Below, piece by piece: positions 1-39,176 of a stretch of 39,176 nt of DNA. How positions within the stretch are numbered: the stretch's first letter is position 1; the number at the start of each line of letters is the position of its first letter. The notes under the pieces are model-generated. The model was given only the letters and a program-made list of their open reading frames with translations, searched no databases and was not told the origin of the DNA. The position numbers and the translations under genes are program-made. Origin of the DNA: Oceanospirillaceae bacterium (GTDB taxonomy: Bacteria; Pseudomonadota; Gammaproteobacteria; Pseudomonadales; Balneatricaceae); NCBI GenBank assembly GCA_018647765.1, contig JABGSN010000035.1, positions 1 through 39,176 of the forward strand, in the 5' to 3' direction.

Positions 1-141
1 AACAAATCATGGTGGCGCACCCATTTAACCCTGTGTATTTGCTGCCTTTGGTGGAGTTAGTGCCTAGCCCAGCAAATAACCCTGAAATCATTCAACAGGC
101 GCAGTCTTTGCTGACAGGTTTGGGCATGAAACCTTTGCATC
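1..141 (+). pseudogene. L-carnitine dehydrogenase (3-hydroxyacyl-CoA dehydrogenase family), internal fragment
   Basis: The reading frame with codons starting at position 3 enters from outside the window and encodes the block HPFNPVYLLPLVELV followed by GMKPLH. This is the conserved end of the NAD-binding domain of L-carnitine dehydrogenase, which oxidises carnitine to 3-dehydrocarnitine on the way to glycine betaine. Homology stops abruptly after the His codon at 138-140. The expected continuation (C-terminal dimerisation/catalytic domain) is absent, and a different gene fragment begins in another frame at 139. The protein would run on to about position 296 with unrelated residues, so it should be non-functional. 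The 5' end lies outside the window, and the ATG at 9 is internal rather than a start. Assignment rests on motif recognition. A general 3-hydroxybutyryl-CoA dehydrogenase is less likely because HPFNPVYLLPLVE is typical of the carnitine enzyme. Confidence 0.6.
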
Positions 142-501
142 GACTGGCGCTTAGGAGCACGATGGTTTTGGGACTGTCTGGTGGATGCAGACTTGGCAAG
201 CAACAGCGCCAGCTGGCAATGGGTTGCAGGATGCGGCACAGATGCCTCACCCTATTTCAGAGTATTCAACCCTATTATCCAAGGCGAAAAGTTTGACCCG
301 CAGGGAGATTACACCAAACGTTATCTGCCAGAACTACAAGAGTTACCCAATAAATATCTATTTCGGCCTTGGGAAGCTCCGCCAGAAGTATTAAAAAAAG
401 CAAACATCACGCTGGGCCAAACCTACCCACTTCCAATGGTAGATATTAAACAATCTCGACAAAAAGCATTAGAGTCTTATAGTATTACAAAGGAATTTTA
501 G
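139..501 (+). pseudogene. Deoxyribodipyrimidine photolyase, C-terminal fragment
   Basis: From the ATC codon at 139 the frame encodes IDWRLGARWFWD, then LVDADLASNSASWQWVAG, then PYFRVFNPIIQGEKFDP and a photolyase-like tail ending in TAG at 499-501. These are hallmark blocks of the FAD-binding domain of class I CPD photolyase/cryptochrome: the ID-W-R helix, the WQWVAG flavin-site helix, and the PYFR-FNP and GEKFDP loops. Only about the last 120 residues remain of a protein of roughly 470. In the same frame a TGA lies at 127-129, just upstream of the junction, so no full-length product can be made. The GTG at 181 is inside the conserved domain and is not a credible start. The fragment is fused at the nucleotide level to the carnitine dehydrogenase remnant, in a different frame. 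Confidence 0.85.
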
Positions 502-707
502 TATTCATTGCAGTTAACGTCAGTGTTACGCATGAGTATGTAGATTAAGGTGGTTCTAGCGTAATTGATGTTGCAGGCATTTGCTAGAATACTCCATTAA
601 CGTAGTTAAATTTTTATTCCTAGATAACTTCATTTCCCTAATCAGTGAGGATATGAAAAGAAAATTTCATTACACTAGGTCACCCTACCATTAGAGCAAC
701 TCTAACT
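502..707. other. Gene-free stretch between photolyase remnant and xdhC, with two dyads
   Basis: No coding sequence is evident on either strand. It contains an inverted repeat TTCTAGC/GCTAGAA with arms at 554-560 and 583-589 (22-base spacer), and a tight palindrome TTAGAG-CAA-CTCTAA at 691-705 that ends two bases before the xdhC ATG. The second dyad sits where a ribosome binding site would be, and no clear Shine-Dalgarno is visible there. It could be an operator or a small hairpin affecting translation. Function is not shown. Confidence 0.4.
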
Positions 708-1670
708 ATGCTTGATCAACTCAGTAAGCAACTTAAACTAGCTCAGGAAAAACAACAAGCAATAGTGCTGGTTAGGGTTTTAGCAACTGAAGGTTCGACC
801 TACCGTAAAATAGGTGCGCGTATGTTGATCGATGAGCAAGGTCAGCAGTTTGACTTGATCAGTGGCGGGTGTTTAGAAACTCATTTAGGCCATCACGCCA
901 TACAGGTAATACAGAAAGGCCAGCCCAAGGTGATTGAGTATGATTTTGGTGACCCTGATTCTCCTGCATGGCTTTTAGGAGTGGGCTGCCGAGGTCGGAT
1001 TAAGTTATTGTTAGAAAAATTATGCTTGGAAAATAACTACGGTAGCTTGACCTATTATATCAAGGCTAAGCAGGCGACTTCCCCTAGCTGGTTGATTACT
1101 GATCTTGCTACGGGGCAAAGCCAGCTATGCACTCAAGTTCCTGAAACGAATAACAATGATGTAACAGAATATATTAGGCCGGCCCCACGGTTGTTGCTGA
1201 TAGGTGCCGGGCTAGATACTCCACCACTATTTAACCTTGCCCAACAGCTTGGTTTTTTGGTGCAAGTCATTGACCAGCGAAGCCAGATTCTACAACGCTA
1301 TAATTTCACACAAAATGTTTCAGCGATAGAAGTGAGTAGCAACAACTTGGACGCTTTCATTAACCAAAATCCACAAGATTTTGCATTAGTAAAAACCCAT
1401 AATCAACAACTTGATGCTGATTATTTAAGCCAAGCTAGCCTTGCTGAACTCTCCTATGTGGGGTTACTAGGACCTAAAGAGAGAGCTCAGAGGGTGGTAG
1501 ATCAGATGCTGGCACCTGCTCCAAAAAATCTAGTTGCACCAGCTGGCCTTGATTTAGGTGGTGATGGCGCTCATGCTATTGCACTCTCTATTGTGGCGCA
1601 GATCCAAGCCCAGTATGAAAACATGAGTGCACAAAGTTTAGCAATAAAAGCTCAAGGCATTCACGATTAG
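708..1670 (+). CDS. XdhC/CoxI family molybdenum-enzyme maturation factor
   Basis: The 320-residue protein has the XdhC/CoxI N-terminal domain at about residues 12-75 (VLATEGSTYRKIGARMLI, then SGGCLE) and a C-terminal XdhC Rossmann domain at about 160-310, with a nucleotide-binding start LLLIGAGLDTPP and the later blocks YVGLLGPKER and APAGLDLGGD. XdhC proteins bind molybdenum cofactor, promote its sulfuration and hand it to xanthine-dehydrogenase-family hydroxylases. The gene converges on the IorB-like large subunit, with only about 50 bases between the two stop codons. A MocA-like cytidylyltransferase lies in the opposing operon, so a dedicated maturation role for that hydroxylase is likely. 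It is transcribed separately, with a palindrome just before its ATG. Length and domain order are normal for the family. Confidence 0.88.
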   Translation: MLDQLSKQLKLAQEKQQAIVLVRVLATEGSTYRKIGARMLIDEQGQQFDLISGGCLETHLGHHAIQVIQKGQPKVIEYDFGDPDSPAWLLGVGCRGRIKLLLEKLCLENNYGSLTYYIKAKQATSPSWLITDLATGQSQLCTQVPETNNNDVTEYIRPAPRLLLIGAGLDTPPLFNLAQQLGFLVQVIDQRSQILQRYNFTQNVSAIEVSSNNLDAFINQNPQDFALVKTHNQQLDADYLSQASLAELSYVGLLGPKERAQRVVDQMLAPAPKNLVAPAGLDLGGDGAHAIALSIVAQIQAQYENMSAQSLAIKAQGIHD

Positions 1671-1719
1671 CGATTTGCTATAGTCTCCTCAATTATAGGC
1701 CTAGCTGTCGATAATTAAT

Positions 1720-3870
1720 TTAGGCCAGCCTCAAGCCAGATTTACCAAATGGCAGATGGCGAATACGCGGCTGACCAGCAGCGACCAAAGCATTAGCCAT
1801 CGCAGGGGCTAGTGGAGGAACGCCTACTTCACCAACCCCAGTTGGGGCTTCATCCGATGGTATTAGATGTACTTCAATGACTGGCGCATTGTTTAAACGC
1901 ATGATTAGATAGTCATGGAAGTTGCTTTGTTTTACACGCCCTTTCTCAATACTTATTTCACCATACATAGCCGCAGAAATGGCGAAGTTAATCCCCCCTT
2001 CAATTTGCGCTATGGCGCCATTCGGGTTGACTATTTTGCCACAATCCACGGCACAAGTGACTTTATGCACGGTGACTATGTTGTTGTCGACACTTAGTTC
2101 CACCACCATCGCGGCATAGGACTCAAAACCATATTCTACTGCGATGCCTTGGAAGTGGCCGGTTTTGGCCTTGTCCCATTTGCCTAACTTAGCAGCTTTA
2201 TTTAGTACAGCCCTTTCACGCGGTGAAGACGTGAGTAAATTGCGGCGGTACTCATAGCTATCTTGCTGGGCCAACTGTGCGGCTTCATCAATCACACTTT
2301 CAGTAAAGAATGCATTTGAAGAGTGGCCTACTGAGCGCCAAAAGCCAACGGGTATATTGCTTTCAACTAGACTTAAATGTGTATCGGCTTCTATACCTTC
2401 TGGCAGGTAGGGGATCTCCGTAGCACCTTGGGCAATTATTGGATCACCAATGAATGCGGTTACCGGTATCCATTTTAGTGCTGAGGGCAGGGTGCCCGAG
2501 ATCACGCGCTCAAATACTGAGCTGCTAGCAAACTGGTTATGCCAAGCTATGGGTTTGAATTGTGCATCTAAACCAATTTGAAAGCGGCTAATGACCATCG
2601 GACGGTAGAAATCGTGTTGCATGTCTTCTTCACGACTCCAAATTAATTTAATAGGTTGTTTCATCATCATTGATATCTGCACAGCTTGTGCCACAAAGTC
2701 CGTTTCTCCTCGACGTCCGAAACCTCCACCTAAGAGCTGATTGTGGACGTGAATTTGTTGCGTTTCGAGGCCCGTAATATCCGCCGCCGTTTTTGCAGTT
2801 GCAGTTTGGCTTTGGGTTGGTAGCCATAAATCTACGCGGTCGTCTTGTACCCAGGCAGTACAGTTCATCGGCTCCATTGTTGCATGAGCCAACCAAGGGA
2901 CACTATATTCTACATCTAACACGTAGGGCGTATTAGGCGTGGCTTTGCCCTGTTCGTCGAGTGCGTCACTATAGGCTTTGTGTACTTCTTTTGTATTGAA
3001 ACCTGCAATTGATTTATCGTAATCACTAAAGCTAGCTTGCAAAGCGGCAGCACCTTTTTTGGCTTGCCAGTATTTTTCTGCGACCACTACTAGAGCCCCC
3101 TCAATGGGAAGGACTCTTTTAACACCGGTAACTTGCAAAGCTGCTGTTTCGTTATAAGTTTTAACTTTTGAGCCAAAAATCGGAGCTTGCACAATTGCAG
3201 CATTAAGCATGTTGGGCACTTGTACATCAATGCCGTAGATTGCTTTGCCAGTGATGCGATTATGAGTGTCGATTTGTGGCAACGATTTGCCTATTAAGTT
3301 GAGTTGATCGTTGGATTTTAAGGGCACATCATCAGGCACCGGCCAGGTAGCCGCATCGGAGGCAAATTGCCCGTAGGGGAAAGCTTTGCCTTGGTAGATG
3401 ACATGTGAGTCTTGCGTGCTTAAGTTGGCTACAGTGGTACCTAATTGAGCAGCAGCGGCTTTAATGATAATGCTGCGAGCACCAGCTCCCACTTTGCGCA
3501 TCGTTAAGTAATAGTCTCTAACGGCCGTTGATCCACCAGTTAATTGCATTCCCATTGCGTTGTTGAACTTGCTATTTAAAGGGGCTTGGCGTATTTCTAA
3601 TGTATGCCAGTCGGCATCCAATTCATCAGCAACCAGTTGAGCCAAACTGGTATTAACCCCTTGGCCCATTTCAGCGCAGGGTACAGTAACAATGATGCGG
3701 TTATCTGTACCGATGAATAGCCAGTTATGCATTTCATCGGTTGGTGGCGTATTGCTGTGCAGTAATTCCACTTCTGTATTAATATTGCTACAACCTATTA
3801 GTAAACCACTGACGCCAAAGGCTGCACTATTTTTTAAAAAATGACGACGTGTTAAAAGTGTCGCTTTCAT
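1720..3870 (-). CDS. Molybdopterin-binding hydroxylase large subunit, IorB-like (aldehyde or N-heterocycle oxidoreductase)
   Basis: This 716-residue protein is the molybdenum-binding subunit of a two-subunit hydroxylase of the isoquinoline 1-oxidoreductase beta/AldH type. It begins with a twin-arginine-like signal, TRRHFLKNSAAFGVSGLLIGC, whose Cys may also make a lipobox. Molybdopterin-site blocks include PCAEMGQGVNTSLAQLVADE near the N-terminus, LLGGGFGRR in the middle, and PTGVGEVGVPPLAPAMANA near the C-terminus, where the Glu of GVGE is the family's catalytic base. I chose the ATG at 3870 because AAGGAGG lies six bases upstream. The start lies one base after the stop of the IorA-like subunit, so the two are translationally coupled. 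Substrate cannot be read from sequence; aromatic aldehydes or N-heterocycles are typical. The Tat-like leader suggests a periplasmic complex. Confidence 0.85.
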   Translation of the reverse strand: MKATLLTRRHFLKNSAAFGVSGLLIGCSNINTEVELLHSNTPPTDEMHNWLFIGTDNRIIVTVPCAEMGQGVNTSLAQLVADELDADWHTLEIRQAPLNSKFNNAMGMQLTGGSTAVRDYYLTMRKVGAGARSIIIKAAAAQLGTTVANLSTQDSHVIYQGKAFPYGQFASDAATWPVPDDVPLKSNDQLNLIGKSLPQIDTHNRITGKAIYGIDVQVPNMLNAAIVQAPIFGSKVKTYNETAALQVTGVKRVLPIEGALVVVAEKYWQAKKGAAALQASFSDYDKSIAGFNTKEVHKAYSDALDEQGKATPNTPYVLDVEYSVPWLAHATMEPMNCTAWVQDDRVDLWLPTQSQTATAKTAADITGLETQQIHVHNQLLGGGFGRRGETDFVAQAVQISMMMKQPIKLIWSREEDMQHDFYRPMVISRFQIGLDAQFKPIAWHNQFASSSVFERVISGTLPSALKWIPVTAFIGDPIIAQGATEIPYLPEGIEADTHLSLVESNIPVGFWRSVGHSSNAFFTESVIDEAAQLAQQDSYEYRRNLLTSSPRERAVLNKAAKLGKWDKAKTGHFQGIAVEYGFESYAAMVVELSVDNNIVTVHKVTCAVDCGKIVNPNGAIAQIEGGINFAISAAMYGEISIEKGRVKQSNFHDYLIMRLNNAPVIEVHLIPSDEAPTGVGEVGVPPLAPAMANALVAAGQPRIRHLPFGKSGLRLA

Positions 3871-3871
3871 C

Positions 3872-4354
3872 CTAAGCCTCCTTATTGGTGTCATAAGCTA
3901 AGTCCAACGCGCGCTCCATGGCTGGACGAATGCGGTTGTACGTGCCACAGCGGCATATGTTATTCATTTGTTGCTTAATTTTTTCGGGGCTTGGGCGCTG
4001 GCCTGCGAGTGCTTGGTTAACAATGGCAGTGGCAACCATGATTTGTCCAGACTGACAATACCCACATTGGGGTACATCTAACTCCAGCCAAGCTTGCTGA
4101 ATTGTATTGAAATGTCCATCAGCGGCAAGAGACTCTATGGTTTCAATTTGTGTTCCGGACATGGCGGTTGCTGGCGCACTGCATGAACGCAATGGTTTGC
4201 CATTGACTAGCACCGTGCATGCGCCACATTGACCTATTCCACAGCCAAATTTGGTTCCAGTTAAGCCAACTTCTTCCCGTATAGCCCATAACAATGGAGT
4301 GTCTGTATCGACTTTTATTTCGACGTCTTTGCCGTTAATATTGAGTGTTAACAT
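3872..4354 (-). CDS. [2Fe-2S] small subunit of molybdenum hydroxylase, IorA-like
   Basis: The 160-residue protein has an N-terminal plant-type ferredoxin domain with the cluster motif FGCGIGQCGACTVLVNG and a C-terminal all-helical [2Fe-2S] domain with PQCGYCQSGQ and NICRCGTYNRI. Together these supply the eight Cys ligands for two clusters that carry electrons from the molybdenum site of the partner subunit. The family is normally about 150-160 residues, which fits a start at the ATG at 4354; a longer upstream reading would add about 31 residues lacking homology. That start overlaps the end of the MocA-like gene by 20 bases, and the stop abuts the large-subunit start. The order MocA-IorA-IorB is therefore one tightly packed operon. 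No leader of its own is seen, so it may be exported piggyback with the large subunit. Confidence 0.88.
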   Translation of the reverse strand: MLTLNINGKDVEIKVDTDTPLLWAIREEVGLTGTKFGCGIGQCGACTVLVNGKPLRSCSAPATAMSGTQIETIESLAADGHFNTIQQAWLELDVPQCGYCQSGQIMVATAIVNQALAGQRPSPEKIKQQMNNICRCGTYNRIRPAMERALDLAYDTNKEA

Positions 4355-4958
4355 GCCAGCTCTTCTGGTGTTGTATTGTTTGCCATTGGGACTTCGTATC
4401 AAGATCCACTTCGGCGTGTGGCCAGATAAAATAATGTATAGGCACACGATGCTGGTTAGCTAGAAGCCAAGGTTTCAAACCACGTTCAGGAGCATTGACC
4501 GTGGCCATAATCTTGTGTGGGATGATGACTGGAACGCCCCACGAATTGATATCCTGGTGTTGGTATTGGCTTACTAAAACTTGCGTGGGTCGATGTTTCC
4601 AATACTGATAAAACTCGAACGCTTTCTCGGTGGTAATAGCGTATTGGTCTACTAATACCCAGCCAATACTTTTCTGATTGTGAGCTTTTTGGGCTAATAT
4701 GACGCTAGTGCCCATACCTTTGTGCCAATCTCGGTTGTGCAATATGTTCAGATTGGCGTGGGGTGTTATATCGTCATTTAAATCCACGGCTCCACTGACA
4801 ACACATACTGGTAATCCAGTGGCTAATAATGTTTGGACTTGGTGTTGAATCAGGCTTTGGCTGCCCAACTGCAACAGTTGCTTTGGTTGGCCAAGACGGG
4901 TGGAATTACCAGCCGCCAATATAACCCAAATAAAGTCATCAACAATCATCAAAGTCAC
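4335..4958 (-). CDS. MocA/MobA-like nucleotidyltransferase (molybdenum cofactor cytidylyltransferase)
   Basis: The 207-residue protein starts with the NTP-transferase signature VILAAGNSTRLGQPKQLL (about residues 12-29), which binds CTP or GTP. It continues with WHKGMGTSV and a family-like VLVDQYAITTEKAFEFY, where the usual D-Q-P metal loop reads DQYAI. MocA attaches CMP to molybdopterin to make the MCD form used by xanthine-oxidase-family hydroxylases, matching the IorAB-like enzyme encoded immediately downstream. It is the first gene of the operon and overlaps iorA by 20 bases. The C-terminus after the glycine-rich GVPVIIPH block is more divergent than usual. MobA-type guanylyltransferase activity is less likely given the operon context. 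Confidence 0.8.
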   Translation of the reverse strand: MTLMIVDDFIWVILAAGNSTRLGQPKQLLQLGSQSLIQHQVQTLLATGLPVCVVSGAVDLNDDITPHANLNILHNRDWHKGMGTSVILAQKAHNQKSIGWVLVDQYAITTEKAFEFYQYWKHRPTQVLVSQYQHQDINSWGVPVIIPHKIMATVNAPERGLKPWLLANQHRVPIHYFIWPHAEVDLDTKSQWQTIQHQKSWHVNTQY

Positions 4959-5312
4959 CTTGCTTTAGGCAGACTGGAAAGCGAAGCATAAAACGCTAAC
5001 ATACCCCTCTATTATGCATACAAATACATGCACATAAATGCAAATATATGTAAAGACACGCAAAGATGGACAAGTTGCATTAATACCTTGCCTTTAACGC
5101 CGGGCATTGCACTCTAAAAGCAATGAAACTGTTAATAATTAGGTAGTTTGATTCCTTACGGGTCACCGATCGATCTGGTTAACAACGAGGGTTATAGGTA
5201 AAGTCTACTAAAATAAGATGCGCCTTAAGCAGATCCTTATTAGACCCTTGAGAATATCTTTTTCATTAAAATCAACGTTAGTGAATTTAAGTGGGTACAA
5301 GAATTAAGCTGG
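4959..5312. other. 354-base gene-free stretch upstream of the molybdenum-hydroxylase operon
   Basis: I find no credible coding sequence on either strand. The part nearest mocA holds the TGCAT dyad annotated separately. Farther from mocA, a hairpin can be drawn on the minus strand between AATAAGGAT and ATCTTATT (positions 5212-5241, one bulged base), followed by a short T-rich tail. It lies about 70 bases downstream of the stop of the membrane-protein gene ending at 5313, so it could be a weak terminator for that gene. The rest shows nothing recognisable. Confidence 0.4.
5015..5042. promoter_or_regulatory. TGCAT dyad plus third half-site upstream of mocA-iorAB
   Basis: A palindrome TGCAT-N8-ATGCA occupies 5015-5032 and a further ATGCA follows at 5038-5042, all inside an AT-rich stretch 57-84 bases upstream of the MocA-like start codon. 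Position and symmetry suggest an operator or promoter-proximal regulator site for the operon. No regulator gene for it is obvious in the window. Confidence 0.35.
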
Positions 5313-6305
5313 TTATTCTTCTTTATTTACCGCCCTAGGGACAAGTTTAGCTATTCCCCATAAAATCCCTGCTAAAATAAAGACGCCTATATAATCGACT
5401 ACCGGGATGCGGGGTAATACGGTATAAAACATCGGCCCCTGTTTTATCGCTACTAGGGTTGCGCCAACGAGGTATAACAGGGTGAACCCCCACTTATGGA
5501 GTTTGGTAAAGTTTAAACCATGCATTTGAGTGATTATAAAAATGCCTGCAAAACCAAAAAAGAACATACCCCACATGTTGTTGTCACTCTCTAAGGCCAC
5601 TAGGGTGCCGTGCACAATGACCCACATTTCTAAAAAAAGCGTCCACTTACGATTAACATGAAACTGTGTAAAAAATAGCGACCCTTGGAGTAGGAGAACA
5701 AAGATGTAGGAGAAGCCCATTAGGTGTCCGAAGGTGGCTTCTGTAGGGTGATACCAAAAGGTATAGATGATGGCCCAAGAAAAATAATACCCGTGGTATT
5801 TTTTGGCAGCGTATATTAACTTTTTTGAAAATGGCACTTTCTTACCAAAGAATAAGCCCCGTCTGGGTGTTTCCATAAGCAAAACCCAAATGAGCATAAC
5901 AACCACAGATACCTGTGCACTCCAAATAGACACATGCTGGGCTAGTCCATCGTACCAAAGTTGAGTTTGGATAATGTGCAGCACGCAAAAGAAACCGTTG
6001 AGGCCTAAGGCATACCAGTTAAAATTATGTAACTTGTGCCCATATGTGGGTTTGGCACGCTGGGCGTAGAAGATAAGGCCCCACATGGTGATTTGGTGGA
6101 GCCCATAAAAAAACCAAGCGCTAAACACACCCATGGCAGTCCGTTCAGGTAGTTGCCAAAAATACCAAGAGGCTCCTTGGTCTTCTAGGAAAACAATATC
6201 CTTTAATAAAGGTGCAGCCATCCAAATAGTAAAGGTAAGGGCTAATGTGGCACCGATACCCCATAAGGCTGCATTAGTGTCTTGTCTGAATGTTTTCTGA
6301 TTCAT
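5313..6305 (-). CDS. Conserved-looking multi-pass membrane protein of unknown function
   Basis: I do not recognise this 330-residue protein. Hydrophobic stretches give nine or ten likely transmembrane helices, for example around residues 11-35, 58-81, 95-118, 126-146, 192-215, 243-265 and 300-322. It is rich in Trp, Tyr, Phe and especially His within or near helices: FYGLHQITM, VLHIIQTQ, FWYHPTEATFGHLMG, TQFHVNRKW, IVHGTL and TQMHGLNF. Repeated membrane histidines are compatible with haem, copper or non-haem iron binding, but no known motif is complete. The N-terminus is cytoplasmic-looking and there is no signal peptide. The gene is divergent from the DUF2141 gene with only 38 bases between start codons, so they probably share a control region. 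A terminal oxidase, cytochrome b561 or lipid desaturase relationship was considered but not supported. Confidence 0.75.
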   Translation of the reverse strand: MNQKTFRQDTNAALWGIGATLALTFTIWMAAPLLKDIVFLEDQGASWYFWQLPERTAMGVFSAWFFYGLHQITMWGLIFYAQRAKPTYGHKLHNFNWYALGLNGFFCVLHIIQTQLWYDGLAQHVSIWSAQVSVVVMLIWVLLMETPRRGLFFGKKVPFSKKLIYAAKKYHGYYFSWAIIYTFWYHPTEATFGHLMGFSYIFVLLLQGSLFFTQFHVNRKWTLFLEMWVIVHGTLVALESDNNMWGMFFFGFAGIFIITQMHGLNFTKLHKWGFTLLYLVGATLVAIKQGPMFYTVLPRIPVVDYIGVFILAGILWGIAKLVPRAVNKEE

Positions 6306-6343
6306 ATAATGATCTTTTCCAATGGCACAAGGTGTAGCTTAAA

Positions 6344-6850
6344 ATGACTATAATAGGTCCTGTCCGACATTTCAACGCTATCGTGGCTATAGGCTTCTGC
6401 GCCGTTTGTGCGTTTTCTTTCTGGGCACAAGAGTCCCATGGAAACGTCCTTTTAGGTGAAATTCAAGTGCCATTAGTACAAATCCGACACTTGGGTCAAG
6501 GTGAGCTTGTAGTAGTGTTGTTTGAACAACTGGACCGAATCGAATTAGAAATGGACAAAGCTTTTCGAGTAAAAAAGCTCGCTGCCACATCCCAGGACTT
6601 GGTGGTGGTTTTCAGCAATGTCCCCTATGGGGAATATGCAGTTGGCGTTTTTCACGACCTGAACAAGAATGGCAAACTTGATACTAACTTTTTTGGTTTT
6701 CCGAAAGAGGACATGGCAGTGTCTAATAATGCTAAAGGTGGCCCGTTTGGTGGCCCACTTTGGCAGCAAGCGAAAATTCAGTTGGCGCAATCAGCCATGG
6801 TGTTATCGACCCTTAAGTTGTATCCCTTTGGCCCTAAAACCACCGAATAA
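6344..6850 (+). CDS. DUF2141 family exported protein
   Basis: The 168-residue protein has an N-terminal hydrophobic leader (about residues 10-28, AIVAIGFCAVCAFSFWAQ) followed by a DUF2141 domain. The strongest blocks are VVFSNVPYGEYAVGVFHDLN, then NGKLDTNFFGFPKED and SNNAKGGPFGGP; DUF2141 proteins carry exactly this order (YAV-FHD-N-NGKLD-N-FG-P-E---SNNA). The fold is a small beta-sandwich and the function is unknown; it is expected in the periplasm. The ATG at 6344 lies 38 bases from the divergent start of the membrane-protein gene, so joint regulation is plausible. No other linked gene clarifies its role. Confidence 0.85.
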   Translation: MTIIGPVRHFNAIVAIGFCAVCAFSFWAQESHGNVLLGEIQVPLVQIRHLGQGELVVVLFEQLDRIELEMDKAFRVKKLAATSQDLVVVFSNVPYGEYAVGVFHDLNKNGKLDTNFFGFPKEDMAVSNNAKGGPFGGPLWQQAKIQLAQSAMVLSTLKLYPFGPKTTE

Positions 6851-7033
6851 CCACAGAATAGAAAATTTAGCCATGTGTACTTCTGCACATGCCAGTGGTA
6901 GGTCAAGTGTTCATATTTAGATGCATCTGACAGAAATAATACATTCGGCGTATCACTATATATGCTCGTAGGATATTTCACCCAACACTCCTTATGGTTA
7001 CACCCATAATTGATCAACTTGGTCCCAACACCA

Positions 7034-7672
7034 CTACACCACAACAGACCCATGAAATAGCTTGGCCGAACACTCCGTAATGCGCCAAAAGGAATTGTCT
7101 TCACCTGTCGTTTCGCTAGTTACAACCAGCGTATCACCGGTGGATAAATAGTATTGCTTGGCATTTAGTGCATCCTCAAGGCCCAGTTCACCTTTGATAA
7201 CGTAAATAAAACTGTAGCGTTTGTTAGCCACATTTTGTACGTGCAATGGCACGTTAAGCAGCTCATCCAATGGCATATTATTGGCTTCCACCTGCACTAC
7301 GCGATCACTCACTTGAACCTGTGGCCGATGGATCAGATTTATGGCGAAGGCGGTCTGGGTAAGTAGTTTACATGTGAGTTGGCTTTCCCCAAAAAAGTCG
7401 AACGCCGTGCCGCTTTGATCAACAATTGTCTGGTTATTGTTTGTATCCAATTCGAACTCACACCTACCGTCTAACGTGCGATGGTGACGTATATAACCTG
7501 GATACAGCGTGAAGTCGGATTGCGGGACCTCAATGGTTGCCGTAGAAAACCTAAACAGGTAATTTTGATCATTGCTTGTTTTTGGAAAGCGGTAAACCTC
7601 ACTCATTTGACCGGCACCGTTACCCCAAAGCTGGGTTACAGACTCGGTATATTTAACGATACTAACTTGCAT
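7034..7672 (-). CDS. HutD/Ves family cupin-like protein
   Basis: The 212-residue protein shows the HutD/Ves signature: WGNGAGQMSEV near the N-terminus, FRFSTATIEVPQSDFTLYPGY at about residues 40-60 and SGTAFDFFGE near the middle. HutD proteins are bicupin-like and accompany histidine-utilisation operons; the biochemical role is not settled. I start it at the ATG at 7672, where AGAGGA lies eight bases upstream; a longer reading would overlap the preceding gene by 44 bases without added homology. It is the last gene of the methylamine-type operon, 31 bases after the FrhB-like stop. No hut genes occur here, so it may bind a ligand linked to the betaine/C1 pathway, which is inference. Confidence 0.78.
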   Translation of the reverse strand: MQVSIVKYTESVTQLWGNGAGQMSEVYRFPKTSNDQNYLFRFSTATIEVPQSDFTLYPGYIRHHRTLDGRCEFELDTNNNQTIVDQSGTAFDFFGESQLTCKLLTQTAFAINLIHRPQVQVSDRVVQVEANNMPLDELLNVPLHVQNVANKRYSFIYVIKGELGLEDALNAKQYYLSTGDTLVVTSETTGEDNSFWRITECSAKLFHGSVVV

Positions 7673-7703
7673 ACCAGTGTCCTCTGCATGGCGTTCAATA
7701 GAG

Positions 7704-8966
7704 TTATTCAGTAGGCGTAGGCTGATCCGTCTTACCTGCCTTAACACGGTCTAAGGTACCTTGCCGTTGCTGAGCATTCACTGCGTCAGGCATTTCGGCT
7801 GCCAATTGTTTAATACGTAGCCGTTCTGTTTGGGGGGTGAGTCGCCCTGCATCCTGCAATCCCTGATAGCGCGGCCACGCCGCGTATTTTTTAGTCAATT
7901 GGTGCGGTTGATAGGTGCTCATATGGTCGGGGGTGATATCTCGATCGAAGACTAAGGCGCCAGCCGCAGCTGCCTCGGCTAACAGCTGTGCGCCTGCGGT
8001 TGTTCGTGCTATTGCTGCATTGGTTCCTAAGTCTGTATCAGTGTCTTCACGTTTGGGAGAGCCTAGAATCCATGTATCGGCGACTGCAATGTCGGACGCT
8101 TCACCAATACCGTCGGGGCAGACTTTGCAACGAAAAGGCATGTCCCACATACTTTCATCTTCTCCCCAAAAATCCAAATAATGGGCATCGACTACCTTTG
8201 CTGCAGTGGTAATACGGGTTGGACCCGGGCAGCCATGACCACGATATCGTAAGTCCGTTACTTGATCTGGCTCCACGCCCATGCGCCGATAAAAAGCCTT
8301 GATGGAATCGGGCGGCATATAGCCACCACACACCGGGGTCAGCCAAAATCTAACCAGGTCATTCACCCGTTTATCTTCTTGCGCGTAGTTACGCAAGCCC
8401 GCTAAGTCACAAGGTTTACCAATAAAAGCAAATTTTTGGTTACGATCGAGCACTTTATCTATCGCGATTAACGGTGCCGTGGGGCCATAACGCGAACCCG
8501 AACCTTGTAGCACTTGCTCAGTGGTCGTGCTGATATGCATTTCACCAAAACTCGGTTCGGTAGCATGCGCTTTGGCATGTAATATAAAATCGACTTGCTT
8601 GGTGGTTAGCAAGTAACACGCAAGTGCGGTTAACACGCCAGCGGTGGCACCGACATGACGTTGGTGGTCATCGCCAGCCCAAGTGTGCACCATGCGCTGC
8701 CATGGGCCCCATACATTATCTAACTTGGTGTCTGTAGCGATGAGGTTGTCTGGCAAACCTACGGGGTGAACCCCCGGGCACACGCGATCTACCAAATCTG
8801 CCGTAGCATGGTCTATGGCGTCGCTAACTATCGGCACCAAATACCCCGAACTACCTTTTTTAACCTGTATTAAGTGAGCTCCAGCGGCCGCCTGACACAG
8901 GCCGCAGCCGGTGCATAAGCCATGCTCTACAATTTGTTCAACCCGTTGCTTAGCAGTCAATTTCAT
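7704..8966 (-). CDS. FrhB/FdhB-family Fe-S flavoprotein (coenzyme F420 hydrogenase beta-subunit homologue)
   Basis: The 420-residue protein begins with a [4Fe-4S] motif CTGCGLCQAA (about residues 18-27) and continues with the FrhB N- and C-terminal domains: VGATAGVLTALACYLL, GSRYGPTAP, FIGKPCDLAGLRNYA, VRFWLTPVCGGYMP and PFRCKVCPDGIGEASDIAVADTW. FrhB relatives bind FAD and Fe-S clusters and transfer hydride or electrons. In organisms without F420 they act on other substrates, as in 7-hydroxymethyl chlorophyll a reductase, so the F420 name should not be read as evidence for F420. The ATG at 8966 has AAGGG six bases upstream. It lies 63 bases downstream of the MttB-family gene in the same operon. 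A role as electron donor or acceptor for the demethylation pathway is inference. Confidence 0.85.
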   Translation of the reverse strand: MKLTAKQRVEQIVEHGLCTGCGLCQAAAGAHLIQVKKGSSGYLVPIVSDAIDHATADLVDRVCPGVHPVGLPDNLIATDTKLDNVWGPWQRMVHTWAGDDHQRHVGATAGVLTALACYLLTTKQVDFILHAKAHATEPSFGEMHISTTTEQVLQGSGSRYGPTAPLIAIDKVLDRNQKFAFIGKPCDLAGLRNYAQEDKRVNDLVRFWLTPVCGGYMPPDSIKAFYRRMGVEPDQVTDLRYRGHGCPGPTRITTAAKVVDAHYLDFWGEDESMWDMPFRCKVCPDGIGEASDIAVADTWILGSPKREDTDTDLGTNAAIARTTAGAQLLAEAAAAGALVFDRDITPDHMSTYQPHQLTKKYAAWPRYQGLQDAGRLTPQTERLRIKQLAAEMPDAVNAQQRQGTLDRVKAGKTDQPTPTE

Positions 8967-9029
8967 AAATACCCTTGGTGTTGGCAGCAATGTATTGGCG
9001 CATTATTTCATAATATTGATGATCTTACT

Positions 9030-10541
9030 CTAAGCTAATTTTATCGGATATTTATGCCGGATGGCAGCATCTATTGCTGGCGTTAGATAACTGGGCTGGT
9101 GTTGCAATAGCTGCTCCACCTTAGTTTTGGCCCGCGCCCAATGGTCCATGCTACCGCTCTCTTGCCAGACGATAGGCTCGTCTCGGTCGGCCAATTTTGG
9201 ATAATAATAATCTCGTTCCATCGACACCATGGTTTGCGGCGCATCTATAAAGTGTCCAGAACCAGCAATAGCAGCCTTAATGGATTCAAAACCCAAATCC
9301 TCTTCCGTAACTTCGATACCGCGTAGGGCACGGTGTACGTGAGATAACATCTCATCATCCATCACAAAGGCTTCAAAAGAGGCTCCTAAAAGGCTCGCCA
9401 TCATGCCCGACGATTCGTACACCATGTTGCCCCCAGCCAACCCACAAGCTAAAGCGGTAATGGCTTTTTCCATACCCATTTGAGCGTCGGGTACTTTGGC
9501 GTCGCTCATGCTTGAGCCACAACCAGACGGCAAACCTAAGCTATTAGAAAGTTGCGCCGAAGCGGCATTGAGCAAGGCCATCTCTCCCCCGCCCCCCCGA
9601 AAAGCGCCAGTGCGTAGATCAATTACTAACGGCCAGTTAGAAAAGATCATTGGATAACCCGGCTCAAAAACATTGATCATGATGAGCGCTGCTAGAGTTT
9701 CTGCCAAGGTAATAGCCAGAGTGCCTGCTAATGGAGCAGGCGAGGTGGCACCAGTCATGGCGGCTACAATATTGCTAATGGGCACACCGCGCTTCATACA
9801 CGCCAAAGCTACCATTACCGCATCTTCACCGTATTTTAGAGGTGAAATGACTGGGCTGATATGGGCCTTACAAAATGGACGTTTAGCAAATTCGCCTTCA
9901 CCCCCCAGGGCCATGTCGAACATATCGACGATGGGATCCACATGTTCTGGCAAGGTAAAGCTAGTGGCAACGGGTTTGGTGGTGCCACGCAGTAATGCGT
10001 ACACCGTATTCACGTCTAACTCGTATAAATCGGGCACATCGGTGGCCACACAACAACGGGTAAACCAAGCCACGTTAGGCAACTGATCCACCAACCGAGT
10101 AAAGTCATATAAATCGTCTAGGGTGGACGGGCGATACTGGCCATTATTCAAATCCAGAGTTTGTACGGCGGCACCACCGGTACCAAAATAAACCCTGTCT
10201 CCACCCACTTGAATATCATGCTTGGGGTCGCGGCCATAAAAGGTGAACTCCTTACAGGCCCCTGCAATAATGGTTTCTACCATGGACGATGGGTAACATA
10301 AACGCCCCAGTTCATTCACTTTAGCGCCCTGAGCCAATGCTTGCTTTAGGAGCACAGGAGGGACGTCGGCCATGCCTATTTCATCTAAGATGCGTAACGA
10401 CTCAGTGTAAATGCGTTGCACTTGAGCCGGCGTTAGCGGCTGATATTGCCCACCCGACTGCCCTGGTGCACAAGGGTTTGTTGCGGGGGGTTTAGCTCTC
10501 TGCGCATGTTTAGCGGCGCGGGCTGAAGGTCGTCTAGCCAT
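9030..10541 (-). CDS. Trimethylamine methyltransferase (MttB) superfamily protein, non-pyrrolysine
   Basis: The 503-residue protein matches the MttB superfamily of quaternary/tertiary amine methyltransferases. Recognisable blocks are ILDEIGMADVP near the N-terminus, YFGTGGAAVQTLD at about 115-130, and a C-terminal TIM-barrel part with SGCGSSMSDAKVPDAQMG, ALACGLAGGNMVYESSGMM and DDEMLSHVHRALRG. The frame has no internal TAG, so it belongs to the non-pyrrolysine branch that includes glycine betaine methyltransferase MtgB. Such enzymes move a methyl group to a cognate corrinoid protein, yet no corrinoid protein or activase is encoded in this window. GGAG lies seven bases before the ATG. The gene follows the dimethylglycine dehydrogenase-like gene by 15 bases. 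The likely substrate is glycine betaine or a related betaine, inferred from context and family. Confidence 0.9.
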   Translation of the reverse strand: MARRPSARAAKHAQRAKPPATNPCAPGQSGGQYQPLTPAQVQRIYTESLRILDEIGMADVPPVLLKQALAQGAKVNELGRLCYPSSMVETIIAGACKEFTFYGRDPKHDIQVGGDRVYFGTGGAAVQTLDLNNGQYRPSTLDDLYDFTRLVDQLPNVAWFTRCCVATDVPDLYELDVNTVYALLRGTTKPVATSFTLPEHVDPIVDMFDMALGGEGEFAKRPFCKAHISPVISPLKYGEDAVMVALACMKRGVPISNIVAAMTGATSPAPLAGTLAITLAETLAALIMINVFEPGYPMIFSNWPLVIDLRTGAFRGGGGEMALLNAASAQLSNSLGLPSGCGSSMSDAKVPDAQMGMEKAITALACGLAGGNMVYESSGMMASLLGASFEAFVMDDEMLSHVHRALRGIEVTEEDLGFESIKAAIAGSGHFIDAPQTMVSMERDYYYPKLADRDEPIVWQESGSMDHWARAKTKVEQLLQHQPSYLTPAIDAAIRHKYPIKLA

Positions 10542-10556
10542 GGTTCACTCCTAGCT

Positions 10557-12986
10557 CTAACTACGAGGTTTGAGGTTAGCTGGGTCATACAGGCATGGCT
10601 CCACTACCATTGCGTCACAGACTTGACCAATGATGGATACCTTAAAGTGGCCCCCAATGATCGCCACAGCTGCATCTACATAGGCATAAGCCAAGTTTTT
10701 AGCCACACGGTGGCCATAGCCGCCAGAAGTAACAACACCCACCTGTTGGCCATGATGAATAACCGGGTCGCCACCATGGGCGGCGGCAAAGTCGCAGCTC
10801 ACCTCTAATGTAACCAAGCGCTGGCGTGGGCCTGACTCTAGATCGGCTAGCAACGCTTGTTTGCCAATAAAATCTGGCTTATCCAGTTTCACAAAGCGAT
10901 CCAAACCCGCTTCTATAGGGTTAAATTCATCAATGATTTCCGCTTTCCAATGTAGGTAACCTTTCTCCAAGCGCATGGATTCGGTGGCATAAAGGCCAAA
11001 CTTACTCAAGTGGAAGGTTTGCCCTGCGCTTTGTAATAGCTGCCACACTAGGTACAACTGCGCATTAGGAATGTGTAGTTCGTAGGCTAACTCGCCCGAA
11101 AAACTCACACTCATGGCGTTAACTTGCGCGTAACCAAGGCTGATCGAGCGCACTTGCATCCAACCAAATGCAGCGGCACTACAATCATCACGGGGGCATA
11201 ACGACTGTAACAAGTCTCGTGACTTAGGCCCTGCTAACACCAGTATAGTATGGCTATCGGCCATTTCCGTTAAGGTTACAGTGGCCGGCATACTGGTATT
11301 TAAGTAATCGCGGTCATGCCATTCTGCCGCGGCTGCAGAGCCATACCAAAAATGGTCTTCTCCTAGCTTAGCTAAGGTTGCTTCGCACAACATTCGGCCT
11401 GCATGGTTGAGCAAATAACACAATCGAACCTGCCCAACTTTTTTAGGTATCGCGCCACACACTAACTGGTCAAGCCACTGTTCTACACCTGCGCCTTTGA
11501 GCTCATAACGGTTAAAGCCCGAGACCTCCATCACGCCAACGTTGGCTTGAAGGGCCGCAATTTCTTGCGCCACTACCGCGTGGGATTCGTTAAAGCGGTA
11601 ACCGGCAGTTTCCACAAAGTCCGGCGTAGGTTTAAACATCAATACCCGCTCCCAGCCATTCACCGTACCCCAAATGGCATCCAGTTGATCCAATACTGGA
11701 TACAAAGGCGTGGTGCGGGCTAACCGAGCGGCTGGGCGTTGCTCGTGAGGCAAATGGTAGTGAAACTCATTTTGATAATCCTCAATGGCCTTTAGGCAAG
11801 TGTGTTCGGTATTGGCATACTGGCTAAAACGACGCGGGTCGGTGTACCAAGAATCCCACTCAGACTGACCATTAACAATGATTTCGGCCAAGATTTTGCC
11901 ATGGCCGCCACTTTCGCCAATACCGGCCCTGAGCCCGATAGCACAATAGGCGTTTTCAATGCCAGGGATAGGGCCAATCAGAGGCGCACCGTCAATAGTA
12001 TAGGTAATAGGGCCATTGATGATCGAATGGATGCCCACGGTTTGTAGGGCTGGCAAACATTCAAATATGCCTTCCATATTGTCTAAACATCGGTCTAAAT
12101 CATCGGGGCACAAGGCTTTGGTAAAGTCGGGGCTAATGCCGTCCATACCAAAGGTTTTGCAACCTTGTTCGTATACGCCGACCAACAAGCCATGCTTTTC
12201 TTGGCGGCTATAAAAGTCATCCCTCGGGTCTCGTATAATGGGCACTCTAAAATCTAATGCCTCTAACTCTGGCATCGGTTCAGTTAGAAAATACATGTGT
12301 TCCATGGAGGTCACTGGGTGCTCAACCCCCAGCATATTGCCTACCTCATTAACCCGGTAACCCGTGGCATTAACTACTTTTTCGCAGGTAATATCGCCTT
12401 TAAGGGTATGTACAATAAACTCGCCGTTAGCTTTGCGGGTGATGTTTTCCACAGGATTAAAGCGATACACCTTGGCACCGGCTTCGCGGGCTTTACGCAC
12501 CATAGCAAAGGTAATACCGGCTGGGTCGATGTCACCATCTAGCGGATCCCACCAAGCACCCAGCAACCCTTCTGGGTTTATTAGCGGATGGCGCCTAGCC
12601 ACTTCGGCTGGGTCAATAAATTCCATGTCGGCACCCATGCCATTAGCCATGCCCACCATGTGCTGGTAGGTATCAACTTGAGCGGCTGTGTTCGCAAGGC
12701 GCATGCCTCCAGTAATATGGTAGGCAAACGGAAAGTCCACATCATCTGCTAACTTTTTATACAGTTGAATACTATGGCGTTTAAGGGCAATAGCAGTTTG
12801 ATTAGCACCAAATTGCGTCACTTGTGCTGCAGCATGCCAGGTGGAGCCAGAAGTAAGTTCATCCCGTTCAACTAACGCAATATCAGTCCAGCCGTGATCT
12901 ATAGCCAAATGATAAAATACTGATGCACCGGCAATACCACCACCAATCACCACCACACGCGCGTGAGCATCTACCCCTTCACTCAT
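10557..12986 (-). CDS. FAD-dependent dimethylglycine/sarcosine dehydrogenase-like protein with GcvT domain
   Basis: The 809-residue protein has an N-terminal D-amino-acid-oxidase fold (about residues 10-375) with dinucleotide motif VVVIGGGIAGASVFYHLA and the block TSGSTWHAAAQV, whose His is the covalent FAD attachment point in dimethylglycine dehydrogenase. An FAO_M linker (about 380-440) and GCV_T and GCV_T_C tetrahydrofolate-binding domains (about 440-805) follow, with FSGELAYELHIP, YATESMRLEKGYLHW and GVVTSGGYGHRVAKNLAYAYV. This architecture oxidises N-methyl groups and passes formaldehyde to tetrahydrofolate. Length is normal for the family (about 800-850). It leads the operon with the MttB-, FrhB- and HutD-like genes and is divergent from a LysR regulator 131 bases away. 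Dimethylglycine or sarcosine is the best substrate guess; the two are hard to tell apart by eye. Confidence 0.9.
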   Translation of the reverse strand: MSEGVDAHARVVVIGGGIAGASVFYHLAIDHGWTDIALVERDELTSGSTWHAAAQVTQFGANQTAIALKRHSIQLYKKLADDVDFPFAYHITGGMRLANTAAQVDTYQHMVGMANGMGADMEFIDPAEVARRHPLINPEGLLGAWWDPLDGDIDPAGITFAMVRKAREAGAKVYRFNPVENITRKANGEFIVHTLKGDITCEKVVNATGYRVNEVGNMLGVEHPVTSMEHMYFLTEPMPELEALDFRVPIIRDPRDDFYSRQEKHGLLVGVYEQGCKTFGMDGISPDFTKALCPDDLDRCLDNMEGIFECLPALQTVGIHSIINGPITYTIDGAPLIGPIPGIENAYCAIGLRAGIGESGGHGKILAEIIVNGQSEWDSWYTDPRRFSQYANTEHTCLKAIEDYQNEFHYHLPHEQRPAARLARTTPLYPVLDQLDAIWGTVNGWERVLMFKPTPDFVETAGYRFNESHAVVAQEIAALQANVGVMEVSGFNRYELKGAGVEQWLDQLVCGAIPKKVGQVRLCYLLNHAGRMLCEATLAKLGEDHFWYGSAAAAEWHDRDYLNTSMPATVTLTEMADSHTILVLAGPKSRDLLQSLCPRDDCSAAAFGWMQVRSISLGYAQVNAMSVSFSGELAYELHIPNAQLYLVWQLLQSAGQTFHLSKFGLYATESMRLEKGYLHWKAEIIDEFNPIEAGLDRFVKLDKPDFIGKQALLADLESGPRQRLVTLEVSCDFAAAHGGDPVIHHGQQVGVVTSGGYGHRVAKNLAYAYVDAAVAIIGGHFKVSIIGQVCDAMVVEPCLYDPANLKPRS

Positions 12987-13117
12987 ACTTCAACCCCAAA
13001 AAATAGCCTGACTACATCAGTACTTTACTTAAATATAACCCCAATTTACTCACCCAAAAGACATCAGACAAGCAAAAACTATTGCATTATGGTTCAAATA
13101 TATTTAACAATAGGCTA

Positions 13118-14008
13118 ATGAAACATTCCCTCCCTCCTCTGGATTCATTAAAGGCTTTTGAAGCCGCAGCAAGACACTTAAGCATTACCTTAGCAGCCGA
13201 TGAACTGTGCCTCACTAAAGGTGCAGTCAGCTACCAAGTTAAACGCTTAGAGCAACACCTTGGGCACCCATTATTTAAACGAACAACGCGCCAGATTTTA
13301 CTTACCGATGCTGGTCAAATGTTTTACCAAACCACCCAAAAAGTATTTGCAGACTTGTCCAACCAGATACGCCTACTAAACCAGCAGCATCAACAAAACT
13401 TGATCATTGCGGTGACTAGCTATGTTGCGTTGCGCTGGCTTTCCCCAAAATTGGCCAGTTTTTGTGCGCAGCACCCCAGCATTAATGTGATTATTCAGCA
13501 CGCTATTAATCAGCCCCATTTTAGCAACCAAGGGGTGGATATTAGTATTCGTTGGCAAGAGTGTGGGGGCAGCTTAAGCAATGACACTGGTATCCATTTG
13601 CCTATGCCAATGTTTGCTGTGGCCAGCCCAAGCTTAATCCAACGATACAAATTGTTGCCGGGGGGTTTGGATGCGCCAGCAAATCTTGGCCAAGCACCCT
13701 GCCTCAGCATCCCTTTGCTATGTGAAGAGAGGGACTTAGACTTATGGCAGCTCTGGTGCCAAGGACAGCCCTTAGCCAACCCCCACCACATGATCGAAGA
13801 TGCCAATGTGCGGGTACAAGCCGCCATTGATGGCCAAGGCATTATGCTGGCAGATGCCTTAATGCAAACCGAGATTAACGATAACAGCCTAATCTCCGTG
13901 AGCACTCACCAGTTGCAAGGATATGGTTATATTATTACCCCCCACTCGAGTCATCCACAAGTGCAGTTGTTAATGCAGTGGTTACAAACTTATGCAGACT
14001 CATTTTAA
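13118..14008 (+). CDS. LysR family transcriptional regulator, GcvA-like
   Basis: The 296-residue protein starts LPPLDSLKAFEAAARHLSITLAADEL, with a winged helix-turn-helix through GAVSYQVKRLEQHLGHPLFKRTTR, typical of GcvA-type LysR proteins. A periplasmic-binding-protein-like effector domain follows from about residue 90. GcvA relatives often control glycine and amine metabolism. It is divergent from the dimethylglycine dehydrogenase-like gene, so it is the natural regulator of that operon. I chose the ATG at 13118; a TTG at 13082 in the same frame adds 12 residues that do not look like the family's N-terminus. The effector is unknown; glycine betaine, dimethylglycine or glycine are reasonable candidates. 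Confidence 0.9.
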   Translation: MKHSLPPLDSLKAFEAAARHLSITLAADELCLTKGAVSYQVKRLEQHLGHPLFKRTTRQILLTDAGQMFYQTTQKVFADLSNQIRLLNQQHQQNLIIAVTSYVALRWLSPKLASFCAQHPSINVIIQHAINQPHFSNQGVDISIRWQECGGSLSNDTGIHLPMPMFAVASPSLIQRYKLLPGGLDAPANLGQAPCLSIPLLCEERDLDLWQLWCQGQPLANPHHMIEDANVRVQAAIDGQGIMLADALMQTEINDNSLISVSTHQLQGYGYIITPHSSHPQVQLLMQWLQTYADSF

Positions 14009-14012
14009 CTAG

Positions 14013-14168
14013 TGCCGCATTGATGAGTTGGTGGGGGTTTATATTTACTCTACTGGCTGTGGCACTAGGTGCGGCTCTTGCATAGGTGAAATGCAACAGT
14101 TACTACAAACGCAGACGGCTCCGCAGCGTCACTTACCCACTGATAGTGACATAGCCTTTCTACAATAA
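14013..14168 (+). pseudogene. Remnant of a BFD-type [2Fe-2S] domain, C-terminal end
   Basis: Directly after the LysR stop, the frame starting at 14013 encodes IDELVGVYIYSTGCGTRC and then GSCIGEMQQLLQ, ending in TAA at 14166-14168. The pattern leading into TGCGTRCGSC followed by E-x-x-x-LL is the second half of the bacterioferritin-associated-ferredoxin fold found at the C-terminus of assimilatory nitrate reductase, in NirB and in stand-alone Bfd proteins. The first Cys pair is missing, a TAG lies just upstream at 14010-14012, and no ATG precedes the domain. It is therefore most likely the stranded 3' end of a lost gene. The similarity was judged by eye on about 30 residues. An alternative frame from the ATG at 14023 gives a 20-residue hydrophobic peptide, which I regard as coincidence. 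Confidence 0.45.
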
Positions 14169-14268
14169 CTGTTCAATAACTAAATTTGTACATACTCACT
14201 GTAACTGATGTTTTCCATTGTGAAAATGGATATAGTGGGCGATCGCTTTTCAGACAACAGTTTGCTCT

Positions 14269-15147
14269 ATGCCTAGCACTTCAGACAACCTTACCGGCAT
14301 GTTTTATATGACGCTATCTATGGCGTCATTCACCTTTGCTGATCTCGCCTTAAAGTGGGCTTGTGAAATATTGCCCACGGGCCAAGTGATGTTTATTTTA
14401 GGCTTAGGCTGTTGTGGGTTGTTTTGGGGCATAGTAAAACGTAAACAAGAAGCCGTATTCCACAAAAGTTTTTTTATACCCGCCGTATTATTGCGCACTG
14501 CAGGCGAAGCCATTGCCGTGATTTTTATATTTTTGGCCTTAATACATTCAGCCTTCACGTCTGTGTCGGCTATTTTACAAACCTTACCTTTGTTGCTCAC
14601 CCTTATTTCTTTTTTGTTTTTGGGCGAAAAAGTGGGCATTCACCGTATCTTGGCTGTTGTTATTGGTTTTGCAGGTGTGTTGCTCATCATTAGGCCTGGC
14701 GTGGATAGTTTTGACGTATTTTCTTTGTATGCCGTTGCTGCGGTCATTGGCATGGCAATGCGCGATATTGGTTCACGCCTGTCACCAACATCAATATCTG
14801 CATCCATGTTGGCGTTATACGGCGCCATGACCTTCGTTGTTATTGGTTTGGCAATGATGTGGTCCGAAGGCACCAAAGAACTCTCAATGGAGTCTAGTGG
14901 CTATTTATTGGCGATGATTTTATGCGCCTCTAGCGGCACTTACTATGCCACCAAAGCCATGCGCTCAGGCGAACTTTCAGTAGTCAGCCCCATGCGCTAT
15001 ACCCGCTTGTTATTTGGTTTGTTAGTGGGCGTTTTTATCTTGCAAGAACAAGTGGACCTGTACATGTTACTGGGCTCAGCTATTGTGGTATTTGCTGGGC
15101 TCTACGTTTTGTATAGAGAACAATTGCATCGCGCAGACCGAACTTGA
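14269..15147 (+). CDS. EamA/DMT family transporter (first of three)
   Basis: The 292-residue protein has about ten hydrophobic helices and two EamA repeats, the standard architecture of drug/metabolite transporters. First-repeat features include PTGQVMFILGLGCCGLFWG and the loop FLGEKVGIHRILAVVIGFAGVLLIIRPG; the second repeat ends FILQEQVDLYMLLGSAIVV. Such proteins export or import small metabolites across the inner membrane, and substrate cannot be predicted from sequence. It is the first gene of a plus-strand unit: its TGA overlaps the TTG start of the next EamA gene. A dyad CCATT/AATGG lies upstream (around 14215-14228), before the ATG at 14269, and could be part of the promoter region. Confidence 0.88.
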   Translation: MPSTSDNLTGMFYMTLSMASFTFADLALKWACEILPTGQVMFILGLGCCGLFWGIVKRKQEAVFHKSFFIPAVLLRTAGEAIAVIFIFLALIHSAFTSVSAILQTLPLLLTLISFLFLGEKVGIHRILAVVIGFAGVLLIIRPGVDSFDVFSLYAVAAVIGMAMRDIGSRLSPTSISASMLALYGAMTFVVIGLAMMWSEGTKELSMESSGYLLAMILCASSGTYYATKAMRSGELSVVSPMRYTRLLFGLLVGVFILQEQVDLYMLLGSAIVVFAGLYVLYREQLHRADRT

Positions 15148-16028
15148 GTCATCCTTCTGTGGCTCGCCAAGGCTTATACACCGGCGCGGCGCTCATACTT
15201 CTTTCAGAACTAGCCCTAGTGCTCACTGGGGTGATGATCCATACCTTGGTACAACATGTGCCTACTGAGGTTCTAGTATTGGCGCGTAACGCAATAGGGT
15301 TAACGTTTTTTATACCTTGGCTGTTACGCAACGGTGCCATTGCAATTGCATCCCAGCGGTTACCCCTACACTTAGTTCGTTCGCTAGTAGGTATAGTGGC
15401 CATGTATTGCTTGTTCTACTCTTGGGGGCATTTGCCCCTAGCGCAGGCTGCTGTACTCAAACAAACAGCACCATTTTTTATCCCTATTGTGGGCTTTTTT
15501 TGGCTTAAAGAGCGCATTACGCTGTGGACGGTAATCGCCATCGTAATCGGTTTTATTGGCGTTTGGGTTATCCTCAACCCAAACAGCCAAACCGACGTAC
15601 CCTGGGTTGCGTTATTAGCTATTTTTGGCGCATCCTTAGGCGCAACCGCTAAAGTGGTGGTGCGCAAACTCAGCCTTACGGAAAGCAGCATCGTTATCGT
15701 GTTTTATTTTTCCTTATTCAATACCCTGTTTTCACTGGTACCGGCTGTATTGGCATGGACCACACCTAGCCTTTGGGTGTTGGCCGGTATGGTGGTGATG
15801 GCAGGCTTTGCCACCTTAGCGCAATTATTACTGAGCAAGGGCTATCGCTATGCACCCGCTGGGCAACTAGGCCCGTTCACCTATGGTTCGGTGATATTTG
15901 CTAGCCTGCTTGGCTGGCTATTGTGGGATGAGTTGGTGACTTCAGAAGCGATGATAGGTATGGTATTAGTGGTGGGTTCTGGTATGTTAGTGATGCTAGG
16001 AGCGGCGAAGGCTGCTGGTAAGTCATAG
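15144..16028 (+). CDS. EamA/DMT family transporter (second of three)
   Basis: The 294-residue protein again has ten helices and two EamA repeats (FFWLKERITLWTVIAIVIGFIGVWVI closing the first, LLWDELVTSEAMIGMVLVVGSGMLV closing the second). The start is a TTG at 15144, overlapping the TGA stop of the preceding gene as TTGA, so translation is coupled. The reading frame downstream has no better Met until well inside the first helices. Coupling of two DMT proteins suggests they may work as a heteromer or handle related substrates, although most ten-helix EamA proteins act alone. It is followed 31 bases later by the amidase gene. Confidence 0.88.
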   Translation: MSHPSVARQGLYTGAALILLSELALVLTGVMIHTLVQHVPTEVLVLARNAIGLTFFIPWLLRNGAIAIASQRLPLHLVRSLVGIVAMYCLFYSWGHLPLAQAAVLKQTAPFFIPIVGFFWLKERITLWTVIAIVIGFIGVWVILNPNSQTDVPWVALLAIFGASLGATAKVVVRKLSLTESSIVIVFYFSLFNTLFSLVPAVLAWTTPSLWVLAGMVVMAGFATLAQLLLSKGYRYAPAGQLGPFTYGSVIFASLLGWLLWDELVTSEAMIGMVLVVGSGMLVMLGAAKAAGKS

Positions 16029-16059
16029 CCGTTATTATCAACGTTCGAGCCAACCATTC

Positions 16060-17442
16060 ATGCACTCCGCATCCTTTCTTAGCATTAGCTGCATTAATCA
16101 ACGAGTGTCTACACAGACCACCGATGCAGTCTCGTTACTCAAGCACGCAGCGACAAATCTAACTCACTTTGAACCTCGATTGCAGGCCTTTAGAAAAGTC
16201 GGCCCATGCCCTTCAGCCGCCCCTGAAGGTTTATTAGCGGGCGTGAGCATTTCTGTAAAAGACCTATATGCGGTCACTGGGTTTGATACTTATGCGGGTT
16301 CGCCCCTTGCATTAACCGAATTTAATAGCTCTGGCACGTTGGTTAAGCGGCTCACCGACGCCGGAGCCCACGTATGTGGCAAAACCCATACGGTAGAATT
16401 TGCCTTTGGTGGGCTGGGCACCAACCCCCATTGGCCAGTGCCGGTTAACCCTTTTGATAAAAACCAGCACCGCGTGCCTGGAGGCTCAAGCTCGGGTGCG
16501 CCAGTGTCCTTGTGGATGGGTGCTTGCCAACTGGCACTAGGCTCAGACACGTCTGGATCAGTGCGAGTGCCCGCCGCTTTTTGTGGCACGTTTGGCCTTA
16601 AAACCAGTGCCGGCCGATGGGAAAAAGATGGAATTGTGCCGCTGTCGCCCAGCATAGACACCGCTGGCCTGCTGGCGTTAAGCGCCGCAGACGCGAGCTG
16701 GGGATTTGCCGTGCTCGACCCTGCCACCTCGGCCAACCCCGAGGCATTTATTGAACGATGCAAACCCAATTCAAGGCCTATGGAGGGCGTACGTATTGGT
16801 GTGATAGACGGGTTATTTCAAGGCTGCGAAGGTGGCATTGATACACGAGTCATGGACTCGTTAAAACAGCTCCAAGCCGCTGGTGCCACCTTAGTTCACC
16901 TAGACTGGCCTCACATTGAGGAAACTTATCAACTGTTCCTAGAGGGTGGTTTGTCGGCTTTGGAGTTTCCGGCTTTTATCAAAACAGAACACAGAAAACC
17001 TTGGTTTGATCAATTAGCAGCCAGCACCAAAATGCGTTTTGCACACCTTACACAGGCAGACCTAGCCAATGCGTCGAGCCAAATTGCAGAAAAAAATGCT
17101 TTAATACAAACCTTTAACCAAGCGGCAGAAACATTACTAAAAACTGTCGACTTTGCAGTCTGCCCTACCTGCCCTGTTAGTGCCCCTACACTGGCTTATG
17201 TAGAAGCCAATTTAGAGCAATATAAAGAACGTAACTTCAAAGCCTTGCGCAATACCCAAGTGGCCAACTTACAATACCTCTGCGCTGCCACATTACCTTG
17301 TGGGTTGGATGATTTTGATATGCCTATCGGTTTACAAATAATGATGGGGCATGGTCAGGATGAGCAACTTATGGCTTGGAGTTGCGCCGTAGAATCCATT
17401 ATTGGTGATGCCTTGTTTCACTATGCAGAGCAGCTAAACTAG
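16060..17442 (+). CDS. Amidase signature family enzyme (GatA-like amidohydrolase)
   Basis: The 460-residue protein carries the amidase signature Ser-cisSer-Lys triad. Lys is in the block VSISVKDLYAVTG (about residue 67), the cis-Ser in VPGGSSSGAPVSL (about 147), and the nucleophile in LGSDTSGSVRVPA (about 171), followed by FCGTFGLKTSAGR. These enzymes hydrolyse small amides, with ammonia or an amine as product. No GatB or GatC lies nearby and the protein is shorter than GatA, so a catabolic amidase is more likely than tRNA amidotransferase. It sits between EamA transporter genes in one operon, and the next ATG directly abuts its TAG. A linked import-hydrolyse or hydrolyse-export function is plausible but the substrate is unknown. 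Confidence 0.85.
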   Translation: MHSASFLSISCINQRVSTQTTDAVSLLKHAATNLTHFEPRLQAFRKVGPCPSAAPEGLLAGVSISVKDLYAVTGFDTYAGSPLALTEFNSSGTLVKRLTDAGAHVCGKTHTVEFAFGGLGTNPHWPVPVNPFDKNQHRVPGGSSSGAPVSLWMGACQLALGSDTSGSVRVPAAFCGTFGLKTSAGRWEKDGIVPLSPSIDTAGLLALSAADASWGFAVLDPATSANPEAFIERCKPNSRPMEGVRIGVIDGLFQGCEGGIDTRVMDSLKQLQAAGATLVHLDWPHIEETYQLFLEGGLSALEFPAFIKTEHRKPWFDQLAASTKMRFAHLTQADLANASSQIAEKNALIQTFNQAAETLLKTVDFAVCPTCPVSAPTLAYVEANLEQYKERNFKALRNTQVANLQYLCAATLPCGLDDFDMPIGLQIMMGHGQDEQLMAWSCAVESIIGDALFHYAEQLN

Positions 17443-18357
17443 ATGAAAACACCCGGTCTTCATGCCTATAGCTTACTCGCCTTACAAGGTGCCGTGTGGG
17501 GTTCGTCTTTTCAGGCGATAAAGTATGCTTTAGAAGGGTTTGGGCCCATGAGTGTGGCTGCGGGGCGCATTTTTATTGCGGCCGTAGTGTTGTTAACCTA
17601 TGCCCTAATGCAGGGCGACCGCTTGCCGCGTTCGGTCGCCACTTGGTTGAGTTTAATTGCCATTGGATTTTTTAACTGCGCCTTGCCCTTCTTTTTAATT
17701 CCTTGGGGCGAACAATCCTTAGACTCCGGCCGTGCAGCTATTTTTATGGCAACTGGGCCTTTGATTGCTATATTACTAGTGCATTTTATCAGCCAAGACG
17801 AGAAAATTACGCGCTACAAAACGGCCGGTTTTAGCCTGGGTTTTATAGGGGTGTTGTGTGTTATTGGTGTGGATACGTTTGCTTCTGGTGTGGGCGATTT
17901 GTTACCCCAACTTGCCATTATTGTTGCCGCGGCGTCCTACGTGATCTCGGGTGCCATGGTAAAACGGCTCAAGGGTTTAAGCAGTGCGATGTTGTCTGCA
18001 GGTGTATTAATCGGGGGCTGCCTGATTACGGTCCCTGCTAGTCTGTGGCTAGCCCCCCCCCTGGCTTCGATTACTAATCAAAGTCCCAACCTGCCTGATT
18101 CGGCCCTTATTGCGCTGGTGTATTTGGGTTTAGTGCCTACGGCTGCTGCATTTTTTGTACGCTTTTACCTCATCAAACAATATGGCTACACCTTTGTATC
18201 TCAGGTGGGTTACCTGGTGCCGGTATTTAGCGTGTTATTTGGTGTGCTGTTATTGGGTGAGGTGCTCACCCTTGCCATGGTTATTGGTTTAGTGCTTATC
18301 CTTGGGGGTATTATGTTAAGCCGCCAAGTGAGTAAACGTCATCACCGGTTCCCCTAA
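17443..18357 (+). CDS. EamA/DMT family transporter (third of three)
   Basis: The 304-residue protein has two EamA repeats with typical features: GAVWGSSFQAIKYALEGFGP at the N-terminus, AGFSLGFIGVLCVIGVD at the end of the first repeat, and GEVLTLAMVIGLVLILGGIML at the end of the second. It begins on the base after the amidase stop, so it belongs to the same transcript. Its last 42 bases overlap the end of the convergent enolase-superfamily gene, an unusually deep tail-to-tail overlap. It is not a near-identical copy of the two upstream EamA proteins, so the three were probably assembled rather than produced by a recent duplication. Confidence 0.88.
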   Translation: MKTPGLHAYSLLALQGAVWGSSFQAIKYALEGFGPMSVAAGRIFIAAVVLLTYALMQGDRLPRSVATWLSLIAIGFFNCALPFFLIPWGEQSLDSGRAAIFMATGPLIAILLVHFISQDEKITRYKTAGFSLGFIGVLCVIGVDTFASGVGDLLPQLAIIVAAASYVISGAMVKRLKGLSSAMLSAGVLIGGCLITVPASLWLAPPLASITNQSPNLPDSALIALVYLGLVPTAAAFFVRFYLIKQYGYTFVSQVGYLVPVFSVLFGVLLLGEVLTLAMVIGLVLILGGIMLSRQVSKRHHRFP

Positions 18358-19446
18358 TACCTGCATGTTTGGCTCTATGCCTAAGCCCGGCGATTGAGGT
18401 GCAGTTACCCAACCTTCACGCCGTTCAAATGCGCCCTTTTGAGCGGCCGACGCGGTGCTAACGCTCACCATATCTCGGGTATCAAGAATACAGCGCAATA
18501 GGTGCGGCGGAATAGTTTGACCCATGTGAGCGATGGCTGCAAAGGCAATATCAGAACCTACAGTGTCTTGTACACTGAGACTATAACCGGCACTGATACA
18601 CATGTCCCGTTGACGGCGACAAGGAGTTAAGCCGCCGTTTTTAGATATTTTTAAACCCACACCTTCTGCTGCGTCATCACTTATTAGCTGCGTCACTGCG
18701 GCATCACTGTTGGCCAGCTCATCCCAGATCATGGGCATATCTGTGCGTTTACGTAACGACATATGTTCGCGCCATGTGGCACATGGGGCTTCAAGCACTA
18801 TGTCTGCATGGCGCGGCAATAAACGCAAAAACCGCAGTCCCGTTTCTACCGTCAGGCCACCATTAGCATCAACAATAAAGTATTCCCCAGGTTGACGATC
18901 AGCCAAACACGCCGTCACCCGGTCTGCGTCTAACTGCGGGTCTTCGCCGATCTTAATCGAATGGCCTCGATAGCCCTGTAATCGATGCGCTTGCACCCGT
19001 TCGCGCATGGCTTCTGGGCTACCTGCATAAATCGATGATATCACCCCCATAGGTTCTGAGGTACGCCCGCCCAACAAATCACACACGGCCATAGACACAG
19101 CTTTGCCAAACAAGTCCCAGCAGGCTACATCTAAGGCCGCCTTGGCATGGCTGTGCCCCACTAAAGCGGCATCCATGGCATCGTAAACCCGATCTACACG
19201 ACGAGGGTCTAAGCCTAAAATAGCCGGTGCTATTTCTTTAACTCCCGCTCTTACTCCCAACGCGTGGGCGGCAATGTAGGTGGCGCCAAAGGGTGTGCTT
19301 TCACCAAATCCAGTAACGCCAGTATCACTAGTGAGGCGCACAATGGTGGCATCAAAGCTAGCATACTCTCGCCCACCAGATAAGCGATAGGTACCACCGG
19401 CATAGGGTAGGTCTACTTGATAGACGTCTATTTGGCTAATGTTCAT
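18316..19446 (-). CDS. Enolase superfamily (mandelate racemase group) dehydratase/epimerase, hydroxyproline-type
   Basis: The 376-residue protein has the mandelate racemase capping and barrel domains. VGHSHAKAALDVACWDLFGK marks the start of the barrel. The first base appears as SIKIGED (a single Lys in place of a full KxK), metal ligands are in VDANGG, LEAPC and WDELAN, and the second Lys is in LKISKNGG. The C-terminus reads GLGIEPNMQVLGEPV, as in cis-3-hydroxy-L-proline dehydratases; relatives include hydroxyproline-betaine 2-epimerase. A role on hydroxyproline or a proline betaine is therefore likely but not proven. AAGGAT precedes the ATG by six bases. It follows the MDR oxidoreductase gene by 10 bases on the same strand and overlaps the third EamA gene at its 3' end. 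Confidence 0.83.
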   Translation of the reverse strand: MNISQIDVYQVDLPYAGGTYRLSGGREYASFDATIVRLTSDTGVTGFGESTPFGATYIAAHALGVRAGVKEIAPAILGLDPRRVDRVYDAMDAALVGHSHAKAALDVACWDLFGKAVSMAVCDLLGGRTSEPMGVISSIYAGSPEAMRERVQAHRLQGYRGHSIKIGEDPQLDADRVTACLADRQPGEYFIVDANGGLTVETGLRFLRLLPRHADIVLEAPCATWREHMSLRKRTDMPMIWDELANSDAAVTQLISDDAAEGVGLKISKNGGLTPCRRQRDMCISAGYSLSVQDTVGSDIAFAAIAHMGQTIPPHLLRCILDTRDMVSVSTASAAQKGAFERREGWVTAPQSPGLGIEPNMQVLGEPVMTFTHLAA

Positions 19447-19456
19447 GGTGTTATCC

Positions 19457-20572
19457 TTATGGGTGCTCGGGGATCAGCACTAATTTGCCGGTAAATGCCT
19501 TAGCTAAAAAGTCGGTTTGGGCGGTATGTATGTGTTTAAGTGGGTAAGTACGCGCCACCACCGGCCTAATTTCATCGCCTTCGATGTAGCTCATCAAATT
19601 GTCAAACACTTGGGCCTCTTGGTACGTGCAACCAAAAAAACTCAGGTCTTTTAGGTACAGAGTACGAATATCTAGCTCCACCATAGGCCCAGCAATGGCT
19701 CCCGAGGTAGTATAACGCCCACCTCGGCGTAACAGGTCGAGTAATTGTGGCCAAGCCGGCCCTGCCACCAAATCCACCACCAAATCCACTTGATTGTCGC
19801 CGATGGCGGCGACTAGATCATCCCCTCTTACCACCAACTGATCGGCACCCAAGGCTTTAACATCGGCGTGTTTGGTAACGCCGGCAACAGCAATCACGTG
19901 AGCGCCACGGCGTTTGGCCAACTGCACTGCCGCAGAACCTACGCCACCAGACGCACCCGTAATTAACACGCGTTCACCGGACTTTAAATTGGCTCGGTGG
20001 AGCATGTTTTCGGCAGTAGAATAAGCACAGGGAATAGACGCCAACTCGGCATCACTCCATGACGTGTTGACCACATAAGCCTCGTCACTCAAAGCACAGG
20101 TATATTGAGCAAAACCTCCATCATATTCAGACCCAAAGGTAATGCAGCTAAAGGGTTTGCTGGGATCTTGCTGCATGGTACGCACCAATACCCGCTCACC
20201 TATACGCTCACTGTTAACGCCTGCACCCACGGCAATCACTTCGCCACAGACGTCGGCACCTTGAATGCGCGGCAACTGCAAGGCACTGCCAGACCAGGTG
20301 GCAGTCGCTGCATCCAGTTCATCGTAACCCGTGTCTGCGCCACTATTAGTGTCGCCGGTGACTTGTTTTGAATACCAGCCGATACGGGTATTGATATCAG
20401 TATTATTCACCCCCGCCGCCAATACCTTAAGCAATACTTCGCCTGCTTTAGGTTGAGGGGTGGCAATGTCTTTTTTATACACCAGCTGATCTAAGCCACC
20501 GTGGCCGACAAGGAGAACGCCAGACATGGTGCTAGGAACAGGCCGATTTTTTGACAGGTCAACTGTGTCCAT
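19457..20572 (-). CDS. Zinc-independent-looking MDR oxidoreductase (quinone oxidoreductase/alcohol dehydrogenase family)
   Basis: The protein of about 371 residues belongs to the medium-chain dehydrogenase/reductase superfamily. The N-terminal GroES-like domain contains AGVNNTDINTRIGWYS and IQGADVCGEVIAVGAGV, and the Rossmann domain contains RVLITGASGGVGSAAVQLAKRRGAHVIAVAG, the AxGGVGxxAxQxAK pattern of NAD(P)-dependent quinone-reductase-like members. The four-Cys structural zinc loop is absent. Start choice is uncertain: I use the ATG at 20572; ATG at 20527 (MSGVLLVGH) is possible and neither has a convincing Shine-Dalgarno. It leads a two-gene unit with the enolase-superfamily enzyme and is divergent from an MFS gene. 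An oxidation or enoyl-reduction step in the same degradation route is inference. Confidence 0.83.
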   Translation of the reverse strand: MDTVDLSKNRPVPSTMSGVLLVGHGGLDQLVYKKDIATPQPKAGEVLLKVLAAGVNNTDINTRIGWYSKQVTGDTNSGADTGYDELDAATATWSGSALQLPRIQGADVCGEVIAVGAGVNSERIGERVLVRTMQQDPSKPFSCITFGSEYDGGFAQYTCALSDEAYVVNTSWSDAELASIPCAYSTAENMLHRANLKSGERVLITGASGGVGSAAVQLAKRRGAHVIAVAGVTKHADVKALGADQLVVRGDDLVAAIGDNQVDLVVDLVAGPAWPQLLDLLRRGGRYTTSGAIAGPMVELDIRTLYLKDLSFFGCTYQEAQVFDNLMSYIEGDEIRPVVARTYPLKHIHTAQTDFLAKAFTGKLVLIPEHP

Positions 20573-20654
20573 TATATATTTTCGTATTGGTGGCGAGTGC
20601 CACGAATTTAGCAGTTCATTGAGCACCAAACAAGCAACATTATTGAGTTTCAAT

Positions 20655-20705
20655 CATGACTTAATGTCATGGTTTTTATATTGTTTAGATATAACTAATG
20701 TTATA
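20655..20705. promoter_or_regulatory. Two palindromes in the divergent MDR/MFS promoter region
   Basis: A perfect dyad CATGAC-TTAAT-GTCATG lies at 20655-20671, and another, TATAAC-TAAT-GTTATA, at 20690-20705. They fall between the divergent start codons of the oxidoreductase and MFS genes. Either may be an operator. The second lies 26 bases before the MFS ATG, so it overlaps where a promoter would be expected. No regulator gene is adjacent. Confidence 0.4.
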
Positions 20706-20731
20706 GTGGTCAGGACATCACAAAATCGAGC

Positions 20732-21967
20732 ATGATAAACGTGACTAGCAAACAAAAAACCTTTGGGCTCGCAAACAACAGACATCAAGTAGCCCATTGG
20801 TTAATGCAAGTGTTTTTTGTGGGCCTAATGATCGGCACAACGCGAGTGGTGATCACGCCGTTTGCAGAGCAAGAATTTGGCCTAGCTAAAGATTCCTTAT
20901 TGCTACTAAGCACCTTTGTGATTTCTTTTGGCGTAGTTAAAGGCAGCATAAATTTTGTGGCCGGACACTGGGCCGAACGTCTGGGCCGTAAACCCGTACA
21001 TATCCTAGGCTGGCTGATTGCGTTACCTATCCCATTATTGTTTTATTTTGCTCAATCTTGGTCTTGGGTAGTAGCGGCCACCCTATTGCTTGGCATTAAC
21101 CAAGGCCTCACTTGGTCCATGACCCAAACCTCCAAACTTGATATTACGGCTTCGCACGAACGCGGCTTGACCATTGGTCTCAACGAATTTGCGGGCTATA
21201 CCGGTGTCGCCTTAGGCGGATTGGTAAGTGCTTACGTCAGCCAATGGTTGGGGCTTAAAACAGGCTTACTCATATTTGGATTGGCAATTATAAGCGCTGC
21301 ATTGATATTAACCTGGCTGAGCATCCTAGAAACAAAACCTTGGACAGAGCAGCAAGCCCAAACCACATCACAACAAACCGTTAGCGAGCCAACTTCATCG
21401 TGGCATGTGTTCAAACGTATGAGTTGGCATGATTCGCGCTTATTGGCGATCACTCAAGCGGGCTGCGTAGAAAAATTTGTGGATGCCTTGGTATGGGTGG
21501 TGTACCCCGTCTATCTGTACCAAAAAACCGGCGACCTTACGTTAACGGGTTGGATCATTTCTATTTACGGTTTAGTGTGGGGCGTGAGTCAATTGATCAC
21601 AGGGCACTGGTCGGACCGGTTTGGCCGCCAGCGCCTTAACGTATCCGGCATGGCCATGACCACCCTTGGGGTAATAATGATGCCGCTCATGCAGTCTGGT
21701 TTGGGTTGGTCTGTGAGCGCCGCCATTACCGGTTTTGGTATGGCTTTACTCTACCCTAACCTGTCTGCTGCCATCGTCGATTTATCACAACCTGCGTGGC
21801 GAGCAACGGCCATTGGCATTTATCGTTTTTGGCGTGACATAGGCTATGCCATTGGCGCCTTTGTGCTAGGCCTTTCTGCGTTCTTGTTTCAAGACCTAAC
21901 CGCAGCCTTCTGGGCCGTAGGAATGAGCATGGCAATCTCCACAGTTTGGTTAGCTGTTCGAGGCTGA
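20732..21967 (+). CDS. Major facilitator superfamily transporter
   Basis: The 411-residue protein has about twelve hydrophobic helices with a central cytoplasmic loop (about residues 205-235, polar and Gln/Thr-rich). The A-like loop between helices 2 and 3 reads GHWAERLGRKPVHILG, and its repeat in the second half reads GHWSDRFGRQRLNVSG, the classic MFS G-x-x-(S/A)-(D/E)-R-x-G-R pattern. The substrate is not evident. The gene is divergent from the MDR oxidoreductase/enolase-superfamily pair with palindromes between, so uptake of the compound degraded by that pair is a reasonable inference. No good Shine-Dalgarno is seen before the ATG. It ends 5 bases before the convergent GNAT toxin gene. Confidence 0.85.
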   Translation: MINVTSKQKTFGLANNRHQVAHWLMQVFFVGLMIGTTRVVITPFAEQEFGLAKDSLLLLSTFVISFGVVKGSINFVAGHWAERLGRKPVHILGWLIALPIPLLFYFAQSWSWVVAATLLLGINQGLTWSMTQTSKLDITASHERGLTIGLNEFAGYTGVALGGLVSAYVSQWLGLKTGLLIFGLAIISAALILTWLSILETKPWTEQQAQTTSQQTVSEPTSSWHVFKRMSWHDSRLLAITQAGCVEKFVDALVWVVYPVYLYQKTGDLTLTGWIISIYGLVWGVSQLITGHWSDRFGRQRLNVSGMAMTTLGVIMMPLMQSGLGWSVSAAITGFGMALLYPNLSAAIVDLSQPAWRATAIGIYRFWRDIGYAIGAFVLGLSAFLFQDLTAAFWAVGMSMAISTVWLAVRG

Positions 21968-21972
21968 CACCC

Positions 21973-22491
21973 CTAAACCCTGCCCAAGGCAGTTTCAATT
22001 TCACCAATAGTGAGCATCAAGGTGTGAGAATCCATTGGCGATTCATAAAACCCATGTTTGACGTAGAAGCGGCTTGCTGTGTGGTCCAACGCATGGGTGA
22101 CTACAGCCCTCACACCAATTTGCTCGGCAGCCGAAACACAACGCATCAGAGCATCTTTAACCAAACCCGCACCTAAATGGGCTCCAGTAAATGGTTTAGC
22201 CACTGCCAATCGAGCTAAGATAATCACTGGTATAGGGTCGGGCATATTTCTTCTAACCTTGCCCAATACTTCGTGCCTCGCCACTGCGCCCGTAGCTAAA
22301 GCGTAATAACCCGCCACCTCATGATCCACTGTACAAGCTACATACGTGCGAGCAGAACCACCAACCATTTGTGCTTTAAGGGCCTTTTTAGCCAACCACA
22401 CATTAAGACTGGGCTGGCCACAGTCGAAATTACTTACATCGTGTGCAGTGGTTAACAACGTAGGTGCACTTAGCGTTGCCATGACCTTCAA
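21973..22491 (-). CDS. GNAT family acetyltransferase, type II toxin (TacT/AtaT-like)
   Basis: The 172-residue protein is a GNAT acetyltransferase of the group paired with DUF1778 antitoxins. It starts with an FDCGQPSLNVWLAKKAL block, and the acetyl-CoA site is at VIILARLAVAKPFTGAHLGAGL (R-x-x-G-x-G/A-like loop), followed by ASRFYVKHGFYESP with the Tyr used as general acid in this family. These toxins acetylate the amino group of charged tRNAs and stop translation. The start overlaps the antitoxin stop in an ATGA arrangement, the usual antitoxin-first order. The residues needed for activity appear present, so the module may be functional. Confidence 0.88.
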   Translation of the reverse strand: MKVMATLSAPTLLTTAHDVSNFDCGQPSLNVWLAKKALKAQMVGGSARTYVACTVDHEVAGYYALATGAVARHEVLGKVRRNMPDPIPVIILARLAVAKPFTGAHLGAGLVKDALMRCVSAAEQIGVRAVVTHALDHTASRFYVKHGFYESPMDSHTLMLTIGEIETALGRV

Positions 22492-22754
22492 GACTCCCAG
22501 GGAACACTCATCGCCATCAATTTTTGTAGCCGAGGGTTGTGTGCTGGAGGCGCATCGAGTGAGGCAACAAACTTGTCATAATCCAGCTCATCCAAGCTGA
22601 TGAGCTGTTGCTGTATAATTACTTCACGCGCTTTTTGGATGGCCGCATCCAGCATAAATTCAGTTCGGTTGCGGTGCATTATTTGAGCAGCTCTATCGAT
22701 TAATCCACGTACTTCTGGCGCGGCTTTCATATTAATTGGAACCGATGACGTCAT
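22488..22754 (-). CDS. DUF1778 ribbon-helix-helix antitoxin (TacA/AtaR-like)
   Basis: The 88-residue protein has an N-terminal ribbon-helix-helix region, SVPINMKAAPEVRGLIDRAA followed by RNRTEFMLDAAIQKA (about residues 4-45), typical of DUF1778. A flexible C-terminal tail contains FVASLDAPPAHNPRLQKL, the part that wraps around the GNAT toxin. It binds its own promoter to repress the pair. AGGTAGG lies upstream of the ATG. The four-base overlap with the toxin gene and the dyad-rich AT region upstream support an autoregulated operon. Confidence 0.88.
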   Translation of the reverse strand: MTSSVPINMKAAPEVRGLIDRAAQIMHRNRTEFMLDAAIQKAREVIIQQQLISLDELDYDKFVASLDAPPAHNPRLQKLMAMSVPWES

Positions 22755-22771
22755 AATTACCTACCTTCATA

Positions 22772-22813
22772 TGTATCTGATTAATACATAATATCGTATA
22801 TACAGAAGATACA
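22772..22813. promoter_or_regulatory. Likely TA-module operator: multiple TGTAT/ATACA half-sites
   Basis: Upstream of the antitoxin ATG, TGTATCT (22772-22778) and AGATACA (22807-22813) form a long inverted repeat. Further half-sites ATACA occur at 22784-22788 and 22800-22804, giving four TGTAT/ATACA elements in 42 bases. Clusters of short half-sites are usual for ribbon-helix-helix autoregulators. The segment is AT-rich and would also contain the promoter. Confidence 0.5.
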
Positions 22814-22832
22814 CTATTCAAGGAAATTTTTA

Positions 22833-22906
22833 CTTGGCTTAGCGGAGTCACCGCACGCCATCTTAGGAAGCGAGGTCTCGACCCACTAGTAGTGCTTTTA
22901 GCCAAG
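22833..22906. repeat. Inverted repeat upstream of the DddQ-like gene
   Basis: Arms CTTGGCT (22833-22839) and AGCCAAG (22900-22906) flank 60 bases that include a small hairpin GCGG-agtca-CCGC. It lies 21 bases before the start codon of the DddQ-like gene and could fold in its leader. The same segment stays open in one forward frame for about 44 codons (22781-22912) but has no start codon, so I do not call a gene. Confidence 0.35.
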
Positions 22907-22927
22907 GATTAGCGTATAACCCAACTT

Positions 22928-23569
22928 ATGACCGAACCCAATCACATAAGCACTGCCCTTCACCAACTACGTAAACAGCTCGTACTAGCATTACGTGCAT
23001 CGCCGTTTGTAATGGACAACAACAATGACACGGCGGCAAAAGTAATTAATCGGCTTGTAGATCAAGGCCAAGTCAACTTAGATGCAGGTGCTAGTAATAC
23101 TCTCGCCAATTTAATGCCACAGATTACTCAAGCCGCCACTGCTCTGCCGGAACGTTTATATAGTTTGGTGAATTGCGTGGCCGATTTGGAAGCTCATTTA
23201 CCTTGGTATCAGCGGCCCATTGCAAATAACCCAGAGTTTATGGTGAGCCACAGCAATGCTCAAATTATTGGCCCAGAAGGGTTAGAAGTACGGCATGACC
23301 TCATTGTTGGCGTCACCCTTATGCGGCCCAATGTAGCCTACCCAGACCACCAGCACGAACCCGAAGAGCTCTACTTAGTACTAAGTGAAGGTTTATGGCG
23401 CCAAGCAAACGGCCCTTGGCATACGCCAGGCATAGGCAACTTGGTTTATAACCCCACCGATGTATTCCACGGCATGAAGTCTGTGGATGCGCCTTTGTTA
23501 GCCCTTTGGTGTTTACCATTGGATAAACCGTTTACGTCGTTTAGCGCGCCTTTGCCATCAGCATCTTAG
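22928..23569 (+). CDS. DddQ-like cupin, probable dimethylsulfoniopropionate lyase (cupin-DLL family)
   Basis: The 213-residue protein matches the DMSP-lyase cupin family that releases dimethyl sulfide and acrylate from DMSP. The N-terminal half is helical. The cupin barrel holds VGVTLMRPNVAYPDHQHEPE, the metal motif HQHEPEELY with His141, His143, Glu147 and Tyr149, and His181 in NPTDVFHGMKS. The spacing His-x3-Glu-x-Tyr-x31-His equals that of the zinc ligands and catalytic Tyr I recall for Ruegeria DddQ (His125, Glu129, Tyr131, His163). Length is close to DddQ (about 200). The stop overlaps the stop of the convergent amidotransferase gene by four bases. No Shine-Dalgarno is clear at the ATG. 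The wider cupin-DLL family includes members without proven DMSP lyase activity, so the substrate remains an inference. Confidence 0.8.
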   Translation: MTEPNHISTALHQLRKQLVLALRASPFVMDNNNDTAAKVINRLVDQGQVNLDAGASNTLANLMPQITQAATALPERLYSLVNCVADLEAHLPWYQRPIANNPEFMVSHSNAQIIGPEGLEVRHDLIVGVTLMRPNVAYPDHQHEPEELYLVLSEGLWRQANGPWHTPGIGNLVYNPTDVFHGMKSVDAPLLALWCLPLDKPFTSFSAPLPSAS

Positions 23570-24252
23570 CGGCCTGTTCCACAACGCTGAAAAAAGTCGG
23601 CTATTTCCCGATTGATTGCATGGTTCACTTTAAACTTGCCAAATTTTTGTTGATAAAACTGTTTCGCTTCGGGCGCTAACACGTCGTTGTAAGATTCGTA
23701 CAAATGGCGGATATAATCATCGTTAAACTCTGGGTGGGCTTGGTAACTTATGGCTTTGTTGGCATACACGATTGCCGCTGCAGGGCAATGTTCTGCACTA
23801 GCAGTCACTTCAAGTGCAACCGGGGGTAAGTCAACTATTTGTTGGCCATGCCACGCCGCCACGGACATTTGGCTGCCGTCACTTTTGTTGTAGTTGATGA
23901 CCCCAGTTTGATACACAACGGGAGCGTCGGCAACGCTTCCTCCTAATGCTTTAGCGATGGCCTGATGACCAAAACAGATACCTACCATAGGTTTATTCCC
24001 ATAGGCTGCGCGGATCCACTCAAGCATGGGAGCCATCCAAGGTAGGTGTTCGTCTAAGTTATGTTTTGAACCGGTTAATAGATAACCGTCACAATCATCG
24101 TCAGCCCGTGGTAACTCACCATTAACCACTGTAAAGGTAACAAATTCAAACCCAAAGGGTGCTAACAGATCACGAAATTGCTGATCATAATAACCATACT
24201 TTGCATGCATTTCCGGCGATGACAAACCACACAGTAATATGCCTAATTTCAA
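23566..24252 (-). CDS. Class I glutamine amidotransferase-like protein
   Basis: The 228-residue protein is a stand-alone class I amidotransferase domain. The nucleophile elbow GICFGHQ places Cys93, and QAHPEF supplies His173 and Glu175, completing the triad. The substrate region has LLTGSKHNLDEHLPWM near residue 60. Stand-alone members make or hydrolyse gamma-glutamyl bonds, or serve as glutaminase subunits. The start is a TTG at 24252, supported by AGAGGA eight bases upstream; the next Met lies at residue 15, after conserved beta-strand residues. It is the last gene of a minus-strand unit with the TetR and threonine-aldolase-like genes, 38 bases after the latter. Confidence 0.83.
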   Translation of the reverse strand: MKLGILLCGLSSPEMHAKYGYYDQQFRDLLAPFGFEFVTFTVVNGELPRADDDCDGYLLTGSKHNLDEHLPWMAPMLEWIRAAYGNKPMVGICFGHQAIAKALGGSVADAPVVYQTGVINYNKSDGSQMSVAAWHGQQIVDLPPVALEVTASAEHCPAAAIVYANKAISYQAHPEFNDDYIRHLYESYNDVLAPEAKQFYQQKFGKFKVNHAINREIADFFQRCGTGR

Positions 24253-24290
24253 TCTATTTATCCTCTTTTATTAACCCTAAATACCCAACA

Positions 24291-25367
24291 TCAATCATTG
24301 ACTTGTGCTACTAACAGCGCTTTTGCCGCAGCCACAAAGTGATCAACATCATCCGCCTGAGTGCTAAAATTAGTCACTAAACGTACCACATTTTTGTCCC
24401 AACGGTCGCTGTAAAAATGGAAGCCTTGGGCCAACAAACCATCAATAGCAAATCGAGGTATTTTACAGAATAAAATATTAGATTGGCATTGGCATTCAAT
24501 TTCTATCCCAACAATAGCCTGTAAACCGCGCACCAACCGTGCGCACATTTGATTCGCATGACGCGCGTTACTGAGCCATAAGTCGTGCTTTAAGTAGGCA
24601 TTCATTTGGGCCGACATTAAGCGCATTTTGGACATCAAATGGCCAGCGCGTTTGCGCCTAAAAGCGAGTTCTTGGGCAAGGCTTGGATCAAATAGAACAA
24701 TGGCCTCTGCCCCTAACACCCCATTTTTTGTGGCCCCAAAAGACAATACATCCACCCCCGCCTTCCAGGTCATGTCGGCTGCCGAACAATCCATGGCCAC
24801 CAGTGCATTGGCAAAACGAGCACCGTCCATGTGTAAGCGCAGGCCGTTATCATGGCAAATATCACCAATAGCCTGTATTTCGTCAACACTATACAGGCTG
24901 CCTGTTTCGGTAGATTGGCTAATACTCACTACCGCGGCTTGGGATGAATGAACATCGCCTACTTTTTTCGAGGCCACGTTTGCTAGATTTTGCGCACCAA
25001 TCTTGCTGCTGTCGCCATCAATACAAATTAGCTTCGCGCCATTGGTGAAAAATTCTGGCGCGCCACATTCATCATTATTGATATGGCTGTGCGGATGGCA
25101 CAACACCGCACCCCAAGGGGGTGTAAGCACACTTAGGCCCAACGCATTAGCAGCAGTTCCTGTAGGTACCAAAAACACACTTACTGGGCACTCAAAAATA
25201 GCGCTCAGTTGTTGCTCTACTTGCTGGCTGTAGGTATCTACTCCATAGGGCGACTCTGGACCGGAACCGGCATTCACCATAGCCTGCAATACTTCAGCTG
25301 AAGCACCCTCTGCATTGTCGCTAGAAAAAACCTTGTTATAGGGTCCAGTTTTATTAATGCGGGTCAT
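24291..25367 (-). CDS. Low-specificity L-threonine aldolase-like PLP enzyme
   Basis: The 358-residue protein is a fold-type I PLP lyase of the threonine aldolase/beta-eliminating lyase family. Landmarks are [17 protein letters not shown] at the N-terminus, [15 protein letters not shown] (cofactor phosphate loop), [15 protein letters not shown] with the Asp that contacts the pyridine nitrogen, and [16 protein letters not shown] with the Schiff-base Lys. The family cleaves beta-hydroxy amino acids to glycine and an aldehyde. I chose the ATG at 25367, 12 bases after the TetR stop, over an in-frame TTG at 25379. Its place beside a Rieske oxygenase raises the possibility that it cleaves a hydroxylated amino acid made by that oxygenase, which is inference. 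Confidence 0.86.
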
Positions 25368-25379
25368 TATAGGTCTCAA

Positions 25380-25964
25380 TTAGTTAAGGGTGGCCAGCAG
25401 TCGTGTAACTAATTTTTGATTGTTGCGTTGCATTGCCTGAGCTAAGGCCAAACCTCGAAAGCCATCCCATGCAAAATAAATGCTAATGACTCCAAGGGCC
25501 ACTTGTTGGCACGCGTCTAGACCGGCCTTTGGGTGCCTTTGTTGCAATTCTTCGGTTAAGTCAGCGACATAAATTTCAAAACATTGGGTCATGCGCTCAC
25601 TCACACGAGGATACCGGTGGGCAGCTGACAATAGCGCATAAAATGCGGGCAGCATGGCTTTATAGTCGCCTTCTGGATCAGTAGTAAACAGCACTGTGGC
25701 TAACCAATCATCACTGCTGTCGGAGCGGTGTGCCTGCTCCTGTTGACGCCAAATTGTTTCGAACTCATAGGCCACATAATCGGCCACTTGGTTGACTAGA
25801 TCTTCTCGGTTGCCGGCGAAGTGGCGCACCAAGCTGCGTGAAATACCCGATTCTTGGGCAATATCATCTAATGAGGTTGCATCAAGGCCACGCTTTGCAA
25901 TACAACGCACAAAGGCCGACATGATGGCGGTTTTCTTTTCGGCTTTAACAGATGGACGAGACAT
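25380..25964 (-). CDS. TetR family transcriptional regulator
   Basis: The 194-residue protein has a TetR helix-turn-helix at about residues 8-52 (KTAIMSAFVRCIAKRGLDAT, then LDDIAQESGISRSLVRHFAG) and a helical ligand-binding domain. The layout resembles BetI-type members. It is the first gene of the unit with the aldolase-like and amidotransferase genes and lies head to head with the Rieske oxygenase gene, 87 bases apart. Two identical-type palindromes in that gap are the likely operators, so it probably represses both directions until a substrate binds. The start is the ATG at 25964, preferred over TTG at 25967. Confidence 0.88.
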   Translation of the reverse strand: MSRPSVKAEKKTAIMSAFVRCIAKRGLDATSLDDIAQESGISRSLVRHFAGNREDLVNQVADYVAYEFETIWRQQEQAHRSDSSDDWLATVLFTTDPEGDYKAMLPAFYALLSAAHRYPRVSERMTQCFEIYVADLTEELQQRHPKAGLDACQQVALGVISIYFAWDGFRGLALAQAMQRNNQKLVTRLLATLN

Positions 25965-25981
25965 CAATTCATTCTAGTTAA

Positions 25982-26033
25982 TTGTCAAACTTGACAAGTT
26001 TAAACCAGAAGTATAAGTTGTCACAAATGACAA
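25982..26033. promoter_or_regulatory. Twin TetR-type operators TTGTCA-N4-TGACAA
   Basis: Two 16-base palindromes of the same type occur at 25982-25997 and 26018-26033, with centres 36 bases apart, between the divergent TetR and Rieske genes. The first has a perfect seven-base arm (TTGTCAA/TTGACAA) and also overlaps another dyad AAACTTG-A-CAAGTTT. Repetition of the same symmetric word in one short divergent gap is strong evidence for dimer binding sites of the adjacent repressor. Confidence 0.72.
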
Positions 26034-26051
26034 TAAACTTGGAATCTAGCA

Positions 26052-27179
26052 ATGAACTTGATTCATCCTATGAAATCCATTGAACAACCGTTCGATGCCG
26101 ACCCACAAAAGTCTTATACGATGGCCGCACGCTATTACACAGATGAGAACATTTACCAGCAGGAAAAAGCTGACATCTTTTGGCAGTCTTGGGTTTATAT
26201 TGGCCACTCGTCGCAACTAAAAGATGCCGGTGACTACATCACTGCCAACTTACATGGCCAAGAAGTAATGGTCGTACGAGACCAGGAGGGTCAACTGGGG
26301 GCCTTCTTCAATGTTTGCCCCCACCGAGGTCATCAACTATTAACCGGGTGCGGTAATACTCGCGCCATCGTTTGCCCCTACCATTCATGGTGTTTTGATC
26401 AACAAGGGCAGTTTTTGCGAGGTCGGAACTTACAAGATTTAAAGGACTTCTCTAACCACGAATTTAACTTAAAACCCGTCAATACCGAACAATTTTTAGG
26501 TTTTATATTTGTTAACTTAGACCCCAATGCCAAACCTATGACACAGATATACGAGGGGCTAAAACAAGAAATTGAACATTATGTGCCCCAAATCGACCAA
26601 ATTGAACGCCAGTACCACGCCGACTATAAGGTGGCTGCGAACTGGAAGCTTTTGGTGGATAACTTTTTGGAATGTTATCACTGTAACACTGCCCATAAGG
26701 ACTTTGTTGATTTGGTAGACATGCCCAGTTATCAAACTAAGACTTACGCACGCTATTCCAGCCATATTTCCCACCAGCCAAGCAAAGCCAATAGTAAGGC
26801 GTACCAAGTACAAGGCGAACAAAGCTATGGTTATGCTGCTTGGTTTATGTGGCCTAACCTCACTATTTGGGTCATGCCGGGCGAGGCCAACATTAGCATG
26901 TTACAAATGCACCCAGATGGCTTATCTCAATGCCTAGAAACCTTAGATTGGTACGGCATAGGCAGCCAGTTAAGCCAAGCCTCCCACGCCGCCATTACCT
27001 ACTTAGATGATGTACTACAGCCGGAGGATATCGGCCTTTGTGAAAGCGTACAAAAAGGAATTAACTCGCTTGCCTATAATCAAGGTCGCTTTGTCGTTGA
27101 TGATCAAAGAAGCCATTTGAGCGAACATGGTGTCCATCATTTTCAAAAACTGGTTATTGAAGCGTTGGACCTAAACTAA
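26052..27179 (+). CDS. Rieske non-haem iron oxygenase, alpha subunit, quaternary-amine type
   Basis: The 375-residue protein has an N-terminal Rieske domain with Cys89-x-His91 and Cys108-x2-His111 (NVCPHRGHQ and CPYHSW), and a catalytic domain with VDNFLECYHCNTAH giving His210 and His215. A third ligand candidate is the Asp of LQPEDIGLCESVQKG. The bridging acid before the iron histidines is Glu207 rather than the usual Asp, a trait of oxygenases acting on carnitine (CntA), glycine betaine (GbcA) and related betaines. It needs a ferredoxin-type reductase, and none is encoded in this window. It is divergent from the TetR gene with two operators between, and overlaps the end of the convergent ilvY by 26 bases. 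The substrate is probably a betaine or N-methylated amino acid. Confidence 0.88.
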   Translation: MNLIHPMKSIEQPFDADPQKSYTMAARYYTDENIYQQEKADIFWQSWVYIGHSSQLKDAGDYITANLHGQEVMVVRDQEGQLGAFFNVCPHRGHQLLTGCGNTRAIVCPYHSWCFDQQGQFLRGRNLQDLKDFSNHEFNLKPVNTEQFLGFIFVNLDPNAKPMTQIYEGLKQEIEHYVPQIDQIERQYHADYKVAANWKLLVDNFLECYHCNTAHKDFVDLVDMPSYQTKTYARYSSHISHQPSKANSKAYQVQGEQSYGYAAWFMWPNLTIWVMPGEANISMLQMHPDGLSQCLETLDWYGIGSQLSQASHAAITYLDDVLQPEDIGLCESVQKGINSLAYNQGRFVVDDQRSHLSEHGVHHFQKLVIEALDLN

Positions 27180-28056
27180 CCTGCAATTTCCAAAGGGCAT
27201 TAACCAGAGGGTTTTTCAGGTTTTTTTTGAGTACCAATAGGCCCACATCATAGGCTTCGAGTTGCGGCGCAACGTCCAAAACTTGGATGCGCTCTATGGT
27301 CGGGCTATTGTCCAGAACAATCTTGGGTACCACCCCAATTCCCAGACCGAGGCTAACCATAGTGACGATAGCTTCGTTACCTGCCACTTGGGCGTAAACT
27401 GTGGGAGTAATATCCATCGCCCTAAACCACGCGTCTATACGTTCACGAGAAAGCCCCCCTTCTGGCAATACCATAGGCATTTTGGCCCACTGCTGAGCAT
27501 TTTTCGGCGTAATCAAGGGGTGTTCCAAGTTACTTTGATCCAGCGCGGCAATAAACACCAAAGGTGACACGGTAATAGGTTTAAAGGCCAGCTCTCGCGG
27601 GAGGGTCTTGGGGTGAGCCGCAATAGCAAAATCCTCTTCGCCTGAGATAACGCGTGCAATGCCTTGGTCTGGATCACCCGTGTGAAGCTTAATCTCGATG
27701 CTTGGGTAATCTTGGCGAAAGCGTTGGAACAAATCAAACAGCAAGCTGTAAACAGCCGTGACTGAACAATACAAACTCACTTCGCCCTGTAACTGACCGG
27801 TCGCATCGCGCACTTGATGGCGAATAGCATCCCATTCACTCACTGCATTACGTGCATAGTCTAAAAAAGCTTGACCTTGAGGGGTGATTTGTACACTGCG
27901 GTTGTCGCGAGTAAATAAGTCTACACCTAACTCTGTTTCTAGTTGACGAATAGTGCGAGACAAGGCCGACAAACTCACGTGGCACGCTGCACTAGCTTTA
28001 CCAAAATGCAGGTGCTGAGCCAAGGCGATAAATTGTTTCAAATTACGAACATCCAT
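27154..28056 (-). CDS. ilvY: IlvY, LysR-type activator of ilvC
   Basis: The 300-residue LysR protein starts MDVRNLKQFIALAQHLHFGK, very similar to enterobacterial IlvY (MDLRDLKTFLHLAESRHFGR as I recall it), with helix-turn-helix CHVSLSALSRTIRQLETELG and LFTRDNRSVQITPQG. IlvY senses acetolactate or acetohydroxybutyrate and activates ilvC. It lies head to head with ilvC, the classic arrangement. I use the ATG at 28056 rather than the GTG at 28065, because the homologous N-terminus begins there. Its 3' end overlaps that of the Rieske gene by 26 bases. Confidence 0.9.
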   Translation of the reverse strand: MDVRNLKQFIALAQHLHFGKASAACHVSLSALSRTIRQLETELGVDLFTRDNRSVQITPQGQAFLDYARNAVSEWDAIRHQVRDATGQLQGEVSLYCSVTAVYSLLFDLFQRFRQDYPSIEIKLHTGDPDQGIARVISGEEDFAIAAHPKTLPRELAFKPITVSPLVFIAALDQSNLEHPLITPKNAQQWAKMPMVLPEGGLSRERIDAWFRAMDITPTVYAQVAGNEAIVTMVSLGLGIGVVPKIVLDNSPTIERIQVLDVAPQLEAYDVGLLVLKKNLKNPLVNALWKLQVSLGPTLQ

Positions 28057-28220
28057 AAAGCTCACTTTATCACAATCATTACATCATGTTGCATAAATCG
28101 GTTCACTATGTAGCGTATATATCAATTTACGAAAGCATCTTCAAAGCGTATCATGTCGCCAGTTTGAAGCCATTCCAATTTGGCTGATATTGATTCTAGA
28201 TTTAACCAAAGGACTTCCCC
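28057..28220. promoter_or_regulatory. Divergent ilvY-ilvC control region
   Basis: This 164-base gap separates the ilvY and ilvC start codons and must hold both promoters and the IlvY operators known for this gene pair. I could not pick out a clear dyad by eye, so only the location is supported. AAAGGA stands seven bases before the ilvC ATG. Confidence 0.4.
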
Positions 28221-29696
28221 ATGTCTAACAACTACTTTAATACCCTGCCTTTACGCGAGCAGCTAGAGCAGCTAGCCAAATGTCGCTTCATGCACATGAA
28301 CGAATTCACCGAAGGCGTAGATGCCCTTAAAGGCAAAAAAATGGTCATCATTGGCTGTGGCGCTCAAGGCCTTAACCAAGGTCTAAACCTACGCGACAGT
28401 GGCCTAGACGTGTCTTACACCCTACGCCAAGCTGCGATCGACGAGAAGCGTCAGTCCTACAAAAACGCAGCAGACAACGGCTTTACCGTTGGCACCTACG
28501 AAGAATTGATTCCGACTGCCGATATCGTATTAAACCTAACACCAGACAAGCAGCACACGCCTGTTGTGACTGCAGTTATGCCATTAATGAAGCAAGGCGC
28601 ATGTTTGTCTTACTCACACGGTTTTAACATTGTTGAAGAAGGCATGCAGATCCGTGAAGACCTTACGGTCATCATGGTTGCACCTAAGTGCCCTGGTTCT
28701 GAAGTGCGTGCTGAATATGTGCGTGGTTTTGGTGTACCGACGTTGATCGCCGTACACGAAGACAACGACCCACAGGGCCACGGTTTAGCATTAGCCAAAG
28801 CCTACGCCGTTGGTACTGGCGGCCATAAGGCCGGTGTATTGATGTCTTCTTTCATCGCCGAAGTTAAGTCTGACCTAATGGGCGAGCAAACCATTCTTTG
28901 TGGCATGCTACAAACCGGTTCTTTGTTGTGCTTTGACAAGATGATCGACAAGGGCATGGACGCAGGTTATGCCTCTAAGTTGATCCAGTTCGGTTGGGAA
29001 ACCATTACCGAAGCGCTTAAGTATGGTGGTGTAACCAACATGCTAGACCGTCTTTCTAACCCAGCTAAGATCAAAGCCTTTGATCTTTCTGAAGAACTGA
29101 AAGTGATCATGCGTCCACTTTACAACAAGCATCAAGACGACATCATCAACGGCACTTTCTCTTCTACCATGATGGCAGACTGGGCTAACGACGACGTTAA
29201 CCTATTAGGCTGGCGTGCAGAAACTGGCGAAACGGCCTTTGAAAAGACTCCTGCTGGCGACATGGAAATCTCAGAGCAAGAGTACTTCGACCACGGCATC
29301 TTAATGGTGGCTATGGTTAAAGCCGGTGTTGAATTGGCCTTTGAAACCATGACCGCTGCAGGCATTATTGCAGACTCGGCTTACTACGAGTCATTGCATG
29401 AGACACCTCTTATCGCTAACACCATTGCGCGTAAGAAGTTGTACGAAATGAACGCCACTATTTCTGACACTGCAGAATACGGCTGTTACTTGTACAACCA
29501 TGCGTGCTTGCCACTGCTGGGCGACTTCATGAAGAACATCGACACAGACGTCATTGGCCGTGGTTTAAGCTCAGATGATAACGGTGTTGATAACGCCCGT
29601 TTGATCGAGATCAACGCAGCTCTACGTAGCCACCCAGTTGAAGCCATTGGCGCAACACTACGTGGCCACATGGCTGACATGAAGAAGATCGTATAA
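28221..29696 (+). CDS. ilvC: Ketol-acid reductoisomerase, class II
   Basis: The 491-residue enzyme converts acetolactate to dihydroxyisovalerate (and the isoleucine analogue) with NADPH and magnesium, the second step of branched-chain amino acid synthesis. The NADPH site is [20 protein letters not shown] near residue 45; the blocks [13 protein letters not shown] and [12 protein letters not shown] carry metal-binding and active-site acids. A second knotted C-terminal domain ([21 protein letters not shown], then [15 protein letters not shown]) makes it the long class II form of enterobacteria, Vibrio and relatives. Length equals the E. coli enzyme. Its codon use looks more optimised than its neighbours, in keeping with high expression. 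Confidence 0.97.
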
Positions 29697-29706
29697 GGTA
29701 GATACT

Positions 29707-29820
29707 GCGTCATCGCTACGTCTTTGCAAGAAGCGTAGCGACGTGGCAATCCATAACCCACTGTATTGGATCGCCGCGCTGCGCTCGCGATGACGTATAG
29801 GCTCGTCGCCTCGCGATGAC
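29707..29820. repeat. Palindromic interspersed repeat (MITE/REP-like) between ilvC and modF
   Basis: Outer arms CGTCATCGC (29708-29716) and GCGATGACG (29787-29795) are perfect inverted repeats, with matching inner arms GGCAATCCA and TGGATCGCC. Each half folds again, as in TCGCTACG/CGTAGCGA (29713-29720 and 29734-29741). A further GCGATGAC copy lies at 29813-29820. The words resemble the GTCATTGCGAG...AGCAATCC family of short genomic repeats spread in many proteobacteria. It has no coding capacity and may also serve as a transcription end or mRNA stabiliser after ilvC. Confidence 0.65.
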
Positions 29821-29833
29821 ACATTGAACTATT

Positions 29834-31264
29834 ATGACTATACAACTTACCGACCTACATGTTGAGTTTGACCAAGGTTTTCAACTCAAACACATCAACT
29901 GGCAAGTTGAAAAGCAGCAACATTGGCTGATCACCGGTGCTAACGGCGCCGGCAAATCGGCGCTCGCCGCCGTGTTAGCAGGTTATGGAGACATCCAATC
30001 TGGTAGCACCGGCGGCCTACCTTCTCCTATTGGATGGGTCTCTTTTGAAGCCCAAGCCGAACTCATTGACGCCGAACTTAAAAAAGATGACGCCGACATT
30101 ACTGACGTTATTAGCCTCGGCACCCCGGTGCGCGAAATCATCTTCACGAGCGAAATAGATGCCGCCATCGCGCAGGATTTAATTACCAAATTCGAGCTAG
30201 ACTACTTGCTCAATCGCGCTTTTCGCAAGCTTTCCACAGGCGAGTCTCGCAAGGTAATGATCATTCGCGCTTTGTCGTGCAAAGCCGAACTCCTCATCCT
30301 CGACGAACCCTTTGATGGCTTAGACAGCAGCACCCATGCCATGTTGCAAACTCACCTCTCTGGGTTAGCACAACACACTCCCATAGTCATGGTCCTCAAC
30401 CGCTTTGATGAAATACCAGACTTTGTTAGCCACGTTGCGTATATGGAAAACGGCGAATTAAGGCACCAAGTTGAACGTAATGATGAAGCGGCATACGCTG
30501 AGCTTTATCAACTTCTGCACCTAAAAACTACACAGTTACAAATACCACCAGCGGATACCGACACCGATATTCCAGCCTTAAACCCACAGCAACCGTTAGT
30601 TAAATTAACCAACATCTGTGTTAAATACACCGATATGGTGCTCATCAACAACCTTGATTGGACCATAGAAGCCAATCAACATTGGCAATTGAGCGGCCCT
30701 AACGGCAGTGGTAAAACAGCCATATTGTCGCTTATTACCGGCGACCACCCTCAATGTTATACCAATGACATTTTTGTATTTGGTTTCCAACGCGGCAACG
30801 GCGAAAGCATATGGCAAATCAAACAATTTATTGGTTATGTTTCCACTGCCTTACAATGGGAATACCGAGTCGGCACTAGCTTACGTAATGTGATTATTTC
30901 TGGGTTTTACGATTCCATTGGTTTGTATAGCAAAAGCACCGACCGTCAAAAACAAATTGCCGATCAATGGCTTACTTTGTTGGGCATGCAAGACCGAGCA
31001 GACTACCCATTTAACAAGCTCTCCTATGGAGATCAGCGTTTATTGCTCATTGCCCGGGCCATGGTAAAACACCCACCGCTATTGATTTTGGACGAACCGT
31101 GTTTAGGTTTAGACGACATCAATCGTCAGCTAGTATTGGCGTTAATCGAGAAGATTTGTGAAGCTAATGAAACCTCGGTTATCTACGTTAACCACCATGC
31201 CCAAGACCGTATTGCGGGCATCGACAACTACTTGGCCTTGGAAAAATCAGCCGACAATAGTTAG
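29834..31264 (+). CDS. modF: ModF-like tandem ABC ATPase (PhrA homologue)
   Basis: The 476-residue protein has two ABC ATPase domains and no membrane segment. The first has Walker A ITGANGAGKSALAAVLAG (about residue 36), signature LSTGESRKVMIIRAL and Walker B AELLILDEPFDGL; the second has LSGPNGSGKTAILSLITG, LSYGDQRLLLIARAM and PLLILDEPCLGL. This is the layout of E. coli ModF (490 residues), a soluble ABC protein near the molybdate transport genes whose role is not settled. No modABC genes lie here, although a molybdenum hydroxylase operon is elsewhere in the window. It follows ilvC after the palindromic repeat and probably has its own promoter. Confidence 0.88.
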   Translation: MTIQLTDLHVEFDQGFQLKHINWQVEKQQHWLITGANGAGKSALAAVLAGYGDIQSGSTGGLPSPIGWVSFEAQAELIDAELKKDDADITDVISLGTPVREIIFTSEIDAAIAQDLITKFELDYLLNRAFRKLSTGESRKVMIIRALSCKAELLILDEPFDGLDSSTHAMLQTHLSGLAQHTPIVMVLNRFDEIPDFVSHVAYMENGELRHQVERNDEAAYAELYQLLHLKTTQLQIPPADTDTDIPALNPQQPLVKLTNICVKYTDMVLINNLDWTIEANQHWQLSGPNGSGKTAILSLITGDHPQCYTNDIFVFGFQRGNGESIWQIKQFIGYVSTALQWEYRVGTSLRNVIISGFYDSIGLYSKSTDRQKQIADQWLTLLGMQDRADYPFNKLSYGDQRLLLIARAMVKHPPLLILDEPCLGLDDINRQLVLALIEKICEANETSVIYVNHHAQDRIAGIDNYLALEKSADNS

Positions 31265-31300
31265 TCTTTATGGGTACTAATTTTCTCGCCAGAAAGTCAC

Positions 31301-31316
31301 TATTGAGGTATTGTTC
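31301..31316. promoter_or_regulatory. Candidate BetI site upstream of SMR-betI
   Basis: TATTGA-GGTAT-TGTTC lies 41 bases before the SMR start codon. The same spaced word, TATTGA-N5-TGTTC, occurs upstream of betB at 37099-37114. Sharing of this element by the two bet transcription units suggests that BetI binds both. The dyad is imperfect here. Confidence 0.45.
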
Positions 31317-31356
31317 AGGTTCAGGTCTAGGTGTTTGATCTAAGTAAGGAATCTAA

Positions 31357-31689
31357 ATGAAAAGCTGGATTTTGCTATTTTTTGCGGTGGTGTGCGAAGT
31401 GGTGGGCACCTCAGCCATTAAACAATCTGAGGGGTTTACCAAATTTTGGCCCTCAATAACCGTGGCTGTGGGTTTTGCCTTGGCTTTTTATCTCCTGTCT
31501 TTTTCCCTTAAAGCTCTGCCTATTGGTGTGGTTTACGCCGTATGGTCGGGCATGGGTATTGTATTAATTTCGGTAATTGGCCACTGGTTCTTTAATGAGC
31601 GTCTCGATACGCCGGCCATTATTGGCGTTAGCTTTATCCTTGCAGGCGTTATTATCATGCAGGTATTTTCCAAGGCGGTGGCTCACTAA
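31357..31689 (+). CDS. Small multidrug resistance (SMR/EmrE-like) transporter
   Basis: The 110-residue protein has four hydrophobic helices, the conserved membrane Glu in LFFAVVCEVVGTSAIKQSEG (Glu14 equivalent of EmrE), and the loop GVVYAVWSGMGIVLISVIG typical of the QacE/EmrE branch. SMR proteins are dual-topology dimers that exchange protons for quaternary ammonium cations. AAGGAAT precedes the ATG. It shares an operon with betI, since its TAA overlaps the betI ATG as TAATG. Position in a BetI unit suggests the physiological cargo is choline, betaine or a similar quaternary amine, not a drug. This is an inference from context. Confidence 0.9.
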   Translation: MKSWILLFFAVVCEVVGTSAIKQSEGFTKFWPSITVAVGFALAFYLLSFSLKALPIGVVYAVWSGMGIVLISVIGHWFFNERLDTPAIIGVSFILAGVIIMQVFSKAVAH

Positions 31690-32276
31690 TGCCAAAATTA
31701 GGCATGCCAGAGGTTAGACGCCCTCAGCTCATCCGCGCCACGATGGACGTCATCAATCAAGTGGGTTTCCTTAACGCCACGGTGGCTAAAATAGGCCAGC
31801 AAGCGGGCATTTCACCCAGCATTATTAACCATTATTTTGGTGGCAAAAGTGGCTTAGTAGAGGCCACCATGCGCAGTATTCTTAAGGACCTGTCTACGGG
31901 TATTAACTTACGTTTATCTAAGGTTCCCAAAGACGATACCCTAGCGCGCATTGAAGCCATTGTTGGCGAAAATTTTAGTTCGCACCAACAAGATGAAGCG
32001 GTGGTAAAAACTTGGTTAGCATTTTGGGCCCAAGCCATGCACGACCCAACCTTAAACCGCATACAGCGAGTGAACGAAAAACGTTTATTGTCGTACCTCA
32101 GGTTAGAGCTAAAGCGCTCTATGCCCCATGCACAAGCACAGATGGTGGCTATCAGCATCGCGGCGTTAATCGACGGCATTTGGTTACGTGGCGCACTTAA
32201 TCCACAAGGTATGAATTCAAATCTAGCCCGCCAAGTAGTGCAGGATTATTTATTGCTGTACATCAAACACAGCTAA
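31689..32276 (+). CDS. betI: BetI, TetR-type choline-responsive repressor
   Basis: The 195-residue protein starts MPKLGMPEVRRPQLIRATMD, with helix-turn-helix ATVAKIGQQAGISPSIINHYFGGKSGL, and continues with FSSHQQDEAVVKTWLAFWAQAMH and IAALIDGIWLRGAL, which are family hallmarks of BetI. It represses choline-to-betaine genes and is released by choline. The start overlaps the SMR stop by one base. Its stop overlaps that of the convergent glycosyltransferase/YdjC gene by four bases. Its likely targets are the SMR-betI promoter and the betB promoter, which share a spaced motif. Confidence 0.93.
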   Translation: MPKLGMPEVRRPQLIRATMDVINQVGFLNATVAKIGQQAGISPSIINHYFGGKSGLVEATMRSILKDLSTGINLRLSKVPKDDTLARIEAIVGENFSSHQQDEAVVKTWLAFWAQAMHDPTLNRIQRVNEKRLLSYLRLELKRSMPHAQAQMVAISIAALIDGIWLRGALNPQGMNSNLARQVVQDYLLLYIKHS

Positions 32277-33835
32277 CGACTTAAACTGTAGAGCGCCCAA
32301 AATTCATCCACTCGCGCTCCGTCGTAGTGATCGGTATATTCTGCTGGCAGCAATTGCAGGTCTCCATGGGTGGCTGGATGACAAATAATTTCTGTAGGCT
32401 GGTGTATTTTGCACAATGTTTTTTGCCATTGGTTACGTAATATAAACTGCTTACGCCCAGGGTACTTAAACGGCATATAAGACAAATCCGCCCTTTGTAC
32501 CGCACCTTTTGCCCGCAGAGAAAACCAACACAATAAAAACTGTGGCTTACCCAACAACCCCCAGTCCAGCACTAAACGGGTGTGGCCCACACCTAGCGCC
32601 TTTGCCGGTGCGGCAATACGCTCAATAATACCCGGCAACAAATGCACATGGTGATGGGAATCAAAGTAGCTTAAAGCCACACCCAGCTGTTGTAAGGCCC
32701 TCACCTGTAACGAAAATTCTACTTCAATGTCGTTTAATAACGCAGGTGATAACTTGCGACAGCCAAACCAACTTTGTTTAATCAAATATAACAATGGCCG
32801 TGTTTGCCCTAGCCCTTGGGCAGTGTGCTGGCCCGTGGTTTGGCCTAGTAGCTCACCGTTAGTCAGGTTAAAGTGCAGCCCAAGTTGAATGCCCTGCACC
32901 GCCATTAATTCGTCCAACAAGTAATGTTTGTGCAGGCTATTCGCCATGATCGATACGCGTTTTATGACTCCCAGCTGCGCCAACTTAAGCATGCCTTCGT
33001 TAACCGCTGGGGATATACCCCAATCGTCGGAGGTGATTTGTAAACGCTGATTCTGAATCACCGTTAACGGCGTGCGTGGCTCATACTCTCCACGCCTTTG
33101 TTTGTGTTTTAGATGCAATAAAGACTTAACAGAACGCACCAACTCACCACCAAGGTGCAAGGTAGATTGATCATGATCGTGCATTAGGGTCACGGGGATA
33201 GAGGTGACTTTGTCGCCATGTCCTTGGGCCAACAAAAACATTTCGACGTCATAGGAGAACCCATGACAGGTAAGGTGACAAAACAGTCTAGTCGCAAACT
33301 CCCTCGTCATAAGCTTAATGCCACATTGAGTGTCGGATTGTTTGATACCAAACATCAACCTAACGGCACGGTTATAAAGCAAACCAAAAACATGGCGTTT
33401 AAATAGAGAGGGCAGCAGCTTGGTGGGTAAATGAACACGGCTTGATGCTAAACGGCGATTGCCCACCACTAAGCTAGCGCCGTTACCCAACGCCTCTTGG
33501 GCTTGGCTGAGAAAGGCTAAATCAAAAGGCAGGTCTGCATCAATAAAGGCAATAGCACTGTACTGAGTTTTTAGAAACGCCGATTGTAATGCCGCGCCTT
33601 TGCCTAGGGGCGCCAAATGCTGATGCAGCACCACACGCTGATCATGGGCAAACTTAGCCTCTAACAGAGCGTGGGTTTTTTCAACTTCACCCAGCTCACC
33701 ATTAACACAAATAACCACCTCAAACTCACCCTGCCAGTGGGCCTGCAAATAGTCCAGCAACACCTCTACCTTGTGCAAGATAAACGTGCCACTGGCTTTG
33801 GCAGGAATTATGATAGATAAGTCTTGGTTAGGCAT
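32273..33835 (-). CDS. GT2 glycosyltransferase fused to YdjC/ChbG-type carbohydrate deacetylase
   Basis: The 520-residue protein joins two enzymes. Residues 1 to about 245 are a GT-A glycosyltransferase of the dolichyl/polyprenyl-phosphate type: SIIIPAKASGTF, APLGKGAALQSAF, FIDADLPFD as the metal-binding DxD region, and SDTQCGIKLMTREFA. From about 265 onwards it is a YdjC domain, with LQITSDDWGISPAVNEG, LGLHFNLTNGELL, YFDSHHHVHLLPG and ICHPATHGD as metal and catalytic motifs. YdjC enzymes deacetylate N-acetyl sugars. No membrane helices are evident. It lies 74 bases after betA on the same strand, so it may be read from the bet operon or from its own promoter. The pairing with choline oxidation is unexplained; a glycolipid modification role is the simplest guess. 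Confidence 0.85.
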   Translation of the reverse strand: MPNQDLSIIIPAKASGTFILHKVEVLLDYLQAHWQGEFEVVICVNGELGEVEKTHALLEAKFAHDQRVVLHQHLAPLGKGAALQSAFLKTQYSAIAFIDADLPFDLAFLSQAQEALGNGASLVVGNRRLASSRVHLPTKLLPSLFKRHVFGLLYNRAVRLMFGIKQSDTQCGIKLMTREFATRLFCHLTCHGFSYDVEMFLLAQGHGDKVTSIPVTLMHDHDQSTLHLGGELVRSVKSLLHLKHKQRRGEYEPRTPLTVIQNQRLQITSDDWGISPAVNEGMLKLAQLGVIKRVSIMANSLHKHYLLDELMAVQGIQLGLHFNLTNGELLGQTTGQHTAQGLGQTRPLLYLIKQSWFGCRKLSPALLNDIEVEFSLQVRALQQLGVALSYFDSHHHVHLLPGIIERIAAPAKALGVGHTRLVLDWGLLGKPQFLLCWFSLRAKGAVQRADLSYMPFKYPGRKQFILRNQWQKTLCKIHQPTEIICHPATHGDLQLLPAEYTDHYDGARVDEFWALYSLSR

Positions 33836-33909
33836 AGCGCCCCAGGTATCTCGTGGGTTAAGCAGAGCTGGTTATTGTAATGCAACCAGCCCCTCCCTGT
33901 CGTGGCTTA

Positions 33910-35601
33910 TTAACTCAATGGCCGATTTGCTGTGCCGGTGCGTTGCGTGTTCTGCCAATCTTCGGCTATCCAGACCTTGACGGTAGCAGGTGCCAACGGT
34001 GTTTTACCTAAAATTAAGTCAGCCGCTTTTTCAGCCACCATGATGGTGGGCGCATTTAAGTTGCCATTGGTAATCACCGGGAAGACAGACGAGTCCACAA
34101 CGCGCAATCCACTGACCCCGCGCACCTTGCATTGACTATCGAGCACCGCCATCGCATCGTCGTCTGCTCCAATTTTGCAGGTACACGAAGGGTGGTAGGC
34201 GCTTTCTACATTTTGCTTAACCCATGCATCAATCTCATCATCAGTTTGAACCTTAGCCCCTGGTTGAATTTCTTCACCCTTAAACGGGTCTAAGGCAGGC
34301 TGATTGAGTAATTCGCGGGTGAGGCGGATACAGTCGCGCCAGTCTTGTTTGTCTTGTTCGGTACTGATGTAGTTAAACACAATCTCTGGCGCATCACTGG
34401 CCTTGTTAGAGGTGATACGGATGTGACCACGGCTGCTGGGTTTATTAGGCCCCACATGCACTTGATAACCATGGCCATCAAAGGCTGCATTACCATCATA
34501 ACGCATAGCGGCTGGCAAAAAGTGGTACTGAATATTGGGCCATTTGAGGCCTGCTCGAGATCGAATAAAACCACAGGATTCAAAGTGGTTGGTGGCGCCT
34601 AAACCTGTTTTGGTAAGCACCCACCGGGCGCCGATTAAACCCATGTTAAAATAATCGAGTTTACTATTAAGGCTGATGGGCTGCTTGCACCGGTACTGGA
34701 AGTACACTTCTAAGTGGTCTTGTAAGTTTTCGCCCACACCCGGCAAATCGTGCAGTACAGGCACTCCAGCATGTTCCAGCACTTGCGCTGGCCCCACGCC
34801 AGACAGCTGTAATAATTGTGGCGAACCCACAGAGCCTGCACTAAGGATGACTTCTTTTTGGGCACACACTTGCTTTAACTGCCCCCCTTGAAGGTACTCA
34901 ATACCCGTGGCCTGCTTACCATTAAACAAAACCTTTTGTGCGATAACGCGCTTCATTAAGGTAAGGTTTGGGCGCTTAAGGGCACGGCGTAAATGCGCAT
35001 TGCTGGTGCTGGCTCGAACGCCATTTTTTACCGTCATATGCATGGCTCCAAAACCTTCTTGTTGCTCGCCATTAAAGTCTTTGGTGTATGGGTACCCGGC
35101 TTGGGTACCGGCATCAATAAAGGCCTGATACAAAGGGTTCATGGTCATATTGTTGCCACCGCAAGTGCCTACAGGGCCATCACCACCGCGGTACTCATCT
35201 GCACCACCCTGCCAAGTTTCAGACTGCTTAAAATACGGTAAACAATCGGCATAATTCCACCCCGTAGCCCCTTGTTCTTGCCATTGTTCGTAGTCCTGCG
35301 CGTGACCGCGTACATATACCATGCCGTTAATCGACGATGATCCACCTAGTACTTTGCCTCGCGGGCAATGCATTTCGCGGCCATCAAGCCCAGCTTCGGC
35401 TTGACTATGAAACTGCCAAGCGTACTTTTCTGTATTCATTGGGTAAGACAAGGCGGTAGGCATTTGAATAAAAATACTTTTGTCGGTTCCACCGGTTTCT
35501 AATAATAAAACCTGATGCTCGCCACTTTCGGTTAAACGGTTGGCCAACACACAACCTGCAGAACCTGCGCCTACAATAATGAAGTCGTATTTTTTGCTCA
35601 T
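33910..35601 (-). CDS. betA: Choline dehydrogenase
   Basis: The 563-residue GMC oxidoreductase oxidises choline to betaine aldehyde at the membrane. The FAD motif is [19 protein letters not shown] at the N-terminus; GMC signature 1 is [18 protein letters not shown] and signature 2 is [16 protein letters not shown]. The active-site His is in [10 protein letters not shown], followed by the C-terminal [13 protein letters not shown]. Length matches E. coli BetA (556). It starts 12 bases after the betB stop in the order betB-betA. Together the two convert choline to glycine betaine for osmoprotection or catabolism. Confidence 0.94.
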
Positions 35602-35613
35602 GAGATGGTCGCC

Positions 35614-37071
35614 TTAATATGGAGATTCTAAATCGTCTAAACGTACAAATACGCTTTTCACTTGGGTGTAGTGATGCAATGTTTCTGGGCCATTTTCACG
35701 GCCTATGCCCGACTGTTTGTACCCCCCCACCGGCATTTCTGCTGGCGAATCACCCCAACTATTAATCCAACAAATACCCGCTTGCATCTGGTTAATCACC
35801 CGATGAGCGCGACTAATATCTTGGCTAAACACACCTGCTGCAAGGCCATAGTCGGTGGCATTAGCCCGCGCAATGGCTTCGTCTTCATCAGTGAATTTAA
35901 GCACCGACATCACTGGCCCAAAAATTTCCTCTTGCACATGCACCATGTCGTCGCTGCAATCGGCAAATACCGTTGGCTCAACAAAATAGCCGTGTTTGGT
36001 GGCTGCACTCTCATGGCGCCCGCCACCACAAATTAAACGCGCCGAGGTTTGTTTGGCACCGTCGATATAACCCAACACTTTTTGCATGTGTTGCTGGCTA
36101 ATTAAGGCCCCCATTTGAGTGTCTAAGTTCAAAGGGTCACCCAATACAATGGCTTCTGCCCGCGCCTTAACCTTAGCGATAAATTCATCATAAACACCGG
36201 CCTGTACAAATACGCGGGTGCCATTGGTGCACACCTCGCCCTGGGTGTAAAAGTTAGCCAACATGGCACCGGCAACGGCGTTGTCGAGCTTGGCATCATC
36301 AAATACCAACATAGGTGATTTACCACCTAACTCCATAGTGACTTGTTTTAAGTTTGAAGCAGAGTCGGCCATTATTTTTTTGCCGGTACCGGACTCGCCG
36401 GTAAAAGACACTTTGGCAATGTCGGCGTGAGCAGTGAGCATTTGCCCTACTCGGTAATCGCCTTGCACCACATTGAACACGCCATCGGGCAGGCCCGCTT
36501 CGGTAAATATTTCAGCCAACTTCATCACACTTAACGGTGTCTCTTCAGACGGCTTAAACACCATGGCGTTGCCTGCAGCCAAGCATGGCCCAGCTTTCCA
36601 GCAAGCAATTTGAATCGGGTAATTCCACGCACCAATGCCTGCACACACACCTAAAGGCTCGCGGCGAGACATAAAGAAGCTGTGAGCATCCAAGTCTTGT
36701 TGGGTGCCTTGCATGCCACAAATTAAACCGGCGTAATATTCAATAACATCGGCCCCAGAGGCAATATCGACACAATTAGCTTCCTGTAACGGCTTACCTG
36801 TGTCACGTACTTCCAACTCGGCCAGCTCATCATTGCGATCACGCAATAACTGCGCAGCACGCCGCAAAATGCGCGACCGCTCCACCGGTACCATCGCTGA
36901 CCATAGGGCGAACCCCGCCTGCGCATTAGCCACGGCTAGATTCACATCAGCCTGACTGGCTTGATCAATGGTGGCCAAGGGCTCACCTAAGGCAGGGTTA
37001 ATACTGGTGAAGGTTTCACCCGAAGTGGCCCCTTGATGAGAGCCGTTTATATAAAGCTGGGTATGTTGCAT
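35614..37071 (-). CDS. betB: Betaine aldehyde dehydrogenase
   Basis: The 485-residue aldehyde dehydrogenase oxidises betaine aldehyde to glycine betaine with NAD(P). Landmarks are [21 protein letters not shown] (Rossmann start), [13 protein letters not shown], the Glu in [13 protein letters not shown] and the nucleophilic Cys in [13 protein letters not shown], which is the BetB form of the motif. The C-terminus has [22 protein letters not shown], typical of BetB. It is the first gene of betB-betA. A candidate BetI site lies 28 bases before its ATG; no strong Shine-Dalgarno is visible. Confidence 0.94.
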
Positions 37072-37098
37072 AGGGCGTGACCAAGAAATAAATTCTAT

Positions 37099-37114
37099 TA
37101 TTGAATGAATGTTC
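37099..37114. promoter_or_regulatory. Candidate BetI site upstream of betB
   Basis: TATTGA-ATGAA-TGTTC lies 28 bases before the betB start. The surrounding bases extend a partial dyad (TTATTGAA opposite TTCGATAA). The same spaced word occurs upstream of SMR-betI at 31301-31316. It overlaps the region where the betB promoter should be, as expected for a repressor site. Confidence 0.5.
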
Positions 37115-37145
37115 GATAAAGATTTTACACCATGGTTTTAGTACT

Positions 37146-37157
37146 AGTCAATTGACT
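37146..37157. promoter_or_regulatory. Perfect 12-base palindrome between betB and the EEP gene
   Basis: AGTCAATTGACT is a perfect palindrome in the divergent gap between betB and the phosphodiesterase gene. It may be a second operator, but 12-base palindromes can arise by chance in a window of this size. Confidence 0.25.
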
Positions 37158-37260
37158 CACACAAGCAGTCTAGACGAATGACTATTATGCCAAGTACACT
37201 AACCTCTTGTGGCCTCGGGTCAGCTCGCGGCAACTACCTACCCAACTTAGTGAGAATAAT

Positions 37261-38349
37261 ATGGCTAGCTTATTAGTAAAAACCATCAAATGGACCCTGT
37301 TGATATTGCTGGGGTTGGGAGTTGCCTTAGCCCTTTTAATTTGGAGCATTACCTTCCACCCCCCGGCATTACAGGCGGAGCCTGTGGTTAACCAACCTGG
37401 CTCACCGACCTTGGAGTCAGGGCAAGAGGTCAAGGTACTCAGCTGGAACCTGCAGTATATGTCGGGTAAAAATTACGAGTTTTGGTATGACCACATCGAT
37501 GGTAATGGTCCCGACATTAGGGCCAGTAAAGAAGACATCAGCACCACCTTTAACCAGGTGGCCGAGTTAATTATTGCGCAAAACCCAGACGTTATTTTAC
37601 TTCAGGAACTACACGACAACGCCAAACGTACGGATTACGAAGACCAACTGCAACGCTTGCTCACCCTGCTGCCCGCAGAATACAGCAACTATAGCGAAAG
37701 CTTTTATTGGCAAGCCGATTTTGTGCCTTTACCTCAAATTATGGGTTCTGTGGGTATGAAACTGGCCATTATTTCAAAATATAAATTAGGCTCTGCCCTA
37801 CGCCACCAATTGGCAACTATTAAGGCCGACCCCGTCACCGATCAGTTTAATTTCCGCCGTGCCATTCAAGAAGTTGCTTTGCCGGTAGCCGATGGCAGCA
37901 AGTTGAGCCTGATGAACACTCACTTTGACGCCTTTGCCCAAGGTTCAGACACCATGCAACAACAAGTAGCCTACATGGAGCAGTTGCTAGCTGTGAAAAA
38001 TGCCAATGGCGAAGCGTGGGTGATTGCAGGTGATTTAAACCTATTACCACCCGGGCAATATGACCTCATGGATGAAGATGCCAAGGGTTACTACCAGCCT
38101 ACAAGTGAACTTGAGCGTATCTATGAGCAATTTAAGGTAATCCCCACCATCGCACAGGCCAACGGTGCAAATGCCAAACGCTGGTTTACCCACTTCCCTA
38201 ACCGTAAGGAAATTGCAGGTCCAGACCGCACCATCGATTTTTTTGTTCATAGCGACCATTTACAAGTAGCAGGCGCGCAAGTGATACAACAAAACACTTG
38301 GCACATTTCTGATCACTTACCGATGATTATGACTCTCACATTACCCTAA
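37261..38349 (+). CDS. Membrane-anchored endonuclease/exonuclease/phosphatase (EEP) family protein
   Basis: The 362-residue protein has one N-terminal membrane helix (about residues 6-30, LLILLGLGVALALLIWSITF) and then an EEP fold (about 58-360). Catalytic blocks are VLSWNLQYM, PDVILLQELHD (metal Glu), MNTHFDAFAQGSD, IAGDLNLLPPG (Asp-x-Asn), GPDRTIDFFV and the terminal SDHLPM with the catalytic Asp-His. Family members act on phosphodiesters, including DNA, RNA or phosphoinositides and sphingolipids. The membrane anchor points to a periplasmic enzyme, perhaps acting on lipid headgroups. I chose the ATG at 37261 over an upstream GTG at 37207, which would add 18 unlike residues. It is divergent from betB, and release of choline from lipids would fit the neighbourhood, though only as inference. 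Confidence 0.85.
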   Translation: MASLLVKTIKWTLLILLGLGVALALLIWSITFHPPALQAEPVVNQPGSPTLESGQEVKVLSWNLQYMSGKNYEFWYDHIDGNGPDIRASKEDISTTFNQVAELIIAQNPDVILLQELHDNAKRTDYEDQLQRLLTLLPAEYSNYSESFYWQADFVPLPQIMGSVGMKLAIISKYKLGSALRHQLATIKADPVTDQFNFRRAIQEVALPVADGSKLSLMNTHFDAFAQGSDTMQQQVAYMEQLLAVKNANGEAWVIAGDLNLLPPGQYDLMDEDAKGYYQPTSELERIYEQFKVIPTIAQANGANAKRWFTHFPNRKEIAGPDRTIDFFVHSDHLQVAGAQVIQQNTWHISDHLPMIMTLTLP

Positions 38350-38408
38350 ACTCGGGCCCACTATGACTATGCGGTGCAAGCCGGCGTGGATATTGTCCAG
38401 GGAAAGCG

Positions 38409-38450
38409 CTCTCGTGGGATGATGCCATGGCCTTTTATCATTCACGAGAG
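38409..38450. repeat. Hairpin with perfect 8-base arms after the EEP gene
   Basis: CTCTCGTG (38409-38416) pairs with CACGAGAG (38443-38450), and inner ATGAT/ATCAT can extend the stem. GCCATGGC in the loop is itself a palindrome. There is no T-run, so an intrinsic terminator is doubtful. It may be a short repeat or an mRNA end structure. Confidence 0.4.
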
Positions 38451-38509
38451 TAACTAGGAGACAAACCCAACTAAGGACAAAGGCCATATAAACTGCTATA
38501 TTGCGCGCC

Positions 38510-38779
38510 ATGGAACAGTCTGAACTCTTTGAAGCCCCCAGCCCCTGTATTGGGGTGTGCGAAAATAGCCCCAAGGGTTATTGCAAGGGCTGCATGCGCT
38601 CGCGGGGTGAGCGTTTTGAGTGGCATAATATGAGCACTGGGCAACAGCTTCAAGTGATGAAACTATGTACGCGACGCTACCAGCGAATGTTGGAGCGCAA
38701 ACAAGCTCGAGACAAGGGCGATGTTAATCTAGAGCTTAATTTTGCCGAACCCCAATCACCTCAAACGGACTTACTGTAA
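38510..38779 (+). CDS. DUF1289 family small protein
   Basis: The 89-residue protein has the DUF1289 signature SPCIGVCENSPKGYCKGCMR, four Cys (C-x3-C-x7-C-x2-C) near the N-terminus likely to bind a metal or Fe-S cluster, followed by a helical stretch with W and R-x2-M (EWHNMSTGQQLQVMKLC). The function of the family is unknown. The ATG at 38510 is preferred to an in-frame TTG at 38501. It converges on recJ with nine bases between the stop codons. Confidence 0.87.
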   Translation: MEQSELFEAPSPCIGVCENSPKGYCKGCMRSRGERFEWHNMSTGQQLQVMKLCTRRYQRMLERKQARDKGDVNLELNFAEPQSPQTDLL

Positions 38780-38788
38780 GCCCGCGAA

Positions 38789-39176
38789 CTAAAGTACCGG
38801 GCTAATGTGCTGCACCATCAACTGCAGGCTTTGACGGCCACGAAATTCATTCACATCTAAACGGTAAACCAAGTCGGCTTGGTCACCACTATTAGGCCAA
38901 AGGATTGTATCTACGTTAAAACAGATGGCATCAATCAGTTCGCCTGTTTGCGCGTGAGCCAATACCAGTTTCAAGTGTTTTTCGCCCACAATTCGCTGCT
39001 GTACCAGCATAAAGCGCCCATGGAAGGTGGGCTCTTCGAACCCTTGCCCCCAAGGCCCAGCTTGTTGCAATACAAAGGCCTGGTTCAGCGTTAGCTCATG
39101 GGCAGCCAGTTCACCGTCGGAACGCCACTCTTGGGCCAACAACGCTTCTGGCAGGTGTGCTTCTGCGTAGGCATTG
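38789..39176 (-). CDS. recJ: RecJ single-strand-specific exonuclease, C-terminal part (cut by window edge)
   Basis: The open frame runs off the right end of the window. The visible 129 or so residues end the protein: SDGELAAHELTLNQAFVLQQ, then AGPWGQGFEEPTFHGRF, then LVQQRIVGEKHLKLVLAH and VDTILWPNS, LVYRLDVNEFRGRQSLQLMV. This is the OB-fold tail of RecJ, the 5'-3' exonuclease acting in recombination and mismatch repair. The catalytic DHH domain lies outside. An in-frame Met at 39142 is internal, not a start. Confidence 0.88.
   Translation of the reverse strand, partial: NAYAEAHLPEALLAQEWRSDGELAAHELTLNQAFVLQQAGPWGQGFEEPTFHGRFMLVQQRIVGEKHLKLVLAHAQTGELIDAICFNVDTILWPNSGDQADLVYRLDVNEFRGRQSLQLMVQHISPVL

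Follow-up and report, generated by a model that had tools for sequence, protein, structure and literature searches.

Does a DddQ-like cupin in a gammaproteobacterial genome cleave dimethylsulfoniopropionate (DMSP), or does it act on another onium compound? The question is raised by an open reading frame on the stretch of 39,176 nucleotides that we analysed as a whole (hereafter the window), which is one contig (C7) of the 2.49-Mb genome of an Oceanospirillaceae bacterium. The original prediction had called the encoded protein DddQ-like and had seen in it either a transferred DMSP lyase or a cupin-DLL member with a different onium substrate. The frame starts with ATG and encodes 213 amino acids with zero internal stops.

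22928-23569, plus strand: DddQ-like cupin (PF16867, clade Y as defined below), with predicted metal ligands H141, H143, E147 and H181 and predicted catalytic residues Tyr149 and Tyr138

Active site and predicted fold

The motif HQHEPEELY begins at residue 141 of the cupin, and His141, His143, Glu147, Tyr149 and His181 are all found where the original prediction had placed them. The active-site residues of RlDddQ, as given in the available text of PMC4437653, are Tyr120, His123, His125, Glu129, Tyr131 and His163. Mapped by motif and spacing, H141, H143, E147, Y149 and H181 of the cupin align with His123, His125, Glu129, Tyr131 and His163; the sixth residue, Y138, aligns with Tyr120, and the His-to-His spacing is 40 residues in both proteins. 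The Pfam model PF16867 (DMSP_lyase) matches the cupin with 120.2 bits (E 9.3e-35; Pfam cut-off 27), and this score, the 3His-1Glu motif and the tyrosine base place it in the superfamily of cupin DMSP lyases and lyase-like proteins. The PF16867 match, together with the orthologues in genomes of the genus, is far beyond chance. The NCBIfam models gave zero matches at E 0.01.

An AlphaFold model of the cupin (pLDDT 93.1, pTM 0.90) was computed from an alignment of 46 rows, one being the window protein and the other 45 coming from the best 80 loci of the pattern scan described below. With this model as query, Foldseek placed DddQ chains at all of ranks 1-6 (TMq 0.64-0.70, 15-20% identity). DddY and other cupins came next, with DddK appearing from rank 23 onwards. 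In a phmmer search of the PDB, RpDddQ 5cu1 (1.7e-5) and RnDddQII 4b29 (4.8e-5) ranked first. Judged from the predicted structure, the cupin has the fold of DddQ, and the designation DddQ-like was right for both fold and active site. The likeness to the solved DddQ proteins (RlDddQ 4la2, RpDddQ 5cu1, RnDddQII 4b29) extends to the metal site, both tyrosines and a similar length. DddK, DddY and other cupin DMSP lyases have the same 3His-1Glu-Tyr site (for DddK, as far as its residues are given in the available text of PMC10686828), but DddK and DddY match the window cupin less well than DddQ in fold and sequence; DddL, DddW and DddU lie outside this comparison.

Phylogeny and origin of the cupin

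A scan of genome contigs for the pattern YPDHxHxP[EQ]E returned 323 stretches, 312 of which encode relatives of the cupin, and the best 80 were kept. These 80 of 312 come mostly from alphaproteobacteria, with some gamma- and betaproteobacteria; they are mostly rhizobial and not a random sample, and the counts given below for loci of this kind are to be read accordingly. The IQ-TREE phylogeny has 90 rows: 37 of the type retrieved by the scan (Y), 37 of DddQ type including fragments of 4la2, 5cu1 and 4b29, eight paralogues from the cupin's own genus (B) and eight others. Left out of it were 44 of the 80 scanned loci, seven further Y matches, and DddL, DddW, DddK and DddU. IQ-TREE flagged two long branches (L032 and L140, both among the others) and four rows of odd composition.

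The window cupin falls inside clade Y (39 rows, support 100/99), and the DddQ rows form another clade (92/90). Forcing the window protein and its closest relative to group with the DddQ rows, a constraint set up after the tree had been seen, costs 82.9 log units (p-AU 1.7e-5). As judged from the sequences, the cupin is thus not a DddQ by descent and belongs to a separate clade. The original prediction had named placement outside all proven DMSP lyase clades among the observations that would tell against it; the cupin does lie outside the clade of DddQ, with DddL, DddW, DddK and DddU outside the tree.

Within clade Y the cupin groups with proteins of ASP10-02a, Amphritea and Marinomonas (93/88), outside the alphaproteobacterial branch, and its closest named relatives are encoded in Oceanospirillaceae MAGs, including ASP10-02a. 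A recent transfer from alphaproteobacteria is unsupported, because the nearest relatives of the cupin are from Oceanospirillaceae; its GC content (48.3%) is also near that of the window (47.7%). The idea of a transferred DMSP lyase is not supported, the protein lying outside the DddQ clade and among Oceanospirillaceae; that of a cupin acting on another onium compound is the better supported, by altered residues and by gene contexts. Orthologues with 52-100% identity occur in 9 of 15 genomes of the genus (its own included), and three further genomes of the 15 have a distant paralogue only; at the family level, 24 of 116 genomes match the cupin at E 0.001, the genus being counted in.

The cupin's own genome encodes a second PF16867 cupin (L055 9343-9942, contig C68), which belongs to clade B. 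It has the same metal and tyrosine residues as the window cupin but shares with it only 27% identity over 128 amino acids, retains the tryptophan of the DddQ Trp178 column, and falls in a separate clade. An ABC-ATPase-like frame adjoins it and an MttB-like frame lies ~6.5 kb away. This protein is another candidate onium enzyme.

Residues that distinguish clade Y from DddQ

All 37 Y rows of the alignment retain the metal ligands and both tyrosines, as do 83/83 sequences of a larger Y set. Four of these residues, Y138, H141, H143 and E147, were prescribed by the search pattern; Y149 and H181 lay outside it, and these two are likewise kept in 83/83. Clade Y differs from DddQ at the column of DddQ Trp178, which holds tryptophan in 36/37 DddQ-clade rows and 8/8 B rows, and leucine in 37/37 Y rows and in 82/83 of the larger set. 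The residue of the window cupin is Leu196, and in this column it does not match DddQ. Position 194 is tryptophan in all 37 Y and all eight B rows and mostly valine in DddQ (26/37). In addition to these two exchanges, the separate clade and the 15-20% identity in the Foldseek alignments, the window cupin is set apart from DddQ by His108, Asn110, Arg122, Asp124, Gln159 and Trp164, which are typical of Y against both DddQ and B; G128 is common to Y and B, and M183 is frequent in DddQ too. The cupin of P. pantotrophus deviates from Y at the otherwise conserved positions 93, 159 and 194. Since aromatic residues hold the substrate cation in DddK, according to the available text of PMC10686828, the altered aromatics of clade Y would by analogy fit a different cation.

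Gene neighbourhood in the window

The features of the window that bear on the function of the cupin are the following:

9030-10541, minus strand: MttB-superfamily methyltransferase, trimethylamine type, under the equivalog cut-off
10557-12986, minus strand: dimethylglycine/sarcosine dehydrogenase-like protein (DMGDH-like; DAO + GCV_T)
18316-19446, minus strand: MR/MLE protein
19457-20653, minus strand: zinc-dependent ADH/quinone-reductase-like protein, divergent from MFS and cupin
20732-21967, plus strand: MFS transporter, encoded on the cupin's strand and upstream of it
24291-25379, minus strand: L-threonine aldolase-like PLP enzyme, in convergent orientation to the cupin here and in the seven syntenic relatives L038-L044
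26052-27179, plus strand: Rieske oxygenase, CntA/GbcA-like; closest solved structure, the carnitine monooxygenase CntA
31689-32276, plus strand: betI (choline to glycine betaine)
33910-35601, minus strand: betA (choline to glycine betaine)
35614-37071, minus strand: betB (choline to glycine betaine)

The original prediction had stated that the cupin's neighbours handle quaternary amines. This holds for the window, with its MttB-type, DMGDH-like, Rieske and BetI/BetA/BetB proteins, but not for the genes directly beside the cupin. On one side these are a GNAT-like/TacA1-antitoxin-like pair (TA-like pair; 21973-22754, minus strand) with the MFS gene behind it, and on the other a class-I glutamine amidotransferase gene (23566-24252, minus strand) that separates the cupin from the aldolase and for which no counterpart was seen in seven syntenic relatives. 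The gap between MFS and cupin is only 39 bp in the relative L038, so the window cupin appears to have been parted from a likely operon partner by the intervening pair. The ADH and MR/MLE genes read away from MFS and cupin, the ORF starts as called lying 78 bp apart, and this divergent pair may be co-regulated with the cupin; a promoter and terminator scan gave matches no more frequent than in shuffles. The threonine aldolase was considered as a pathway partner, and its orientation to the cupin is convergent only. HutD-like and FrhB/F420-hydrogenase-beta-like frames adjoin the MttB gene (7034-8990, minus strand).

Among the nine genus loci, several of which are on short contigs, ADH occurs in four and MR/MLE in three; a Rieske gene is present only in the window and L038, and a DMGDH-like gene only in the window. 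None of the nine has HpbA beside the cupin, and in nine further Y loci from the family HpbA, ADH, MR/MLE, DMGDH and Rieske genes are all absent nearby.

Clade Y cupins beside stcD and hpbA

In 41 of the best 80 of 312 Y loci, a homologue of HpbA/StcD (71-82% identity) ends no more than 400 bp upstream of the cupin on the same strand. These 41 are mostly from closely related rhizobia, the others including Comamonas (L101), Rubellimicrobium (L105) and Litchfieldella (L113). Anywhere in the same best 80 of 312, a betaine-transporter substrate-binding protein is encoded in 40 loci, a ProC-like protein in 39, ETF beta in 28 and an AcuI homologue in one. Where the loci are annotated, cupin and HpbA/StcD stand with ETF, ProC-like, betaine ABC transporter and GSH-formaldehyde genes, and the partner of the cupin goes under the name hpbA in Paracoccus and, in R. 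etli, under that of stcD (N-methylproline demethylase). The available text of PMC12239276 places S. meliloti stcD on pSymB, and pSymB of S. meliloti 1021 carries an HpbA/StcD homologue, a 99.1% match, with a Y cupin directly downstream; this match is presumably stcD. Release of trimethylamine followed by a trimethylamine dehydrogenase was also entertained, and was rejected when the 678-aa partner, which at first looked TMADH-like, turned out to be StcD/HpbA.

The rhizobial and Paracoccus cupins of these loci, often annotated "dimethylsulfoniopropionate lyase", share the signature YPDHxHxPEE with the window cupin; the rhizobial ones are 33-36% identical to it over the full length and reach about 52% when the cupin part alone is compared. 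The window cupin thus belongs to the stcD/hpbA-operon group by clade (100/99) but has no adjacent N-methylproline demethylase gene: the stcD/hpbA cupins sit in an N-methylproline demethylase operon, whereas the window cupin stands with MFS, ADH and MR/MLE and no HpbA nearby. A link between the two settings is seen in P. pantotrophus, where an ADH and MR/MLE pair, 60% and 67% identical to the window proteins, lies a few genes past hpbA and cupin.

Among 17 plasmid hpbA loci picked from match lists, four have the cupin, two have a proline-racemase-family gene in the cupin slot and 11 have neither. Thioclava L206, which is among these 11, does contain a small cupin frame, but it is unrelated and lies on the opposite strand. 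ADH and MR/MLE occur together in one of ten Rhodobacterales plasmid loci of this comparison (the one with the Y cupin) and in none of the other seven. In its own genome the window cupin is accompanied by a separate locus on contig C28 with HpbD-like, HpbA and AcuI genes and without a cupin. The best PDB match of its HpbD-like MR/MLE protein is 4e8g (8e-136), which we take to be HpbD. In this locus (L175 5618-10571) the HpbD-like gene is divergent from a TetR-like frame, as seen by inspection, and from hpbA, which is followed directly by the gene for AcuI (acrylyl-CoA reductase family), an unexpected neighbour of a proline-betaine demethylase.

The Y-cupin operon of R. leguminosarum encodes a second PF16867-type protein (L035 10159-10854; also in L141). 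Its metal His/Glu and Tyr positions, compared by eye, are mostly replaced (FPDHVQTQPRAF), and from its sequence it is probably a non-catalytic partner.

Gene context of the DddQ clade

With flanks of 1.5 kb, ADH homologues were found at 14 of 30 DddQ-clade loci and MR/MLE homologues at 13. The assignment of these loci to DddQ is based on 41-77% identity to the RlDddQ fragment and on tree position. Twenty of the 30 were re-examined with wider flanks (one of just 4.4 kb): homologues of the window ADH (47-53% identity) occur at 12, of its MR/MLE at 10, of its DMGDH-like protein (distant, 35-37%) at 10, and Rieske genes at 10. ADH, MR/MLE and DMGDH are found together at 9/20, none of the four families at 7/20, and AcuI and HpbA homologues at 0/20. 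At L230 the frames for ADH, two DddQ proteins and MR/MLE are arranged like an operon, with overlaps of 1-4 bases, and the MR/MLE protein matches PDB 2pce (1.7e-175), which also ranks second among the PDB matches of the window MR/MLE. Families of class-III aminotransferases and RpiR-type regulators, each named from one representative, were each noted at nine of the 20 loci (L213-L230).

ADH and MR/MLE neighbours are common to the window cupin and DddQ at many loci. Compared with the arrangement ADH-dddQ-MR/MLE, a pattern observed in this analysis that has no published definition, the pair is present in the window but divergent, with the MFS gene and the TA-like pair intervening. A literature search, with subscription papers outside its reach, found none on dddQ with mandelate racemase and dimethylglycine dehydrogenase, and the context may be published. 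Lei et al. (2018) reportedly describe the cupin family as including "other enzymes with unknown function", and may already cover clade Y or the dddQ context.

Proposed function

Given the computed fold, residue conservation, clade and gene contexts, we put at about even the chance that the cupin is a Tyr/metal enzyme of N-betaines, working by C-alpha deprotonation and most likely by beta-elimination. In DddK, the available text of PMC10686828 has a tyrosine removing the C-alpha proton of the metal-bound substrate. By analogy with the published work on DddQ and DddK, the cupin would be a mononuclear-metal enzyme with a divalent metal on H141, H143, E147 and H181; the metal would chelate the carboxylate of a zwitterionic substrate, and Tyr149, aided by Tyr138, would take the C-alpha proton, a step that the conserved residues make likely. 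The gene context points to the substrate and the outcome: because the surrounding gene families remove N-methyl groups from quaternary amines, the substrate would most likely be an N-methylated betaine or a demethylation intermediate rather than DMSP, and the most likely outcome would be beta-elimination of an amine. Several observations speak against this reading: HpbA is absent beside the cupin in the nine genus loci and the nine other Y loci of the family, the 41 stcD-linked loci are mostly from closely related rhizobia, the P. pantotrophus cupin deviates from Y at three positions, 7/20 DddQ-clade loci have none of the four families, and the HpbD-like/HpbA/AcuI locus of the cupin's own genome is without a cupin. 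On proline betaine, moreover, elimination is chemically awkward, since there is no beta-onium leaving group.

That the cupin is instead a genuine gammaproteobacterial lyase of DMSP (or DMSOP), which would release DMS (or DMSO) and acrylate and belong to a genus that is plentiful in polar blooms rich in DMSP, seems unlikely to us, even though it has all DddQ catalytic residues and DddQ-like ADH and MR/MLE neighbours. DddQ cleaves DMSP in published assays (available text of PMC10686828 and PMC4437653), so a betaine-type context is compatible with DMSP cleavage; the known DMSP lyases that were tested also accept DMSOP, according to the same portion of PMC10686828. The cupin, however, lies outside the DddQ clade and has lost Trp178, and many of its Y relatives are rhizobial and stand beside stcD/hpbA. 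AcuI is encoded over cut-off elsewhere in the genome (C28) but is absent from the nine genus loci. The available text of PMC4620155 has ASP10-02a blooming with DMSP-producing Phaeocystis, and reports its draft genome with dmdA and without dddD.

A C-alpha epimerase or racemase of a betaine or N-methyl amino acid, using the same Tyr/metal deprotonation, has in our estimate a slightly poorer chance again. For want of a beta leaving group the enolate would be reprotonated, and proline betaine, the likely stcD/hpbA substrate, has an acidic C-alpha hydrogen and no beta-onium group. The neighbouring MR/MLE proteins belong to a group that includes betaine racemases and epimerases (available text of PMC5144071), and a proline-racemase-family protein takes the cupin slot at two of the 17 hpbA loci. 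These slot swaps are just two, however, both from one strain, and 11 of the 17 loci have neither cupin nor proline racemase. Moreover, cupin and MR/MLE occur together in the window and at 10/20 DddQ-clade loci, so the cupin is no simple substitute, and the idea that it plainly replaces an MR/MLE racemase is weakened. A different cupin reaction (dioxygenase, hydrolase, formaldehyde or iminium handling), or a part in betaine catabolism as a binding protein, is improbable: 3His-1Glu cupins catalyse many reactions, Foldseek lists other cupins at lower rank, and Y-clade operons contain formaldehyde detoxification genes, but the cupin retains both DddQ tyrosines (one of them, Y138, was part of the search pattern) and is closest in fold to DddQ.

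The preferred reading, an enzyme of N-betaines, can be extended to DddQ. Both subclades are tied to betaine-demethylating machinery, StcD/HpbA with ETF for Y and Rieske, DMGDH-like, ADH and MR/MLE proteins for DddQ, and the window has DddQ-type neighbours around a Y cupin. DddQ and Y cupins may natively serve N-betaine catabolism; DMSP cleavage by DddQ would then be incidental to its work as a C-N lyase or epimerase of cyclic or hydroxylated betaines. We advance this tentatively, as a proposal with somewhat less than even prospects.

Implications

The context shared with Y puts the native role of DddQ in question and makes it directly testable. Ocean surveys count ddd genes, dddQ included, as DMSP-cleavage genes (available text of PMC10686828), and the annotation of Y proteins as DMSP lyases extends to rhizobia. 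Should the role of these cupins be in betaine breakdown, ddd gene counts may overstate the potential for DMS production, the members of the cupin lyase family listed with "unknown function" would gain a testable substrate class, and the cupin would be a candidate gene for a possible missing step in stachydrine/betaine catabolism. The cupin itself is real and well conserved, and it is probably an enzyme of betaine catabolism.
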